Assembly (NCBI RefSeq): GCF_026712245.1
Contig: NZ_JAPPUY010000001.1
Coordinates: 558,001 to 622,000, forward strand
From: Roseateles hydrophilus
GTDB taxonomy: Bacteria; Pseudomonadota; Gammaproteobacteria; Burkholderiales; Burkholderiaceae_C
Direction of reading: 5' to 3'
DNA: 64,000 bases
This document shows positions 1 through 64,000 of the stretch, in pieces. Both the position numbers and the translations under genes were made by a program. The notes beneath the pieces were generated by a model. It ran no database searches and had not been told where the DNA came from. It worked only from the letters and a program-made list of their open reading frames with translations. Position 1 is the first letter of the stretch. Every line of letters begins with the position of its first letter.

Positions 1-906
1 GTGTGTCACGCGCCGGTGGGCGCGTGGCGGGGCGACCGCCTGGTGCTGCGCGATGCCGGTGCCTCGCGCACGCTGGCCGGCGGCACGGTGCTGGACCCGT
101 TCGCCCCCGCCCGCTACCGCCGCACGCCGGAGCGGCTGGCGGAGCTGGGCGCGTGCGCGCTGCCCACCGCGGCACGGCGCCGCGAGCGCCTGCTGACGCT
201 GCTGTCCCACGGGCTGGACCTGGCCGCCTTTGCCCGCGCCGAGGGCTTGGCCGAGCCGCTGCAGGGCTGGGCGCTGGGGGATGCGGCCAGCGCCACGCTG
301 ACCGAGCGGCTGCTGGCCACGCTGGCTGACTATCACGCCCGCCAGCCCGACGAGCTGGGCCCGGACGCGGCCCGGTTGCGCCGTCTCGTCGCACCCCGCC
401 TGGCCGAGGCCCTGTGGCGCCAGGTGCTGGCTGACCTGCGCGCCACCGGCCACCTCGCCGTGCGGGGCGCCTTCGTGCACCTGCCGGCGCATGGCGTGCA
501 GCTGTCGGCGGCCGAGCAGCGCATCGCGCAGAAGGTGGCGCCACGCTTGCGCGAGGCCGGTGCCGAGGGCGCCTGGGCGCGCGACCTGGCGCGCGACTGC
601 GCCGAGCCCGAGCCGCTGATGCGCGCCACGCTGGCCCGCCTTGCCCAGCAGGGCGAGCTGCACCAGGTGGTGAAAGATCTGTACCTGGACACCCCCACGG
701 CCACCGCGCTCGCGGCTACAGTGCGCCGCCTGGCCGCGGAACAAGGCCAGGTCGCGGCGGCCGCGTTCCGCGATGCCACGGGGCTGGGGCGCAAGCGCGC
801 GATCCAGATCCTGGAGCATTTCGATCGCGTGGGCCTGCTGCGCCGTGTGGGCGACGCGCACCGGCTGCGGGCCGACTGCGCGCTGTTTGTGCAGGAGCCC
901 GCATGA
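1..906 (+). CDS. selB: Selenocysteine-specific translation elongation factor SelB, C-terminal part (5' end outside window)
   Basis: SelB is the GTPase that carries Sec-tRNA(Sec) to UGA codons marked by a SECIS hairpin. Only the last 301 residues are in the window: part of the beta-barrel region and the tandem winged-helix region that binds the SECIS RNA. The frame is open from base 1, so the first codon here is internal, not a start. The GTPase domain lies upstream. The call rests on the winged-helix-like C-terminus and on the tRNA-Sec gene that begins 7 bp after the TGA stop; selB and selC are often adjacent in bacteria. No selenoprotein gene is visible in the window, so its clients (for example formate dehydrogenase) must be encoded elsewhere. 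Confidence 0.9.
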   Translation: MCHAPVGAWRGDRLVLRDAGASRTLAGGTVLDPFAPARYRRTPERLAELGACALPTAARRRERLLTLLSHGLDLAAFARAEGLAEPLQGWALGDAASATLTERLLATLADYHARQPDELGPDAARLRRLVAPRLAEALWRQVLADLRATGHLAVRGAFVHLPAHGVQLSAAEQRIAQKVAPRLREAGAEGAWARDLARDCAEPEPLMRATLARLAQQGELHQVVKDLYLDTPTATALAATVRRLAAEQGQVAAAAFRDATGLGRKRAIQILEHFDRVGLLRRVGDAHRLRADCALFVQEPA

Positions 907-913
907 GGACTTC

Positions 914-1009
914 GGAGGGGCAACGACACCGGTGTGTCGGCCGGGCTTCAAACCCGGTGGGTGGCGCCATGCGCTGCTGGGTGGGTTCGACCCCCACGCC
1001 CCTCCGCCA
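914..1009 (+). tRNA. selC: tRNA-Sec (anticodon TCA), with encoded CCA end
   Basis: Selenocysteine tRNA. The 8-bp acceptor stem GGAGGGGC (914-921) pairs exactly with GCCCCTCC (998-1005) and is followed by GCCA (1006-1009). The anticodon arm is CCGGG / CCCGG around the loop CTTCAAA, giving anticodon TCA at 948-950, which reads UGA. The T arm GTGGGTTCGACCCCCAC and the long extra arm with GGCGCCATGCGCTGCT match the shape of bacterial selC, which has a longer acceptor stem and a large variable arm. At 96 nt it has the expected size. It lies directly after selB and confirms that the organism decodes UGA as selenocysteine. Confidence 0.97.
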
Positions 1010-1131
1010 TTTGGCATTCATTCGGCGGCTGCGCGGCCCGATCCTGCGCCTGCGATGCTCGCCGTACGCCAGTACGGCTGCGCTGCTCGACGCAGCCTCG
1101 GGCCGCTCGCGGTGCCGACTGAACGCCAAAT
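1009..1131. repeat. 123-bp imperfect palindrome directly after selC
   Basis: Two arms of about 59-60 nt face each other around a 4-nt loop. The outer ends match as ATTTGGC-TTCA-TCGGC, the middle contains CGGCCCG against its complement, and the tip is a perfect hairpin GCCGTAC-GCCA-GTACGGC. The centre of the arms is less well conserved. It fills almost the whole gap between the tRNA CCA end and the next gene, whose start is at 1148. It could be a terminator-like or processing structure for the tRNA, a MITE-like insertion next to a tRNA, or a REP-type element. No coding function is supported. Confidence 0.7.
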
Positions 1132-1147
1132 GCCGAGGAGGGCGTCC

Positions 1148-1585
1148 ATGCTGATCGCCGGTACAGAGCTGCCGGACGACCTCTGGTACTGGGTCGAAGA
1201 CCAGACCTGGGTGCGGCTGCTGCCTGGGGGCGGGGTGCGGGTGGGCATCACGGCGCTGGGCTTGAAGGCGTCGGGCGAGATCTACATGTGCCGGCCGAAG
1301 TCGGTGGGCAGCGAGGTGGTGCAGGGGCGCTCCGTCGGTGTGGTGGAGCTGTCCAAGTCGGTCGTGTCGGTGCGCTCGCCGCTGTCGGGCACGGTGACGC
1401 GGGTCAATGAGGCGCTGGAGACGCAGCCTGAGTTGGTGCACCGCTCGCCCTACGGAGAGGGCTGGCTGGTGGAGCTGGCGCCGTCCCAGCTGCCGCAGGA
1501 GCAGGCCGGGCTGGCCATCGGCGCGGCCGCCGTGCGCGAAGCCATGCAGGCCTGGGCGCGGCTCAACCGGCTGGAGGCGGACTGA
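1148..1585 (+). CDS. GcvH-like lipoyl-domain protein in selenium cluster
   Basis: A 145-residue protein of the glycine cleavage H / lipoate-binding fold. It matches GcvH along its length (WV--QTWVRLLP, VGIT, GEIYMCRP, SPLSGTV--VNEALE, PELV--SPYGEGW), and lysine 70 in ELSKS sits where GcvH carries its lipoyl lysine (ESVKA). The start at 1148 is chosen for the upstream GAGG and because the GcvH homology begins a few residues later. It is not in a gcvTHP operon; the next gene starts on its stop codon. Small lipoate-binding proteins of this kind act as carriers in some bacterial sulfur-oxidation systems. A role in selenium or sulfur handling is inferred from position only. Confidence 0.75.
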   Translation: MLIAGTELPDDLWYWVEDQTWVRLLPGGGVRVGITALGLKASGEIYMCRPKSVGSEVVQGRSVGVVELSKSVVSVRSPLSGTVTRVNEALETQPELVHRSPYGEGWLVELAPSQLPQEQAGLAIGAAAVREAMQAWARLNRLEAD

Positions 1586-1965
1586 TGTCGCGCACCGGCC
1601 TGGCCATCCTGCTGTGGGCCGCCGACCCCGACGAGCCCGCGCGCCTGGCCACGCCCTTCGCCCATGCGGCCGCGGCAGCGGCGATGGACCTGCAGGTGGA
1701 GGTGTATTTCTCGGCGCGCTCGGTGCTGCTGCTGCGCCCCGGTGTGGCAGAGTCGCTGCGCGCATCGGCGCGTTTCGACAAGACGGTGGCGGCCTGGATG
1801 CAGGACGCGCTGTCGCACGGCGCGCGCTTTCTGGCCTGCTCCGATGCGCTGGCCGCGCAAGGCCTGACCCCGGCCGACATCCTGCCCGCCGCGCGCCAGC
1901 ATGGCGGTGCGGTCCAATTCACTGCCCGTGCCGCTGACCCGGCCTGGGCCACCCTGGTGTTCTGA
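1585..1965 (+). CDS. DsrE-family protein
   Basis: A 126-residue alpha/beta protein with the DsrE/DsrF-like layout: an N-terminal hydrophobic strand (LAILLWAADPDEPARLATPFAHAAAAAAM), a middle strand FSARSVLLLRPGV, and a segment with one cysteine (ARFLACSDALAAQGL, near residue 83) at the place where DsrE, TusD and related sulfur carriers hold the persulfide cysteine. The ATG overlaps the previous stop by 1 nt, so the two are translationally coupled. DsrE proteins move sulfane sulfur. Here, between selC and an oxyanion importer, a role in selenium or sulfur relay is plausible but untested. Confidence 0.7.
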   Translation: MSRTGLAILLWAADPDEPARLATPFAHAAAAAAMDLQVEVYFSARSVLLLRPGVAESLRASARFDKTVAAWMQDALSHGARFLACSDALAAQGLTPADILPAARQHGGAVQFTARAADPAWATLVF

Positions 1966-1997
1966 TCGGGCACCGAACTTTTCCCTGGAGATCTGCA

Positions 1998-2867
1998 ATG
2001 AATCTGACTCGAGTCGTCGCCAGTCTGGCGCGCGGTGTGGTGATGTCCCTGGCCCTGGTGGGTGCCGCCGCCCAGGCGCAGCAGGTGCTGCGCGTCACCG
2101 CCATCCCCGACGAGTCCCCCACCGAGCTCGCGCGCAAGTTCGCGCCGCTGGGCCAGTACCTGGAAAGCAAGCTGGGCATGAAGGTCGAGTGGACGCCGGT
2201 CACCGACTACGCGGCCGCCGTCGAGACACTGGTGAACCGCAAGGTCGACCTGGCCTGGTTCGGCGGCTTCACCTTTGTGCAGGCGCACGTGCGCTCGGGT
2301 GGCAAGGTCAACCCGCTCGTGCAGCGCGAGGAGGACGAGAAGTTCCGCTCCGTGTTTATCACCGACAAGGCCAGCGGCATCGCCAAGCTGGACGACCTCA
2401 AGGGCAGGACGCTGTCCTTCGGCTCGCAGAGCTCCACCTCGGGCCACCTGATGCCGCGCAGCTTCCTGCTGGCCGCCAAGCTCAACCCCGACACCGACCT
2501 CAAGCGCGTGGCTTTCAGCGGTGCGCATGACGCCACCATCGCCGCCGTGGCCAGTGGCAAGGTGGATGCCGGTGCGCTGAACATCTCGGTGTGGGAGAAG
2601 TTCGTCGCCGAGAAGAAGGTGGACCCATCCCAGGTCAAGGTCTTCTACACGACGCCCCCCTACTACGACTACAACTGGTCCGTGCACGCCGACATGCCGC
2701 AGGCGCTGCAGGACAAGATCCGCGCCGCCTTCCTCGCGCTGGACCCGGCCACGCCGCAGGGCAAGGAGATCCTTGGCCTGCAGCGCGCGACCAAGTTCAT
2801 CCCCAGCAAGCCCGAGAACTACAACGGCATCAAGGCCGCCGCCGAGAACGCCGGACTGCTGAAGTGA
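1998..2867 (+). CDS. PhnD-family periplasmic substrate-binding protein, putative selenate/oxyanion ABC importer
   Basis: A 289-residue secreted protein with a signal peptide of about 27 residues ending in AQA. The mature part is a PhnD-type (phosphate/phosphite/phosphonate) binding protein: the motifs VDLAWFGGFTFVQA, GRTLSFGSQSSTSGHLMPR and GALNISVWEKF line the anion site in that family. Close relatives near selenium genes are commonly annotated as putative selenate-binding proteins, and the location beside selB/selC supports that reading, although phosphonate or phosphite cannot be excluded. A GGAG-like site (CTGGAGATCTGCAATG) precedes the start. It is followed with a 4-nt overlap by its ATPase gene. 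Confidence 0.8.
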   Translation: MNLTRVVASLARGVVMSLALVGAAAQAQQVLRVTAIPDESPTELARKFAPLGQYLESKLGMKVEWTPVTDYAAAVETLVNRKVDLAWFGGFTFVQAHVRSGGKVNPLVQREEDEKFRSVFITDKASGIAKLDDLKGRTLSFGSQSSTSGHLMPRSFLLAAKLNPDTDLKRVAFSGAHDATIAAVASGKVDAGALNISVWEKFVAEKKVDPSQVKVFYTTPPYYDYNWSVHADMPQALQDKIRAAFLALDPATPQGKEILGLQRATKFIPSKPENYNGIKAAAENAGLLK

Positions 2868-3670
2868 TCCGCCTCGACGGTGTCGACGCCGCCGCGCAGG
2901 GCGGTGCGGTGCCGGTGCTGCGCGGCATCGACCTCGCCGTGGCGGCGGGCGAGCAGATCGCCGTCATCGGCGCGTCGGGCGCCGGCAAGACCACGCTGCT
3001 GCACCTGCTGGCGCTGATGCACGGCCCGCTGGCCGGCCGCTACACGCTGGCGGGCCGCGACCCCTGGACGCTGCCGCGCCGCGAGCGCCAGCGCCTGCGG
3101 GCCGGCATGGCGCTGGCGCCGCAGCAGCCGCCTCTGCCGCCTCGCCAGCGCGTGGCCGTGGCGGTGCTCGCCGCGCGGCTGCCGCGCATGTCGCTGTGGC
3201 GCAGCCTGCGCACGCTGTGGAGCCCGCCCGACGCGGCGCTGGCCCAGGCCGCGCTGGCGCAGCTGGGCGTTGCCGACAAGCTGTGGCTGCGCGTGGACCG
3301 GCTCTCCGGTGGCGAGCGCCAGCGCGTGGGCCTGGCGCGACTGCTGGTGGCTGAAGCCAGCCTGTGGCTGGCCGACGAGCCGCTGGCCGCGCTGGACCCG
3401 ACCCGTGCGGCGCTGGTGTTGGACGTGCTGCGTGCCCAGGCGGCCGAGCGCGGGGCCGCGCTGGTGTGCAGCCTGCACCAGGTAGACCTGGCGCTGGCCC
3501 GCTTCCCGCGCGTGATCGCGCTGCGCGCCGGCCGCATTGTCTATGACGGCCCGCCGGCTGCCATTGGCGGCGAGCTGCTGCAGGAGCTCTACCGCGCGCA
3601 GGACGAGGCGCCGCCCGAACTCGCGCCGCTGCCGCAGCCGGTGCCGCTGCCGCAGGCCATGTGCCGATGA
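2864..3670 (+). CDS. ABC transporter ATP-binding protein (PhnC-like)
   Basis: A 268-residue ABC ATPase that energises the importer formed with the flanking binding protein and two permeases. Walker A GASGAGKT is at residues 36-43, the signature LSGGERQR starts near 147 and Walker B LWLADEP follows near 170, then an H-loop in SLHQVD. The GTG at 2864 overlaps the upstream stop (GTGA) and gives a start just before the first strand, so it is preferred over upstream in-frame codons that would overlap the binding-protein gene. A Pro-rich C-terminal tail of about 20 residues is unusual for PhnC proteins. The next gene starts on its stop codon (ATGA). Confidence 0.88.
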   Translation: MIRLDGVDAAAQGGAVPVLRGIDLAVAAGEQIAVIGASGAGKTTLLHLLALMHGPLAGRYTLAGRDPWTLPRRERQRLRAGMALAPQQPPLPPRQRVAVAVLAARLPRMSLWRSLRTLWSPPDAALAQAALAQLGVADKLWLRVDRLSGGERQRVGLARLLVAEASLWLADEPLAALDPTRAALVLDVLRAQAAERGAALVCSLHQVDLALARFPRVIALRAGRIVYDGPPAAIGGELLQELYRAQDEAPPELAPLPQPVPLPQAMCR

Positions 3671-4518
3671 GCAGCTCGACCCCGATCGGCATGGCCGCTC
3701 CGGCCACGGCGGCGCCGCGTGACCCGGCGCTGCGGCCGCGCATGCTGGCCTGGTTGTGCGCCCTGGTGCTTGCCTGGCCGCTGCTGGTGCTGGCCGAGTT
3801 CAAGCCCTGGATGCTGCTGGACGAGCGCAGCCTGCGCGCCACCGGGCGCTTCCTGGCGGAGTTCTTCCCGCCGCGCGCGGATGCCGAGTTCCTGGCGCTG
3901 CTGGCGCGCGAGACCTGGCGCACGGTGGCCATCGCCACCGCCGGGCTGTCGCTGGCGCTGGTGATCGCCGTGCCCATGTCGCTGCTGGCAACCGCGCGGC
4001 TGTCGCCCAGTGCGCTGGAGGGCCGGCCCGGCCTGGCGCGCTGGGGGCGGCGCGCGGCGCGGGCGCTGCTGGTGGTGCTGCGCTCCATCCCGGAGCTGGT
4101 GTGGGCGCTGGTGTTTGTGCGCGTCGTCGGCCTGGGGCCCACGGCCGGCGTGCTGGCGATTGCCATCGCCTACGGCGGCATGCTGGGCAAGGTCTACGCC
4201 GAGATCCTGGAAAGCGCCGACCCCGCGCCCACGCAGGCGCTGCTGCGCGGCGGCGCCGGCCGGCTGCAGGCGCTGCTGTTCGGCGCGCTGCCCAGCTGCG
4301 CGCCGGAGCTGCTGAGCTACACCGTCTACCGCTGGGAGTGTGCGGTGCGCTCGTCCGTGGTGCTGGGCTTCGTCGGCGCGGGCGGCCTGGGGCAGTTGCT
4401 GGACAGCGCGTCCAAGATGTTCGCGGGCGCGGAGGTCAGCGCCATCCTGCTGGTGTTCATCGCGCTGGTCACGGCCAGCGATGCCTTCAGCCGCTGGCTG
4501 CGGGGGCGTCTCGCATGA
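3667..4518 (+). CDS. PhnE-type ABC transporter permease 1
   Basis: A 283-residue inner-membrane protein with about six hydrophobic segments and the EAA-like loop of binding-protein-dependent permeases (around AYGGMLGKVYAEILESADPAPTQALLRGG). The segment VVLRSIPELVWALVFVRVVGLGP and the C-terminal LGFVGAGGLGQLLDSA are typical of PhnE proteins. It shares these motifs with the next gene, so the two are paralogues and probably form a heterodimeric channel. The start at 3667 overlaps the previous stop (ATGA); a GTG 6 nt upstream is an alternative. It ends overlapping permease 2. Confidence 0.87.
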   Translation: MSSSTPIGMAAPATAAPRDPALRPRMLAWLCALVLAWPLLVLAEFKPWMLLDERSLRATGRFLAEFFPPRADAEFLALLARETWRTVAIATAGLSLALVIAVPMSLLATARLSPSALEGRPGLARWGRRAARALLVVLRSIPELVWALVFVRVVGLGPTAGVLAIAIAYGGMLGKVYAEILESADPAPTQALLRGGAGRLQALLFGALPSCAPELLSYTVYRWECAVRSSVVLGFVGAGGLGQLLDSASKMFAGAEVSAILLVFIALVTASDAFSRWLRGRLA

Positions 4519-5276
4519 CGCCGCGCTGGTCCACCGTCGGCGTGCTGCTGGCGCTGATGGCGCTGGTCGTCGCCAGTTTCTGGTCGCTGGACCTGCAGTG
4601 GGCCGCCTTCCTCGGCGCCGATGCGATGGCCAGCATGGGCCGCTTCGCGCTGGGGTTCTTGCCGCCCGAGGCGGCGCCAGCCTTCCTCGCCAAGACGGGC
4701 TGGGCGCTGCTGGAGACGCTGGCCATGTCGGCCGTGGGCACGGCGCTGGCCGTCGTGGGCGGGCTGCTGCTGGCGCTGCCGGCCGCCGGCTCCGGCCTCA
4801 TGCGCGGCGCTGCCCGGCTGGTGCTGAACATGCTGCGCAGCGTGCCCGAGCTGGTGTGGGCCGTGCTGCTGCTCACCCTGGCCGGTCTGGGCCCGCTGCC
4901 GGGCACGCTGGCGCTGGCGTTGCACACCAGCGGCGTGCTGGGGCGGCTGTTTGCCGAGAGCTTCGAGAACGCGCCGGCAGACGTGGCCCTGTCGCTGCGC
5001 CAGCGCGGCGTGGGCGGGCTGCGCGTGTGGCTGTTCGCCACGCTGCCGCAGACGCTGCCGCAGCTGGCCAGCTACACGCTGTACCGCTGGGAGAACAACA
5101 TCCGCGCGGCCAGCGTGCTGGGCGTCGTCGGTGCCGGCGGCCTGGGGCAGATGCTGAGCTATCACCTGGGCCTGTTCCAGATGCGCGAGACCTGCACGGT
5201 GCTGCTGGCCATGATGGCCCTGGTGGCGCTGGCGGATGCGCTGTCCTGGCGCTTGAGGCAACACCTGACCCGATGA
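4515..5276 (+). CDS. PhnE-type ABC transporter permease 2
   Basis: A 253-residue membrane protein with the same architecture as permease 1, including LNMLRSVPELVWAVLLLTLAG in a middle helix, the cytoplasmic loop around SGVLGRLFAESFENAPADVALSLRQRG that contacts the ATPase, and VLGVVGAGGLGQMLSYH near the end. Start and stop both overlap the neighbouring genes by 4 nt (ATGA), which argues for one tightly coupled transporter operon. The N-terminus lacks the longer cytoplasmic leader of permease 1. Confidence 0.87.
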   Translation: MTPRWSTVGVLLALMALVVASFWSLDLQWAAFLGADAMASMGRFALGFLPPEAAPAFLAKTGWALLETLAMSAVGTALAVVGGLLLALPAAGSGLMRGAARLVLNMLRSVPELVWAVLLLTLAGLGPLPGTLALALHTSGVLGRLFAESFENAPADVALSLRQRGVGGLRVWLFATLPQTLPQLASYTLYRWENNIRAASVLGVVGAGGLGQMLSYHLGLFQMRETCTVLLAMMALVALADALSWRLRQHLTR

Positions 5277-5854
5277 CCATGACTCCTCTTGACGCGCTGC
5301 TGACCCGCTACTCGGTCGGCCCCAAGCACCTCGTCGAGCCCGGGCCGAGCGATGCCCAGCTGGCGCTGATGGCGCAGGCGGCGCTGCGCGCGCCCGATCA
5401 CGCCGAACTGGTGCCCTATCGCTTCAAGCTGGTGCGCGGCGCCGCAAAGCAGGGCATGGCCGACCTGTTTGCGCACGCGGCCCGCGCCGCCGGCAAGGAT
5501 GAGGCCGGTGCCGCGCTCGATGCCGAGCGGGCGCTGCGCCCGCCGCTGACGGTGGCTGTCGTCGCCCGCATCGACCTGGGCCACCCGCAGGTGCCGGCGC
5601 ACGAGCAATGGGCGGCGGTCGGCGGCGCGATTGCGAACTTCCTGTCTGCGGCCCATGCGCTGGGCTTTGCCGGCAAGATGCTCAGCGGCGCCAAGGTGCG
5701 CCAGCCCGCCATTGCGGCCGCCTTCTGCGCGCCCGGCGAGACGCTGGTGGGCTGGATTGCGCTGGGTACACCGGCCCGCCAGCCGGCCGGCCCGGCCCGC
5801 AAACCCGAGGCCGGGCAGGTGCTGATCGACTGGCACCCGCCTTGCAACACCTAG
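5273..5854 (+). CDS. Nitroreductase family protein, YdjA-like
   Basis: A 193-residue single-domain FMN nitroreductase. The RAPDH segment near residue 39 and the C-terminal LVGWIALGTP match E. coli YdjA, a minimal NAD(P)H nitroreductase of about 183 residues. In E. coli ydjA lies next to selD, so the link to selenium genes recurs here at the end of the importer operon. A role in reducing the imported oxyanion is a guess. The chosen ATG overlaps the permease stop; a second ATG lies 6 nt downstream. A gap of 108 bp without recognisable genes separates it from ureA. Confidence 0.85.
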   Translation: MTMTPLDALLTRYSVGPKHLVEPGPSDAQLALMAQAALRAPDHAELVPYRFKLVRGAAKQGMADLFAHAARAAGKDEAGAALDAERALRPPLTVAVVARIDLGHPQVPAHEQWAAVGGAIANFLSAAHALGFAGKMLSGAKVRQPAIAAAFCAPGETLVGWIALGTPARQPAGPARKPEAGQVLIDWHPPCNT

Positions 5855-5962
5855 GCAAGACACGCCGACACACGGGCCCCGAGAGACGGCACTCACCCCC
5901 CCCTGGGTTCGGCCGGCCTGTGCGGCCGCACGTGCTAACTGAATTGAATCGAGCAAAGCGAG

Positions 5963-6265
5963 ATGGAACTGACACCCCGTGAGAAGGACAAGCTTCTCCT
6001 CTTCACCGCCGCCTTGCTGGCCGAGCGCCGCAAGGCCCGCGGCCTGAAGCTCAACTACCCCGAGGCCGTGGCGTTGATCAGCGCCGCGATCCTCGAAGGC
6101 GCCCGTGACGGCAAGACCGTGGCCGAGCTGATGAGCGACGGCCGCACCGTGCTGACCCGCGACGACGTCATGGACGGCATCGCCGAAATGATCCCCGAGA
6201 TCCAGGTCGAGGCCACCTTTCCGGACGGCACCAAGCTCGTCACCGTTCACCAACCGATCCCCTGA
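5963..6265 (+). CDS. ureA: Urease subunit gamma
   Basis: The 100-residue gamma subunit of the nickel urease that hydrolyses urea to ammonia and carbamate. It begins [20 protein letters not shown] and contains [12 protein letters not shown] and the conserved C-terminus [19 protein letters not shown], at the normal length for a three-subunit bacterial urease. A GAG-rich ribosome-binding site (AGCGAG) lies before the ATG. It opens the structural part of the urease cluster; its stop overlaps the start of a 55-codon gene rather than ureB. Confidence 0.97.
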
Positions 6266-6432
6266 TGCCCATGCGCGCTCTTACCCTGCTTCTGCTCACC
6301 GCCCCCGCGCTCGCCCATGAGGGCCATGGCCCGCAAGGTCCGCACCTGCATGGCTGGGACGGCCTGGGAACGCTGGCCCTGGTGGCCGCGGCCGGCGTGG
6401 CGATCTGGTGGTTCACCAAGGGTCGCAAGTGA
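6265..6432 (+). CDS. Small His-rich membrane peptide inside the urease operon
   Basis: A 55-codon frame fills the gap between ureA and ureB exactly: its ATG overlaps the ureA stop (TGATG) and its TGA overlaps the ureB start (TGATG). The product begins with a signal-like hydrophobic stretch ending ALA, followed by a His-rich segment [14 protein letters not shown] (4 His), then a transmembrane helix ([16 protein letters not shown]) and a short basic tail TKGRK. The translational coupling on both sides argues that it is real. The histidines suggest nickel or other metal binding at the outer face of the membrane. I do not know a named family for it. Confidence 0.75.
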
Positions 6433-6737
6433 TGATTCCCGGCGAACTGATCACCGCCGAGGGCGAGCATGAGCTCAACCCTGGCCGCCGCACGCTGACC
6501 GTCAAGGTCGCCAACGTCGGCACGCGGCCCATCCAGGTGGGCTCGCACTACCACTTCGCCGAAACCAACGCGGCGCTGTCCTTCGACCGCGACGCCGCGC
6601 GCGGCATGCGCCTCAACATCTGCAGCGGCACGGCCGTGCGCTTCGAGCCCGGGCAGACGCGCACCGTCGAGCTCGTTGATCTGGCCGGTGACCGCATGGT
6701 CTACGGCTTCCGCGGCCTCGTCCAAGGCAAGCTATGA
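6432..6737 (+). CDS. ureB: Urease subunit beta
   Basis: The 101-residue beta subunit of urease. It starts [19 protein letters not shown] and carries the family segments [21 protein letters not shown] and [19 protein letters not shown]. The ATG at 6432 overlaps the stop of the small upstream gene and gives the canonical N-terminus, so the longer in-frame extension upstream is rejected. Its stop overlaps the ureC start (ATGA). Confidence 0.97.
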
Positions 6738-8452
6738 AAATCAGCCGTCGTGCCTATGCCGAGATGCTCGGCCCCACCGTCGGCGACAAGCTGCGCCTGG
6801 CCGACACCGCCCTCATCATCGAGATCGAGCAAGACCTGACGCTGCGCGCGGGCGGCTACGGTGAAGAGGTGAAGTTCGGCGGTGGCAAGACCGTGCGCGA
6901 CGGCATGGGCCAGTCCCAGCGCCCGAACGGCCCCGACGCCGGTGACGCGGTCGACACCGTCATCACCAACGCCGTCATCCTGGACCACTGGGGCATCGTC
7001 AAGGCCGACATCGGCCTGCGCGGCTGCCGCATCGCGGCCATCGGCAAGGCCGGCAACCCGGATGTGCAGCCCGGGGTGGACATCGTCATCGGCCCGGGCA
7101 CCGAGATCATCGCGGGCGAGGGCTTCATCGTGACGCCCGGCGCCATCGACACCCACATCCACTTCATCTGCCCGCAGCAGATCGAAGAGGCCTTGATGAG
7201 CGGCGTGACCACCATGATCGGCGGCGGCACCGGCCCCGCCACCGGCACGCTGGCCACCACCTGCACGCCCGGGCCGCACCACATTGGCACCATGCTGAAG
7301 GCGGCCGACGCCTTCCCGATGAACCTGGGCTTCCTCGGCAAGGGCAACGCCAGCCGGCCCGCGGCGCTGATGCAGCAGATCGACGCCGGTGCCATCGGCC
7401 TGAAGTTGCACGAGGACTGGGGCACCACGCCCGCGGCCATCGACAACTGCCTGAGCGTGGCCGAGTTGACCGACACGCAGGTCGCCATCCACACCGACAC
7501 GCTCAACGAGAGCGGCTTCGTGGAAGACACCATCGCCGCCTTCAAGGGCCGGACCATCCACAGTTTCCACACCGAGGGCGCGGGCGGCGGCCATGCGCCG
7601 GACATCATGAAGGTGGTGGGCTTGCCCGAAGTGCTGCCCAGCTCCACCAACCCGACGCGGCCGTTCACCGTCAACACGCTGGACGAGCACCTCGACATGC
7701 TGATGGTGTGCCACCACCTGGACGCGGGCATCGCCGAGGACCTGGCCTTCGCCGAGAGCCGCATCCGCCGCGAGACGATCGCGGCCGAAGACATCCTGCA
7801 CGACCTCGGCGCCATCAGCATGTTCTCGTCCGACTCGCAGGCCATGGGCCGCGTGGGCGAGGTGTCGCTGCGCTGCTGGCAGACCGCGCACAAGATGAAG
7901 GTGCAGCGCGGCTCACTGCCGGGTGACGGTGCCGGCAACGACAACGCGCGCGTGAAGCGCTACCTGGCCAAGCTCGCCATCAACCCCGCGCTGGCCCACG
8001 GCATCAGCCACGAAGTCGGCTCCATCGAAGTCGGCAAGTGGGCCGACCTCGTGCTGTGGAAGCCTGCCTTCTTCGGCGTGAAGCCCGCGCTGATCCTGAA
8101 AGGCGGCTTCATCGCCGCCGCCGCGATGGGCGACCCGAATGCCAGCATCCCCACGCCACAGCCGGTGCACTACCGGCCGATGTTCGGCGCGTTCGGCGGC
8201 GCGCTGGCGCAAGGCTCGCTGACCTTCGTCAGCCAGTCGGGTCAGGCGCACGCTGGGAAGCTGGGGTTGTCCAAGACCCTCGTGCCGGTGCATGGCTGCC
8301 GCTCGGTCAAGAAGTCCGACATGGTGCTGAACAACTACCTGCCGACGATGGAGATCGACGCCCAGACCTACGAGGTGCGGGCGGACGGCGTGCTGCTGAC
8401 CTGCGAGCCGGCGAATGAGTTGCCGATGGCGCAGCGGTACTTCCTGTTCTGA
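6734..8452 (+). CDS. ureC: Urease subunit alpha (catalytic)
   Basis: The 572-residue catalytic subunit holding the binuclear nickel site. Visible ligands are His141 and His143 in DTHIHF, the carbamylated Lys224 in GLKLHEDWG, a His pair in [13 protein letters not shown] and [15 protein letters not shown], the flap MVCHHLD, and the Asp of [15 protein letters not shown]. Length is normal (about 567-573). The gene closes the structural block; no accessory gene follows directly, as ureE lies 9.7 kb downstream. Confidence 0.98.
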
Positions 8453-8915
8453 CCCTCGGTGGGTACGCGCGGCGCGTCGCCTATTCGGGGCGGCACCGCC
8501 GGCTGGCTGAGGTGAAGGGCAAGACCGTGCACGCGTTGTGCGCGACCATGCCCAATGCAGGCATGGCTGGGTCCCGCAGGCGGCCTGCGGGCTGCCTGTC
8601 AGCGGTCGTCGGTTCGAGTGCTTGAGGGCGTCGTCGACGCCTCGTGGATAGGCGGTCGAGGTGCCGGTGCGGATGTGGGCGCATGAAGCGTGCGGTTCGT
8701 TGCGCCTGTCCCGAGGCACGCCTGCAGACCGATTGGGGCAACAATGCCGTCTTCAACGGATGACATCGAAGGTGAGCATGCCCCTGCTGAACGCACATGA
8801 GGCGCGTCCGCGCGTCCCTGCACCTCAGCGTCGACAACGCGGGCTGCTGCCTGGCCTCGCCTTTCGCTCGCGTGTGCCGGTGCTTTGGCAACTCGCCCAG
8901 GGGGCGACAGCCAGT
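8453..8915. other. 463-bp region after ureC without a convincing gene
   Basis: No frame here looks like a real protein on either strand; an in-frame extension of the next gene crosses part of it but has no protein-like character. It holds two GC-rich hairpins near its start, listed separately, neither with a T tract. The rest shows nothing I can assign. Confidence 0.5.
8546..8591 (+). terminator. Twin GC-rich hairpins downstream of ureC, possible terminator or RNA stabiliser
   Basis: First hairpin: CCATGCC (8546-8552) with GGCATGG (8560-8566), 7-nt loop. Second: CCCGCAGG (8573-8580) with CCTGCGGG (8584-8591), 3-nt loop. There is no U-run after either, so intrinsic termination would be weak. 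Confidence 0.35.
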
Positions 8916-9419
8916 GTGGCTAGGGGGCGGCGGCAGGCGAGGTGGGGCATCGTCGCCGTGTTCGCGCTCCAGGCCTGGGGTTGGGCTCATGCGGCGGAGG
9001 TGCCGTTGACCCCTGACCCCGTGGAGGCGCGCGCGCAGGCTGCGTTCAAGCGGTGTGCCGCGGCTTACAACCGCAATCCAACGCATGGGGCCGACAGGGC
9101 GTTCATGCGCTGTCACGATGCTCAGCGCGGCGTGTATGACGCAGCGCAAGAGCAGGTGTGGCAAGGCCTGGCGACGAAGACGCCGGAAGCATGCCACGCT
9201 GCGGTGCAGGCGCTGCGGCAGTCCATGGCCGGGATGGCGGCCGCGCAGCAGGTGTTCGCGGACGCGATGACGACGCCGCGGCCAGGGCAGGGCGAGGCAG
9301 ATGCCGCACTGCTGAAATCGGTCGCGGCCGCTGCCAGCTACCGTCTTGCAAAAGCCTTGACTGACGCCATCGAGCGCAGGTTGGACAACCCGCCCAGCTG
9401 CACGCCTGCACTGCCCTGA
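8916..9419 (+). CDS. Hypothetical secreted protein with four cysteines
   Basis: I do not recognise this protein. The GTG at 8916 has AGGGGG 11 nt upstream and yields 167 residues beginning with a basic stretch and a hydrophobic core ending WAHAA, a good signal peptide. The mature part is Ala-rich and helical with cysteines in FKRCAAAYN, FMRCHDAQ, EACHAAV and PSCTP, which could form two disulfides in the periplasm. The spacing of RAFMRCHDAQ resembles LprI-like (DUF1311) proteins only weakly. In-frame starts at 8661 and 8760 exist but place a long basic region before the signal sequence. Confidence 0.5.
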   Translation: MARGRRQARWGIVAVFALQAWGWAHAAEVPLTPDPVEARAQAAFKRCAAAYNRNPTHGADRAFMRCHDAQRGVYDAAQEQVWQGLATKTPEACHAAVQALRQSMAGMAAAQQVFADAMTTPRPGQGEADAALLKSVAAAASYRLAKALTDAIERRLDNPPSCTPALP

Positions 9420-9588
9420 GGCTGTGCGTCTGCAGGATGGCGGGCATGCGGCGCTCTGTTCGCCCAAGCTCACATCCGTAAGGCTTTGTTGACCCCGGTT
9501 AATGGGGAGCGCATTGCTCACAGCTCGGTACGTTTAGGCCTGTGGGTCTGCCTAGAGTGGGCGCGTTCCAACTCCACGAGCATGACCC

Positions 9589-10200
9589 ATGTCGAGACTC
9601 TCCTCCCTGATCGCCGCCGGCAGCGCCCTGATGCTGAGCGCCTGCGCCACCCAGGATTTCGTCAAGCAGAGCGTGGCGCCGGTGCAGACCAGCGTCGACG
9701 GCCTGGGCGCGCGCGTGCAGGCGCAGGACGAGGGCCTCAAGGCGCTGGGCGGGCGGGTGCAGGGCAGCGAGGCCCGCATCCAGGCGCTGGAGAAGGATGC
9801 GGCTGCCCGCGCCCAGGCCTTGGCCAACCTGCCCAAGCCGCCCACGCTGCTGATGAGCACCGTGCTGACCGATGACAAGATCAAGTTCAGCTCGGGCCGC
9901 GCCCAGCTCACCGACGCCGCCGGCCGGGAGCTCGACCAGTTGGTGGCCAAGCTCAAGGCCGACAACCAGCCGGTGTTCGTCGAGATCCAGGGTCACACCG
10001 ACGCGACCGGCAGCGATGCCGGCAACCAGCAACTGGGCCTGCAGCGCGCCGAGGCCGTGCGCCTGCACCTGGCCCGCGCCGGCCTGCCGCTGGCGCGCAT
10101 GGCGACGATCAGCTACGGTGAGTCCGCGCCGCTGGCCGACAACAGCAGCCGCGAGGGCCGCAGCATCAACCGGCGTGTGCAGTTGATCGTGATGCGCTGA
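9589..10200 (+). CDS. OmpA-family outer-membrane lipoprotein
   Basis: A 203-residue lipoprotein that tethers the outer membrane to peptidoglycan. The lipobox LSAC places the lipidated cysteine near residue 19. A region with coiled-coil character follows (about 25-80, EARIQALEKD), then an OmpA/MotB domain with KFSSGRAQLTDAAGRELDQL, the peptidoglycan-binding EIQGHTDATGSDAGNQQLGLQRA and the closing RSINRRVQL. The sequence upstream (9420-9588) has a TTGACC hexamer but no convincing spaced promoter. It is convergent with the VOC gene, 9 bp away. Confidence 0.9.
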   Translation: MSRLSSLIAAGSALMLSACATQDFVKQSVAPVQTSVDGLGARVQAQDEGLKALGGRVQGSEARIQALEKDAAARAQALANLPKPPTLLMSTVLTDDKIKFSSGRAQLTDAAGRELDQLVAKLKADNQPVFVEIQGHTDATGSDAGNQQLGLQRAEAVRLHLARAGLPLARMATISYGESAPLADNSSREGRSINRRVQLIVMR

Positions 10201-10209
10201 GCGGCACCC

Positions 10210-10578
10210 TCAGCCCATCGAATGCAGGCCGAGCTTGTTGCCCTCGGTGTCGAGGAAGTGCGCGAAGAAGCCGAAGTCGTTGCCGATCTCGGTCTTGGGC
10301 ACGAGCACGCGGCCGCCGGCCGCTTCGACGCGGGCCAGCAGCGGGGCGAGGTCGTCGCCCCCGTTCAGGTAGACCAGCGTGCCGGTGGCCGACGGCGTGC
10401 TGCCGTCGCCGTGCACCAGCGCACCACCCACCGCCTGCGGGTCGGTGGACAGCATGCCCATCGTCACCGGGCCCATCGGCAGGGTCGTGATGGTGATGCC
10501 GAGCACCTGTTCGTAGAAGCCCTTGGCGCGGGCGAAGTCGGTGACGGGAATCTCGAACCAGTTCAGCGCGTGCGTCAT
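10210..10578 (-). CDS. VOC (glyoxalase/bleomycin-resistance fold) family protein
   Basis: A 122-residue single-chain VOC protein. It opens with NWFEIPVTDFARAKGFYEQVLG, the usual first beta-alpha unit, and ends with FGFFAHFLDTEGNKLGLHSM, the usual last strand with a metal-ligand position. These small proteins bind a divalent metal and can be dioxygenases, isomerases or resistance proteins; the substrate is not predictable. No operon partner: neighbours are convergent OmpA and a same-strand phosphatase 80 bp upstream. Confidence 0.85.
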   Translation of the reverse strand: MTHALNWFEIPVTDFARAKGFYEQVLGITITTLPMGPVTMGMLSTDPQAVGGALVHGDGSTPSATGTLVYLNGGDDLAPLLARVEAAGGRVLVPKTEIGNDFGFFAHFLDTEGNKLGLHSMG

Positions 10579-10658
10579 GCATGTCTCCCCGAGCGGTGGG
10601 CCCGCAGGCTAGCACCGGTTGCCGCGCTGGCGTGGGCTGCAGAGTAGGGGGCGGCGGT

Positions 10659-11228
10659 TCAGCGGCCGGTGTCGGGTGCGGGCAGGCGGCCCAGAACCTG
10701 GGAGCCGCTGCTGCTCCAGCGCAGCGCCACGCCTTCACCCGAGGCGGGGAAGACGCCCGTCAGGCCGGTGATGTTGACCTGGTGCGTCACGACGACCAGC
10801 ACGCCGGGGCCGCGCCACGCCGCCAGCTGCTGGCGAGCCTGGGCCAGCGCCGCCGCCTCACGTTCAGGGGCCTGGAAGAACGAAGCGAAGGCTTCTTGCG
10901 GCTGCACCGCGGCGCCGGGAAAGGCCAGCCGTGCGGTGTCCAGCGTCCGGCACCAGGGCGAGGCCCACACGGCCGTGACGGCCACCGTGCCCAGCCGCTG
11001 GCGCAGCGCCGCGCCAATCAGGCGGGCCTGGGCGCGGCCCTCGTCGCTGAGGTTGCGCTGGGTGCTGCAGTCCTCCACACGGAAACCCGGTGGGTCGCCA
11101 CCGCCGGGCGCGAGCGCGTGGCGGTAGAGCACCACGTCGCCATCACGGAGCGGTGGCAGCGCCAGCGCAGGGACCGGCCAGGTCAGCAGGGCCGGGAGGG
11201 CCAGCAGGGCGATCAGCAGGCGTTGCAT
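10659..11228 (-). CDS. Histidine phosphatase family protein, exported
   Basis: A 189-residue protein with a signal peptide (MQRLLIALLALPALLTW...ALA). The branch-2-like histidine phosphatase core is visible: VVLYRHALAPGG with the catalytic Arg-His, WASPWCRTLDTARLAF, and the second catalytic histidine in VVVTHQVNITGLTG. The usual RHGE/RHG is RHA here. Such proteins remove phosphate from small molecules in the periplasm; the substrate is unknown. The start at 11228 begins the signal sequence; a longer in-frame extension upstream is not protein-like. Confidence 0.85.
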   Translation of the reverse strand: MQRLLIALLALPALLTWPVPALALPPLRDGDVVLYRHALAPGGGDPPGFRVEDCSTQRNLSDEGRAQARLIGAALRQRLGTVAVTAVWASPWCRTLDTARLAFPGAAVQPQEAFASFFQAPEREAAALAQARQQLAAWRGPGVLVVVTHQVNITGLTGVFPASGEGVALRWSSSGSQVLGRLPAPDTGR

Positions 11229-11371
11229 GGCTGCGCATTCTGCGAGCCTGCGCCCGGGGCTGCGCGGCCGGCGCGCCATGCCCCCAAGCCAGCGCCGGCT
11301 TCGCCAGCGGCCAAGCCTGCACGCGCCAGTTCCGGAAGGAGTACACCTGCGCGCGCCGCACACTGGCGGGC

Positions 11372-12586
11372 ATGACGGACGCAGCCATTCCTTCCACCCC
11401 TGCGGCGCTGGCCGGCCTCAAGGTCGTCGAGCTGGGCCAGCTGATCGCCGGGCCGTTCGCGGCCAAGACGCTGGCCGACTTCGGCGCCGAGGTCATCAAG
11501 ATCGAGCCGCCGAATCGTGGTGATCCGCTGCGCCAGTGGCGCCTGATGCTGGACGGCACCTCGGTGTGGTGGCAGGTGCAGTCGCGCAACAAGCGCTCGC
11601 TGGCGCTGGATCTGCGCACGCCCGAGGGGCAGGACGTGGTGCGTCGGCTGGCGGCTGAGGCCGACGTGCTGATCGAGAACTTCCGTCCTGGCGCGATGGA
11701 GGCCTGGGGCCTGGACCCCGAGCAACTGCGCGCGGCCAACCCGCGGCTCATCGTGCTGCGCGTCAGCGGCTATGGGCAGACTGGCCCCTACCGAGACCGG
11801 CCCGGCTTTGCCGCCGTCGCCGAGGCCATGGCCGGGCTGCGCCACCTGACGGCCGAGCCCGGCCGCGTGCCGGTGCGCACGGGCGTCAGCATTGGCGACA
11901 CGATTGCCGCGCTGCACGGCGTGATCGGCATCCTGCTGGCCCTGCAGCACCGCCATGCCACCGGCCAGGGCCAGGTCATCGACGTGGCGCTGTACGAGGC
12001 CGTCTTCAACTGCATGGAGAGCCTGCTGCCGGAGTACAGCGCCTTCGGCGTGGTGCGCGAGCCGGCCGGCAGCGCGATGCCCGGCATTGCGCCGAGCAAC
12101 GCCTACCGCTGTGCCGATGGGGGCTACGCGCTGATCGCCGGCAACGGCGACAGCATCTTCCGCCGGCTGATGTCGCTCATCCAGCGCGACGACCTCGGGC
12201 AAGACCCGGCCCTGGCCAGCAACGCCGGCCGCGTGGCCCGTGTGGCCGAGATCGACGCGGCCATCGGGCACTGGGCTGCGCAGCAGCCGGTGGACGCCGT
12301 GCTGCAGGCGCTGGCCGGCGCCGACGTGCCGGCCGGGCGCATCTACACCGTGGCCGACATCGCGGCCGACCCGCATTACCGCGCGCGCGGCATGCTGCAA
12401 CAGGTGGCGCTGGCGGATGGCCGGGCCCTCGACGTGCCCGGCATCTGCCCCAAGCTGTCCGCCACGCCGGGCGGCCACCGCCGCAATGCGCCGGCCTTGG
12501 GTCAGGACTCCGACGCCGTGCTGGCCGAGCTGGGCCTGACGGCCGAGCAGATCGCGCAGCTGCGCGAGCGGGGCATCGTGCGCTGA
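11372..12586 (+). CDS. CaiB/BaiF family (class III) CoA-transferase
   Basis: A 404-residue family III CoA-transferase that moves CoA between carboxylates through an aspartyl intermediate. It contains GLKVVELGQLIAGPFAAKTLADFGAEVIKIE at the N-terminus, LIENFRPGAMEAWGL, the Asp in GVSIGDTIAALHG that matches the catalytic aspartate region, and PSNAYRCADGGYALIAGNGD. Length is typical. The substrate pair is unknown; formyl, succinyl or hydroxyacyl donors are all possible. The ATG at 11372 is the first codon giving the family N-terminus. Its stop is 14 bp from that of the convergent reductase. Confidence 0.88.
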   Translation: MTDAAIPSTPAALAGLKVVELGQLIAGPFAAKTLADFGAEVIKIEPPNRGDPLRQWRLMLDGTSVWWQVQSRNKRSLALDLRTPEGQDVVRRLAAEADVLIENFRPGAMEAWGLDPEQLRAANPRLIVLRVSGYGQTGPYRDRPGFAAVAEAMAGLRHLTAEPGRVPVRTGVSIGDTIAALHGVIGILLALQHRHATGQGQVIDVALYEAVFNCMESLLPEYSAFGVVREPAGSAMPGIAPSNAYRCADGGYALIAGNGDSIFRRLMSLIQRDDLGQDPALASNAGRVARVAEIDAAIGHWAAQQPVDAVLQALAGADVPAGRIYTVADIAADPHYRARGMLQQVALADGRALDVPGICPKLSATPGGHRRNAPALGQDSDAVLAELGLTAEQIAQLRERGIVR

Positions 12587-12600
12587 CGGGCGGCGCCGGC

Positions 12601-13536
12601 TCAGTAGCCGCGTTCGCGGTCTACCGCAGGCGGGATGCGTCCGTGCTGCCGGTAGGCCGCGATGTTGTCGGCCACGATGCGCGCGGCCGTCTGCCGGTGG
12701 GTGGGCGCGGAGATGTGCGGCAGCACGGTCACGCCGGGGTGCGTCCAGTGCCAGCGGTCGGCGGGCAGCGGCTCGGCGTCGAACACGTCCAGCACCGCAT
12801 GGCTCAGGCGGCCGCTGTCCAGCGCGCGCCGCAGCGCAGCGTCGTCCACGATGGCGCCGCGCGCGAAGTTGATCAGGCCGGCGCCCGGCTTGAGCTGCTG
12901 AAAGGCAGCGTCGCCCAGCAGCCCGCGGGTCTGCGGCGTCAGCGGCAGCAGGCACACCAGCAGGTCCGACGTGGCCAGCACCTGCGCCAGCCCTTCGTCG
13001 CCGGACCACCCATGCACACCGGGCACGGCGCGTGGCGTGCGGCTCCAGCCCTGCACCTGGAAGCCGGCCGCCACCAGGCGCGCCGCCGCCGCGCTGCCCA
13101 GCGCGCCCAGGCCCAGCAGGCCCACGCAGCGCTCCTGCGCGCGCACTGCGTCCAGCGGCTGCCAGCGTCGCTCGCGCTGCAGTTGCGCATAGCGCGGCAT
13201 GTCGCGGTGCAGGTAGAGCGTCCAGGCCAGCACGGCTTCGGCCATGGTGTCGGCCAGCTGCGGGTCCTGCAGGCGGACGATGGGCAGGTCCAGGTCGCCG
13301 AGGTCGGCCAGCAGCCGCTCCACGCCGGCCCACACGCTGTGGACCCAGCGCAGCCGGGGCAGGCGGCGCAGGTCCTCGGGCCGCGGGTTGGCCACCACGG
13401 CCACCTCGCAGGCCAGGCGCGCCGCATCGTCCAGCGCGGCCAGCGGCACGACGGTTTCATGCGGCATGGCGGCCTGCAGCGCGGCGATCCAGTCAGCCTG
13501 CCGTGGGTCGTCGGGTGGGGCGATGAAGGGCAGCAT
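12601..13536 (-). CDS. ghrA: Glyoxylate/hydroxypyruvate reductase A-type 2-hydroxyacid dehydrogenase
   Basis: A 311-residue D-isomer 2-hydroxyacid dehydrogenase close in length and layout to E. coli GhrA (312). The NAD(P) site GLLGLGALGSAAA is central, with the basic Trp-Ser-Arg (GWSRTPR) after strand 2 that suits NADPH. Catalytic residues are Arg in LINFARGAIVDD, an acidic residue in DVFDAEPLP and His in VLPHISAPTH. It reduces glyoxylate or hydroxypyruvate in the cytosol. The ATG at 13536 (MLPFIAPP) fits the family start. It sits 20 bp downstream of gspB on the same strand. Confidence 0.88.
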   Translation of the reverse strand: MLPFIAPPDDPRQADWIAALQAAMPHETVVPLAALDDAARLACEVAVVANPRPEDLRRLPRLRWVHSVWAGVERLLADLGDLDLPIVRLQDPQLADTMAEAVLAWTLYLHRDMPRYAQLQRERRWQPLDAVRAQERCVGLLGLGALGSAAAARLVAAGFQVQGWSRTPRAVPGVHGWSGDEGLAQVLATSDLLVCLLPLTPQTRGLLGDAAFQQLKPGAGLINFARGAIVDDAALRRALDSGRLSHAVLDVFDAEPLPADRWHWTHPGVTVLPHISAPTHRQTAARIVADNIAAYRQHGRIPPAVDRERGY

Positions 13537-13556
13537 GGCGGAGATGGTGTGTGGCG

Positions 13557-14228
13557 TCAGACCGGCTGGCGGTAGCGCTGGGACTTGAAGCGCAGCACCA
13601 GCTCGCGCGGGCCGATCTGCTCCAGCACGAGGTCGGGCGCCAGCCGCGCGCCCTCGCGCTGCACCTCGCCGTTGATGATGACGAAGCGGCTGGCCGGGTC
13701 GTCCGAGTACACCGACCCGCTGATGGCCAGCCGGGGTATCTCGCGGCGCAGGGCCTCGGGCAGCTCGGCGGCGCGAGGCAGCGGGGCGGGCGCTGCGGTC
13801 ACCGGCGGAGGCGCAGGGGCAAGGGCAGGCGCCATGAGGGGCGCGGGCGCGGGCGCAGGCGCAGGCGCAGGCGCAGGCGCAGGCGTTGGCGGCAGGTAGT
13901 TGGCAACCGGCGCACTGGGTGTTGCCGCGGGCGGCGTGGCCACCTGCGTGGGGACGGGTCTTGCCTCCGGTTGGGCGGGCGCAGTGGCGGCTGTCACCGG
14001 CGGCGCTGCGGGCGCGGGGGCGGGCGGGGCGCTGCCGCGCCACCAGGCACCGGCCGCCAGCCCGGCGAGCAGCAGTCCCGCCGCAGCCCAGGGCCAGCTG
14101 CGTGGGCGTGGGGTGGTGGGGGCGAGGTCGGCGGCGGCCGGCCCCGGCGTGTGCAGGCCCGGCAACTGGCCGCGCTCGCGTTCGCGGTCGGCTTCGGCAC
14201 GGCGCAGGGCGTCGAGGATGTAGGACAT
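13557..14228 (-). CDS. gspB: General secretion pathway protein GspB
   Basis: A 223-residue inner-membrane protein that works with GspA to fit the type II secretion secretin through peptidoglycan. It starts MSYILDALRRAEADRERERG, the standard GspB opening, has one transmembrane helix (about 46-62), a long periplasmic Ala-Pro linker and the C-terminal domain with LAISGSVYSDDPASRFVIINGEVQREG and a final RFKSQRY. The linker is encoded by a hexanucleotide tandem repeat. It follows gspA with a 20-bp gap. The core gsp genes are not in this window. Confidence 0.92.
   Translation of the reverse strand: MSYILDALRRAEADRERERGQLPGLHTPGPAAADLAPTTPRPRSWPWAAAGLLLAGLAAGAWWRGSAPPAPAPAAPPVTAATAPAQPEARPVPTQVATPPAATPSAPVANYLPPTPAPAPAPAPAPAPAPLMAPALAPAPPPVTAAPAPLPRAAELPEALRREIPRLAISGSVYSDDPASRFVIINGEVQREGARLAPDLVLEQIGPRELVLRFKSQRYRQPV
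13841..13882 (-). repeat. Hexanucleotide tandem repeat in gspB linker
   Basis: Seven units of GCGCAG or GCGCGG in a row on the plus strand (two GCGCGG then five GCGCAG) encode alternating Pro-Ala on the minus strand. Unit gain or loss by slippage would keep the frame and change linker length. Confidence 0.85.
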
Positions 14229-14248
14229 GGGAAAGCCTCTGTGTGCGC

Positions 14249-15889
14249 TCAGCGGGCGGCGTCCAGGCGCGGCTCGGGCACGCCGCTGGCGCGGTTGAGC
14301 AGCATCAGCGTGACCGGGCCGATGCGGCCATCGGGCTGCAGGCCGCGGCCGGCCTGGAAGGCCTGCACCTGGCGGCTGAGCGCGGCCCAGCCGGGCGGCG
14401 GTGCGCTGGCCGCCGGCATGGCAGGCGACAGGCCGGCCAGCTGCGCGGCCAGCCAGTCGCGCAGCACGCGGGGTTGTTCGGCGCGCTGGGCGTAGCCTGG
14501 GGGCGGGCGCCAGAAGGTGTTGAACTCCCCGCGCCAGGCGGTGGCGAGTTCGGCCAGTGGCAGGCGGCGCGGCGTGCCGTCCAGCAGCAGCGTGGCGTGC
14601 TGCTCATCCAGGGCCACCAGCGCGGCCAGGGCCGGCGGCTGGCCGGGGCGGCGCAGCGTCAGCAGCACAGGGCGGTCGATGAGGCGGATTAGCGACAGGC
14701 TGCCACTGCTGCTGCGGTAGCACTGCAGGCCGCGCTGCGCGGCGGTGTCGCAGGCATCGGCCCCGGCGGGCAGTGGCAGGCCCCAGCGGCTGGCCAGCGC
14801 CTGCCAGGCGTCGTGGTCGTCGCTGGGGGGCCAGTCGGCCAGGCGCAGCAGTTCGGGCGCGGGTGGCGAGGCGGCCTGGCTGGCGGGCAGCGCCAGTGAT
14901 GCGGCCGCAGCGGTGGAAGCCGCCGGCGCAGGTGTCGACGCGGCCGAGCTTGCACTTGCGGGCGCTGGCCCGAGGGGCGCCGCCTGTTGCTGCCAGGCCA
15001 GCCCTGCGGCCACGGCAGCCGCCGCGAGCAGGCCGCTGCCCAGTGCGATGCGGGCCGTCAGGCGGCGGGGCGTCGTCGGGCCGTCGAACACCTCGGCCGC
15101 CGCGCGGCGCACGATGTCGGGCGTGACCTGGGCCCGCCCGCTGGCATAGCCGCCCAGCAGCGCGCGGTCGCACAGCAGGTTGATGCGCCGGGGCACGCCG
15201 CGCGTGAGCTGATGAATGAGGCGCAGCGCGCGGGCGTCGAAGGGCAGGGCGCCGGTGAGGCCGGCGACGGTCAGGCGGTGGCGCACATAGTGCGCCGTTT
15301 CGGCCTCGGACAGCGCGCCGAGGTGAAAGCGCGCGATGACGCGCTGCGCCAGTTGCTCCAGCTCGGGCCGCGCCAGCAGCTCGCGCAGCTCGGGCTGGCC
15401 GATCAGCACCACCTGCAGCAGCTTGCGCTCGGCGGTCTCGAGGTTGGTCAGCAGGCGCAGCTGTTCCAGCACGTCGGCCGAGAGGTTCTGCGCCTCGTCG
15501 ATGATGAGGACGTTGTTGCGCCCAGCGGCGTGCTGGGCCAGCAGGAAGGTGTTGAGCGGGTCGACGAAGTCCTTCACCGTCTGCGCCCCGGCCGGCACCG
15601 GCACATGGAACTCGTCGCAAACGGCGCGCAGCAGCTCCGTCACCGTGAGCTTGGGGTTGAAGATGTAGGCGACGTTGCAGTGCGCCGGGATCTGGCCCAG
15701 GAAGCAGCGGCACACGGTGGTCTTGCCGGCGCCGATCTCGCCGGTCAGCAGCACGAAGCCGCCGCCGCCGTCCAGCCCGTACAGCAGGTGGGCGAGCGCG
15801 TCGCGGTGGCGCTCGCTCATGTAGAGGTAATGCGGGTCCGGTGCGATGGAAAACGGCGCGTGCCTGAGGCCGAAGAAGGGCGCGTACAT
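14249..15889 (-). CDS. gspA: GspA/ExeA-family ATPase with peptidoglycan-binding domain
   Basis: A 546-residue protein. The cytosolic AAA domain starts MYAPFFGLRHAPFSIAPDPHYLYMS and has Walker A GEIGAGKTT and Walker B NVLIIDEAQNLS. A transmembrane helix follows near residue 275 (IALGSGLLAAAAVAAGLAW), then an Ala-Ser linker, a peptidase C39-like periplasmic region, and a PG_binding_1 repeat near the end (QVQAFQAGRGLQPDGRIGPVTLMLLN). GspA/GspB use ATP to help place the type II secretion channel in the cell wall. The start is 39 bp from divergent chrA. Confidence 0.92.
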   Translation of the reverse strand: MYAPFFGLRHAPFSIAPDPHYLYMSERHRDALAHLLYGLDGGGGFVLLTGEIGAGKTTVCRCFLGQIPAHCNVAYIFNPKLTVTELLRAVCDEFHVPVPAGAQTVKDFVDPLNTFLLAQHAAGRNNVLIIDEAQNLSADVLEQLRLLTNLETAERKLLQVVLIGQPELRELLARPELEQLAQRVIARFHLGALSEAETAHYVRHRLTVAGLTGALPFDARALRLIHQLTRGVPRRINLLCDRALLGGYASGRAQVTPDIVRRAAAEVFDGPTTPRRLTARIALGSGLLAAAAVAAGLAWQQQAAPLGPAPASASSAASTPAPAASTAAAASLALPASQAASPPAPELLRLADWPPSDDHDAWQALASRWGLPLPAGADACDTAAQRGLQCYRSSSGSLSLIRLIDRPVLLTLRRPGQPPALAALVALDEQHATLLLDGTPRRLPLAELATAWRGEFNTFWRPPPGYAQRAEQPRVLRDWLAAQLAGLSPAMPAASAPPPGWAALSRQVQAFQAGRGLQPDGRIGPVTLMLLNRASGVPEPRLDAAR

Positions 15890-15928
15890 GGGGCGGCAGG
15901 ATAACCACCCCGCCCGGGTGCGACGGCT

Positions 15929-17293
15929 ATGCTGCCGGCCCTGATGCGCACCGACCCCGCCCCCGATGCCACGGCCCCGCGGCCGCCCTCGCGCGCCGAG
16001 GCGCTGCGCTTCTGGCTGTGGCTGGGCTGTGTCAGCTTCGGCGGGCCGGCCGGGCAGATCGCGATCATGCACACCGAGCTGGTGGAGCGGCGGCGCTGGC
16101 TGTCGGAGCGGCGCTTCCTGCATGCGCTGAACTACTGCATGGTGCTGCCCGGCCCGGAGGCGCAGCAACTGGCCACCTACATCGGCTGGCTGATGCACCG
16201 CACCTGGGGCGGGCTGGTGGCGGGCGGCTTGTTTGTGCTGCCGTCGCTGCTGCTGCTGATCGGGCTGTCCTGGGGCTACATGGCCTGGGGGGACCTGCCA
16301 CCGGTGGCGGCGGTGTTCGCGGGCATCAAGCCGGCGGTGACGGCGCTGGTGCTGCATGCGGCCTGGCGGGTGGGCGGCCGGGTGTTGCGCCATGGCTGGC
16401 TGTGGGCGATCGCGGCGGCGGCATTCCTCGCGATCTTTGCGCTGGGGATGCCGTTCCCGGTCATCGTGTTGCTGGCCGGTGTGGCGGGCTGGGTGGGCGG
16501 GCGCTGGCGGCCCGGCCAGTTCCGCATGGGCACGGCGCACGGCGACGAGACGGCCGCCGGCCATGCGCCGGCCGTCATCGATGACGACACGCCCACGCCG
16601 GCCCATGCGCGCTTCAGCGCGGCGCGCTGCCGGGCTGTGCTGGCGGTCGGCCTGGGGCTGTGGGCGGCGGTGCTGGGCGCCCTGGTGGCGTGGCAGGGCT
16701 GGCAGGGCGCGGCGGCGCAGATGGGCTGGTTCTTCACGAAGGCAGCGCTGCTGACCTTCGGCGGCGCCTACGCCGTGCTGCCCTATGTGCACCAGGGCGC
16801 GGTCGAGCACTACCAGTGGCTGACGGCGGCGCAAATGATGGACGGGCTGGCGCTGGGCGAGACGACGCCCGGGCCGCTGATCATGGTGGTGGCCTTCGTG
16901 GGCTTCGTCGGTGGCTGGGGGCAGGCCTGGTTCGGGCCGGACTCGCTGTTCCTGGCCGGTGCGGCGGCGGCGGTGGTGGTGAGCTTCTTCACCTTCCTGC
17001 CGTCCTTCGTGTTCATCCTGCTGGGCGGGCCCTTCATCGAGTCCACGCACGGCCGGCTGCAGTTCACGGCGCCGCTGACCGGCATCACGGCCGCCGTAGT
17101 AGGCGTGATGCTGAACCTCGCGCTGTTCTTCGCGGCCCATGTGCTGTGGCCGCGCGGGTGGGCGGGTGGCGTCGACTGGGGCGCCGCCGCCATCGGCCTG
17201 GGCGCCGCGCTGGCGCTGTTCCGTTTTCAGGCCGGTGTGATCCCGGTGGTGCTGGGCAGCGGCCTGGCCGGGCTGGTGCTGGGCTTGTTCTAG
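15929..17293 (+). CDS. chrA: Chromate efflux transporter ChrA, two-domain type
   Basis: A 454-residue membrane protein of the CHR superfamily that exports chromate. Both halves are present: the N-terminal CHR domain with FWLWLGCVSFGGPAGQIAIMH and NYCMVLPGPEAQQLATYIGW, and the C-terminal copy with FFTKAALLTFGGAYAVLPYV and GLALGETTPGPLIMVVAFVGF. The two GGP/PGP motif sets show an internal duplication. A His/Asp-rich hydrophilic linker joins them (about 195-230). MRTD at 15944 is an alternative start. It is convergent with the next gene, their stops overlapping by 4 bp. Confidence 0.93.
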   Translation: MLPALMRTDPAPDATAPRPPSRAEALRFWLWLGCVSFGGPAGQIAIMHTELVERRRWLSERRFLHALNYCMVLPGPEAQQLATYIGWLMHRTWGGLVAGGLFVLPSLLLLIGLSWGYMAWGDLPPVAAVFAGIKPAVTALVLHAAWRVGGRVLRHGWLWAIAAAAFLAIFALGMPFPVIVLLAGVAGWVGGRWRPGQFRMGTAHGDETAAGHAPAVIDDDTPTPAHARFSAARCRAVLAVGLGLWAAVLGALVAWQGWQGAAAQMGWFFTKAALLTFGGAYAVLPYVHQGAVEHYQWLTAAQMMDGLALGETTPGPLIMVVAFVGFVGGWGQAWFGPDSLFLAGAAAAVVVSFFTFLPSFVFILLGGPFIESTHGRLQFTAPLTGITAAVVGVMLNLALFFAAHVLWPRGWAGGVDWGAAAIGLGAALALFRFQAGVIPVVLGSGLAGLVLGLF

Positions 17294-18099
17294 TCCCGGA
17301 AGCTGGGCGTGCCCTTGCCGGCCATCATGGCCTTCTGCAGGTCTTCGCTCATCAGCATCGCGGCGTTCCAGGTGGCGATGTGGTTGAGGCCGTCGGCCAC
17401 CGAGTGGTCGCGTGCGTAGTTGAGCTGCTCCTTGCTGCCGCGGATGGACAGCGGCGACTTGGCCGCAATCGTGGCCGCGATCTCGCGCACGCCGGTCTGC
17501 AGTGCCTCGCGGCTGTCGAACACGCGGTTCACAAGGCCGATCTCGCGCGCCTCGGCGGCCTCCACGCGCCGGCCCGTGTAGGCCAGTTCGCGCACCAGGC
17601 CCTGGCTGCCGATGAGCTTGGGCAGGCGCTGCAGCGTGCCCACGTCGGCGACCATGCCGATGTCGATTTCCTTGATGGAGAAGTAGGCGTCGGCGCTGCA
17701 GTAGCGCATGTCGGCGGCGCAGATGAGGTCGATGCCGCCGCCCACGCAGGCGCCGTGGATGGCCGCGAGCACGGGCTTGCGGCAGCGCTCCAGGCTGGTC
17801 AGGGTGTCCTGCATGTCCAGGATGAGGCGGCGCAGCGCTTCGCGCATGCGGCCGTCGCAGGGGTCCTGGATCTGCGGGGCGATGCCCATCATCATGGCCA
17901 GGTCGATGCCGGCGGTGAAGTGTTTTCCTTCGCCCTCCAGCACCGCCACGCGCGCCTCGGGCTGCGCGTCGATCCAGTCGAAGGCGCGGCGGAAGTCCTG
18001 CCACATCGTGGCGTTCATCGCGTTGGCCTTGTCCGGGCGGTTCAGGCGGACGGTGGCGATGTGGTCTTGGATGGAGACGATGAGGGTTTCGAGATGCAT
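17290..18099 (-). CDS. Crotonase-family delta(3,5)-delta(2,4)-dienoyl-CoA isomerase-like protein
   Basis: A 269-residue crotonase. The oxyanion-hole segments are EGKHFTAGIDL and HGACVGGGIDLICAADMRYCS. The segment YFSIKEIDIGMVADVGTLQRLPK strongly resembles mammalian ECH1, where the acidic residues of this stretch (Glu in KEID, Asp in ADVG) and the Asp of GGID are catalytic. It therefore probably shifts double bonds in dienoyl-CoAs during unsaturated fatty acid oxidation rather than hydrating enoyl-CoA. The ATG at 18099 (MHLETLIVS) is preferred over an upstream start at 18144 that adds a non-homologous leader. Confidence 0.87.
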   Translation of the reverse strand: MHLETLIVSIQDHIATVRLNRPDKANAMNATMWQDFRRAFDWIDAQPEARVAVLEGEGKHFTAGIDLAMMMGIAPQIQDPCDGRMREALRRLILDMQDTLTSLERCRKPVLAAIHGACVGGGIDLICAADMRYCSADAYFSIKEIDIGMVADVGTLQRLPKLIGSQGLVRELAYTGRRVEAAEAREIGLVNRVFDSREALQTGVREIAATIAAKSPLSIRGSKEQLNYARDHSVADGLNHIATWNAAMLMSEDLQKAMMAGKGTPSFRD

Positions 18100-18191
18100 G
18101 GGCGGGCGGGGGTGCTCGACGAAGTCCACATGATGCCCCGCCACGCCCTGGGGCCACTGTCGCCATCGAGCCAGCGCCGATACTTGCGCCC

Positions 18192-18854
18192 ATGATTCAC
18201 GCCACCAAACGCATTGCCGGCGGCGCCGGCCTCGCCTCCGTGCTAGTCAAGCGCGCTGCCACGCTGGAGCTGGACTGGGACACGCGCAGCAAGAGCCGCT
18301 TCTCGGCCACCGACTCCACTGGCCGCGAGATCGGCGTCGTGCTGCCACGCGGCACCACGCTGCGCGGCGGCGATGTGCTGGTCGCCGAGGACGGCTCCAT
18401 GCTGCGCGTCATCGCCGCGGCGCAGCCCGTGCTGCAGGTGCGTTTTTGCAGCGAGCACGGCCAGCCGTTCGACCTGCTGCGCGCCGCCTACCACCTGGGC
18501 AACCGCCATGTGCCGCTGGAGCTGCAGCCGGAGCTGCTGCAGTTCGAGCCCGACCCTGTGCTGGCCGACATGCTGCGCCGCCAGCATCTCATCGTCACCG
18601 AGGCGCAGGCGGCCTTCGAGCCCGAGGGCGGTGCCTACGGCGAGGGTGCCGGGCATGGCCATCACCATGGCCACGAGCATCATGAGCACGCGCATGAGCA
18701 CGGCCCAGGCTGCAACCATGACCACCGGCATGCTGCCGCGCCCGCGCCGGTGCGCAAGCCGCTGGCCATCCCCGTGAAGGCCCACGACCAAGGGCATGAC
18801 CACGGCCATGTCCACGGCCCCGGATGCAATCACGGACATGACCACGACCACTGA
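18192..18854 (+). CDS. ureE: Urease accessory protein UreE, with duplicated His-rich tail
   Basis: A 220-residue nickel metallochaperone that hands Ni to UreG. The N-terminal peptide-binding domain (VLPRGTTLRGGDVLVAEDGS) and the nickel domain with AYHLGNRHVPLEL and the HLIVTEAQAAFEPEGGAYG segment are normal. The C-terminal 60 residues are very rich in His and carry the motif HGPGCNH twice, separated by about 35 residues, which looks like an internal duplication of a metal-binding tail. It starts the accessory block, 9.7 kb from ureC, and overlaps ureF by 17 nt. Confidence 0.96.
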   Translation: MIHATKRIAGGAGLASVLVKRAATLELDWDTRSKSRFSATDSTGREIGVVLPRGTTLRGGDVLVAEDGSMLRVIAAAQPVLQVRFCSEHGQPFDLLRAAYHLGNRHVPLELQPELLQFEPDPVLADMLRRQHLIVTEAQAAFEPEGGAYGEGAGHGHHHGHEHHEHAHEHGPGCNHDHRHAAAPAPVRKPLAIPVKAHDQGHDHGHVHGPGCNHGHDHDH

Positions 18855-19521
18855 CGCCGCGCTGCTGCACCTGCTGTGGCTGGCCTCGCCGGCGCTGCCG
18901 GTGGGCGGTTTCAGCTACTCCGAGGGGCTGGAAGCGGCGGTCGATGCCGGCATCGTGCACGACGAGGCCAGCGCCGGTGACTGGCTGCTGAACCAGCTGG
19001 AGCTCGTGCAGGCGCGTGCCGAGCTGCCGGTGGCTGCTGCCGCCCATGCCGCCGCGCTGGCGCTCGATGGCGCGACGCTGGCCGGGCTCAACGCCTGGGT
19101 GCTGCAGACCCGCGAGACCAGCGAGAGTCTGCAGCAGGCCCAGCAGATGGGCCGCAGCCTGCTGGTGTGGATGCAGGGGCTGGTGCCCGACGCGCCGGTG
19201 CTGCCGCTGCTGCAGGCGCTCAAGCCCGCACCCACCTGGCCCGTCGTCATGGGCGCGGCGGCCGCGTCGCGCGGCGCGGCGCTGGCGCCGGCGCTGCAGG
19301 CCATCGCCTTCGGCTGGGCCGAGAACCTGATGCAGGCCGCCGTGCGTTGCGTGCCGCTGGGCCAGACGTCTGGCCAGCGCCTGCTGGCACGCCTCGTGCA
19401 AGCCATTCCGGGCGCCGTGTCCACGGCATTGGCTGCGCCGGAGCCCGTCGCGTTTGCGCCCTTGCTCGGCGTGCTCGGCGCCCGCCACGAACACCAGTAC
19501 TCACGTCTTTTCAGATCATGA
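18838..19521 (+). CDS. ureF: Urease accessory protein UreF
   Basis: A 227-residue all-helical protein of the UreD-UreF-UreG activation complex. Family marks are [21 protein letters not shown] near the N-terminus and [12 protein letters not shown] at the C-terminus, a position that matches the usual UreF tail. The ATG at 18838 is chosen because the family homology starts about 7 residues later; upstream in-frame codons lie inside the ureE His tail. Its stop overlaps the ureG start (ATGA). Confidence 0.95.
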
Positions 19522-20165
19522 CCGCACCGCTGCACGCCATTCCCCACCGCACCAAAAAACTCCCGCCGCTGCGCGTCGGCGTCGGCGGCCCGGTGGGGTC
19601 GGGCAAGACCACCCTCGTCGAGATGCTGTGCAAGACGATGCGCGAGAAATGGGACCTCGTTGTCGTCACCAACGACATCTACACGAAGGAAGACCAGCGT
19701 CTGCTGACCGTGGCCGGCGCACTGGCGCCCGAGCGCATCATGGGCGTGGAAACGGGCGGCTGCCCGCACACCGCCATCCGTGAGGACTGCTCCATCAACC
19801 TGGAGGCCGTGGACCGCATGCTGGAGAAGTTTCCCGACGCGGACATCGTCTTTGTCGAGAGCGGCGGTGACAACCTGGCCGCCACCTTCAGCCCCGAGCT
19901 GAGCGACCTGACCATCTACGTCATCGACGTGGCCGCCGGCGAGAAGATCCCGCGCAAGGGCGGCCCCGGCATCACGAAGAGCGACCTGTTCGTCATCAAC
20001 AAGACCGACCTGGCCCCGCACGTGGGCGCTGACTTGGACATCATGCGCAGCGACACCGCCCGCATGCGGCCCGTGAAGCCCTGGGTCATGACCAACCTCA
20101 AAACCCGCGAGGGGCTGGCCGAGGTGGTGAGCTTCATCGAGAAGAAGGGCCTGCTCGTTGCCTGA
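19518..20165 (+). CDS. ureG: Urease accessory GTPase UreG
   Basis: A 215-residue SIMIBI GTPase that drives nickel insertion into urease. The P-loop GPVGSGKT spans residues 24-31; the Cys-Pro-His nickel-binding motif appears in [13 protein letters not shown], and the G4-like [10 protein letters not shown] near the C-terminus gives guanine specificity. The N-terminal [13 protein letters not shown] carries two histidines. It overlaps ureF by 4 nt and ureD by 8 nt. Confidence 0.97.
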
Positions 20166-21078
20166 CGCTGTTCGCTGGCCGGCGCGGCTCGCGCTGAGCG
20201 CGGCGCGCGATGGCAGCGGCGCCACGCGCGTGCATGCGCGGCACCACGGCCCGCTGCGCCTGCTGAAGACGCTCTACCCCGAAGGCCCCGGTGTCGCCCA
20301 TGCGGTGTTGGTGCACCCACCCGGCGGCCTGGTGGGCGGCGACCTGCTGGACATCGAACTGGACGTGCAGCCCGGCGCGCACCTGCTGGTCACGACACCG
20401 GCCGCCACACGGTTTTACCGCTGCACCACCGGCGCCGCGCCTCCCCAAGCGGGCGGGCTCCCCTCGGGGGAAGGGCTGGGCGTCGCCCAGCTCCAGCCGT
20501 CTCGATCGCTTGGCGAGGCGGTGCAGGTCGTGCGCGCGACGGTGGGCGAGGGTGCGCGGCTGGAATGGTTGCCGCAAGAGACGCTGGCCTATCCCGACTG
20601 CTTCGCCCGCAACGAAGTGAAGCTGACGCTCGCCCCGGGCGCCAGCCTGTTCGCCACCGAGGTGCTGGGCCTGGGCCTGGCGGGTGCCGGCCAACCGTTT
20701 GACCGTGGGCGGCTGCTGCAGCACCTGGAGGTGACCGGGCTGTGGCTGGACCGTGGCTGGCTGGATGCGGCTGATGCGGCGCTGTTGAACGGCCCCTGCG
20801 GCCTGCGTGGCCACCGTGTGCTGGGCACGCTGGTCTATGCGCAGACGGTGGCCTTGGCGGACGGCGAGTCCTTGCTGGCCGACAGCCGCGCGCTGCTGAC
20901 CGAGGTGCCGTTGAGCGGCGTCACACAACTGCGCAGCCCGGGCGGCAGCGTGTTGCTGATGCGCGTGGTGGGGGACGAGGTGGAGGCGGTCACGGCCGCG
21001 CTGCGCAGCGTGCGCGCGCTGTGGCGCCAGCGGCTGTGGGGGCTGCCCGGCCACGCGCCGCGCATCTGGGCGACCTGA
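20158..21078 (+). CDS. ureD: Urease accessory protein UreD, with an in-frame insertion
   Basis: A 306-residue urease maturation scaffold. Diagnostic segments are [60 protein letters not shown] and the closing [14 protein letters not shown]. The only plausible start is TTG at 20158, overlapping ureG by 8 nt. Between RCTTG and VRATVGEG there is a Gly/Pro/Gln-rich segment of about 28 residues ([16 protein letters not shown]...) that most UreD proteins lack; its DNA is hairpin-rich and looks like an inserted repeat. Here ureD ends the operon, whereas it precedes ureA in most Burkholderiales. Confidence 0.94.
20430..20505 (+). repeat. Hairpin-rich in-frame insertion in ureD
   Basis: The stretch contains CCCC-TC-GGGG (20460-20469) and a perfect GCTGGGC-GTC-GCCCAGC hairpin (20475-20491). 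It interrupts UreD homology without shifting the frame. The style (CTCCCC...CGGGGG) recalls the short GC-rich intergenic repeats of Comamonadaceae-type genomes. Boundaries are approximate. Confidence 0.5.
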
Positions 21079-21086
21079 GCAGCCCA

Positions 21087-21114
21087 CAAAAAAAGCCCAC
21101 GCGGACGTGGGCTT
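21087..21114 (-). terminator. Intrinsic terminator for the TerC-family gene
   Basis: The stem AGCCCACG (21094-21101) and CGTGGGCT (21106-21113) encloses a 4-nt loop. On the minus strand it is followed by T7 (A7 at 21088-21094 on plus), so it ends the minus-strand terC-like transcript. For ureD on the plus strand the tail is only TTGTC, so it may act weakly in both directions. Confidence 0.9.
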
Positions 21115-21160
21115 GTCGTGAGGCTCAGAGGCCGGCGCGCTGGCCGGCCGCTGTGGCGCG

Positions 21161-21925
21161 TCAGTCGTCGCCGCCGGGGATCTGCTGGCGCAGATGCACC
21201 TTGGTGTCGGCGTTCTTGCGCATCTTGATGTTGATCATCTCCACGCCCAGCGAGAAGGCCATCGCGAAGTAGATGTAGCCCTTGGGCACATGGTGACCGA
21301 AGCCCTCGGCCACCAGCACGACGCCGACGACCACGAGGAAGGACAGTGCCAGCATCTTGATGGTGGGGTGGTTGGACACGAAGCGGCCGATGGGGCTGGC
21401 GAACAGCATCATCAGGCCCACCGAGGCGACCACCGCGGCCACCATGATGCGCACGTCGCTGACCATGCCGACGGCGGTGATGATGGAGTCCAGCGAGAAC
21501 ACCAGGTCGATCAGCATGATCTGCACGATGGCAGCACTGAAGGCGGCTTTGGCGGCCTTGCCCGTGCTGACCTGATGGGCCTCGTCCTCACCTTCCAGCG
21601 AGCCGTGGATCTCGACCGTGCTCTTCCAGATCAGGAACAGGCCGCCGCCGATCAGGATGAGGTCACGCCCCGAGAAGCCGTAGCCGAACAGGTGGAAGAG
21701 CGGCTCCACCATGCCCACGATCCAGGCCAGCGTCATCAGCAGGCCGATGCGCATGAACATCGCCATGAACAGGCCCAGGCGGCGCGCGGTTTCCTGCTGC
21801 GCCTTGGGCAGCTTGTCCACCAGGATGCTGATGAAGATGATGTTGTCGATGCCCAGCACCAGCTCCAGCGCGGTCAGCGTGGCGAGGGCGATCCAGGTCT
21901 GCGGGTCGGAGAGCAGTTCAAGCAT
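21161..21925 (-). CDS. TerC/YkoY-family integral membrane protein
   Basis: A 254-residue membrane protein with about seven helices. The family motifs TALELVLGIDNIIFISIL near the N-terminus and IMLIDLVFSLDSIITAVGMV in the middle carry the conserved acidic residues thought to coordinate a metal. TerC-family proteins are linked to Mn(II) efflux, to metallation of exported proteins and to tellurite resistance. No tellurite genes are nearby, so a manganese-related role is more likely. Monocistronic, with its own terminator. Confidence 0.9.
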   Translation of the reverse strand: MLELLSDPQTWIALATLTALELVLGIDNIIFISILVDKLPKAQQETARRLGLFMAMFMRIGLLMTLAWIVGMVEPLFHLFGYGFSGRDLILIGGGLFLIWKSTVEIHGSLEGEDEAHQVSTGKAAKAAFSAAIVQIMLIDLVFSLDSIITAVGMVSDVRIMVAAVVASVGLMMLFASPIGRFVSNHPTIKMLALSFLVVVGVVLVAEGFGHHVPKGYIYFAMAFSLGVEMINIKMRKNADTKVHLRQQIPGGDD

Positions 21926-22046
21926 GGTAGGTGCAGGGGTTCAGCGGCCGTAAAAAAACCCAGCATTGTCGCAAGGCGTCGGCCAGCCTGTCGTTGAACG
22001 AAGCTTCGGTTTTAGTTGTGCTTTTGCGCCAGGGCGGCGCGGCGCA

Positions 22047-22583
22047 TCACGGGTGCGCCAGGTCGCGCAGGTGCGTGGGCCCAACGCGTTTTTCGATTTC
22101 GGCCAGCAGTGCGCGGCCCCAGCCCAGCATGAACAGGGCCTCGCCGACAACGAACATCGGGCCGACCAGCAGGCCGACCAGGTCGTCCACGAAGGCCGGC
22201 TTGCGGCCCTCGTAGTAATGGCCAACGAACTGGAACACCCAGCCCACCACGAAGCTGCCGACACCAACCGCCAGCCACATCGTCATCGACGCCTGGGCGA
22301 AGGGCATGGCCAGTGCCGTCAGCAGGCCGTTGACGACGGCGGTGGCGCCGCCCAGTGCGAGGTTGCCGCGCGTGAGATACCACAGCGTGGACAGCGCCCA
22401 CAGCAGGATGGCAGCGTTCATGGGGGCGCTGCCGATGTTGAACTCGATGCGCGACAGCAGCGCGCTGATCGCGAAGACGATCAGCGGAATGCCGATGAAG
22501 TGGGTGGTGATATTGCGGCGGTCGCGGTGATAGGCGGCGTATTGCGCCATCAGGTCGAGCGCGGGGCGGAACAGGCTGGCCAT
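22047..22583 (-). CDS. Mpo1-like (DUF962) membrane protein
   Basis: A 178-residue protein with about four membrane helices. It has the DUF962 pattern: YAAYHRDRRNITTHFIGIPLIVFAI at the N-terminus and FQFVGHYYEGRKPAFVDDLVGLLVGP in the second half. The three conserved histidines of these segments match those needed by yeast Mpo1, an Fe(II) dioxygenase in 2-hydroxy fatty acid breakdown. The bacterial function is not established. The ATG at 22583 matches the family N-terminus (MASLFRPALDLMAQYA). Confidence 0.85.
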   Translation of the reverse strand: MASLFRPALDLMAQYAAYHRDRRNITTHFIGIPLIVFAISALLSRIEFNIGSAPMNAAILLWALSTLWYLTRGNLALGGATAVVNGLLTALAMPFAQASMTMWLAVGVGSFVVGWVFQFVGHYYEGRKPAFVDDLVGLLVGPMFVVGEALFMLGWGRALLAEIEKRVGPTHLRDLAHP

Positions 22584-22685
22584 GGCAGGCTCCCGTGAAG
22601 AGAGGGTGACTATGCTAGTCCAGCCCGCCGCGCGAACGGCGCGCGACAGTCCCCAAAAAGCCTGCAGATTCCCCACTTGAGCACC

Positions 22686-23303
22686 GTGACGACAACCCGC
22701 CGACAGCTGCTTGTCATGCTGGCCACCCTGGCCGGCTGCAGCAGCCCGCCGCGCCTGCCAGCCACCGGCCCCCATCCCGACACCGCCCCTGCGGCGGCCG
22801 ACAACGAACTGCGGGTGCTGGTGTTCCGTGCCGGCGCGGCGGCGCGCATGGGCCACAACCACGTGCTGCGCGCGGCAGACCTGCGCGTGGACTGGCCGGC
22901 GGCCGGCCCGGTGCTGCGCTTCCGGCTGGCGGCGCTGGCCGTTGACCCACCGGAGCTGCGGGCCCGGCTCGGTGCTGCCTTCGCGAGCCCGGTAGACGAC
23001 GAGGCTCGCGCGGGCACACGCGCCAACCTGCTGAAGGCGCTGGATGCGGCGGCGCATCCGGAGGTCGTGGTGCGCACGCTGCAGCAGGTGGGCGAGGGCC
23101 CGCGGCGCGCTGTGGAGGCCGAGATCACGCTGCACGGCGTGTCGCGGCGGCAGTGGTTCGTTGTGGCGGTGGACGGGCGGCGGGCGCGGGGCGAGGTGGT
23201 TGTTCGCCAGAGCGACTTCGACGTCCAGCCCTTCGCGGTGCTGGGTGGGCTGCTGGCCGTGCAGGACGCGCTGGTGGTGCAGTTCGAGCTGCTTCAGCCC
23301 TGA
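22686..23303 (+). CDS. YceI-like lipoprotein
   Basis: A protein of about 205 residues with a lipoprotein signal (LLVMLATLAGCSSP) placing the lipidated Cys near residue 18. The mature part resembles the YceI lipocalin-like barrel: VFRAGAAARMGHNHVL near the start, VEAEITLHGVSRRQWFVV in the middle and EVVVRQSDFDVQPFAVLGGLLAVQDALVVQFELL at the end. YceI proteins bind polyisoprenoid or other lipids in the periplasm. GTG 22686 is preferred; TTG 22677 in the same frame is possible. Confidence 0.75.
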   Translation: MTTTRRQLLVMLATLAGCSSPPRLPATGPHPDTAPAAADNELRVLVFRAGAAARMGHNHVLRAADLRVDWPAAGPVLRFRLAALAVDPPELRARLGAAFASPVDDEARAGTRANLLKALDAAAHPEVVVRTLQQVGEGPRRAVEAEITLHGVSRRQWFVVAVDGRRARGEVVVRQSDFDVQPFAVLGGLLAVQDALVVQFELLQP

Positions 23304-23305
23304 AT

Positions 23306-23827
23306 TCAGTCCTGAAGCCGCAGCAGCATCAGGTCCTTGTCGAGCCGGCGGCCGTCAGGCAGGCGTATCGCATCGGGCAGGCTGCCGTAGCGGCTGAAGC
23401 CGGCGCTTTCGTACAGCCCGGTCGCCGCACGGTTGCCGGCCGTCACGCTGAGTGTCACCTGGGCCAGCGCGGGCACGGTGCGCAGCCGCTCCAGCGCGGC
23501 CTGCAGCAGCGCGCGGCCGATGCCGCGGCCGCGGTGGGTGTCGGCCACCATCATGCCCACCAGATGCGCGATGTGCTGCACCTTGCGGCGTGGCTCGCGC
23601 TCGCAGGTCAGCGCGCCGACGACGCGGCCCGCGTCCAGCGCCACCAGTGTGAAGAGCGTGGGCCCGTTGCCCGCGAGGCGGCTGCGGTAGCTGGCGATGT
23701 CGCGCAGGCGCTCGGTGTCGGCGTCTGATGTAAAGGCCTCGGGGTGGCAGGTCAGCATGGCGTCGCGCAGCGCCTTGTAGCCCAGCAGGTCGGGCTCCGA
23801 CAGCGGGCGGATGTGGATGTCAGCCAT
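23306..23827 (-). CDS. GNAT-family N-acetyltransferase
   Basis: A 173-residue GNAT acetyltransferase. The acetyl-CoA motif A is HLVGMMVADTHRGRGIGRALLQAALERL, followed by the typical VTLSVTAGNRAATGLYESAGFSRYG. The acceptor is unknown. Its ATG overlaps the mobA stop by 8 nt, so it is the last gene of a moaA-mobA-GNAT operon, though nothing in the protein points to molybdopterin. Confidence 0.88.
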   Translation of the reverse strand: MADIHIRPLSEPDLLGYKALRDAMLTCHPEAFTSDADTERLRDIASYRSRLAGNGPTLFTLVALDAGRVVGALTCEREPRRKVQHIAHLVGMMVADTHRGRGIGRALLQAALERLRTVPALAQVTLSVTAGNRAATGLYESAGFSRYGSLPDAIRLPDGRRLDKDLMLLRLQD

Positions 23828-24383
23828 GCAGGTCGGCCAGGTGGTTGAAGTTGGCGAACGCGGCCTCGTCATCGAAGCGCGCGACGCCGTGCGGCAGCGA
23901 GCGCATCCAGCGCAGCACGGCCCGGCCGCCGCCTTGCAGATAGGCGGCCAGCGGTTCGCGCAGGCGGGCATGCAGCAGGGCATGGGTGGGGTGCTCGCGC
24001 GTGGCTTGTGCGAAGGCCAGTCCATGGGCTTGCGCGGCCGCATGCAGGCGCTCGGCGAGGTTCGTCGGCAGACCTGGGCAATCACAGGGCGCGGTCAGCA
24101 GCCAGGCGTCGTCGGGCAGGGCCTGCAGCCCGGCCAGCATGCCGGCCAGCGGGCCGGCGAAGGCCAGGCCCGGCGGGTCGGCCAGCACGGGGTGGCCGAG
24201 CGCGGCGTAGACATCGGCATGGCGGTTGGCGCTGATGAGCAGCCGGTCGGCCTGCGGGGCGAGTCGCTCGATGACGTGTGCCACCAGCGGCCGGCCGTGC
24301 AGCAACTGCAGGCCCTTGTCGACGCCGCCCATGCGGCTGCCCCGGCCACCTGCCAGCACGAGCGCGTGCAGCGGCTCAGCCAC
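23820..24383 (-). CDS. mobA: Molybdenum cofactor guanylyltransferase
   Basis: A 187-residue nucleotidyltransferase that joins GMP to molybdopterin to make the MGD cofactor. The nucleotide loop [16 protein letters not shown] is at residues 10-25, and [18 protein letters not shown] holds the metal-binding Asp region. The start is GTG at 24383 ([13 protein letters not shown]), overlapping the moaA stop by 8 nt; no ATG fits. MGD is needed by formate dehydrogenases, which are common selenoenzymes. Confidence 0.92.
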
Positions 24384-25479
24384 CGATGTAGTGCATCTCG
24401 ACACGCGGCTCGGCCGTGGCAGCGGCGGTGCCGCGCAGCTGCGAGTAGCGGTCGTCGCGGTGCGTCCAGACCCCGGCAATCGCCCCGGCCAGCTGCTCAT
24501 CGCTGAGCGGCGCGGCGCCGCGCAGCAGCGCTCGCAGGTCGTGGCCGCGGCTGGCGAACAGGCAGGTGTAGAGCCGCCCCTCGGTGGACAGCCGGGCACG
24601 GTTGCAGTCGCCGCAGAAAGCCTGCGTCACGCTCGAGATGAAGCCCACCTCGCCGCCGCCGTCAGCGTAGGCCCAGCGCTCGGCCGTCTCGCCGGGCGCA
24701 CTGGCCGACAGCGGCGTCAGCGGCCATTCGGCGGCGATACGGCGCTGAACCTCACGGCTGGGCAGTACCTGGTCCATGCGCCAGCCGTTGCTGCTGCCCA
24801 CGTCCATGTATTCGATGAAGCGCAGCACGATGCCGCTGTGCCGGAAGTGGCGCGCCATCGGGAGGATCTGGTTTTCGTTGACGCCGCGCTGCACGACCAT
24901 GTTGACCTTGATCGGCCCCAGGCCTGCAGCCTGCGCGGCGCGGATGCCGGCCAGCACGTCCGCGACGGGGAAGCCGACATCGTTCATGCGCTGAAAGACC
25001 GCGTCGTCCAGCCCGTCCAGGCTGACGGTCAGGCGGTTCAGCCCGGCGGCGCGCAGGCCGGCGGCCTTTTTCACGAGCGTGGAGCCATTGGTGGTCAGTG
25101 TCAGGTCCAGCGGCCGGCCGTCGGGCGTGCGCACGGCCGCCAGCATGGCGATCAGCGATTCCAGCCCGCGCCGCAGCGTCGGCTCGCCGCCGGTCAGGCG
25201 CAGCTTCTCCACGCCCAGGCTGGCGAACGCGCGCGCCAGCCGGGTGATCTCTTCAAAGCCCAGCAGCTCGGCATGCGGCAGGAATTGGTGGTGTTTGTCG
25301 AACACCTGCTTGGGCATGCAGTAGCCGCAGCGAAAGTTGCAGCGGTCGGTCACCGAGATGCGCAGGTCGCGCAGCGGCCGCCCCAGCACATCGGTCGGCG
25401 GCTGCGCGCCCACCCCCGCTGCTGGCGGGGCCAGGGGCAGTGTCCGAGCGTCCTGCAAGGGGATGACACGTGTGGGCAT
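24376..25479 (-). CDS. moaA: GTP 3',8-cyclase MoaA (radical SAM)
   Basis: A 367-residue radical SAM enzyme that makes 3',8-cH2GTP, the first step of molybdopterin synthesis. The first iron-sulfur cluster uses Cys47, Cys51 and Cys54 (CNFRCGYC), the second the C-terminal [21 protein letters not shown], and the protein ends in Gly-Gly, needed for activity in the family. The N-terminus before [10 protein letters not shown] is about 35 residues longer than in E. coli. The ATG at 25479 ([10 protein letters not shown]) is preferred to an earlier start at 25551, which overlaps the divergent upstream gene. Confidence 0.94.
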
Positions 25480-25555
25480 GACGTGAATTGTGGCAGTGGC
25501 GAGTAAGCCTTCCGGCACTTGCGGCCAAGCGGGGGGCACGTTCGAATGCAAGACG

Positions 25556-26497
25556 ATGGCTCAGATCCTGCACCCCGACCTGCCGCAGTTCATCGCGTTC
25601 GGCGAAGCGGCAACCGAGTTGTTGCGCACCGGCCCCGACCGCTGGCGCAGCGCCTGTGGCGGGTCGCCTTGGCGTGTGGCGATGGCGATGTCGACCCTGG
25701 GCCAATTGAGCGCCTTTGCCGGCGCAGTCAGCAGCGACCCCTTCGGCGCCGACATCTGGCAGAACAGTCAGGACGCCCACCTCGACATGCGCTTCCTCCA
25801 GCAACTGCCGCGGCCGCCCTTGCTGCTGGTGTCGCACGAGCCGGGCCAGGCGGCTTGCAGCGTGTTGGGCCAGGACAGCGCCGACCTGTACTTTCGCCCC
25901 GAGGGCCTGCCCGCCGGCTGGACGCGTGCGCTGCGCTGGGCGCATTTCGGCGGCCTGGGGCTGGTGCGTCAGCCGCTGGCCGGCCGCCTGCTGGCGCTGG
26001 CACAGGCGCTCAAGGGCGAGGGCCGCCTGATCAGCTATGCCCCGGGCTTTGTCGCGCCCCTCATGGATTCCAGCTACGACGACACGTTGGAGCAGATGTG
26101 CCGGTTGGCGGATGTGATCCATGTGTCCGACGTCGCGCTGCGCGGCCTGTTCCGGGCGTCGGACCACCACACCGGCTTGGCCCAGATCGTGGCGTGGAAC
26201 CCCGGTGTGCGCCTGCTGCTCAGCGGCGGTGCGGCGGGCTCGACGCTGTTCCATGGCGTGCAGGAGTGCAGCGCGCTGCCACCGCCAGTGGAGGCGGTGG
26301 ATGAGATCGGCGCGGACGATGTGGCCACCGCCGGCCTGCTGGACAGCCTGATGCGGGACGCCAGTGCTCCTGTGGAGCAGCACCTGCGCTGGGTGCTGGC
26401 TGCGCGCGCGGCGGCCTGCACGGCACCCGGTTTTGCGCCGCCGCGCCCGGGGCTGGTGGCGGCGTTCACCGACGCGGTCGAGCTCGCGCCTGCCTAG
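25556..26497 (+). CDS. Divergent PfkB-family sugar kinase
   Basis: A 313-residue PfkB-like protein. The N-terminal region keeps the sugar-binding pattern ([45 protein letters not shown]). At the C-terminus the GAGD anion hole appears as [13 protein letters not shown]: the catalytic Asp is kept but Gly-3 is replaced by Asp, unlike almost all members. Activity may be altered. It is divergent from moaA (76 bp between starts) and ends 85 bp before paaG, so it belongs to neither operon. The substrate cannot be predicted. Confidence 0.75.
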
Positions 26498-26557
26498 GTC
26501 GGCTTCAGGGTTTTCCAGGCCGGGCCTTGATCTGGCGGCAGGGCATCTCTACGATTA

Positions 26558-26571
26558 ACCGACCGGTCGGT
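26558..26571. promoter_or_regulatory. Probable PaaR (TetR) operator before paaG
   Basis: The perfect 14-bp palindrome ACCGACCGGTCGGT ends 11 bp before the paaG ATG. It has the form of TetR-family paa operators known from betaproteobacteria, and the cluster encodes its own TetR regulator. It overlaps the expected position of the promoter or ribosome-binding region, so binding should repress. Confidence 0.8.
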
Positions 26572-26582
26572 AGAGAAATGAA

Positions 26583-27386
26583 ATGTCCGAATCCCTGATC
26601 CAGATCGAACAGCATGGCGGCGTGCGGCTGCTGCGTCTGAACCGCCCGGAGGCGCTGAACGCCTTCACGGCCGCGATGCTCGTCCAACTGCGCCACGCGC
26701 TGGCGGCCGCGGCCGAAGACGGCGCGACGCGCTGCGTGCTGATCACCGGGGCCGGCCGCGCCTTCAGTGCCGGCCAGGATCTGGCGGATCCGCTGGTGGC
26801 GCCCAGCCGCGAGCCGGGCGTGGCGCCCAAGAACCTCGGCCATATGCTGGATCACTACTACATCCCGCTGGCGCTGCAGTTGCGGGACATGCCCGTGCCG
26901 GTGGTGGCGGCCGTCAATGGTGTGGCGGCCGGGGCGGGCGCCAATGTCGCGCTGGGGTGTGACCTGGTGCTGGCCGGCGAAAGTGCCAGCTTCATCCAGG
27001 CTTTCTCCAAGATCGGGCTGGTGCCGGATTGCGGCGGCACCTGGCTGCTGCCGCGTCTGGTGGGCCGCGCCAAGGCGTTGGAGCTGGCGCTGCTGGGCGA
27101 GCGCGTGAAGGCCGTCGAGGCTGAACGTCTGGGCCTGATCAGCCGCGTGGTGCCGGACGCCGAACTGCCGGAGGCCGCCATGGCCGTGGCGCAGAAGCTG
27201 GCCGGCCTGCCCACGCGGGCGCTGGTGCAGACGCGGCGCGCGATGGACGAGGCGCTGCACCTGGAGTTCGAGCCCGCGCTGCGCCGCGAGGCCGTGCTGC
27301 AGAGCCAGTTGGGCTTTGCGCACGACTACCTGGAGGGCACGGCGGCCTTCATGGACAAGCGCCTGCCGGTGTTCAAGGACCGCTGA
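26583..27386 (+). CDS. paaG: 2-(1,2-epoxy-1,2-dihydrophenyl)acetyl-CoA isomerase PaaG
   Basis: A 267-residue crotonase that converts ring-1,2-epoxyphenylacetyl-CoA to oxepin-CoA and also acts on later enoyl-CoA intermediates. Oxyanion segments are GRAFSAGQDLAD and NGVAAGAGANVALGCDLVLAG; the catalytic Asp lies in GLVPDCGGTWLLPRLVGRA, as in E. coli PaaG. An out-of-frame ATG at 26578 opens a 6-codon frame only; the real start is 26583. First gene of the operon; paaI starts on its stop codon. Confidence 0.95.
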   Translation: MSESLIQIEQHGGVRLLRLNRPEALNAFTAAMLVQLRHALAAAAEDGATRCVLITGAGRAFSAGQDLADPLVAPSREPGVAPKNLGHMLDHYYIPLALQLRDMPVPVVAAVNGVAAGAGANVALGCDLVLAGESASFIQAFSKIGLVPDCGGTWLLPRLVGRAKALELALLGERVKAVEAERLGLISRVVPDAELPEAAMAVAQKLAGLPTRALVQTRRAMDEALHLEFEPALRREAVLQSQLGFAHDYLEGTAAFMDKRLPVFKDR

Positions 27387-27823
27387 TGGACGCGCAAGCT
27401 GTTGCCAATCAGGTTCGCGACGTGATGTTCGCGGACGACGCGGCCAGCCGCATGTTGGGCTTGCAGATCACCGAGATCTCCCCTGGCCGCGCGGTGGCCA
27501 CCATGACCGTGCGGGCCGACATGCTCAACGGTTTCTCCATTTGCCACGGGGGGCTGATCGCCACCCTGGCGGACTCGGCCTTCGCGTTCGCGTGCAACAG
27601 CCGCAACGCGCTGACCGTGGCTTCGGGCTTCGGCATCGACATCCTCAAGAGCGCCAAGCTGGGCGACGTGCTCACGGCCACCGCCGCAGAGACTTCGCTG
27701 GCCGGCCGCACCGGCCTGTACGACATCACCGTCACCAACCAGCATGGCGACTTGATCGCCGTGTTTCGTGGTCGCTCGCACCGCCTGGGCGAGCGCCGGG
27801 TCTTCGACGAAGGAACCGCATGA
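27386..27823 (+). CDS. paaI: Hydroxyphenylacetyl-CoA thioesterase PaaI
   Basis: A 145-residue hot-dog thioesterase that releases CoA from dead-end phenylacetyl-CoA derivatives. The motif NGFSICHGGLIATLADSAFAFACNS carries the family HGG and the Asp of the active site. Start overlaps the paaG stop (TGATG) and its stop overlaps paaK (ATGA). Confidence 0.94.
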   Translation: MDAQAVANQVRDVMFADDAASRMLGLQITEISPGRAVATMTVRADMLNGFSICHGGLIATLADSAFAFACNSRNALTVASGFGIDILKSAKLGDVLTATAAETSLAGRTGLYDITVTNQHGDLIAVFRGRSHRLGERRVFDEGTA

Positions 27824-29130
27824 GCGCCAAAGCCCCGATCCGCATCCCGAAACCGGGCGAGCTGGACCCGATCGAAACTGCCAGCCGCGACGAGCTGCAG
27901 GCCCTGCAGCTGGAGCGCCTGCGCTGGAGCCTGCAGCACGCCTACGACCACGTGCCGCACTACAAGGCCGCGTTCGACGCGAAAGGCGTGCACCCGTCGG
28001 ACCTGAAGACGCTGGCCGACCTGGCCAAGTTCCCGTTCACCACCAAGCACGACCTGCGCGCGAACTACCCGTTCGGCCTCTTCGCCGTGCCCCGCGAGAA
28101 GATGGCGCGCATCCATGCGTCGTCGGGCACCACCGGCAAGCCGACGGTGGTGGGCTACACGCTCCAGGACATCGACAACTGGGCGAATCTCGTGGCGCGT
28201 TCCATCCGCGCCTCGGGCGGCCGGGCGGGTGATTTGGTGCACGTGGCCTACGGCTATGGTTTGTTCACCGGCGGCCTGGGTGCGCACTACGGCGCCGAGC
28301 GCCTGGGCTGCACGGTCATCCCGATGAGCGGCGGCCAGACCGAGAAGCAGGTGCAGCTGATCACCGACTTCAAGCCCGACATCATCATGGTCACGCCGAG
28401 CTACATGCAGGTGCTGATCGAGGAATTCCGTCGCCAGGGGCTGGATGCGCGCGAGTCGTCGCTGAAGATCGGCATCTTCGGCGCCGAGCCCTGGACGGAG
28501 GCCATGCGCCGCGACATCGAGCAGGGCGCGGGCATCGACGCAGTGGACATCTACGGCCTGTCCGAAGTGATGGGCCCGGGCGTGGCCAACGAGTGCATCG
28601 AGAGCAAGGACGGCCCGGTCATCTGGGAAGACCACTTCTACCCCGAGATCATCGACCCCGAGACCGGCGAGGTGCTGCCCGACGGCAGCGAGGGCGAGCT
28701 GGTGTTCACCTCGCTCACCAAGGAAGCGATGCCCGTCATCCGCTATCGCACGCGCGACCTCACGCGCTTGCTGCCGCCCACGTCGCGCAGCATGCGCCGC
28801 ATCGGCAAGATCGTCGGTCGCAGCGACGACATGCTGATCATCCGCGGCGTCAACCTCTTCCCCACGCAGGTGGAGGAGCTGGTGCTGCAGGAGCCGGGCC
28901 TGGGTGGCCAGTACCAGCTCGTCGTGACGCGCGATGGCCACCTGGACGAGCTGGTCATCCGCTGCGAGCTGGCGCTGGGTGCCACCGACGACGGCATCGG
29001 CCGCCGCCTGGCCGAGCGCATCAAGAACCTGATCGGTGTGAGTGCCAAGGTCAGCGTCGAGCACCCCGAATCCATCGAACGCACGCTGGTCGGCAAAGCC
29101 CGCCGCGTGGTGGACCAACGCAAGAAGTAA
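27820..29130 (+). CDS. paaK: Phenylacetate-CoA ligase
   Basis: A 436-residue AMP-forming ligase that activates phenylacetate, the entry step of the pathway. ATP-binding signature HASSGTTGKPTVVGYT, the adenylate motif DIYGLSEVMGPGVANEC, and the C-terminal RIGKIVGRSDDMLIIRGVNLFPTQVEE hinge are all present. Length fits PaaK (about 430-440). Start overlaps paaI by 4 nt; paaA begins 9 bp after the stop. Confidence 0.96.
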   Translation: MSAKAPIRIPKPGELDPIETASRDELQALQLERLRWSLQHAYDHVPHYKAAFDAKGVHPSDLKTLADLAKFPFTTKHDLRANYPFGLFAVPREKMARIHASSGTTGKPTVVGYTLQDIDNWANLVARSIRASGGRAGDLVHVAYGYGLFTGGLGAHYGAERLGCTVIPMSGGQTEKQVQLITDFKPDIIMVTPSYMQVLIEEFRRQGLDARESSLKIGIFGAEPWTEAMRRDIEQGAGIDAVDIYGLSEVMGPGVANECIESKDGPVIWEDHFYPEIIDPETGEVLPDGSEGELVFTSLTKEAMPVIRYRTRDLTRLLPPTSRSMRRIGKIVGRSDDMLIIRGVNLFPTQVEELVLQEPGLGGQYQLVVTRDGHLDELVIRCELALGATDDGIGRRLAERIKNLIGVSAKVSVEHPESIERTLVGKARRVVDQRKK

Positions 29131-29139
29131 GGAGCCTGC

Positions 29140-30144
29140 ATGTACACCCAAGCCATGGATCTGATGGCGCGGGAAGCCCGCCCCAAGGTCGTCAAGAGCG
29201 CCGAGGAGCTGGCCCGCGAGGAGGCCTTTGAAGCCCGCATAGCTGCGGGGGACTTCATCGAGGCCAAAGACTGGATGCCCGATCACTACCGCAAGACGCT
29301 GGTCCGCCAGATCAGCCAGCATGCGCACAGCGAGATCGTCGGCATGCTGCCCGAGGGCAACTGGATCACCCGCGCGCCCACGCTCAAGCGCAAGGCGATT
29401 CTTCTGGCCAAGGTGCAGGACGAAGGCGGCCATGGCCTGTACCTCTACGCCGCCGCCGAGACCCTGGGCACCAGCCGCGACGAGATGACCGAGGCGCTGC
29501 TGTCGGGCAAGGCCAAGTACAGCTCGATCTTCAACTACCCTACGCTGACCTGGGCCGACATCGGCGTCATCGGCTGGCTGGTGGACGGCGCGGCCATCAT
29601 GAACCAGGTGCCGCTGTGCCGCTGCTCGTACGCGCCGTATGCGCGGGCCATGATCCGCGTCTGCCGCGAGGAGAGCTTCCACCAGCGCCAGGGCTACGAG
29701 AGCCTGCTGGTGATGATGCAAAAGGGCACGGCCGCGCAGAAGGCCATGGTGCAGGACGCGGTGAACCGCTGGTGGTGGCCGGCGCTGATGATGTTCGGCC
29801 CGGCGGACAAAGACTCGCCCAACTCCGAGCAGAGCATGCGCTGGGGCATCAAGCGCGTGTCGAACGACACCCTGCGCCAGAAGTTCGTCGACGCGACCAT
29901 CCCGCAGGCCGAGATCCTGGGCGTGACCGTGCCCGACCCCGACCTGAAGTGGAACGCCGAGCGCGAGGCCTACGACTTCGGCGCCATCGACTGGAGCGAG
30001 TTCTGGCGCGTGGTGGGCGGCGAAGGCCCCTGCAACCGCGAGCGCCTGGCGGCCCGCAACAAGGCCTGGGACGACGGCGCCTGGGTGCGCGAGGCTGCCA
30101 TGGCCCATTCCAAGAAGCAGGCCACGAAGGCGCAGGCCGCCTGA
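29140..30144 (+). CDS. paaA: Phenylacetyl-CoA 1,2-epoxidase catalytic subunit PaaA
   Basis: A 334-residue di-iron subunit that inserts oxygen into the aromatic ring of phenylacetyl-CoA. Iron-ligand motifs are visible in [20 protein letters not shown] and [19 protein letters not shown] (two ExxH units). The GGAG in AAGGAGCCTGC precedes the ATG. It works with PaaB, PaaC and the reductase PaaE encoded just downstream. Confidence 0.97.
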
Positions 30145-30155
30145 GGACACACGAC

Positions 30156-30449
30156 ATGAGCAACACGAAGCATGAATGGCCGCTGTGGGAAGTCTTCGTC
30201 CGCAGCAAGGCGGGCCTGGACCACAAGCACTGCGGCAGCCTGCACGCGGCCGACTCGGCCATGGCCATCCAGATGGCCCGCGATGTCTACACCCGCCGAC
30301 AGGAAGGCACGAGCATCTGGGTCGTGCGCTCCGAGCAGATCGTCGCCAGCGACCCGGTCGAGAAGGGCAGCCTCTTCGAGCCGGCCGATGACAAGGTCTA
30401 CCGCCATCCGACGTTCTATGAACTGCCGGAACAACTGAACCACATGTGA
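30156..30449 (+). CDS. paaB: Phenylacetyl-CoA epoxidase subunit PaaB
   Basis: A 97-residue small subunit needed for epoxidase assembly. It reads WPLWEVFVRSKAGLDHKHCGSLHA near the start, the hallmark of PaaB, and ends with YRHPTFYELPEQLNHM. The ATG at 30156 gives the family N-terminus; earlier in-frame sequence is a shadow of paaA. Its stop overlaps the start region of paaC. Confidence 0.96.
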   Translation: MSNTKHEWPLWEVFVRSKAGLDHKHCGSLHAADSAMAIQMARDVYTRRQEGTSIWVVRSEQIVASDPVEKGSLFEPADDKVYRHPTFYELPEQLNHM

Positions 30450-31213
30450 TGGACGCCAAGCTCACCTACGTCCTGCAACTGGCGGACACCTGCCTCATCC
30501 ATGCCCAGCGACTGGGCGAGTGGTGCGGCCACGCCCCGGTGCTGGAGGAAGACCTGGCCCTGTCCAACATGGCGCTGGACCTGCTCGGCCAGGCGCGCGG
30601 GCTGCTGACCTATGCCGGCCAGCTCGAAGGCGCCGGCCGGGATGAAGACCAGCTCGCCTTCCTGCGCGAAGAGCGCGACTACCGCAACCTCGTGCTGGTG
30701 GAGTTGCCCAACGCGGTCGCCAGCCCGAGCGACGGCAGCGGCGGGCGCGACTTCGCGTTCACCACGCTGCGCAACGCCGCCGTGTCGGTCTGGCTGGAGC
30801 TGCTGTACGAGCGTCTGCAGACGAGTGCCGATAGCGAACTGGCCGGCATCGCCGCCAAGTCGCTGAAGGAAGTGCGTTACCACCGCCAGCACAGCAGCGA
30901 CTGGGTCGTCCGCCTGGGCGATGGCACCGACGAGTCCAAGGCCCGCATGCAGGCCGCACTCGCCGTGCTGACGCCGTACTTCAACGAACTGTTCGCCGCC
31001 GAAGGCGTGGAGGGTGTGGCCCCGGCATGGCGCGAGGTGGAAACCGAATGGCGCGCCCGCTGGGCGACGCTGGTGGCCGAGGCCACGCTCACGCTGCCGC
31101 GTGACAGCGCGCTGCAGCCGCAAGGCCACCGCGGCGTGCACAGCGAGCACATGGGCCACCTGCTGGGCACCATGCAGTACTTGCAGCGCGCCTACCCCGG
31201 CGGCGTCTGGTGA
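30449..31213 (+). CDS. paaC: Phenylacetyl-CoA epoxidase structural subunit PaaC
   Basis: A 254-residue ferritin-like subunit that pairs with PaaA but has lost most iron ligands. It contains EWCGHAPVLEEDLALSNMALDLLGQARGLL and KSLKEVRYHRQHSSDWVVRLGDGT. ATG 30449 overlaps the paaB stop by 1 nt; a GTG 3 nt upstream is also possible. Its TGA overlaps the paaD start (TGATG). Confidence 0.95.
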   Translation: MDAKLTYVLQLADTCLIHAQRLGEWCGHAPVLEEDLALSNMALDLLGQARGLLTYAGQLEGAGRDEDQLAFLREERDYRNLVLVELPNAVASPSDGSGGRDFAFTTLRNAAVSVWLELLYERLQTSADSELAGIAAKSLKEVRYHRQHSSDWVVRLGDGTDESKARMQAALAVLTPYFNELFAAEGVEGVAPAWREVETEWRARWATLVAEATLTLPRDSALQPQGHRGVHSEHMGHLLGTMQYLQRAYPGGVW

Positions 31214-31680
31214 TGAGCCTGGACCGCGCGCGCGCCAAGCTCGCCGCCGTGCCCGACCCGGAGATCCCGGCGGTGAGCCTGGTGGAGCTGGGCATCGTGC
31301 GCGACCTGCGTGAAACGCCCGCGGGGTTGGAGGTGGTGCTCACGCCCACCTACAGCGGCTGCCCGGCCACCGAACTGATTGCCGACGATGTGCGCGCAGC
31401 GCTGGCCGAGTTCGGCCCCGTGACTGTCACGCTGCAGCGCGCACCCGCCTGGACGACCGACTGGATCACGCCCGAAGGCCGCGAAAAGCTGCAGCAGTAC
31501 GGCATCGTGCCGCCGCAGTGCAGCGCGGAACAGGCCATCCGCGTCGTGCCGCGCTTGCGCTGCCCGCGCTGCAGCGGTGCGCAGACCGAGCAGCTGTCCC
31601 GCTTTGGCTCCACACCGTGCAAATCCACCTGGCGTTGCATCGAGTGCGGCGAGCCCTTTGAGTATTTCAAACCGATCTGA
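31213..31680 (+). CDS. paaD: PaaD, iron-sulfur maturation factor of the epoxidase
   Basis: A 155-residue protein with an N-terminal MIP18/DUF59 domain (VPDPEIPAVSLVELGIVRDL, TPTYSGCPATELI) and a C-terminal zinc-ribbon-like part with CPRCSGAQTEQLSRFGSTPC and CIECGEPFEYFKPI. PaaD is needed in vivo for an active epoxidase, probably by maturing its Fe-S or di-iron parts. ATG overlaps the paaC stop; paaE follows after 4 bp. Confidence 0.95.
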   Translation: MSLDRARAKLAAVPDPEIPAVSLVELGIVRDLRETPAGLEVVLTPTYSGCPATELIADDVRAALAEFGPVTVTLQRAPAWTTDWITPEGREKLQQYGIVPPQCSAEQAIRVVPRLRCPRCSGAQTEQLSRFGSTPCKSTWRCIECGEPFEYFKPI

Positions 31681-31684
31681 ACCG

Positions 31685-32770
31685 ATGGCACTCCACTTCC
31701 ATCCCCTGTGCGTGACCTCCGTCGAGCGCGACACCGACGACGCGATGGTCGTGGGCTTTGAGGCCCCGGCCGAGGGCTTCGGCTTCGAGCCGGGCCAGTA
31801 CCTCACGCTGCGCACGACGCTTGGCGGGCAGGAAGTGCGCCGCAGCTATTCCATCTGCTCGCACCGTGCGCTGCAGGTGGGCATCCGCCGGGTGGAAGGC
31901 GGCCAGTTCTCCACCTGGGTGCACGAGCAGCTGCGCGTCGGCGATGTGATCGAGGCCTACCCGCCGCAAGGGCGCTTTGTTTTGCCAGCTGCATCGGCTG
32001 CATTGGCCGAGTCGCCGGAACAAGCCGCTGGGCGCCATGTGCTGTTCATCGCCGGCGGTTCCGGCATCACGCCCATGATGGGCCTGATGGCCGCGTTGCT
32101 GGAGCGCGAGCCCCAGGCCCGCGCCACGCTCATCTACGCGAACCGCCGCACCGCGTCGACGATGTTCAAGGAAGAGCTCGAAGACCTGAAGAACCGCTTC
32201 ATGACCCGCCTGTCGCTGCACCTGGTGTTCAGCCGCGAGGCGGTGGATTCGCCCTTGTACGCCGGGCGCCTGGATGCGGGCAAGCTCAGTGCGTTCCTGG
32301 CCGGGCCCGTGCCGGCGGCGCAGGTGGATCAGGTGTTCGTGTGCGGCCCGTTCGAGATGAACGACCAGGCCGAGGCCGCGCTGCGTGGCGCGGGCATTCC
32401 GGCCGAGCGTATCCACATCGAGCGCTTCGGCACGCCGCAAGCGGCCGGCGGTGCGGCTGCGCACCAGCCGCGCCCGGGTGATGCCGCCGAGGCGCGCATC
32501 ACGGTCATTCGCGACGGCATGGCCCGCGAGATCGCCTTCCACGCCACCGACCCCAGCCTGCTCGATGCGGCGGCCCGCGAGGGCATGGACGTGCCGTTCT
32601 CCTGCAAGAGCGGCGTGTGCTCCACCTGCCGCTGCAAGGTGCTGGAAGGGCGCGTGCGCATGGACAAGAACTTCGCGCTCGACAAAGACGAGATCGCGGC
32701 CGGCTTCATCCTGAGTTGCCAGGCCCACCCGCTCACCGAGCAGGTGGTGATTTCGTTCGACGAGCGCTGA
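31685..32770 (+). CDS. paaE: Phenylacetyl-CoA epoxidase reductase PaaE
   Basis: A 361-residue electron-transfer protein. The FAD/NAD(P)H domains come first (RRSYSICSHR for FAD, FIAGGSGITPMMGLM and VFVCGPFEMN for the nicotinamide part), then a plant-type [2Fe-2S] ferredoxin domain with CKSGVCSTCRCKVLEG and a last Cys in ILSCQAHPL. It feeds electrons from NADPH to PaaA. It is followed by 143 bp containing a structured repeat before paaR. Confidence 0.96.
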   Translation: MALHFHPLCVTSVERDTDDAMVVGFEAPAEGFGFEPGQYLTLRTTLGGQEVRRSYSICSHRALQVGIRRVEGGQFSTWVHEQLRVGDVIEAYPPQGRFVLPAASAALAESPEQAAGRHVLFIAGGSGITPMMGLMAALLEREPQARATLIYANRRTASTMFKEELEDLKNRFMTRLSLHLVFSREAVDSPLYAGRLDAGKLSAFLAGPVPAAQVDQVFVCGPFEMNDQAEAALRGAGIPAERIHIERFGTPQAAGGAAAHQPRPGDAAEARITVIRDGMAREIAFHATDPSLLDAAAREGMDVPFSCKSGVCSTCRCKVLEGRVRMDKNFALDKDEIAAGFILSCQAHPLTEQVVISFDER

Positions 32771-32804
32771 AAGAATGCAGCTTCTTGTCCAAGGATTCCC
32801 TTGG

Positions 32805-32896
32805 CCGGTCCCCCGAGGGGACGGCGATGCTGGCGGCATGGAGCTGCAAGCACATCGCCAGCGCGGTCCGGCTCGGGAGCGGCCCGGCGCTCGGCC
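32805..32896 (+). ncRNA. Structured 92-bp repeat, copy A, in the leader of paaR
   Basis: Matches copy B (42300-42391, minus strand) at about 79 of 92 positions without gaps. Three hairpins can be drawn in both: GTCCC/GGGAC; a GGCGATG/CATCGCC stem enclosing GCGGC/GCTGC (G-U here, G-C in copy B); and GAGCG/CGCTC with a GCCCGG loop. It ends 17 nt before the paaR ATG. A 25-codon frame (32827-32904, MLAAWSCKHIAS...) crosses it. It may be a cis-regulatory RNA, a processing site or a mobile repeat. Confidence 0.6.
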
Positions 32897-32913
32897 CGCA
32901 ATGAACGACTGAG

Positions 32914-33531
32914 ATGCCGAGAAAAAGAGCCCCCACCTTCGAAGCCCAGCGCGACGACATCCTCGCCGCCGCGGCTCGGCTGTTCGCCGAGCAGGGCTTC
33001 AGCGCCACATCCATGAACCAGGTCGCCGAGGCCTGCGGCGTGGCCAAGCCGACGCTGTATCACTACTTCCAGGACAAGCAGGCGCTGCTGGCGCAGATCT
33101 GCGACAGCCATGTGCACCTGCTGCTGACCCTGGTGCAGGAGGTCAAGGCGCAGCAGCTGCCGCCGGCGGAGCAGCTGCGCCTGCTGATCGAGCGCTTCAC
33201 GCGCGTGTATGCCGGCGCGCAGGCCCAGCATCGCGTGCTGACCAGCGAGATCCGCTTCCTGGCCGAGGCCGAGCGCGAGCGCCTGCTGGATGTGGAGCGC
33301 TGCGTCGTCGCCGAGTTCGCGGCGGCGCTGTGCCAGGTGCGGCCCGAGCTGCGCGGCGCGCGGCTGGACAAGCCCCTGACCATGCTGCTGTTTGGCATGA
33401 TCAACTGGACCTTCACCTGGCTGCGGCCCGACGGCGACTTGTCGCACGAGGCGCTGGCAGCGATGGTCGGTGACCTGTTCTTTGGCGGGCTGGGCGCGGT
33501 GCAGTTGCACCCGCCCGCCGTGACCCCATAA
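32914..33531 (+). CDS. paaR: TetR-family transcriptional regulator, probably PaaR
   Basis: A 205-residue TetR regulator. The N-terminal helix-turn-helix reads ILAAAARLFAEQGFSATSMNQVAEACGVAKPTLYHYFQDKQALLAQI. The C-terminal ligand domain is typical of PaaR-like proteins, which release DNA on binding phenylacetyl-CoA. Its place inside the paa operon and the palindrome before paaG support this. The leader contains the structured repeat copy A, so its own translation may be controlled separately. Confidence 0.88.
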   Translation: MPRKRAPTFEAQRDDILAAAARLFAEQGFSATSMNQVAEACGVAKPTLYHYFQDKQALLAQICDSHVHLLLTLVQEVKAQQLPPAEQLRLLIERFTRVYAGAQAQHRVLTSEIRFLAEAERERLLDVERCVVAEFAAALCQVRPELRGARLDKPLTMLLFGMINWTFTWLRPDGDLSHEALAAMVGDLFFGGLGAVQLHPPAVTP

Positions 33532-33550
33532 CCCCGAGGAGACGAGACCC

Positions 33551-34696
33551 ATGAAGCGCTTCAAGCAACTTGCCCTGGCCCTGGCCGCGACGCTCAGCCT
33601 GGCCGCCCACGCGGACATCAACATCGGCGTCACCGTGTCTGCCACCGGCCCGGCCGCGTCGCTGGGCATCCCCGAGAAGAACACCATCGCGCTGATGCCC
33701 ACGACGCTGGGCGGCCAGAAGGTGAACTACATCGTGCTGGACGACGCGTCCGACACGACGACCGCTGTCGCCAACACGCGCAAGCTCATCACCGACAACA
33801 AGGTGGACCTCATCATCGGCTCCACGGTCACGCCCAACTCGCTGGCCATGATCGACGCGGTGGCCGAGAGCGGCACGCCCATGATCTCCATGGCCGCCTC
33901 CGCCCGCATCGTGGAGCCCATCGACGCCAAGAAGCGCTGGGTGTTCAAGACGCCGCAGAACGACATCATGATGGCGCTGGCCATCGTGACCCACATGGTG
34001 GACAACGGCATCAAGACGGCCGGCTTCATCGGCTTTGCTGACGCCTACGGTGAAGGCTGGTGGGGCGAGTTCAACAAGATTGCTGCCGCCAAGAAGCTCA
34101 ACATCGTCGCGAGCGAACGCTACAACCGCACGGACACCTCCGTCACCGGCCAGGTGCTCAAGCTCGTGGCGGCCAAGCCCGAGGCCATCCTGATTGCGGG
34201 CTCCGGCACGCCGGCCGCGCTGCCGCAGAAGGCGCTCAAGGAGCGTGGCTACGCCGGCAAGATCTACCAGACGCACGGTGTTGCCAACAACGACTTCCTG
34301 CGCGTGGGCGGCAAGGACGTGGAGGGCACGCTGCTGCCGGCCGGCCCGGTGCTGGTGGCAGCGCAACTGCCGGCCGATCACCCGGTGAAGAAGAGCGCCG
34401 AGGCCTACATCGCCAAGTACGAAGGCGTGCACGGCAAGGGCTCGGTGTCGACCTTCGGCGGTCACGCCTGGGATGCCGGCCTGCTGCTGGCCGCTGCCGC
34501 GCCCGAGGCGCTGAAGAAGGCCCAGCCCGGCACGCCCGCGTTCCGCGCGGCGCTGCGCGATGCGCTGGAGAACGTGAAGAACGTGGCCGGCGCGCACGGC
34601 GTGTTCAACATGTCGGCCAACGACCACCTCGGCCTGGATCAGCGCGCCCGCGTGATGGTGCAGATCGACAAGGGCACCTGGAAGCTCATCAAGTAA
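33551..34696 (+). CDS. LivK-type periplasmic substrate-binding protein in the paa operon
   Basis: A 381-residue type I binding protein (branched-chain amino acid/aromatic family) with a signal peptide of about 22 residues ending AHA. Segments INIGVTVSATGPAASLGIPEKN and LIIGSTVTPNSLAMIDAVAE are typical. No LivFGHM partners are present, so it either uses a transporter encoded elsewhere or acts as a sensor. By position it probably binds phenylacetate or another aromatic acid. A strong terminator follows, so paaZ may be expressed from its own promoter or by read-through. Confidence 0.88.
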   Translation: MKRFKQLALALAATLSLAAHADINIGVTVSATGPAASLGIPEKNTIALMPTTLGGQKVNYIVLDDASDTTTAVANTRKLITDNKVDLIIGSTVTPNSLAMIDAVAESGTPMISMAASARIVEPIDAKKRWVFKTPQNDIMMALAIVTHMVDNGIKTAGFIGFADAYGEGWWGEFNKIAAAKKLNIVASERYNRTDTSVTGQVLKLVAAKPEAILIAGSGTPAALPQKALKERGYAGKIYQTHGVANNDFLRVGGKDVEGTLLPAGPVLVAAQLPADHPVKKSAEAYIAKYEGVHGKGSVSTFGGHAWDAGLLLAAAAPEALKKAQPGTPAFRAALRDALENVKNVAGAHGVFNMSANDHLGLDQRARVMVQIDKGTWKLIK

Positions 34697-34720
34697 GCCG
34701 CGACCGCGGCGCATGCGCAG

Positions 34721-34746
34721 GACGGCCTTGCGGGGCCGTCTTTTTT
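34721..34746 (+). terminator. Intrinsic terminator between the binding-protein gene and paaZ
   Basis: GACGGCC (34721-34727) pairs with GGCCGTC (34734-34740) around a 6-nt loop and is followed by T6. It lies 25 bp after the binding-protein stop and 40 bp before the paaZ start. Confidence 0.93.
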
Positions 34747-34786
34747 CGACCGGGCCGCCGACCCGCGCGGCCTTGAGGACCAAGAG

Positions 34787-36835
34787 ATGGCAGTTCCCAC
34801 CCTCCAGAGTTACATCGCCGGCCGCTGGGTTGGCGAGCGTGCGGCCAAGGCGCTCACCAGCGCGATCAATGGCCGCACGGTGGCCCACACCCACGAGGAA
34901 GGGCTCGATTTCGCTGAAAGCCTGGCCTACGCCCGCGGCACCGCCTTGCCCGGCCTGCTGCGCACGCACTTCCAGGACCGCGCCCGCGTGCTGAAGGCGC
35001 TGGCAACCTACCTGATGGAGCGCAAGGAGCAGCTCTACGCCATCAGCGCCCACACCGGCGCCACGCGCAGCGACTCGTGGATCGACATCGAAGGCGGCAT
35101 CGGCACGCTGTTCGCGTACGCCTCCATCGGTGGCAAGGACCTGCCCAGCAGCAACGTGCTGCACGAAGGCCCGCCCATGCGGTTGGGCCCCAATAACCAT
35201 TTCATCGGCAGCCACGTGCTCGTGCCCAAGCGCGGCGTGGCGCTGCACATCAACGCCTTCAACTTCCCGATGTGGGGCATGTTGGAGAAGTTTGCGCCCA
35301 GCTTCCTGGCCGGCATGCCCTGCCTGGTGAAGCCCGCCACAGCGACCAGTTATGTGGCCGAGGCCTGCGTGCGGCTCATCGTCGAATCTGGCCTGGTGCC
35401 GGCCGGGGCGCTGCAGCTCATCATCGGCGGCACGGGTGACCTGTTCGAGCGCCTGGACGAGGCCGACGTGGTCACCTTCACCGGCAGCGCCGACACCGCG
35501 CTCATGCTGCGCGCGCATCCGAACCTGCTGAAGAAGAGCATCCCGTTCAACGCCGAGGCCGACAGCCTGAACTGCGCCATCCTCGCGCCCGACGTGACGC
35601 CGGACGACCCCGAGTTCGACCTCTTCATCAAGGAAGTCGCCCGCGAGATGACGGCCAAGGCCGGCCAGAAGTGCACGGCCATCCGCCGCACGCTGGTGCC
35701 GCGCCCGCTGGTGGACGCGGTGGCCACGGCGCTGAAGGCGCGGCTCGCCAAGACGGTCGTCGGCGACCCGGCCGTGGACGGCGTGCGCATGGGGGCACTG
35801 GCCAGCAAGGCCCAGCAAGCCGACGTGGCCGAGCGCGTGGCGCAGCTGGCGCAGAACTGCGAACTGCTGCTGAGCGAGCGCGATGGCTTCGCGCCCAAGG
35901 GCGAGGGCGTGGCCGACGGGGCCTTCTTCGCGCCCACGCTGCTGCTGGCGCGGGATTCGGCCGCCAGCGATGCGCACCACCTGGAAGCCTTCGGCCCGGT
36001 GACGACGCTGCTGCCCTACGGCGATTTTGGCGAGGCCCTGCACCTGGCCACGCTGGGCCGCGGCAGCCTGGTGGGCACGGTGTGCACCAAGACGCCGGCC
36101 CTGGCCGCCCAGGCGGTGCCGACCTTTGCCGCCTGGCACGGCCGCATGCTGGTGCTGGACCGCGAGGCCGCGCTGGAGAACACCGGCCACGGCTCGCCGC
36201 TGCCCAAGCTCAAGCACGGCGGCCCGGGCCGCGCGGGTGGGGGCGAGGAACTGGGCGGCCTGCGCGCGGTGAAGCACTACCTGCAGCGCTGCGCGGTGCA
36301 GGGCTCGCCCACCATGATCTCGGCCATGACGGGCGAGTACCAGCGCGGAGGCGCCGTCACCGAGAGCGAGGTGCACCCGTTCCGCCGCTACTTCGAAGAT
36401 GTGGAAGTGGGCATGAGCCTGCTGACCCACCGCCGCACCGTCGGCGAGGCCGACATCGTGGCGTTCGGTGGCCTGTCGGGCGACTACTTCTACATGCACT
36501 TCGACGAGGTGGCCGCCAAGGCCTCGCCGTTCGGTCAGCGCATTGCACACGGCTACTTCGTGCTGTCGGCCGCGGCGGGCCTGTTCGTGAGCCCCGCGCC
36601 CGGCCCGGTGCTGGCCAACTACGGGCTGGAGAACCTGCGCTTCGTCACGCCGGTGGCGATCGGCGACACCATCCAGGCGCGGCTCACCGCCAAGCGCAAG
36701 ATCGACCGCCCGCCGCGCGACGACCAACCCGCGCAAGGCGTGATCGGCTGGGACGTGGCCGTGACCAACCAGCGTGGCGAGCTGTGTGCGAGCTACGAGA
36801 TCCTGACGCTGGTCGCGAAGAAGCACGCGGGCTGA
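34787..36835 (+). CDS. paaZ: Bifunctional oxepin-CoA hydrolase / 3-oxo-5,6-dehydrosuberyl-CoA semialdehyde dehydrogenase PaaZ
   Basis: A 682-residue fusion that opens the oxepin ring and oxidises the aldehyde. The N-terminal aldehyde dehydrogenase domain (about 1-520) has LKKSIPFNAEADSLNCAIL and the nucleophile Cys in KAGQKCTAIRRTLVP. The C-terminal MaoC-like (R)-hydratase domain (about 535-682) has GDYFYMHFDEVAAKASPFGQRIAHGYFVLS, with the Asp and His of the hydratase dyad. Length matches E. coli PaaZ (681). It ends the cluster, 15 bp before the convergent NlpC gene. Confidence 0.96.
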   Translation: MAVPTLQSYIAGRWVGERAAKALTSAINGRTVAHTHEEGLDFAESLAYARGTALPGLLRTHFQDRARVLKALATYLMERKEQLYAISAHTGATRSDSWIDIEGGIGTLFAYASIGGKDLPSSNVLHEGPPMRLGPNNHFIGSHVLVPKRGVALHINAFNFPMWGMLEKFAPSFLAGMPCLVKPATATSYVAEACVRLIVESGLVPAGALQLIIGGTGDLFERLDEADVVTFTGSADTALMLRAHPNLLKKSIPFNAEADSLNCAILAPDVTPDDPEFDLFIKEVAREMTAKAGQKCTAIRRTLVPRPLVDAVATALKARLAKTVVGDPAVDGVRMGALASKAQQADVAERVAQLAQNCELLLSERDGFAPKGEGVADGAFFAPTLLLARDSAASDAHHLEAFGPVTTLLPYGDFGEALHLATLGRGSLVGTVCTKTPALAAQAVPTFAAWHGRMLVLDREAALENTGHGSPLPKLKHGGPGRAGGGEELGGLRAVKHYLQRCAVQGSPTMISAMTGEYQRGGAVTESEVHPFRRYFEDVEVGMSLLTHRRTVGEADIVAFGGLSGDYFYMHFDEVAAKASPFGQRIAHGYFVLSAAAGLFVSPAPGPVLANYGLENLRFVTPVAIGDTIQARLTAKRKIDRPPRDDQPAQGVIGWDVAVTNQRGELCASYEILTLVAKKHAG

Positions 36836-36850
36836 GGCCCGCGCCGCGCG

Positions 36851-37579
36851 TCAGCGCGCGGCTGGGCTCTCGGCCGCGGCCTTCAGGTCGGCGCGGCGCG
36901 CGCCGGTGAAGCGCTTGGCCCAGTAGGAGTCGCGCATGTCCTCCACGCGCACGGCGCTGCCGGTGCGCGGGGCGTGGATGAACTTGCCTTCGCCGACATA
37001 GATGCCCACGTGGCTGAAGGTGGCGCGCATGGTGTTGAAGAACACCAGATCGCCCGGCTTCAGCTCGTCCTTGCGGATGGGGGAGAGGCTGCCCATCTTG
37101 GCCTGCTCGTCGGCGCGGCGCGGCAGCACCAGGCCCACGCTCATCTCGAAGATGTGGCGCGTGAAACCGCTGCAGTCGAAGCCGTTTTCCACCGAGTTCC
37201 CGCCGCGCGTGTAGCGCACGCCGAGGAAGTTCATGGCCGACAGCACCAGGTCCGAGGCCGTGTCGCGCACGCTGTCCAGCAGCCGTGCCGGTGCATTGGG
37301 CTCGCCGGTTGCGGTGCTCAGCAGGCCGCGCTCGCTGAGGAAGCGGCTGACGGCGTCACCCGGCGTGGCGGCGGGGGCAGGTTTTGCGGCGGCGGCCTTG
37401 TCCACCGCGGCCTGCTGTTGTTGCAGGCTCTGGCCGTAGGCACCGGTCATCGTGCCCGGCGGCGGCGCTGGCGGCAGGGCCGAGGCCTGAGCCACGCCCT
37501 GCGCATGCGCGGCGCAGCCCCAGGCCAGCAGGCCAGCGGCAGCAACACGGTTCAGCAAAGCACGGGAAACCAGGCGCAT
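36851..37579 (-). CDS. NlpC/P60-family (C40) cell-wall hydrolase, secreted
   Basis: A 242-residue protein with a signal peptide (LLAWGCAAHAQG) and an Ala-Gln-rich spacer (about 40-75). The C-terminal NlpC/P60 domain has the catalytic Cys in GFDCSGFTRHIFE, His in SHVGIYVGEGKFIH and the third residue in APRTGSAVRVE. It cuts peptide stems of peptidoglycan, usually between D-Glu and diaminopimelate. The 230-bp gap upstream to prpE (37580-37809) shows no gene or clear promoter. Confidence 0.9.
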   Translation of the reverse strand: MRLVSRALLNRVAAAGLLAWGCAAHAQGVAQASALPPAPPPGTMTGAYGQSLQQQQAAVDKAAAAKPAPAATPGDAVSRFLSERGLLSTATGEPNAPARLLDSVRDTASDLVLSAMNFLGVRYTRGGNSVENGFDCSGFTRHIFEMSVGLVLPRRADEQAKMGSLSPIRKDELKPGDLVFFNTMRATFSHVGIYVGEGKFIHAPRTGSAVRVEDMRDSYWAKRFTGARRADLKAAAESPAAR

Positions 37580-37809
37580 GCAGGACGGGAGAACGGGACG
37601 GGCCGCGAGGGCCAGGTAGCAGTGGTGTGAAGGCGGCGCGCAGGGTAGGCCGGGGCAGCTGCCAGCGTCAACCGACGCGGACGTAAAGCGCCGGATTTTC
37701 AGGGCAAACCCCGGCTTCGCCAGCGGCGACGTCGGTGGAAACCCTGTATTTTGTCACGGGCGCCACGGGGTCAGATTGACGTCAGTGGTGCAAGCCCACA
37801 CTGATCGGC

Positions 37810-39708
37810 ATGAAGACCTACGCCGACTTCCACCGCCACTCCCTGAACGACCGTGATGCCTTCTGGGCCGAGCAGGCCAAGCGCATCGACTGGCACACGC
37901 CGCCGCAGCAGGTCTGCGACACGAGCCGGCCGCCGTTCGCGCGCTGGTTCGTCGGCGGCACCACCAACCTCTGCCACAACGCGGTGGACCGCCATGCGGC
38001 GGCCAGGCCGGATGACGCGGCGCTGATCTGGGTATCCACCGAGGTGGGCCGGGAGATCGTCTACAGCTTTGCGCAGCTGCACGAAGAGGTGCAGACCATG
38101 GCCGCCATGCTGCAGGCGCAGGGCGTGGGCGAGGGCGACCGCGTGCTGATCTACATGCCCATGATCCCCGAGGCCGCGTTCGCGATGCTGGCCTGTGCGC
38201 GCATCGGCGCCATCCACTCGGTGGTGTTCGGCGGTTTCGCGTCGGTCAGCCTGGCCAGCCGCATCGACGACGCGGCACCTAAGCTCATCGTCAGCGCGGA
38301 CGCTGGCAGCCGTGGCGGCAAGGTTGTGCCCTACAAGCCCTTGCTGGACGAGGCCATCACGCTGGCCGCGCACAAGCCCGAGCGCGTGTTGATGGTGGAC
38401 CGCGGCCTGGCTCCGTTCACGCCCGTCGCGGGCCGCGACCTGGACTACGCCGCGTTGCGCGCCCAGCATGCCGGCGCCCAGGTGCCGGTGGTCTGGCTGG
38501 AGTCCAACCGCATCAGCTACACGCTCTACACCAGCGGTACGACCGGCAAACCGAAGGGCGTGCAACGCGACGTCGGCGGCTACGCCGTGGCGCTGGCCAC
38601 CAGCATGGACTACGTCTTCGGCGGCAAGGCTGGCGAGACCTACTTCTCCACCAGCGACATCGGCTGGGTGGTGGGCCACAGCTACATCGTCTACGGCCCG
38701 CTGATCGCCGGCATGGCCACGCTGATGTACGAAGGCCTGCCCATCAACCCGGACGCTGCCATCTGGTGGAGCCTGGTCGAGAAGTACAAGGTCACGGTCA
38801 TGTTCAGCGCGCCGACGGCCGTGCGCGTGCTCAAGAAGCACGACCCGGCGCTGCTCAAGCGCCATGACCTGTCGTCCTTGCGCGCGCTGTTCCTGGCCGG
38901 CGAGCCGCTGGACGAGCCGACCGGCCGCTGGATCGCCGAGGCGCTGGGCGTGCCCATCATCGACAACTACTGGCAGACCGAGACCGGCTGGCCGTTGCTG
39001 ACCGTGGCCCACCACATCCCGGGCGTGGCGCCAGTGCCTACGCGCTTCGGCTCGCCCGGCGTGCCCATGTATGGCTACGACGTGCAGTTGCTGGACGAGC
39101 AGACCGGCGAGCCGCTGACCGAGGCGAACCAGAAGGGCGTGCTGACCATCGCGCACCCGCTGCCGCCGGGCTGCCTGCAGACCGTGTGGGGCGACGACGA
39201 GCGTTTCGTGCGCACCTACTGGAGCAGCGTGCCGGGCAAGCAGGTGTACTCCACCTTCGACTGGGGCCTGCGCGACGAGGACGGCTACACCTTCATCCTG
39301 GGCCGCACCGACGACGTCATCAACGTGGCCGGCCACCGCCTGGGCACGCGAGAGATCGAGGAGTGCATCTCCAGCCATAGCGCCATCGCCGAGGTGGCGG
39401 TGGTGGGCGTGGCCGACCAGCTCAAGGGCCAGGTGGCGCTGGCCTTCGTCGTGCTGCGGGACCCGGCCCAGGCCAGCCCGGCGCTGGAGGCCGAGGTGCT
39501 CAAGCATGTGGACGGCCAGCTGGGCGCCGTGGCGCGGCCGGCGCGGGTGCACTTCGTGAGCCTGCTGCCCAAGACGCGCTCTGGCAAGCTGCTGCGCCGC
39601 GCGCTGCAGGCCGTGGCCGAGGGGCGTGATCCGGGCGACCTGACGACGCTGGACGACCCCACGGCGCTCGCGCAGGTGAAAACCCTGTTGGGCCACCGCA
39701 GCGCCTGA
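37810..39708 (+). CDS. prpE: Propionate-CoA ligase
   Basis: A 632-residue acyl-CoA synthetase of the acetyl/propionyl type. The N-terminal ACAS domain (FHRHSLNDRDAFWAEQAKRIDWH) is followed by the ATP loop YTLYTSGTTGKPKGVQRDVGG, the adenylate motif NYWQTETGWPLLT, and the hinge and C-terminal lysine region (GRTDDVINVAGHRLGTREIEE, KTRSGKLLRR). The N-terminus and the segment TSMDYVFGGKAGE fit PrpE rather than Acs. It activates propionate for the methylcitrate route, whose other genes are not here. Confidence 0.9.
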   Translation: MKTYADFHRHSLNDRDAFWAEQAKRIDWHTPPQQVCDTSRPPFARWFVGGTTNLCHNAVDRHAAARPDDAALIWVSTEVGREIVYSFAQLHEEVQTMAAMLQAQGVGEGDRVLIYMPMIPEAAFAMLACARIGAIHSVVFGGFASVSLASRIDDAAPKLIVSADAGSRGGKVVPYKPLLDEAITLAAHKPERVLMVDRGLAPFTPVAGRDLDYAALRAQHAGAQVPVVWLESNRISYTLYTSGTTGKPKGVQRDVGGYAVALATSMDYVFGGKAGETYFSTSDIGWVVGHSYIVYGPLIAGMATLMYEGLPINPDAAIWWSLVEKYKVTVMFSAPTAVRVLKKHDPALLKRHDLSSLRALFLAGEPLDEPTGRWIAEALGVPIIDNYWQTETGWPLLTVAHHIPGVAPVPTRFGSPGVPMYGYDVQLLDEQTGEPLTEANQKGVLTIAHPLPPGCLQTVWGDDERFVRTYWSSVPGKQVYSTFDWGLRDEDGYTFILGRTDDVINVAGHRLGTREIEECISSHSAIAEVAVVGVADQLKGQVALAFVVLRDPAQASPALEAEVLKHVDGQLGAVARPARVHFVSLLPKTRSGKLLRRALQAVAEGRDPGDLTTLDDPTALAQVKTLLGHRSA

Positions 39709-39764
39709 GCCCGGCCGGCCCGGGCGGCCGGGCCAGAATCGCGGCCTTCCCACAAGGAGCGCCC

Positions 39765-41750
39765 ATGAAACCCCTGCCCATCACGCTGGCGGCCTTCGCC
39801 CTCGGCAGCCTGAGCGGCCTGCTGGCCGCACAGCCCGCGCCGGCCCTGCCGGGCCCCAACTTCCCCACCTACGCCAGCGTGGCGGACGTGCAGACCCGCT
39901 GTGACGCGGGCCTCAAAGGTGCGCGCCAGCGCGTCGTTCAACTGGAGAAGCGTGCGGTGGATGCCGGCTGGCTGGCCGCGCTGGATGACCTGACGGTCTA
40001 CTTCGAGGACCACCAGTACCCCAACGACTTCATCCTCAACGTCCACCCCGACAAGGCCATCCGCGATGCGGCCCAGGCCTGCTCGCTGCGCTGGGCCGAC
40101 TTCAGCTCCAGCCTGGGCCAGAACGAGAAGCTCTACCGCGCGCTGCGCAAGGCGCCGCAGGCCGATGCTGTCGATGCCGAGTTCGCACGCCTGTCGCTGG
40201 GCCAGTTCGAGGACAGCGGCGTGGCGCTGCCGGCGCCCAAGCGAGCGCGGGCCAAGCAGATCCTGGACAAGCTGATCGAGCTGGACCAACAGTTCAACAA
40301 GAACATCCGCGACGCCGGCACCCGCGTGGCCTTCACCGAGGCCGAGCTCAAGGGCGTGCCCGAGGGCGTGTGGGCCGGCGCCAAGCGCGACGCCCAGGGC
40401 CGCGTCGTGCTCGGCGTGGACTACCCGAGTTACGTGCCGGTGATGCGCAGCGCCGAGAGCGAAGCCGCCCGCGAGCGCATGTGGCGCGCCAAGACCAACG
40501 AAGGCGGCGCGGCCAACCTGGCGCTGCTGGCGCAGATCGTCACGCTGCGCGGCGAGTACGCGAAGCTGTTCGGCTTCAGCAACTATGTGGACTTCAACCT
40601 GCGCCGCCGCATGGCCCGGGACGGCGCGACGGCCACCAAGTTCCTCGACTCGGTGACCGGTGCCGTCAACGAGCGCGAGCGTGCCGAATTGCTGGAGTTG
40701 CGCGAGGCCAAGGCCCGCCATGTCGGCACCGCGCCCGAGCGCACCACGGTGCAGCGCTGGGACGCCACCTTCTACAGCGAGCGCGTGAAGCGCGAGAAGT
40801 TCAGCGTCGACCAGAACGCCTTCCGCCCGTACTTCCCGCCGCAGGCGAGCCTCGAGTTCTCGATGCGCATCGTCGAGCGGCTCATGGGTGTGAAGTACCA
40901 GCGCGTGGCCAACAAGCTCTGGCACGACGAGGTGCAGACCTATGTGGTCAGCGATGCCGCCAGCGGTCAGCCCATCGCGCAGATGTACGTAGATCTGTAC
41001 CCGCGCGAGGGCAAGTACAACCACGCCGCCGTGTGGCCGCTGCGCGGCAGCGCCACGCGCGCCGGCCGCACGCCGGCGGCGGCGCTGGTGGTCAATTTCG
41101 ACCGCGAGGGCCTGACGCTGGATGAGGTGGAGACGCTGCTGCACGAGCTGGGCCACGCGGTGCACGTGAACCTGTCCAAGACGCGCTACGCCGCAACGGC
41201 CGGCACGGCCGTCATGCACGACTTCGTCGAGGCGCCGTCCCAGATGCTGGAGGACTGGGTCTACGACAAGGACGTGCTCAAGCTCATGCAGGACGTCTGC
41301 CCGAGCTGCAAGCCCGTGCCCGATGCGTTGGTGGCCCAGGCCCAGGCCGCCAAGCACCACGGCAAGGGCGGGCAGTTCGGCCGCCAGCACCTGTACGCCA
41401 GCTACGACCTGACGCTGCACCAGGCGGCCAAGCCGGAGCCGCTGCCGCTGTGGGCCAAGATGGAAGGTGCGACGCCGCTGGGCTATGTGTCGGGCACGCA
41501 GTTCCCGGCCGGCTTTGCCCACATTGCCGGTGGCTATGGCGCGGGCTACTACGGCTACCTCTGGAGCCTGGTGGTGGCGATGGACCTGCGCACCGCGTTC
41601 GCGGCCGACAAGCTGGGCGCGGACGTGGGCCGTCGCTACCGCGACGAGGTGTTGGGGCAGGGCGCGCAGAAGCCGGCGCCCGAGCTGGTCAAGGCCTTCC
41701 TGGGCCGCGAGAGCAACTCGCAGGCGTTCTTCGAGTACCTGAAGAAATGA
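39765..41750 (+). CDS. M3-family zinc metallopeptidase (oligopeptidase type), exported
   Basis: A 661-residue peptidase with a signal peptide (ITLAAFALGSLSGLLAAQ). The zinc site HELGH lies at residues 460-464 within LLHELGHAVHVNLSKTRYA, with a downstream FVEAPSQMLEDWVYD giving the third ligand, as in thimet oligopeptidase and Dcp. It degrades short peptides; the signal peptide points to the periplasm, unlike cytosolic OpdA. A rho-independent terminator follows. Confidence 0.92.
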   Translation: MKPLPITLAAFALGSLSGLLAAQPAPALPGPNFPTYASVADVQTRCDAGLKGARQRVVQLEKRAVDAGWLAALDDLTVYFEDHQYPNDFILNVHPDKAIRDAAQACSLRWADFSSSLGQNEKLYRALRKAPQADAVDAEFARLSLGQFEDSGVALPAPKRARAKQILDKLIELDQQFNKNIRDAGTRVAFTEAELKGVPEGVWAGAKRDAQGRVVLGVDYPSYVPVMRSAESEAARERMWRAKTNEGGAANLALLAQIVTLRGEYAKLFGFSNYVDFNLRRRMARDGATATKFLDSVTGAVNERERAELLELREAKARHVGTAPERTTVQRWDATFYSERVKREKFSVDQNAFRPYFPPQASLEFSMRIVERLMGVKYQRVANKLWHDEVQTYVVSDAASGQPIAQMYVDLYPREGKYNHAAVWPLRGSATRAGRTPAAALVVNFDREGLTLDEVETLLHELGHAVHVNLSKTRYAATAGTAVMHDFVEAPSQMLEDWVYDKDVLKLMQDVCPSCKPVPDALVAQAQAAKHHGKGGQFGRQHLYASYDLTLHQAAKPEPLPLWAKMEGATPLGYVSGTQFPAGFAHIAGGYGAGYYGYLWSLVVAMDLRTAFAADKLGADVGRRYRDEVLGQGAQKPAPELVKAFLGRESNSQAFFEYLKK

Positions 41751-41753
41751 ACA

Positions 41754-41778
41754 AGGGCCGCGTGAGCGGCCCTTTCTT
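41754..41778 (+). terminator. Intrinsic terminator after the M3 peptidase
   Basis: AGGGCCGC (41754-41761) pairs with GCGGCCCT (41766-41773) around GTGA and is followed by TTCTT. It sits between two convergent genes. Confidence 0.85.
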
Positions 41779-41796
41779 CGTGCGCACGCGCGGGCG

Positions 41797-42276
41797 TCAG
41801 TGCCCGCAGCTGCTGCTGCCGCAGCCCGAGGCGCCGGCCTCGGCCGTGACGGCTTCACGGCACTCGCCGGTGGCCGGGTCGAAGCCCCGCTGCTCCATCG
41901 TGAACACCAGCGCCGCATCCATCATCTCGGCATGCTGCGGGAACCAGCCCGCCAGCTCCGTGCGCAGGATGGACAGCGGCTCACGGTCGTTCAGCTCGTT
42001 CGCGTAGCGCAGCGCCTCGCGCATCACGTTCAGCACCATCGCGTGCTGGCTGCTGTGGCAGTTCTGCGGCTCGAAGCCGCAGCGCGCCATCCAGTCCTCT
42101 TCCATCGCGAAGTGGGCCTCGGTGTGAGCCAGCAGCGCGTGGTAGGCGGGCAGGGCGTCCTCGCCCGCATCCAGCGCGGCGCCGAAGGCGTTCAGCAGCT
42201 CGATGAACTCCTGGTGGGTGGTGTCCAGCTGGGGCTGGTTCAGGACGAGGTTGTCGGTCCAGGCAAGGGTGGTCAT
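41797..42276 (-). CDS. Bacteriohemerythrin
   Basis: A 159-residue oxygen-binding di-iron protein. Ligands fit the bacteriohemerythrin pattern: His21, His55, Glu59, His74, His78, His115 and Asp120. The C-terminus adds a Cys-rich tail (GASGCGSSSCGH) not needed for the fold, possibly metal-binding or redox-active. The ATG at 42276 (MTTLAWTDNL) gives the family start. A longer in-frame start at 42369 would translate the upstream structured repeat and is rejected. It lies downstream of argH on the same strand. Confidence 0.9.
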   Translation of the reverse strand: MTTLAWTDNLVLNQPQLDTTHQEFIELLNAFGAALDAGEDALPAYHALLAHTEAHFAMEEDWMARCGFEPQNCHSSQHAMVLNVMREALRYANELNDREPLSILRTELAGWFPQHAEMMDAALVFTMEQRGFDPATGECREAVTAEAGASGCGSSSCGH

Positions 42277-42299
42277 GTCAGCAGTTCCGTGTGATTTCT

Positions 42300-42391
42300 G
42301 GCCGAGCGCCGGGCCGCTCCCAAGCCGGCCCGTCGTGGCGATGTGCGAGCGGCTTGATGCCGCAAGCATCGCCGTCCCTTCGGGGGACCGA
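42300..42391 (-). ncRNA. Structured 92-bp repeat, copy B, in the leader of the hemerythrin gene
   Basis: The minus-strand partner of 32805-32896, about 86 percent identical and ungapped. The inner stem changes G-U to G-C at one position, keeping the pairing, and the terminal hairpin GAGCG/CGCTC is unchanged. It ends 23 nt before the hemerythrin ATG and lies between argH and hemerythrin, both on this strand. Its internal frame (ATG at 42369) runs in phase into hemerythrin, unlike copy A, which stops. Confidence 0.6.
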
Positions 42392-42438
42392 CCAGGCTCG
42401 CGCGCGTCCAGCGGCGCGAGCCTGGGCGAGGGGCATGT

Positions 42439-43836
<1,398 letters not shown>

Positions 43837-43905
43837 GGGGCGAACAGCGTTGGGGCTGCGCGCACAATCGCGCGCAGCCCGGCATTATCGAACGCCGCCT
43901 CCGCC

Positions 43906-45021
43906 ATGCTTTCGTCTCTCTTCAAGCGTCGTCGCGAGCCGCCCGCCAGCGTCTGGCACGACTCCCTGCAGGTCAGCCAGTGGCTGGGCTTTGCCGCGAC
44001 CGAGCTGCCCGAGTTGCCCCAGCTGTCCCGTGCGCCGCTGCTGGACCCGACGCGTGCCTTTGACGTCTGCCACGTGGGCCTGGTGCTGCGCGCCGTGCTG
44101 GGCGTGCAGCTGCTGCTCGCGCTGGGCATGGCGCTGGTTGCGCGTGATGCCAGCCAGTGGCTGTCGATGACGGCGGGTGGCACCGTGGTGACCATGTTCG
44201 CGGTGCTGTTCTGGCTGTTGACCGTGTGCGCCGCCCGGCGGCTGTGGCCGCGCCTGCCCGAACCGGCGCAGTGGCTGGCCTTGATGGCGCTGGGCGCCGT
44301 GGGCGCGGCCATGGGCTTTGCGCTCTACAACCTGGCCAGCGAGGAGCCGGCATCGGCCTGGCGCTGGGGCAGCATCGCCGCGTCGGGCGCCAGTGGTGCG
44401 GCCGTGCTGCTGGCCTGGCTCAAGCTGCGCGAACACAGCCAGCGCCCGGCCGATGCGCTGGCCCAGCTGGTGGAGCTGCAGTCGCGCATCCGGCCGCATT
44501 TTCTGTTCAACACGCTGAACAGCGCCATCGCGCTGGTGCAGGTGGACCCGGCCCGCGCCGAGGGCGTGCTGGAAGACCTGGCCGAGCTGTTCCGCGTCGC
44601 GCTGGCGGATTCCAGCGCCTCGGTCACGCTGGCCGAGGAGGTGGAGCTGGCGCAGCGCTACCTGGCCATCGAGCAGATCCGCTTCGGATCACGGCTGCGC
44701 GTGACCTGGCAGCTGGACCCGGCCGCCGGCAGCGCGCGGCTGCCGCCCCTGCTGCTGCAGCCGCTGGTGGAGAACGCGGTGCGCCACGGCGTGGAGCCCA
44801 ACGACGAAGGCGGCGAGCTGACGGTGACCACCAAACGCCGTGGCAGCGAGGTGGAGATCTGCATCGTCAACAGCGTTGGCGCGCCCGCGCGCACCGCGGG
44901 CCACGGCCTGGCCCTGCGCAATGTGCGCCAGCGGCTGCGGCTGATGCATGACGTGGCGGCCACCTTCGACCTCGAATCCACCGACACTCGCTTCTCCTTG
45001 CGCATCGTTCTGCCGTTATGA
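43906..45021 (+). CDS. algZ: LytS/AlgZ-family sensor histidine kinase
   Basis: A 371-residue membrane kinase with about four hydrophobic segments (about 60-160). The His_kinase domain has RIRPHFLFNTLNSAIALVQ with the phospho-accepting His, and the ATP domain has LPPLLLQPLVENAVRHGVEP. This is the unorthodox FimS/AlgZ form. It overlaps its response regulator by 4 nt. In Pseudomonas the pair AlgZ/AlgR controls surface polysaccharide and twitching motility; what it governs here is unknown. Confidence 0.9.
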   Translation: MLSSLFKRRREPPASVWHDSLQVSQWLGFAATELPELPQLSRAPLLDPTRAFDVCHVGLVLRAVLGVQLLLALGMALVARDASQWLSMTAGGTVVTMFAVLFWLLTVCAARRLWPRLPEPAQWLALMALGAVGAAMGFALYNLASEEPASAWRWGSIAASGASGAAVLLAWLKLREHSQRPADALAQLVELQSRIRPHFLFNTLNSAIALVQVDPARAEGVLEDLAELFRVALADSSASVTLAEEVELAQRYLAIEQIRFGSRLRVTWQLDPAAGSARLPPLLLQPLVENAVRHGVEPNDEGGELTVTTKRRGSEVEICIVNSVGAPARTAGHGLALRNVRQRLRLMHDVAATFDLESTDTRFSLRIVLPL

Positions 45022-45839
45022 CCGCACTGCGAGTCCTCATCGTTGACGACGAACCCCTGGCGCGGCTGCGGCTGCGTGGTCTCGTGGAGGCCATCACCGA
45101 ACCCCGCTGCGAAGTGGTGGCGGAGGCCGCGACCGCGTCCCAGGCCACCGCCTGGCTGCGCGAGCATGGCTGCGACCTGTTGCTGCTGGACGTGCAGATG
45201 CCCGGCGCGGACGGGCTGCAGTTCGCCGACACCCTGGCCGCGCGCGCGGCCGCCGGCCAGCCGGTGCCGATGATCGTGTTCGTCACTGCGCACGCGATGC
45301 ACGCGCTGCGTGCCTTCGAGCTGGATGCGGTGGACTACCTCACCAAGCCCGTGCGTCGCGAACGGCTGCAGGCCGCTCTGGCCCGCGTGTGGCAGCGCAT
45401 GACCGAGCGTGCCGCCGTGCAGGCGCGCCAGCCGGCCGATGCGCCGGCTGCGCCCGATGCGGACTTCATCACCATCACCGACCGCGGCCGGCTCAAGCGC
45501 GTGCCGCTGTCGGAGGTGCTGTACTTCAAGGCCGAACTGAAGTACCTGACGCTGCGCACCGCCAGCGAGAGCCATGTGATGGACGGCGCGCTGTCTGACC
45601 TGGAGCAGCGCCACGGCGATCGCTTTCTGCGCGTGCACCGCAATGCGCTGGTGGCCCGCTGGGCCGTGCGCGAACTGGAGCGGCATGCGCCCACCAACTT
45701 CGGCGAGCTGGACGGCGGTGACGCTGCCGACGGCGCCGACAGCTGGGCGGTGCGCATCGTCCATGTGGACGAATGGCTGGCCGTGTCGCGCCGGCAGGTG
45801 GCGGCGGTGCGGGAGGCGCTGGCGGGGCAGGGGCGCTGA
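45018..45839 (+). CDS. algR: LytTR response regulator, AlgR-type
   Basis: A 273-residue regulator: receiver domain (1-125) with acidic VDDEP, phospho-acceptor Asp58 in LLLLDVQMPG, and Lys in YLTKPV; then a LytTR DNA-binding domain with LKRVPLSEVLYFKAELKYLTLRT and FLRVHRNALVARWAV. ATG overlaps algZ. The next gene overlaps its stop by 1 nt, so the unknown pair downstream is part of the same operon. Confidence 0.92.
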   Translation: MTALRVLIVDDEPLARLRLRGLVEAITEPRCEVVAEAATASQATAWLREHGCDLLLLDVQMPGADGLQFADTLAARAAAGQPVPMIVFVTAHAMHALRAFELDAVDYLTKPVRRERLQAALARVWQRMTERAAVQARQPADAPAAPDADFITITDRGRLKRVPLSEVLYFKAELKYLTLRTASESHVMDGALSDLEQRHGDRFLRVHRNALVARWAVRELERHAPTNFGELDGGDAADGADSWAVRIVHVDEWLAVSRRQVAAVREALAGQGR

Positions 45840-46783
45840 TGCGGCGCGCGTGGCTTGCGGCGGTGGCGCTGCTGGCCAGTGCGGCCCCGCCAAGCCATGC
45901 CCACTGGGCGGCGTGGTGCGCGCATGCAGCGCCGGTCACGCCCGCGCCTGCGGAGCTGGCTGCGCTTCGCCGCAGCGCGCAGGCCTTGCGGGCGCAGCGC
46001 GAGCCGCGGGCCGAGGCGCTGAGTGACTACCTGATGGCCCAGGCTGGCGGTGATGAAGGCGAACACGCGCGTCAGCGCCTGCAAGGCCGCGCGAGGATCT
46101 CCACGGACCCCTTGGTCACGGTGCTGGCGCTGCACATGCCTTGCCTGCAGCCGGGGTGCCGCAATGTCGACGCCGCGCAGTGGTCCCGTCTGGAGCCGGC
46201 GAATGCGCTGGCCTGGTTGGCGCTCGGCGGCGCCGGCAACGAGGCGCATGTGCTGCATCAGGTGGCCGAGCGGGCGCGCTACCTGCGCGGCTACCAGACC
46301 GAGGTGGCCGGACTGCTGCGGAGCGTGGCGTCGACGGGGCCTGCATTGCGCTCCCCCTGGGCGCTGGCCAGCTTGCACGCCTTGGCCGGCCCCTGCCGCC
46401 AGGGGCCGGGTGACACCGGCCGGACCGAGCGCTGCGACAAGGTGGCCGAGTTGCTGTGGCAGGACGGGGGCGCGACGGAGCGCCTGGCAGCCCTGCTGTT
46501 GGTGCACCGCCAGGCCCTGCTGCCGCCGGTGCGGCGCGACGTTTGGGCGGCCCGCCTGCGGGAGTTGCAGGCCGTGACACGGTGGTTGAGCGCGGCGCGC
46601 ATCGACCGCGAATCACCAGCCACGCGCCGCGAGGTCTGTGCCGCGTTCAGCCCGCCGCTTGGCGCGCCATCGTCCACCTGGGGTGAGTGGGAGCGCGCCG
46701 TGCTGGTGTTGCAGGCCAACGGCATGAACTGGCGGGGGCTGAGGGCGCGTGGCGGTGTGCTGCCCTGGCCGGAGTCGCCATGA
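45839..46783 (+). CDS. Unknown exported protein A, coupled to algR
   Basis: I do not recognise this 314-residue protein. It has a signal peptide (LAAVALLASAAPPSHAHW) and is helical and Ala/Arg-rich. The segment DPLVTVLALHMPCLQPGCRNVDAAQWSRLEPANALAWLAL recurs in the next gene in a very similar form, followed by shared ARYLRGYQTEVAGLLRS and a distal CRQGPGDTGRTERCDK, so the two are paralogues with conserved cysteines. It is translationally coupled to algR (TGATG) and to the next gene (ATGA), implying a role in the AlgZR output or signal. Confidence 0.75.
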   Translation: MRRAWLAAVALLASAAPPSHAHWAAWCAHAAPVTPAPAELAALRRSAQALRAQREPRAEALSDYLMAQAGGDEGEHARQRLQGRARISTDPLVTVLALHMPCLQPGCRNVDAAQWSRLEPANALAWLALGGAGNEAHVLHQVAERARYLRGYQTEVAGLLRSVASTGPALRSPWALASLHALAGPCRQGPGDTGRTERCDKVAELLWQDGGATERLAALLLVHRQALLPPVRRDVWAARLRELQAVTRWLSAARIDRESPATRREVCAAFSPPLGAPSSTWGEWERAVLVLQANGMNWRGLRARGGVLPWPESP

Positions 46784-48111
46784 GGCAGCGCCATCGCCTT
46801 TGGCTGGGCCTGCTGTTGCTGACGGTGGTCGCAGCGCTGGGGCTGGGCTTGGCGGGCGCCGGCTGGCGGGAAGCAGCCGTGACGCCGCCGCTGGCGGGCG
46901 CATCGGCGGCCCGGGATTCGCGGGCCGTCGCAGCGCCGGTGTCCGCGAGCGGGGCGCATGCTGCCGTGATGCCGTTGGCTGTGGCAGACGCGGACGCGGC
47001 CACGCTGGCGCTGATGCAGCGCATCAGCGCGGACTGGTGCGGCTTTGGTGCTGCCGAGCGCGACCGCGCGACGGAGGCGGCGCGCGATGCAGCAGAGGCC
47101 TCGCCCGGGGCTGGCGCCGACGCGATGGCGCGCTTGGCGGACTCGCCCGCGTCCCGCGTGCTGGCGCAGGCGTCGGAGCAGGTGCGCCAGCGGTGGGTGG
47201 CGCTGCTCTCGCAGCAGGCCGACCCGCGCGCGCAGGCGCTGGCCGACCTGCTGGTCACGCGGGGAGACGATGCCGAGGCTGACGCTGCCGCCCGGGCCCG
47301 GCTGCAAGCCCGCGCGCGCAGCAGCGCCGATCCGATGTTGACGGCGCTGGCGCTGCAGCGACCTTGCCGGGACGGCGCCTGTGCGAACGTCGAGGCCGCG
47401 CAGTGGGCACGGCTGGAGCCCGCCAATCTGCAGGCCTGGCTGGCGCTGTGGGGCTCGCCCGGCGATGAGTCATCGCGCAACGCCTACGTGCTCGACCGGC
47501 TGGCGACCGAGGCGCGCTACTCGCGCAGCTATGCCCGGGAGGCGCACCAGCTGCTGGCGTCGCTGCCGCAGGCCACCGCGCTCGGCTTGCAGTCAGAGGC
47601 TGAGTTGAACCTGCAAGGCAGTGTGGTGTTCGGGTGGCCGTTGCAGCGCATGTCGCCGCTCGTGCAAGCCTGCCGGGCGCCCTCCGTGCAGGCGGGCACC
47701 GCGGGCCGGTGCGAGGCCGCGGCGCGACTGCTTTTCGAGCAGGAGGACCTGCTGCACCGCGCGATGGCCATGGCCATCGCACGTTCGCTGGTCGCGGTGC
47801 AGCCCTCGCTGCGACCGCGCTGGGAGGCGCCGGCCCGAGCGCTGGAGGCCGCGCAGGTATGGAGTGCCACGGAGGCCGAGCGCATGGCTGAGGCGGCGTC
47901 AGCGGCTGGCGCGACGTCCGCGTGTGCCTGGCAGACAGGCCACCGCGATGTGATGGCCAGCCAGCTGCAGCTGGGCGAATGGGGCCGTTTGCAGTCCGCG
48001 ATGCGCGAGGCCGGCGTGGACGAGGCGGCGTTGTCGGCCCGCTTTCGCCAGGAGCACAGGCGCAGCGTGCTGGACGCGCCGCCAGCGCCGGCTTCGGCAG
48101 CCGGGCGTTGA
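46780..48111 (+). CDS. Unknown membrane/exported protein B, paralogue of protein A
   Basis: A 443-residue protein with an N-terminal hydrophobic helix ([21 protein letters not shown]) that is a signal anchor or signal peptide, then a helical, Ala-rich domain. It shares with the preceding protein DPMLTALALQRPCRDGACANVEAAQWARLEPANLQAWLAL, ARYSRSYAREAHQLLAS and CRAPSVQAGTAGRCEAAARLLF. Paired cysteines in these segments could form disulfides. It has about 100 extra N-terminal residues. No domain name is known to me. Confidence 0.75.
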   Translation: MRQRHRLWLGLLLLTVVAALGLGLAGAGWREAAVTPPLAGASAARDSRAVAAPVSASGAHAAVMPLAVADADAATLALMQRISADWCGFGAAERDRATEAARDAAEASPGAGADAMARLADSPASRVLAQASEQVRQRWVALLSQQADPRAQALADLLVTRGDDAEADAAARARLQARARSSADPMLTALALQRPCRDGACANVEAAQWARLEPANLQAWLALWGSPGDESSRNAYVLDRLATEARYSRSYAREAHQLLASLPQATALGLQSEAELNLQGSVVFGWPLQRMSPLVQACRAPSVQAGTAGRCEAAARLLFEQEDLLHRAMAMAIARSLVAVQPSLRPRWEAPARALEAAQVWSATEAERMAEAASAAGATSACAWQTGHRDVMASQLQLGEWGRLQSAMREAGVDEAALSARFRQEHRRSVLDAPPAPASAAGR

Positions 48112-48125
48112 TCGCTTGCGATGGC

Positions 48126-48920
48126 TCAGCCGGCGGGCTGAACCATCGCGCGCAGGTGGGCGAAGATCAGCGGGTTCACCCGCTCCGGCTCGCTGAGCGG
48201 CGCGAGGTGCGCGCCGCCGTCCAGCCAGGAGAGCTGCGCCCGGGGCAGGCGGCGGGCCAGCGTCTGCGCCACGGCACGGGCGCTGTCGCGCGTGGCGCCG
48301 CCGCAGATCAGCTGCACGGGCATCTGCAGGCGGGCGAGTTCGTCGTTGCGCCAGCGCGCGCCGTACAGGCCTTCGAAGTGGCGGCGGATGGTGGGCATGG
48401 GCTCGGCGAGGCGGGCGCGCTGGGCGGCGTCCAGCTCAGGCCAGATGTCGCGGCCCTGCCAGTAGCCGACGAAGCCGCGGGCGGCGGCGTCCAGGTCGCC
48501 GCGGTCCAGGTCGGCCTCCACGGTCTGCGCCACCTGCCGGGCTTCGTGCAGGCCCGGTTCGCCCTCGTCCAGCACGCCGAACGCGACCGGCTCGTACAGC
48601 GTCAGCGAGCGCACGCGCTGCGGCAACAGCAGGGCCAGCTGCAACGCAGTGGCGCCGCCGTAGCTGTGGCCGACGAGGTGCAAGGGCTGCTCGGGCGGCA
48701 GGTCCAGCGCGGCCAGCACGGCCTGGGCTTCGGTGCGCAGGTCGCCGGGCGCGCCGTCGGGCCAGCCTGCTTGCCCGCCGTGCCCCATGAAGTCGGGCGC
48801 ATGCCAGGGGCCGCTCAGGCCCTGGGCGGTGGCGTCGGCGATGAGCCGGCGCCATTGCCGGCCGCTGGCGCCGCTGGAGTGCAGGCAGACGATGGGCGAA
48901 TGGGGCGCGATGTCGGTCAT
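48126..48920 (-). CDS. Alpha/beta-hydrolase fold protein
   Basis: A 264-residue alpha/beta hydrolase. The oxyanion segment IVCLHSSGASGRQWRRLI, nucleophile elbow LVGHSYGGATALQLALL (Ser of GHSYGG), and the C-terminal His in DGGAHLAPLSEPERVNPLI are in order. Substrate is unknown. ATG 48920 (MTDIAPHS) is preferred; a GTG at 48938 in frame adds six residues. It is convergent with the AlgR-linked pair. Confidence 0.86.
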   Translation of the reverse strand: MTDIAPHSPIVCLHSSGASGRQWRRLIADATAQGLSGPWHAPDFMGHGGQAGWPDGAPGDLRTEAQAVLAALDLPPEQPLHLVGHSYGGATALQLALLLPQRVRSLTLYEPVAFGVLDEGEPGLHEARQVAQTVEADLDRGDLDAAARGFVGYWQGRDIWPELDAAQRARLAEPMPTIRRHFEGLYGARWRNDELARLQMPVQLICGGATRDSARAVAQTLARRLPRAQLSWLDGGAHLAPLSEPERVNPLIFAHLRAMVQPAG

Positions 48921-48984
48921 GGCGTGTTCAAGGTGCACAGCCAGCCATCGTACGGGCGCGTTGCAGGCGCCCGCTCAGCCGGGG

Positions 48985-49011
48985 TTGAATTGTGAATTTC
49001 TTCACTATTAT
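48985..49011 (+). promoter_or_regulatory. AT-rich candidate promoter with a small dyad
   Basis: In an AT-rich island (about 48980-49065) TTGAAT (48985-48990) and TATTAT (49006-49011) are spaced by 15 bp, and GTGAA-TTTC-TTCAC (48992-49005) lies between them. Spacing is short for sigma-70, so the assignment is tentative. It would drive the unknown gene at 49182. Confidence 0.4.
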
Positions 49012-49181
49012 TCCGTGCGTTTGTATCAAACAAATCAAATGAAGCGAAGAAAAAGGTAAATTTGAGGCCTGCAACAACATGACGGGCCGAGCGCTTGCGA
49101 CCCTTTGATGCCTGCGACGGCGTATGTCGCGGTGGTTGTGGGTGTGCAGCGCAGGGCCGGGCTGCCGACGGGAACCTCAAC

Positions 49182-49796
49182 GTGAACCAATTGATGACCA
49201 TCGATGCTGTCGTGCGCCTGATCCGCGGCGGCAAGGCGCTTGCAATCACCGGCGTGGAAGAGGCGCTGGACCAGCTGCCGATCGGCAACTGGATTGGCGG
49301 TACCGCGCCGCATCTGAGGGACGCGAGTTTGTGCGCGAGCACGGACCGGCAGGTTTTCGTGAGCGAGTTGCCGGCCCTGGGGCTGACGTCGGTGCAGCAC
49401 TACGATGGGGAGCGCATGGCAGCGATTGGCGCCCATGCACCGCCGCAGGGATACAGCCTGGTGATCGTGCCGGACGGCGCCTCAGCACATCGGCGCTTGG
49501 CATCGGGGTTCGGTGATGGGGCAGGCGGTGCGCCGCGCCCGACGGTCGGCTGGGTTGCCACGGTCGACCCCGCCCGGCGTGGGCTGCGCCAGCCGCTGGT
49601 GTACTTTGGCAAGACCGGGCAGAAGCTGGCGGATGGCGCCGTCGTCGCCCATGCGCGCGTGCCGGCTGGCACGTCGCTGGGTGACGGTGTGGCGCGCCTG
49701 ATGGCGCCGCGCGGGCTGGATGTGCTGTGCTTTGCGCACAGCGGCGCGGCCACCGCGCCCGCCCGTGCCGAGAGCGAAGCTGCGTTGATGGACTGA
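49182..49796 (+). CDS. Unknown protein, possibly DUF6976-like
   Basis: A protein of about 204 residues. It begins with MTIDAVVRLIRGGKALAITGVEEALDQLPIGNWIGGTAP and has a middle GYSLVIVPDGASAHRRLASGF and PTVGWVATVDPARRGLRQPLVYFG. From memory these resemble a soluble family of unknown function called DUF6976; this was not checked. The start is uncertain: GTG 49182 or ATG 49194, both with weak ribosome-binding sites. It has its own AT-rich upstream region and is convergent with ppc. Confidence 0.6.
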   Translation: MNQLMTIDAVVRLIRGGKALAITGVEEALDQLPIGNWIGGTAPHLRDASLCASTDRQVFVSELPALGLTSVQHYDGERMAAIGAHAPPQGYSLVIVPDGASAHRRLASGFGDGAGGAPRPTVGWVATVDPARRGLRQPLVYFGKTGQKLADGAVVAHARVPAGTSLGDGVARLMAPRGLDVLCFAHSGAATAPARAESEAALMD

Positions 49797-49798
49797 CC

Positions 49799-49808
49799 GG
49801 GGGGGGGG
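49799..49808. repeat. G10 homopolymer between convergent genes
   Basis: Ten G in a row begin 2 bp after the stop of the unknown gene. They are non-coding here. Slippage would be neutral unless it affects the adjoining hairpin at 49809-49826. Confidence 0.9.
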
Positions 49809-49826
49809 CGGCAGCCGGTGCTGCCG
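49809..49826. terminator. GC hairpin between convergent unknown gene and ppc
   Basis: CGGCAGC (49809-49815) pairs with GCTGCCG (49820-49826) around CGGT. There is no T tract, but the G10 run on one side gives C10 on the minus strand. It may be a weak bidirectional terminator. Confidence 0.4.
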
Positions 49827-49835
49827 TGGCGCCCG

Positions 49836-52634
49836 TCAGCCGGTGTTGCGCAGGCCGGCGGCGATGCCGTTGATGGACAGGTGGATGCCGCGCTGCACGC
49901 GCTCCATCGCGGGGTCGTCCTTGGCGATGTGGCGGTAGCGGCGCATCAGCTCGACCTGCAGGTGGTTCAGCGGGTCGATGTACGGGAAGCGGTGCTCGAT
50001 GGAGCGGGCCAACGATGGGTTGGCCGCCAGGCGCTTGGCATCACCGGTGATGAGGTTGAGCGCCGTTTGCGTGCGCTCGAACTCTTCCTTGATGGCCGCG
50101 AAGATGCGCTTGCCCAGCTTCTTGTCTTCCACCAGCTCCACGTAGCGCTCGGCCAGCGCGAGGTCGGCCTTGGCGAGCACCATGTCCAGGTTGGACAGCA
50201 GCGCGCGGAAGAACGGCCAGCCCTTGAGCATGCGCTTGAGCAGCGCCAGGTTCTTGGTGCGCTGGGCCGGCTCCTCGCCGAGGAAGGCCTCCACGCCCGA
50301 GCCGAAGCCGCACCAGCCCGGCAGCGCCACGCGGGCCTGGCCCCATGAGAAGCCCCAGGGGATGGCGCGCAGGTCCTCGATGGCCCGCGTGGCCTTGCGC
50401 GACGCAGGGCGCGAGCCGATGTTCAGCTCGGCGATCTCGCGGATGGGGGTGGACGCGAAGAAGTAGTCGGCAAAGCCTGGCGTGCCGTAGACCAGCTTGC
50501 GGTAGGCCGCGAAGCTCGCATCCGATAGCGCCTGCGCCGCCTGCAGGAAGCTCTTGGGCGCGCTCTGCGTGGGATGCAGCAGCGTGGCCTCCAGCGTGGC
50601 GGCGACCAGCGTCTCCAGGTTGCGCCGGCCGATCTCGGGATGGGCGTACTTGGAGGCGATGACTTCGCCCTGTTCGGTCAGGCGGATCTGGCCGTTCACG
50701 GTGCCCGGGGGCTGGGCCAGGATGGCCTGGTAGCTCGGGCCGCCGCCGCGGCCCACCGTGCCGCCGCGGCCGTGGAACAGGCGCAGCGTGATGGGGCCGA
50801 CGCGCTTGAGTTCGTCGAACAGCTCGACCAGTGCGATCTCGGCGCGGTACAGCTCCCACGACGACGTGAACATGCCGCCGTCCTTGTTGCTGTCGGAGTA
50901 GCCCAGCATGATGTCCTGCTCGCCGCCCGAGCGGTCCACCAGGCCGCGCACGCCGGGCAGCGCGTAGAACTCGCGCATGATCTCCGGCGCGATGCGCAGG
51001 TCGCCGATGGTCTCGAACAGCGGCACGATGATGAGGTCGCTGGTCGCGTACTCGGACAGCACGCCGCGCAGCAGGCCGGTTTCCTTCAGCAGCAGGGCCA
51101 CTTCCAGCAGGTCGCTCACCGATTCGGTGTGGCTGATGATGTAGTGGCGCAGCGCTTCGCGGCCGAAGCGGGCCAGCGCCTCGCGGGCGGCTTCGAAGGT
51201 GGCGAGCTCGAACTGGGTCTTGTCGGTGTAGCTGGCGCCGATGACGCGCAGCGGGCGGGCGTCGTTCAGCAGCTTCAGCAGCAGCGCGCGCTTGGCGGCT
51301 TCATCCAGCGCCGAATAGTCGCTCTCGATGCGCGCGACGGTCAGCAGCTCGGCCAGCACCAGCTCGTGCTGGTCGCTGCTCTGGCGCAGGTCCAGCGTGG
51401 CGAGGTGAAAGCCGAACACCTGCACGGCGCGCATCAGCGGCGCCAGGCGCGGTGCGATCAGCGCCTCGGCGTGGTGGCTCTTCAGCGAGGCCTCGATGGT
51501 TCGCAGGTCGGCCAGCAGCTCGTCGGGCGTGCGGTAGGGGTCCTGCGGCGCGACGGCGTGGCGCAGCGCCTCGGTACCGGTCAATTCGTGCAGCGTGGCG
51601 GCCAGGCGGGCGTACATGCCGGTCAGCGCGCGGCGGTAGGGCTCGTCCAGGCGGTGGGCGTTCTGGTCGGGGCTGCGCTCGGCCAGCGCCTGCATGTCGG
51701 CCGACACGCCGGTCAGGCGCAGCGAGATGGACAGCTCGGCGCCCAGCTCGTGCAGCTCGGTCAGGTAGTGGCGCAGCGCGACCTCGCTTTGGCGCTGCAT
51801 CGCACGCTTCAGCGTGGCGGCACCGACGTTGGGGTTGCCGTCGCGGTCGCCACCGATCCAGTTGCCCATGCGCAGGAAGCTGGGCAGGTGGGTGCCGGGC
51901 AGGTGCTCCTCCAGCTCGGCGTAGAGCTTGGGAATCTGACGCAGGAAGGTCGAGTGGTAGTAGGACAGCGCGTTCTCGATCTCGTCGGCCACGGTCAGCT
52001 TGGAGTAGCGCAGCATGCGCGTCTGCCACAGCTGCGTGATGCGGGCGCGCAGCAGGCTCTCGGTCTCGCGCTGCTCGCGTTCGGTGCCGTCGCGGTCGCG
52101 CTGCTCCAGCAGGCCGGCGACGGCGCGCTCGGCGTCCAGAATGCTCTTGCGCTGCACTTCAGTCGGGTGGGCGGTCAGCACCGGCGAGATGAAGCCGCGC
52201 TGCAGCACCTCGGCGATCTCGGTCGGGCGGATGCCCGCCTCGTGCAGATGCTCCAGGCAGTAGGCCAGGGAGCCGGGCTGCAGGCTGCCGGCGCGCTCGT
52301 GCACGTCGCGACGGCGGATGTGGTGGCGGTCCTCGGCGATGTTGGCCAGGTGCGAGAAATAGCTGAACGCGCGGATGACGCTGACGGCCTGATCGCCCGA
52401 CAGGCTCTTCAGCAACTTGTCGAAGCGCTTGCCGGCTTCCTTGTCGTGCTTGTGGCGATAGGCCACGGACAACTGGCGCACACGCTCGATCAACTCGAAG
52501 GCTTCGCGGCCTTCCTGCTCCCGGATGACGTCGCCGAGCAAACGGCCCAGCAAGCGGATATCTGCGACCAACGGCTCGTTTTTGTCCGTCTTCTTGTCGG
52601 CTTCGGGGCGGGAAGAGGCGGCTCGTGAGGGCAT
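49836..52634 (-). CDS. ppc: Phosphoenolpyruvate carboxylase
   Basis: A 932-residue anaplerotic enzyme forming oxaloacetate from PEP and bicarbonate. The catalytic His motif [13 protein letters not shown], the [10 protein letters not shown] and [14 protein letters not shown] loops, and the C-terminal GLRNTG are present. The first 25 residues are a charged leader ([15 protein letters not shown]). Upstream is a 36-bp leader and a GGTAAC/GTTACC palindrome. In several Burkholderiales ppc lies close to hemC; here the halogenase island lies between. Confidence 0.97.
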
Positions 52635-52669
52635 GGCGGGTCGTCCGGTCGGAAGGTGGAAATCAAAAA

Positions 52670-52684
52670 GGTAACGAAGTTACC
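52670..52684. promoter_or_regulatory. Palindrome upstream of ppc
   Basis: GGTAAC-GAA-GTTACC is a perfect 6-bp inverted repeat 36 bp before the ppc ATG, in an AT-richer patch. It could be an operator or a leader hairpin. No regulator is identified. Confidence 0.5.
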
Positions 52685-52901
52685 AAAATGTCACTCTAGC
52701 AGTTTCCTGTTGGCCAAGGCGCTGTCTCGCGCGCTGTGTTGCAGGTGCGACGCGGAGCTTGCCAAGCCCTGTTTGTGCCCGTTTGGCCGCAGCCGCCCAG
52801 CAGCGCGGGCGTGTCATGGCTGCGAGCCGGGAGTGGAGCTTCGGCCGCGGCGAAGCGCGCATTGCAAAAGCGCGTCAGGACGTGTGGGCTGCTGAGCGCA
52901 A

Positions 52902-52914
52902 GGGGGGGGGGGGG
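52902..52914. repeat. G13 homopolymer in the ppc-TonB receptor gap
   Basis: Thirteen G in a row. It lies about 490 bp upstream of the receptor start and 270 bp upstream of ppc. Such runs vary by slippage and are also prone to sequencing error. Confidence 0.9.
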
Positions 52915-53056
52915 CGAGTCTGTTGGTCGGGGTAAGCGCCGGGTGCGGGCGGAGCCGGAGCCGCGCAACGTCCTGTTTTGCGGCGACACCGAGGGGGGCT
53001 GTGGCCGCCGGGCCTTGCAAACCCGATTGCGCCGTAAAACGGAATCGACTACCGTT

Positions 53057-53068
53057 GACAACGTTGTC
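53057..53068. promoter_or_regulatory. Candidate LacI-type operator 1 (distal)
   Basis: GACAACGTTGTC is a perfect 12-bp palindrome with a central CG, preceded by TT and followed by TA (TTGACAACGTTGTCTA). CG-centred sites of this kind are typical for LacI-family regulators of TonB receptor loci in Xanthomonas and Caulobacter. It lies about 330 bp before the receptor start. Confidence 0.5.
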
Positions 53069-53312
53069 TATTTCGAGCGCGGCGGCTGGTTCGTGTCGAT
53101 CCATGAGACGGTTGGGATCGCTATCAGTCTGTGTGGGAATGTGTCGGTTTTCTTGCGCTGGCGGCCGTGATCGGTGTGATCGGATCTGCGTGCCCGCGCA
53201 CCCGGGGCGCCTGTCTGTGGCAGGGTCGCTACGCAGGTAAACCCCAGCAGGATGGCGGTATCCACAAAAATACAGTCCGCATGTGGCTTGAGATGGCAGC
53301 CTCTTTCAACCA

Positions 53313-53331
53313 TTGTTGGTATCGCTAACAA
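53313..53331. promoter_or_regulatory. Candidate LacI-type operator 2 (proximal)
   Basis: TTGTTGGTATCGCTAACAA is an imperfect 19-bp palindrome: the five outer bases on each side (TTGTT / AACAA) and some inner bases match. It lies 71 bp before the receptor ATG, a place suited to repression. Confidence 0.5.
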
Positions 53332-53332
53332 T

Positions 53333-53346
53333 TGTTGACATCAACA
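53333..53346. promoter_or_regulatory. Candidate operator 3, adjoining operator 2
   Basis: TGTTGA-CA-TCAACA has perfect 6-bp arms and starts 2 bp after operator 2. It includes TTGACA, a good -35 hexamer, but no fitting -10 hexamer 16-18 bp further is seen. Confidence 0.45.
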
Positions 53347-53401
53347 GGCCGTGAACCCGCCTTCCAGGGCGTGACCGCGGTCAACACAAGCAAGGAGACA
53401 A

Positions 53402-56400
53402 ATGAAGCATCCCCAAACTTCCAAGAACCGGCGGTTGGCGGCGCGCACGCGCCTGCACCCGGTGGCCGTGGCGTCCACGCTGGCGCTGTTGGCTGGCGCT
53501 GGTGCCGCCCAAGCGCAGCAGGCGGCGCCGGCCGCTGGCGCCCAGTCGCTGGAGACCGTGGTCATCACCGGCATCCGCAAGTCGCTGGACAGCGCCGTGT
53601 CGCTCAAGCGCGAGGCGCGCGGTCTGGTGGACGGCATCGTTGCCGAGGACATCGGCAAGTTCCCGGATACCAACCTCGCCGAGTCGATGCAGCGCATCGC
53701 TGGCGTGTCCATCGACCGCAACGCCAGCGGCGAAGGCTCGAAGGTCACGGTGCGCGGGGTGGGGCCGCAGTTCAACATGGTGCTGCTGAACGGCCGGCAA
53801 ATGCCGACGTCTGATGGCGCCGGGCGTGCCTTCGACTTCGCCAACCTGTCGTCCGACTCCATTTCAGCGCTCGAGGTGTACAAGACGGCCCGCGCCTCGT
53901 CGCCGACCGGCGGCATTGGCGCCACCATCAACGTCAAGACGGCCCGCCCGCTCGATGTGCGCGAGCGCATTGCCAGCATCGGCGTCAAGGCCAATTTCGA
54001 CCAGTCAGTTTCGCGCCTGCCCAACGAGATTCAGGGCGACAAGGTGACGCCGGAGATCTCAGGCCTTTACAGCGACGTCTTCGGCAACCGCACGCTGGGC
54101 ATTGCCATCAGCGGCAGTTACTCCAAGCGCAGCTCGGGCTCCAACAACGCGTTCACTGGCAACGGCTGGGAAACCCGTCGCGTCACGACCGGGACCAACG
54201 GCACCGCCTATGCGGGCGCGCCGGCCTCCAACCTGGTCAACTTCCCGACCAGCGGCTTCATCTCGCACACCAACGACGTGCGTTACCGCACGAGCGGCCT
54301 GGAGCGGGAGCGCATCAACGGCCAGGCCGTGTTGCAGTTCTCCCCGACGAAGGAGCTGAAGTTCACGGTGGACCACACCCTGGCCATCAACGCGACGACG
54401 AACCGCGCCATCGAGAACTCATCCTGGTTCGGTCCGTCGTTCTCCGGCCCGCTGAACGGCCGGCCGCCCACGACGTTTGTCCGCGCGGGCGATGTCTCCG
54501 ACCCGGTCATCCAGACGGCCACCTGGGACGGCACGCACGACTACGCGATGTACGCGGCCCTGTTCGCGAACAAGACCAAGCTGAACTCCACCGGTTTCAA
54601 CACGGCCTGGAAGGTCAGCGAGAACCTGAGCGTCGACCTGGATGTCCACTCGTCCAAGTCCAGGACCCGTCCTGACAGCCCCTACGGCTCCAACAACGTC
54701 ATTGACCTGGCACTGTTCAACCAGGGCAACACGACGATGTACTACGACCAGAAGTTCCCTGTCATGGAGTCCAAGGGCCTGGCGTATGACTCGAACAAGA
54801 CGACCGTCACCGGTTCGCAGTTCGAGAACAACATTTCCGACCAGGACGTCGACCAAGTCCAGTTGAGCGGCACCTACCAACTGAGCACGGACGACAAGCT
54901 GCACGTCGGCCTGGGGTTCACCAAGCTGAAGAACCGCGCGGCCGGCTCCAACAACTTCCACGGCGACTGGGGCGGTATCGGTCCTCAGGGTTCGTTCAAG
55001 AACCAGAACGTGGCGCAGTACAGCCTGCCCAGCTTCTTCAGCCGCATCCCCGGCAGCGGCGACCCGCGCCAGTTCCAGACGTTCTTCGTGCCCAACTTCG
55101 AGGCGCTGCGTGCGCAGGCGATCAAGAACGCACAGTCGTACCGTCCGACCTCGCTTGAGCCCGGCGCGCCGCTGTCTGCCGCCGAGGCCGAGGCGTACTT
55201 CTCGCCGTACCCTGACTTCACCAAGGGCAACGACTGGCGCACGACCGAGAAGTCCACCGCGGTCTACGGCCAGTGGGATCACTCCTTCGACACTGCCATT
55301 CCGATGAACCTGTCGGTCGGTATGCGGTACGAGGAAACCAAGATCACGTCGTCATCGCAAGTGACCAGCTTCTCCGGCGCGGTCTGGTACGCGGAGAACG
55401 AGGTGCGCCTGACCGGCGACACCCGCACCTTCGGTACCAAGACGGGCAAATACAGCTACTGGCTGCCGAGCATCGACTGGGATGCCGACCTGACGTCCAA
55501 CCTCAAGGTGCGCGCCAGCTACGGTGAAAACATCGGTCGCCCGAACTTCGGTGACATGCTGGGCGGCATCGCGCTGAACAAGGACTCCGGGCGCTACAAC
55601 GTCAATGGGGCCGGTTCGACGGGTGACCCGGCCCTGCGGCCGCTGAAGTCCAAGAACCTGGACCTGTCTGCCGAGTACTACTTCGCCAAGTCGTCGTACG
55701 TGGCGGCCGGCATCTTCCACAAGAAGGTGACCGACTTCTTCACGACGAAGGTGGTGCAGCAGACCTTCCCGGGCTTGAATCAGCCGGCCAGCGGCACGTA
55801 CTTCAACGCTGCGCGCGCCGCCGGCATTCCTGCCGATGCGCCGAAGCTGCTGCGCAACTACATTTTCCAGAACTACAACGGACAGCCGGGAGTCACCGTC
55901 ACCGACGCCACGGATCCGACCTTCCTGAAGGGCAACATTGACGGCACCGTCCCAGGCGCTCAGCCGCTGGTGTTCAACATCTCGACGCCGTCCAACGGCG
56001 GCGGCGACACGATCAAGGGCTTGGAGTTCAACTTCCAGCACATGTTCGGCAGCAGCGGTTTTGGCGTCTCCGGCAACTACACCTTGGTGCGCAGCGGCTT
56101 GAAGTACATCAACAACGCCGCGACCACCGATGTGCAGGCGCCGCTGGTGGGTGTCAGCGATTCCGCCAACCTGGTGGGCTTCTTCGAGAACGATGTGTGG
56201 TCGATCCGCGGCGCCTACAACTGGCGTGATGCCTTCCTCGCAGCGACGAATGACAACGGCAACAACCCGCGTTACGTCGATGCGTACGGTCAGGTGGACG
56301 TGTCCATCGGCTACAAGTTCGGCAAGAACCTCACGCTGCAGGCCGACATGCTGAACCTGAACGATGGCTACATCCGCAGCTACGGCCGCACCAAGACGCA

Positions 56401-56461
56401 GCACATCTCCGCCATCCAGACGGGCCGGCGTTACCTGATCGGTGCTCGCTACCGCTTCTGA
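53402..56461 (+). CDS. TonB-dependent outer-membrane receptor, Caulobacter/Xanthomonas type
   Basis: A 1019-residue outer-membrane transporter. The signal peptide ends near AQAQQ (residue 37). The plug domain (about 50-200) has ETVVITGIRKSLDSAVSLKREA, AEDIGKFPDTNLAESMQRIAGVSI and VTVRGVGPQFNMVLLNGRQ; the beta-barrel follows and ends in an aromatic residue (LIGARYRF), as needed for barrel insertion. The family normally imports carbohydrates or other large nutrients driven by ExbBD-TonB. It opens the halogenase island and is followed by a strong terminator. Codon use looks slightly less GC-rich than in its neighbours. Confidence 0.93.
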   Translation: MKHPQTSKNRRLAARTRLHPVAVASTLALLAGAGAAQAQQAAPAAGAQSLETVVITGIRKSLDSAVSLKREARGLVDGIVAEDIGKFPDTNLAESMQRIAGVSIDRNASGEGSKVTVRGVGPQFNMVLLNGRQMPTSDGAGRAFDFANLSSDSISALEVYKTARASSPTGGIGATINVKTARPLDVRERIASIGVKANFDQSVSRLPNEIQGDKVTPEISGLYSDVFGNRTLGIAISGSYSKRSSGSNNAFTGNGWETRRVTTGTNGTAYAGAPASNLVNFPTSGFISHTNDVRYRTSGLERERINGQAVLQFSPTKELKFTVDHTLAINATTNRAIENSSWFGPSFSGPLNGRPPTTFVRAGDVSDPVIQTATWDGTHDYAMYAALFANKTKLNSTGFNTAWKVSENLSVDLDVHSSKSRTRPDSPYGSNNVIDLALFNQGNTTMYYDQKFPVMESKGLAYDSNKTTVTGSQFENNISDQDVDQVQLSGTYQLSTDDKLHVGLGFTKLKNRAAGSNNFHGDWGGIGPQGSFKNQNVAQYSLPSFFSRIPGSGDPRQFQTFFVPNFEALRAQAIKNAQSYRPTSLEPGAPLSAAEAEAYFSPYPDFTKGNDWRTTEKSTAVYGQWDHSFDTAIPMNLSVGMRYEETKITSSSQVTSFSGAVWYAENEVRLTGDTRTFGTKTGKYSYWLPSIDWDADLTSNLKVRASYGENIGRPNFGDMLGGIALNKDSGRYNVNGAGSTGDPALRPLKSKNLDLSAEYYFAKSSYVAAGIFHKKVTDFFTTKVVQQTFPGLNQPASGTYFNAARAAGIPADAPKLLRNYIFQNYNGQPGVTVTDATDPTFLKGNIDGTVPGAQPLVFNISTPSNGGGDTIKGLEFNFQHMFGSSGFGVSGNYTLVRSGLKYINNAATTDVQAPLVGVSDSANLVGFFENDVWSIRGAYNWRDAFLAATNDNGNNPRYVDAYGQVDVSIGYKFGKNLTLQADMLNLNDGYIRSYGRTKTQHISAIQTGRRYLIGARYRF

Positions 56462-56519
56462 GCGATGAGCACCGCCGTCCGGCGACCGCCCTTCGGGGCC
56501 GCGCTGGACGGGCCTGATT

Positions 56520-56564
56520 GGCCGAGGTAGGCGCCCAGCGCCCGCCTCGGCCTCGTTTGTTTTT
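56520..56564 (+). terminator. Intrinsic terminator/attenuator after the TonB receptor
   Basis: GGCCGAGG (56520-56527) pairs with CCTCGGCC (56545-56552), with an inner GGCGC/GCGCC stem, and is followed by the T-rich tail TCGTTTGTTTTTC. It lies 59 bp after the receptor stop and 54 bp before the halogenase start, so the downstream genes get less transcript by read-through or have their own promoter. Confidence 0.85.
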
Positions 56565-56617
56565 CAGCGTTGCTGAGCCCATGCGGCGTGACTGGCAGCC
56601 GCGCGGCTCAGCTTTCC

Positions 56618-58201
56618 ATGACGAGTTCCGAGGTGACGACAGCTGTTCGACGTATCGTGGTGCTGGGAGGCGGTTCAGCCGGTTGGCTGACCGCTGCGAC
56701 CCTGGCCGCAGAGCTCGGCGGTGAAGGCCCCGATGCGCTGCAGATCACGCTCATCGAGTCTCCCGATGTGCCCACCATCGGGGTGGGCGAAGGCACCTGG
56801 CCGACGATGCGCGCCACGCTGCAGCGCATCGGCCTCAGCGAGGTCGATCTCGTTCGCGCCTGCGATGCGGCCTTCAAGCAGGGCTCGCGCTTTGACGGCT
56901 GGGTGCATGGCGGCGCGGGTGACCGCTACTACCACCCGTTCACGTTGCCGCACGGCTGGGGTGATGTCGACCTCACCGCAGCCTGGCTGCAGGGCCGTGG
57001 CGCGCAGCCGTTTGCCGACAGCGTGGGGGCGCAGCCGCAGGTGTGCGACGCCCACCTCGCGCCCAAGCAGACGACGACGCCGGAGTTCGCGGGCGTCATG
57101 AACTACGGCTATCACGTGGACGCCGTCAAGCTGGGCCAACTGCTGCAGCGACACGCGACGGCACGGCTCGGTGTGCGCCATGTCGTCGACCACGTCAGCG
57201 CCGTGCGCTCCCACGAGAACGGCGACATCGCTGCGCTGACGACCCGCGTCCACGGCGACATCGAGGGCGAGCTCTTCATCGACTGCTCGGGCCTGGCCAG
57301 CTTGCTGCTGGGCCAGCACTACGGGGTCGCGCTGCACTCGGTGCAGGGCGTGCTGTTCAACGACAGCGCGCTGGCCGTGCAGGTGCCCCATGTCGACGCA
57401 CAGGCGCCGCTGGCCTCCGCCACGGTGTCCACCGCGCATGCCGAGGGCTGGACCTGGGACATCGCGCTGCCCACGCGCCGCGGCATCGGCCTGGTGTTCT
57501 CCAGCAGCCACACCGACGACGCCGCCGCCGAGCGCGCGCTGTGCGCTCACCTGCAGCGCAACGGGCTGTCGCTGGGCGAGGCGTCGCCGCGCCGGCTGCG
57601 CTTCAACCCCGGCTACCGTGAGCAGTTCTGGCACCGCAACTGCGTCGCTGTCGGCCTGGCGGCCGGGTTCATCGAGCCGCTGGAGGCGTCGGCACTGGCC
57701 TTGGTCGAGTTGTCCGCCGCGTTCATCCGTGACGAGATGCCTGCCAACCGCAGCGACATGGCGCTGGTGGCGCGCCGCTTCAACGAGACCTTTCGCTACC
57801 GCTGGTCACGCATCATCGACTTCCTGAAGCTGCACTACGTGCTGAACCGCCGCGACGCTGTCGACGGCGGCGATGGCGCCGGCTACTGGCGCGAGCACCG
57901 CATGCCGCTCACGCAGCCCGACTCCTTGCGTGAGCTGCTGCAACTGTGGCGGCACCGTGCCCCGTCGCGCCACGATGTCGACCGCGCGGAGGAGGTCTTC
58001 CCCGCGGCCAGCTACCAGTACATCCTCTACGGCATGCAGGCCGTGCCCGCCCTGCGGGCGCGGCCTGCCGACCGACTGGCCGCTGCGCAGGCCGGCCTGC
58101 GCGACGTGACGACAATCACCCGGCGCCTGTTGGGCGGGCTGCCCCGCCACCGCGATCTCCTCCAACACATCCGCGCGCACGGCATGCCGCCGTCCGCCTG
58201 A
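56618..58201 (+). CDS. Flavin-dependent (tryptophan) halogenase family protein 1
   Basis: A 527-residue FADH2-dependent halogenase-like protein. The FAD loop GGGSAGW is at residues 17-23; Lys87 in AFKQGSRFDGW matches the lysine that carries or guides hypohalous acid in PrnA/RebH; the halogenase WxWxI element is GWTWDIALP (the Pro is shifted by two). The GFIEPLEAS segment (Glu353) covers the region of the catalytic glutamate. Relatives in TonB-receptor loci brominate indole in vitro. ATG 56618 (MTSSEVTTAVRR) is chosen; an in-frame TTG at 56570 is weaker. Confidence 0.88.
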   Translation: MTSSEVTTAVRRIVVLGGGSAGWLTAATLAAELGGEGPDALQITLIESPDVPTIGVGEGTWPTMRATLQRIGLSEVDLVRACDAAFKQGSRFDGWVHGGAGDRYYHPFTLPHGWGDVDLTAAWLQGRGAQPFADSVGAQPQVCDAHLAPKQTTTPEFAGVMNYGYHVDAVKLGQLLQRHATARLGVRHVVDHVSAVRSHENGDIAALTTRVHGDIEGELFIDCSGLASLLLGQHYGVALHSVQGVLFNDSALAVQVPHVDAQAPLASATVSTAHAEGWTWDIALPTRRGIGLVFSSSHTDDAAAERALCAHLQRNGLSLGEASPRRLRFNPGYREQFWHRNCVAVGLAAGFIEPLEASALALVELSAAFIRDEMPANRSDMALVARRFNETFRYRWSRIIDFLKLHYVLNRRDAVDGGDGAGYWREHRMPLTQPDSLRELLQLWRHRAPSRHDVDRAEEVFPAASYQYILYGMQAVPALRARPADRLAAAQAGLRDVTTITRRLLGGLPRHRDLLQHIRAHGMPPSA

Positions 58202-58219
58202 ACCCACCGACGAGACCCC

Positions 58220-58915
58220 ATGCTGCAAATCCTCAACAACATCCAGCACAAGGACCTGCGCGTCTTCACCCAGCGTGGCGCGCAATGGGGCGACGACATC
58301 ATGTCGGCGCCCGCCACGGTGGACGAGTTCCGCAAGCTGCAGGCGCATTACCCCATCGTGTTCCAGCCGGACGGGCAGGGCGGTTTTGCGCCGGCCGTGC
58401 TGTTCGGGCTGCAGCACGGCGAGAACCTGTTCCTGAACGAGCAGGGCTGGGACGCCGACTACCTGCCGTTGTCCGTGCAGCGCCTGCCGTTCGCCATCGG
58501 CGTGGCCGACGATGAGCTGCGCATGATGGTGGACATGGACAGCAAGCGCATCGCCCACGGCGCCGAGGGCGAAGCCGTCTTCCTGCCGCAGGGCGGCACC
58601 AGCGACCTCACCGAGCACGCGAACTCGGTGCTGCGCACGCTGCACGAGGGCCTGCAGGCCACGGCCGACTTCGTGCAGACGCTGAGGCAGCATGACTTGC
58701 TCGAGCCCTTCGTGCTGGACGTCGAGCGCCCGGACGGCTCGCACGGCCAGCTGACGGGCTTCTATTTCATCCACGAGGAGCGCCTCGCCGCGCTGGACAC
58801 CGCCACCGTGGCCATGCTGCACCAGGCGGACTACCTACAGCCCATCTACATGGTCATCGCGTCGCTGTCCAACTTCCCGGTGCTGATCAAGCGCCACCTT
58901 GCCCGCGAGGTCTAG
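58220..58915 (+). CDS. SapC family protein
   Basis: A 231-residue protein of the SapC family, named after an S-layer-associated Campylobacter protein but with no proven enzymatic role. Typical parts are HYPIVFQPDGQGGFAPAVLFGLQHGENLFL and WDADYLPLSVQRLPFAIG, and the C-terminal ASLSNFPVLIKRHLA. It lacks a signal peptide. It lies 18 bp after halogenase 1 and 3 bp before the next gene, in the standard TonB receptor-halogenase-SapC-cupin order seen in Caulobacter and Xanthomonas. Confidence 0.88.
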   Translation: MLQILNNIQHKDLRVFTQRGAQWGDDIMSAPATVDEFRKLQAHYPIVFQPDGQGGFAPAVLFGLQHGENLFLNEQGWDADYLPLSVQRLPFAIGVADDELRMMVDMDSKRIAHGAEGEAVFLPQGGTSDLTEHANSVLRTLHEGLQATADFVQTLRQHDLLEPFVLDVERPDGSHGQLTGFYFIHEERLAALDTATVAMLHQADYLQPIYMVIASLSNFPVLIKRHLAREV

Positions 58916-58918
58916 CCC

Positions 58919-59893
58919 ATGCTGGCCGAGGTCCTGCGGGGCGTGAGCACTGACGTGCTGCAGTCCACCCAGCCCGTGCTGCTGCGCGGACTGGTGCGGC
59001 ACTGGCCGCTGGTGCAGGCGGCGCAGCAGTCGGATGCGGCGTTTTGCGGCTACCTGCGTGGCTTTGGCGCCGACACCCGCCTGAGCCTGTGGCGCGGCGC
59101 GCCGGAGATCGACGGGCGTTTCTTCTACAACGCCGACTTCAGCGGTTTCAACTTCAGGCACGAGACGCTGGCGTTTGGCGCGCTGCTGGACGAGCTGCTG
59201 GCCGACACAGCCGATACGCTCTATCTCGGCTCCACCGAGATCGACCGCTGCTTTCCCGGCCTGCGCGCGCCCAACGACCTGCCCGAGCTGGCCGGCTTTC
59301 GCCCGCATGTGAGCTTGTGGCTGGGCAACCGCATGCGCGTCGCCACGCATTTCGATCAGCCCGACAACATCGCCTGCGTCGTGGCTGGGCGGCGCCGCTT
59401 CACGCTGTTCCCGCCGGATCAGGTGGCCAACCTCTACATCGGCCCGCTGGACCTGACGCCCGCCGGGCAGCCCATCAGCCTCGTGGACCATGCGCACCCC
59501 GATCTCGACCGCTTCCCGCGCTACGCCGAGGCACTGCGGCAGGCGCAGAGCTTCGAGCTGCTGCCGGGCGATGCGCTCTTCATTCCCAGCCAGTGGTGGC
59601 ATGGCGTCGAATCGCTGGACGGCGTCAACGGCCTGGTCAACTTCTGGTGGCGCCAGTCGCCGGAGTTCATGGACCCGGCGCTGAGCACGCTGCTGATGGC
59701 CCTGCTGTCGCTGCGCGACCTGCCGCCCGCCCAGCGCGAGGCCTGGCGCGCGCTGTTCAACCACTACGTCTTTGACGCCGACGAACAGACGGCCGCCCAC
59801 ATCCCGCCCGCCGCGCGGGGCTTGCTGGCGCCGCTGGACGAGTTCGGCGCCCGCCAGCTGCGCACGCTGCTGCGCAACCGACTGAACCGCTAG
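58919..59893 (+). CDS. JmjC/cupin-like Fe(II)-oxygenase domain protein
   Basis: A 324-residue cupin_8/JmjC-like protein, related to proteins sometimes called Pass1 in halogenase loci. The iron facial triad is visible as His144 and Asp146 (THFDQPDN) and His228 (SQWWHGVES), with LFPPDQVANLYIGPLD in between and a trailing helical region. The expected activity is 2-oxoglutarate-dependent hydroxylation of a protein or small molecule. No partner residue or substrate is shown. Start is 3 bp after the SapC stop. Confidence 0.87.
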   Translation: MLAEVLRGVSTDVLQSTQPVLLRGLVRHWPLVQAAQQSDAAFCGYLRGFGADTRLSLWRGAPEIDGRFFYNADFSGFNFRHETLAFGALLDELLADTADTLYLGSTEIDRCFPGLRAPNDLPELAGFRPHVSLWLGNRMRVATHFDQPDNIACVVAGRRRFTLFPPDQVANLYIGPLDLTPAGQPISLVDHAHPDLDRFPRYAEALRQAQSFELLPGDALFIPSQWWHGVESLDGVNGLVNFWWRQSPEFMDPALSTLLMALLSLRDLPPAQREAWRALFNHYVFDADEQTAAHIPPAARGLLAPLDEFGARQLRTLLRNRLNR

Positions 59894-59900
59894 CTTTGCC

Positions 59901-62132
59901 ATGAACCCAGCCACCCCTGCCCAACCCGTTCGTCGCGTCGTCATCGCCGGTGGCGGCACCGCCGGTTGGATGGTCGCTGCCGGCCTGTCCAAGTGCCTGG
60001 GCCGCCAGGTCGACATCCGGCTCGTCGAGTCCGAGGAAATCGGCACCGTGGGCGTGGGCGAGGCCACCATCCCCACGCTGCACATCCTTCATCAGATCCT
60101 GGACCTGGACGAGCGGGAGTTCATCCAGGCCACGCAGGCCACGTTCAAGCTGGGCATCAGCTTCGAGAACTGGCGCAACGTCGGCGAGGACTATTTCCAC
60201 TCCTTCGGCAGGACGGGCCAGGGCCATTGGACCGCAGGCTTCCACCACTTCTGGCTGGAAGGCCGTCGGCGCGGCCTGGCCAGCAGCTACGGCGACTACT
60301 GCCTGGAACTGCGCGCGGCGATGGAGAACCGCTTCGCGCTGCTGCCCGACAACGGCATCAACTACGCCTACCACCTCGACGCCACGCTGTACGGCCAGTA
60401 CCTGCGCCGCTTCTCCGAGGCGCTGGGCGTGCAGCGCATCGAGGGCAAGATCGCGCAGGTCCGCCAGCATGCCGACACCGGCTTCCTCACCGGCCTGCAG
60501 CTGGCCGACGGCCGGCTGATCGAAGGTGACTTCTTCATCGACTGCACCGGCATGCGCTCGCTGCTGCTGGGCGAGACGTTGGGCGTGCCCTACGAGAGCT
60601 GGTCGCACTGGTTGCCCTGCGACAGCGCGCTGGCCGTGCAGACCACGCGCGCCGGCGAGCCCGTGCCCTACACCCGCTCCATCGCCCATCCCTGGGGCTG
60701 GCAGTGGCGCATCCCGCTGCAGCACCGCGTCGGCAACGGCATCGTCTACAGCAGCAAGCATGTCAGCGACGACGAGGCCAAGGCCGCGCTGCTGGCCAAT
60801 GTCGAGGGCGAGGTGCTGCGCGAGCCGCGCGTCATCCGCTTCACGCCGGGCCAGCGCGAGCGGGTCTGGGAGAAGAACTGCGTCGCCATCGGCCTGTCCA
60901 GCGGCTTCCTGGAGCCGCTGGAGTCGACCAGCATCCACCTGATCCAGAAGGGCCTGACGCGGCTCGTCGAGCTCTTCCCCACCGATGGCGTGCGCCAGAG
61001 CGACATCGACGAGTACAACCTGCAGACCCGCGACGCCATCGAGGTCGTGCGCGACTTCATCATCCTGCACTACCACGTGACGAACCGCGACGACTCCGCC
61101 TTCTGGCGCGGCTGCCGCGACATGGCCGTGCCGTCGCTGCTGGCGCATCGCATCCAGCACTTCCGCGACACCGCCCGCATCATGCTGCGCCAGGGCGAGC
61201 TGTTCGCCGAGAACTCCTGGGTGCAGGTCATGATGGGGCAGGGCATCCTGCCCGCCAGCCATCACCCCATCACGCGCAACATGGACGACCGCGCGCTGGG
61301 CGACTTTCTGTCCGGCATCCGCAAAGACGTGGCCCGCACGCTGATGAAGCTGCCCAAGCATCAGCAGTTCATCGACGGCTTCTGCCCCGCGCCCCAGGCT
61401 GCCGTGCCAGCCAGTGCGGCACGGCTGCACATCAACCCGGACGCCCGCGTCGAGGTGATGACGCTGGCCGACGGCGCACGCGTCTTCATCGTCGATGACT
61501 TCGCGCAGGACCCGGACGCGCTGGTCGCGCTGCTGCAGGCTGATCAGCAGCGCTTCCAGGCGGTGCCGGGCCATCCTTACCCCGGCCCGCAGCTGGCCCT
61601 GCCTGACGGCATGCTGGCCGAGCTGGACGCCTTCTTCCGCCAGCGTCTGGGTGGCGCGCTGCAACTCGGCGCGCCGCTGGGCGCGATGGCGCGCTTCTCG
61701 CGCGTCGTGCAAGACCCCGCCACGCTCGACGCCCGCCAGCGCCTGTGCCACCGCGACGACTCCGGCCTGGCCGCCGACGAAACGGTGGCCGCTGCCGTGC
61801 ACTACCTGTTCAAGGACGAGCAGCTGGGCGGCACAGTGTTCTTCCGCCCGCTGATGTCCGAGACCGACACCGCCCGCCTGCGGCATGACGCCGATGTGCT
61901 GGATGCCAGCGCGTTTGGCGACAAATACGGCATCGCGCCCGGCTACATGACGGACAGCAACCGCCACTTCGAGGTCATCGGCCGCGTGCCGGCCCGGTGG
62001 AACCGCGCGATCTTTTATGACGGCGCGATCTTCCATTCCGGTGACATCCGCTGGGCCGCTGCGAAAGCGGGCTACCTGGCCGACCCCGGCCGCCTGACCA
62101 TCAACGCGTTCTTCAAGAGCCGCAAGCGCTGA
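59901..62132 (+). CDS. Flavin halogenase 2 fused to a C-terminal DUF6445-like domain
   Basis: A 743-residue fusion. The halogenase part (about 1-500) has GGGTAGW at 17-23, Lys83 in [18 protein letters not shown] and [10 protein letters not shown] (Glu338), all intact. After a linker (about 500-515, [15 protein letters not shown]) comes an approximately 225-residue domain beginning [19 protein letters not shown], with [11 protein letters not shown] and ending [27 protein letters not shown], which looks like the DUF6445/prolyl-hydroxylase-like oxygenase fold with a final conserved His. Halogenase and oxygenase-like modules are usually separate genes. Overall activity and substrate are unknown. 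Confidence 0.88.
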
Positions 62133-62166
62133 GGTCGCGTGTCACGGCCTCGATAATCGACGGCCT

Positions 62167-63099
62167 ATGACCGCTTCCACCTCCATCACCATCGCCACGC
62201 GCGAGAGCCGCCTGGCGCTGTGGCAGGCCGAACATGTGCAGGCCCGCCTGGGCCGCGAACTCGGCATCACCGCCACGCTGCTGGGCATGACCACCCGTGG
62301 CGACCAGATCCTCGACCGCACGCTGTCCAAGGTCGGCGGCAAGGGCCTGTTCGTGAAGGAGCTGGAAACCGCGCTGGCCGAGGGCCGCGCGCAGCTGGCC
62401 GTGCACTCGCTGAAGGACGTGCCCATGGAGCTGCCGGAGGGCTTCACGCTCGCGGCAGTGCTGGAGCGGGAAGACCCGCGGGACGCCTTCGTGTCCAACG
62501 ACTACGCCTCGCTGGCCGACCTGCCCGAGGGCGCTGTCGTCGGCAGCTCCAGCCTGCGCCGCGTGACGCAACTGCTTAGCCTGCGGCCCGACCTGCGCGT
62601 GGAGCCGCTGCGCGGCAATCTCGACACCCGGCTGCGCAAGCTCGACGAGGGCGGCTACCACGCCATCGTGCTGGCCGCCGCCGGCCTGAAGCGCCTGGAC
62701 CTGGCTCACCGCGTGCGTGCGGTGTTCGAGGTCGAGCAGATGCTGCCCTGCGCCGGTCAGGGTGCGCTGGGCCTGGAGATCCGCACCGACGACGGCGCAC
62801 TGGCCGAGGCGTTGGCCCGGCTGGCGCACATGCCCACGCAGCTGGCCTGCGAGGCCGAGCGGGCTGTGTCCCGCGCGCTGGGCGGCAGCTGCAGCCTGCC
62901 GCTGGCGGCCCATGCGCGCTGGCAAGGCGCCACGCTGTGCCTGGACGCGGCGCTGGGCCATGCCGAACTGCACACCTCACCGCTGCTGCGGGCGCCGGCG
63001 GCCGCTGACGTGACCGATGTGGCCAGCGCCCGCGCGCTGGGCCAGCAGGCTGCCGCGCAGCTGCGCGAGCAGGGCGCCGGCGCTTACCTGCCTGGATGA
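62167..63099 (+). CDS. hemC: Hydroxymethylbilane synthase (porphobilinogen deaminase)
   Basis: A 310-residue heme-pathway enzyme that joins four porphobilinogens. The dipyrromethane cofactor attaches to Cys242 ([11 protein letters not shown]), and the family segments [36 protein letters not shown] and [10 protein letters not shown] are all present. It overlaps hemD by 4 nt. The 34-bp gap upstream follows the halogenase island. Confidence 0.97.
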
Positions 63100-63839
63100 C
63101 CACCCTCATCGTCACCCGGCCCCGCCCGCAGTGCGAGGCCTGGCTGGCGCGGCTGGCAGCGCTGGGCGTGCAGGCGAGGGCGTTGCCGCTGATCGAGATC
63201 CTGCCGGCCCGCGATGTGGCGCCCGTGCAGGCCGCCTGGGCCGCGCTGGCCACCGCGGATGTGGCCGTGTTCGTCAGCCCCAATGCGGTCGAGCAGTTCT
63301 TCGCGCGGGCCGGCGGCGCTGCGTGGCCGGCGCACACGCTGGCCGCCTGCGTGGGCCCGGGCAGCGCGCAGGCGCTCGCCGCGCACGGCGTGCCGGCGGC
63401 CCTCATCGTTCAGCCTGCGGCCGATGCGGCCAGTCTGGACTCCGAACACCTGTGGCAACAACTGGCCCCGCGGCGCGACTGGGCCGGCGCGCGCGCGCTG
63501 CTGCTGCGCGGCGACGGCGGCCGCGAATGGCTGGCCGAGCGGCTGTCCGAGGCCGGCGCGCGGGTGGGGGCCGTGACCGTCTATCACCGCAGCGGCCCGC
63601 ATTTCGACGCTGCCGAGCGGGCGCTGCTGGCGGACGTGCTGGGTCGGCCCGCTGCCCATGCCTGGCTGTTCAGCAGCGCCGAGGCCGTGGGTCATCTGCA
63701 GGGCCTGCCGCTGGCCGGCCAACGTGCCATTGCCACCCACCCGCGCATCGCCGAGGCCGCCCGCGCCGCCGGGTTCCATCCTGTCGTTTTGGCGCGACCC
63801 GACCCCGAAGCGGTGACGCAGGCCCTGAAGGCCCTCTGA
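63096..63839 (+). CDS. hemD: Uroporphyrinogen-III synthase
   Basis: A 247-residue enzyme that closes hydroxymethylbilane to uroporphyrinogen III. The sequence is weakly conserved in general, but [50 protein letters not shown] and [19 protein letters not shown] fit HemD. ATG overlaps the hemC stop. The gene at 63856 follows after 16 bp. Confidence 0.93.
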
Positions 63840-63855
63840 CAGAATCCGTCGCACT

Positions 63856-64000
63856 GTGACCGAGCCGATTTCCGCTGTTGTTCCCGCGGCCGAGCCCCTG
63901 GCTCCGCCGCCGCCATCCACTCCCTCGCTGCCTGCCTGGCTGCCCTGGCTGCTTGCGCTGCTGGGCGCGGCCGTGCTGGTGTGTGTGGCGCTGGCCTGGC
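63856..64000 (+). CDS. hemX: HemX, N-terminal part (3' end outside window)
   Basis: Only the first 48 codons are visible. The GTG at 63856 opens VTEPISAVVPAAEPLAPPPP, a cytosolic Pro-rich leader, then a transmembrane helix (LPWLLALLGAAVLVCVALAW). HemX proteins after hemD have one N-terminal transmembrane helix and a periplasmic coiled region, and the order hemC-hemD-hemX-hemY is conserved. The identification rests mainly on position and membrane topology. Confidence 0.75.
   Translation, partial: MTEPISAVVPAAEPLAPPPPSTPSLPAWLPWLLALLGAAVLVCVALAW

Follow-up and report, generated by a model that had tools for sequence, protein, structure and literature searches.

Introduction

Neighbourhoods of halogenase and TonB receptor genes of the kind described here have already been noticed in the genomes of Caulobacter and Xanthomonas. 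TonB-receptor carbohydrate utilisation (CUT) loci and a xylan regulon of XylR and the xyl-box have been described from Xanthomonas and Caulobacter (PMC1790865, PMC10380989 and PMC7748154); a look through the main text of all three for the word halogenase gave no match. The halogenases BrvH (6frl) and Xcc4156 (6y1w) are reported to brominate free indole and to act on indole and indole derivatives, respectively, and the natural substrates of both enzymes were not known to these papers. A literature search of openly available full texts, which covered titles and opening abstract lines among the matches listed, brought up no link between halogenases and TonB sugar loci, and says little about print overall. 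In what was available of them, PMC11340318 lists one tryptophan halogenase gene among Sphingomonas colony-morphology hits and no TonB, and neither PMC11337851 nor PMC4911050 makes such a link. Here, we analysed a stretch of 64,000 nucleotides from Roseateles hydrophilus (the window), in which a TonB receptor gene is followed by four genes for halogenase-like, SapC-family and oxygenase-like proteins.

Results

Open reading frame and profile searches agreed with the original prediction of five consecutive genes, all of which are intact, lie on the forward strand and follow each other in the order foreseen (Table 1). For the first halogenase-like protein (FDH1), a TTG at 56570 is a possible alternative start.

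Table 1 Features of the five-gene set, its flanks and its upstream sites in the window.
Feature	Position	Strand	Profile match or remark
ppc	49836..52634	-	flank of the set
Palindromic operator-like site M1, TTGACAACGTTGTCTA	53055..53070		upstream of the receptor
xyl-box-like LacI/XylR operator, TGGTATCGCTAACA	53317..53330	+	differs from published xyl-box TGGTAGCGCTAACA in one base
TonB-dependent receptor	53402..56461	+	TIGR01782, E 6.1e-175; 1019 aa
Halogenase-like protein 1 (FDH1)	about 56615..58201	+	PF04820, E 9.4e-116; 528 aa from ATG
SapC-family protein	58220..58915	+	PF07277, E 4.5e-66; 231 aa
Cupin_8/JmjC protein	58919..59893	+	PF13621, E 1.1e-66
Halogenase 2 (FDH2), fused to DUF6445	59901..62132	+	PF04820, E 3.3e-188
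FDH2, flavin-dependent halogenase-like domain	59901..61415	+	
FDH2, DUF6445 domain	61437..62114	+	PF20043, E 2.5e-61; residues 513-738
hemC	62167..63099	+	flank of the set

The conservation of the set was assessed in GTDB genomes searched with a SapC alignment, and the loci examined are the best 80 of 302 confirmed relatives. On the same strand and within 6 kb, a receptor gene was present in 75/80 loci and a cupin gene in 78/80; halogenase 2 was found in 78/80 (the exceptions being L090 and L127), and the five loci lacking a receptor are covered by just 0.1-3.4 kb of DNA upstream of SapC. Since receptor, cupin and halogenase 2 recur across these loci, the five-gene arrangement is not due to chance. 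As had been proposed, the importer belongs to a single conserved unit together with the two halogenases, SapC and the oxygenase modules. FDH1 is missing from 10 of the 21 orthologous loci, and its absence falls in three distinct parts of the receptor tree. The set adjoins ppc and/or hemC in 17 of these 21 loci, and in all five tested relatives without the set at this place, ppc and hemC are 62-416 bp apart according to our own gene calls. This comparison of gene order bears out the earlier idea of an inserted cassette; the insertion separated ppc from hemC in a single lineage of Roseateles/Pelomonas.

The catalytic residues named for both halogenases were recovered: GxGxxG loops and EPLE motifs are present in both, and the FKxG lysine is residue 83 in FDH2 and, counted from 56615, residue 88 in FDH1 (87 in the original prediction). 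Variant A flavin-dependent halogenases are marked by GxGxxG, a catalytic Lys, EPxE and WxWxIP, and all four motifs are found in FDH2 (GGGTAG, K83, EPLES, and WQWRI followed by P). Its closest solved sequence is Xcc4156 (E 5.1e-207), followed by 9luq and then BrvH (E 1.2e-141); the motifs are identical in kind to those of Xcc4156 and BrvH, but FDH2, unlike either of them, carries the DUF6445 fusion. The BrvH gene is likewise reported to have a second halogenase gene adjoining. FDH1 differs from BrvH and Xcc4156 in belonging to a 2pyx/9ltb-like branch with an altered WxWxIP motif, which reads WTWDIA in the window protein and WxWDI, then G or A, then L in 57/57 FDH1-type sequences. Judged by sequence, we file it as a halogenase-like protein of the 2pyx branch. 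The catalytic Lys and EPxE are kept in all 57 FDH1-type and all 80 FDH2-type sequences.

The SapC protein is a clear member of its family (PF07277, 223 bits against a cut-off of 28.9) and has a confident predicted fold, for which no clear match was found in the PDB. As to the 'one or two oxygenase-like modules' of the original prediction, oxygenases are indeed present, and their number is two, namely a FIH/JMJD5-like cupin and the prolyl-hydroxylase-like DUF6445. The predicted iron triad of the cupin (His144, Asp146, His228) is in place and invariant in 12/12 aligned sequences. Its closest solved sequences are the protein hydroxylases FIH and JMJD5, with which it shares the His-x-Asp...His iron site and the sequence family, with matches limited to about residues 98-248. 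In FIH, a lysine binds 2OG at the position that is occupied in the cupin by Arg159, also invariant in 12/12; because of this replacement, the protein is filed as Cupin_8 by Pfam and not as a FIH. DUF6445 is predicted to adopt the double-stranded beta-helix fold of Fe(II)/2OG oxygenases with an H-x-D...H...R arrangement (His617, Asp619, His712, Arg731), which places it with the 2OG oxygenases of the prolyl-hydroxylase type. It shares only 9-18% identity with OGFOD1, Tpa1, PHD2 and bacterial P4H, differs from them in sitting behind a halogenase as a fusion, and matches some small-molecule oxygenases with scores nearly equal to those of the prolyl hydroxylases.

The xyl-box-like site lies 71 bp 5' of the receptor gene and deviates from the published XylR operator by a single base, so that the receptor operon carries a putative operator of the XylR regulon. 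In the loci of the window clade, the symmetric xyl-box pattern was exact in 16/19 with called starts and in 14/19 with a strict start rule, compared to 0/54 other cassettes under both rules, and symmetric variants are kept in orthologues located at ppc-hemC. The genome holds five symmetric sites, and three of the other four adjoin GH10 or GH43 genes. Upstream of the receptor, M1 was found with at most one mismatch from TGACARCGYTGTCA in 16/19 window-clade loci, exact in 0/19, and occurs a second time in the genome immediately before a GH9 gene. M1 was rejected as a xylan-specific site, since it is also exact upstream in 7/54 other cassettes.

Two relatives hold the same five genes within xylose/xylan loci comprising xylA, GH43, a transporter and a regulator. 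For the orthologues L055/L070 and L056/L082, degradative enzymes, an inner-membrane transporter and a regulator are present nearby, whereas none of these was found beside the set in the window, which thus appears to be a displaced part rather than a complete CUT locus. The xylA genes of the orthologous loci had no Pfam match at 1e-6; with NCBIfam TIGR02630, xylA was confirmed in L056 and in the genome's own L021, and the copy in L055, a fragment at the end of the record, matched below the cut-off.

Halogenases are encoded at six places in the genome, five of which adjoin TonB receptors, the window set being one of these, and four of the five also hold glycoside hydrolases. Receptor loci that contain GH16/GH1, GH2/GH27/GH1, GH18 or GH35/GH13 genes have these enzyme families as well. 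The three Cupin_8 genes of the genome and its three DUF6445 genes are all located at receptor-linked halogenase loci, so that both 2OG-oxygenase families are confined here to the vicinity of TonB receptors.

The receptor of the set is a TonB-Xanth-Caul protein, one of 19 receptors in the genome above the TIGR01782 cut-off. The six that adjoin halogenases are dispersed across the receptor tree, and a signature common to all six and rare (<=35%) in the other 13, one of which (C1:934k) is separated from halogenase genes by about 9 kb, was limited to one column, with 0.6 expected from label permutation ignoring relatedness. In an alignment of 21 window-clade receptors (that of the window plus 20 from L067-L087, L068 being left out as its receptor was not aligned), position 622 was the sole column separating loci with and without FDH1 with at most one exception per group: Tyr in 10/11 with FDH1 and Phe in 10/10 without. 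Tyr622 was nevertheless rejected as a modification site, since outside the clade Tyr is found in 10/11 receptors without FDH1 and many with FDH1 have Phe. The region between receptor and FDH1 was also inspected by eye for a concealed precursor peptide; no conserved small open reading frame was seen, and the idea was rejected.

Discussion

Because a xyl-box-like operator precedes the receptor gene and orthologues reside in xylose/xylan loci, we consider it very probable that the island represents an uptake module of the xylan-utilisation system, under XylR control and displaced from the rest. The word 'unknown' in the earlier description was therefore too broad as far as physiology is concerned. 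The locus shares receptor type, xyl-box-like operator and the xylose/xylan placement of its orthologues with the CUT and xyl-box systems of Xanthomonas and Caulobacter, but its receptor operon stands apart from the degradative genes and has four oxidative-cassette genes in addition. Xylose or xylo-oligosaccharides would release XylR from the operator, and the receptor would import xylo-oligosaccharides.

As a lead, which we hold to be possible but less than even, the cassette enzymes may have a protein as their target for oxidation or halogenation, and this could be the receptor. The two flavin halogenase-like proteins, the FIH-like cupin and the prolyl-hydroxylase-like domain, co-expressed in the cytoplasm, would act on the side chains of a protein that is expressed alongside them, with SapC as a possible partner or scaffold; the simplest target would be the receptor chain prior to export. 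The suggestion that an outer-membrane protein is modified may thus hold, although both signature tests on the receptors, the six-receptor column and Tyr622, were negative. Taken as one statement weighted towards the physiology, xylan module plus protein modification seems moderately probable to us.

Alternatively, the substrate of the enzymes could be a small molecule that comes in attached to the glycan, for example an aromatic group on xylan, with the receptor importing the conjugate. This fits the activities on free indole and indole derivatives reported for BrvH and Xcc4156, as well as the Foldseek placement of DUF6445 near small-molecule oxygenases. Most glycans of the GH loci listed above carry no aromatic groups, and since the same families recur at loci for such differing glycans, one common small substrate is hard to see, which makes this explanation unlikely. 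We regard it as similarly improbable that the halogenase-like proteins have given up halogenation and now work as flavin-dependent oxygenases, or as redox or oxygen sensors tuning receptor production: the deviating WxWxIP motif of FDH1 and its absence in three parts of the receptor tree would suit such a role, but the invariant catalytic Lys and EPxE do not, nor does the in vitro halogenation reported for relatives of FDH2. It is very unlikely that the cassette makes a halogenated or hydroxylated small metabolite or a peptide, for instance a siderophore-like or signalling compound, for uptake by the receptor. Natural-product pathways often contain enzymes of halogenase and oxygenase families, and the halogenase gene set adjoins a receptor, but the five genes include none for backbone synthesis, a conserved small open reading frame was not seen between receptor and FDH1, and both the sugar-type operator and the position of the orthologues in sugar loci speak against it. 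Scavenging of halide radicals, also suggested originally, is indicated by nothing in the gene content of the set.

Extending the protein-modification reading, polysaccharide-feeding Proteobacteria might modify their outer-membrane receptors, or some other protein induced by the nutrient, through post-translational halogenation and hydroxylation by dedicated, sugar-induced cytoplasmic cassettes inherited with the receptor, the core being FDH2, SapC and the FIH-like cupin, and FDH1 and the prolyl-hydroxylase domain being options. We consider this generalisation rather doubtful; if true, it would supply the missing natural role for halogenases of the BrvH/Xcc4156 type and represent a novel type of modification for proteins of the bacterial envelope. 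The xylan reading itself gives these orphan halogenases a probable setting, XylR-controlled xylan uptake, and with it a candidate inducer (xylose or xylan), one receptor as genetic partner, and natural variants that differ in whether FDH1 is present.

Gene content and probable displacement of the cassette

All five consecutive genes of the original prediction, coding for a TonB receptor, a first halogenase (FDH1), SapC, a cupin (Cupin_8) and a second halogenase (FDH2), were confirmed as present and intact on the + strand. FDH2 is fused to about 226 C-terminal residues of DUF6445, in which an Fe(II)/2OG oxygenase active site is readable at His617, Asp619, His712 and Arg731, residues that are invariant in 20/20 aligned relatives. 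The receptor is one of 19 TIGR01782 proteins above cut-off in the 4.77 Mb genome. SapC gave a high-confidence predicted structure, for which two programs returned no clear PDB match. A stand-alone SapC-family gene elsewhere in the genome (about 29% identity to the cassette SapC) has neighbours that, judged by eye, resemble homogentisate-pathway genes, and weakly similar SapC genes are widespread in the family, with some match in 61/150 genomes. Elsewhere in the window, about 10 kb of other genes separates the urease subunit genes from those for the accessory proteins, and a selenocysteine tRNA lies directly 3' of the end of the SelB elongation factor gene.

The set had also been proposed to be inserted between ppc and hemC, and gene order supports this: in five relatives carrying related cassettes elsewhere, ppc and hemC are direct neighbours, 62-416 bp apart by our own gene calls, and the insertion is therefore real. 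SapC is 81-86% identical in the eight closest GTDB loci (L067-L074; Pelomonas, Roseateles and unnamed Burkholderiales), which would place the window in this group. Among the 21 closest, orthologous loci (L067-L087), which together with the window form the window clade, both ppc and hemC flank the set in 14 and one of them does so at the record's end in 3 further loci, while the set is located elsewhere in 3 and on a short record in 1. In two of the five genomes with adjacent ppc and hemC, the orthologous five genes lie within xylose/xylan loci (L082 of Roseateles violae PFR6 and L070 of a Roseateles MAG), both with xylA (in the MAG a fragment at the end of the record), GH43, an MFS_2 sugar transporter and a ROK regulator, the R. 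violae locus additionally with xylB, LacI and a second transporter. LacI genes, GH1 and a sugar ABC transporter are found near the set of L086.

Coordinates and surroundings of features in the window and elsewhere in the genome
Feature	Location	Strand	Remarks
FDH2-DUF6445 fusion	59901-62132	+	
SapC	58220-58915	+	
xyl-box-like palindrome	53317-53330		TGGTATCGCTAACA; nearer to receptor; one base off published xyl-box TGGTAGCGCTAACA
M1 palindrome	53055-53070		farther from receptor
13-G run	52902-52914		upstream of receptor
xyl-box-pattern site 1			adjoins window receptor
xyl-box-pattern site 2			adjoins GH10 xylanase
xyl-box-pattern site 3			adjoins GH43 beta-xylosidase
xyl-box-pattern site 4			adjoins LacI gene, then GH43; GH2-like gene on opposite side
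xyl-box-pattern site 5			adjoins GDSL esterase
Halogenase place 1	window		TIGR01782 receptor
Halogenase place	C1:943-949k		TIGR01782 receptor; GH35, glucokinase, GH13 close; GH88, LacI within ~15 kb
Halogenase place	C9		TIGR01782 receptor; LacI, GH16
Halogenase place	C10		TIGR01782 receptor; GH2, GH1, LacI, MFS, GH27
Halogenase place	C12		TIGR01782 receptor; GH18
Halogenase place	L018:9822-11357		lone WxWDI-type halogenase, no adjoining receptor; near transketolase, GAPDH genes
Stand-alone SapC-family gene	L019:10372-11106		
Glucokinase-regulator protein	L013:14650-16566		
GH115-GH8 protein	L021:13415-17098		
Urease gamma, beta, alpha subunits	5963-8452		
UreE, UreF, UreG-type GTPase, UreD	18192-21078		
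Selenocysteine tRNA	914-1009		SelB region 16-1009

Putative operators upstream of the receptor

Two palindromes were found in the 767 bp separating ppc from the receptor gene. The published sequence to which the nearer one was compared is quoted as the XylR operator (xyl-box) in passages of two Xanthomonas papers. A symmetric pattern covering both sequences, chosen after the window and its orthologues had been inspected, occurs at five sites in the whole genome, all intergenic by our own gene calls, as compared to none for the reversed control pattern. Across the 19 window-clade loci with 700 bp upstream (window included; L068, L079 and L087 left out), the pattern matched exactly in 16 when counted from called starts, the other three (L070, L082 and L086) being those outside the ppc-hemC site, and in 14 when only sequence before the longest possible reading frame was counted, which loses L080 and L083, whose sites lie within that frame. 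By either count, no exact match (0/54) was obtained upstream of the other cassettes. The published xyl-box itself was found in 4/19 window-clade loci versus 0/54 other cassettes at up to one mismatch, and in 11/19 versus 2/54 at up to two. Looser LacI-type palindromes precede 12/54 of the other cassettes at up to one mismatch (0.2 after shuffling) and 42/54 at up to two (2.2 after shuffling). Since they are thus common there too, a putative LacI-type operator is the rule for cassette receptors, with the xyl-box type in the window clade at ppc-hemC. The farther palindrome, M1, matches TGACARCGYTGTCA with at most one mismatch in 16/19 window-clade loci and exactly in 7/54 other cassettes, and is also found ahead of a GH9 gene in the same genome. 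The 13-G run in this region may be of variable length, or may have arisen in assembly.

Related cassettes in the genome and among relatives

The genome codes for 10 full-length halogenases at six places, five of which adjoin TIGR01782 receptors; the share of the genome situated within roughly 10 kb of any of these receptors is at most about 9% (own arithmetic), which puts five of six far above chance. The receptor-linked places hold all three Cupin_8, all three DUF6445 and two of the three SapC genes of the genome, and the C9 copy has the identical order receptor-FDH1-SapC-cupin-FDH2 without the DUF6445 fusion. Two further fusion proteins were seen in the genome: a glucokinase domain with an RpiR-type HTH plus SIS regulator, and a GH115 with a GH8 domain.

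In the best 80 of 302 relatives, the core of the cassette comprises receptor, SapC, cupin and FDH2, the cupin being absent in two (L104 and L110) and FDH2 in two. FDH1 is cleanly absent between receptor and SapC in 10 window-clade loci out of 21 (L072, L077-L081 and L083-L086), where the gap is 118-323 bp versus about 1.7-1.9 kb. On the receptor tree these ten fall in three separate positions, and they provide a natural set of FDH1-less cassettes. In L127 (Lysobacter sp. yr284), receptor, SapC and cupin are present and no halogenase match was found in the 20 kb covered. A homologue of GH16 or GH1 is present in 29 of the 59 more distant loci (L088-L146); 38 have at least one of the queried sugar genes or regulators and 21 have none, with a small query set and some loci short.

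Proposed role

The comparison of genes and genomes demonstrates a conserved predicted operon, a xyl-box-like site, orthology to xylose/xylan receptor modules and intact active sites. From knowledge of these families, entry of xylose would lead XylR to release the operon, and the receptor would import xylo-oligosaccharides. More tentatively, the cassette enzymes may modify a protein, because the receptor, and not the sugar, is the partner that stays constant between loci devoted to different glycans, both oxygenases resemble protein hydroxylases, and studied halogenases do not accept free tryptophan. The simplest candidate target is the receptor chain before export. No receptor residue was found to track halogenase linkage among the receptors of the genome, which counts against the receptor as target, as does Tyr622, the only residue to follow FDH1 within the window clade, which fails outside it; the target may be a protein other than the receptor. 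The earlier description as an island of unknown chemistry holds for the reaction and no longer for the setting, given the xyl-box-like site and the orthologues in xylose/xylan loci. The most likely reading is that of a displaced module for xylan uptake which carries a cassette of oxidative enzymes; the genome has several such sets, and this one offers a good handle on the natural role of its halogenase branch.
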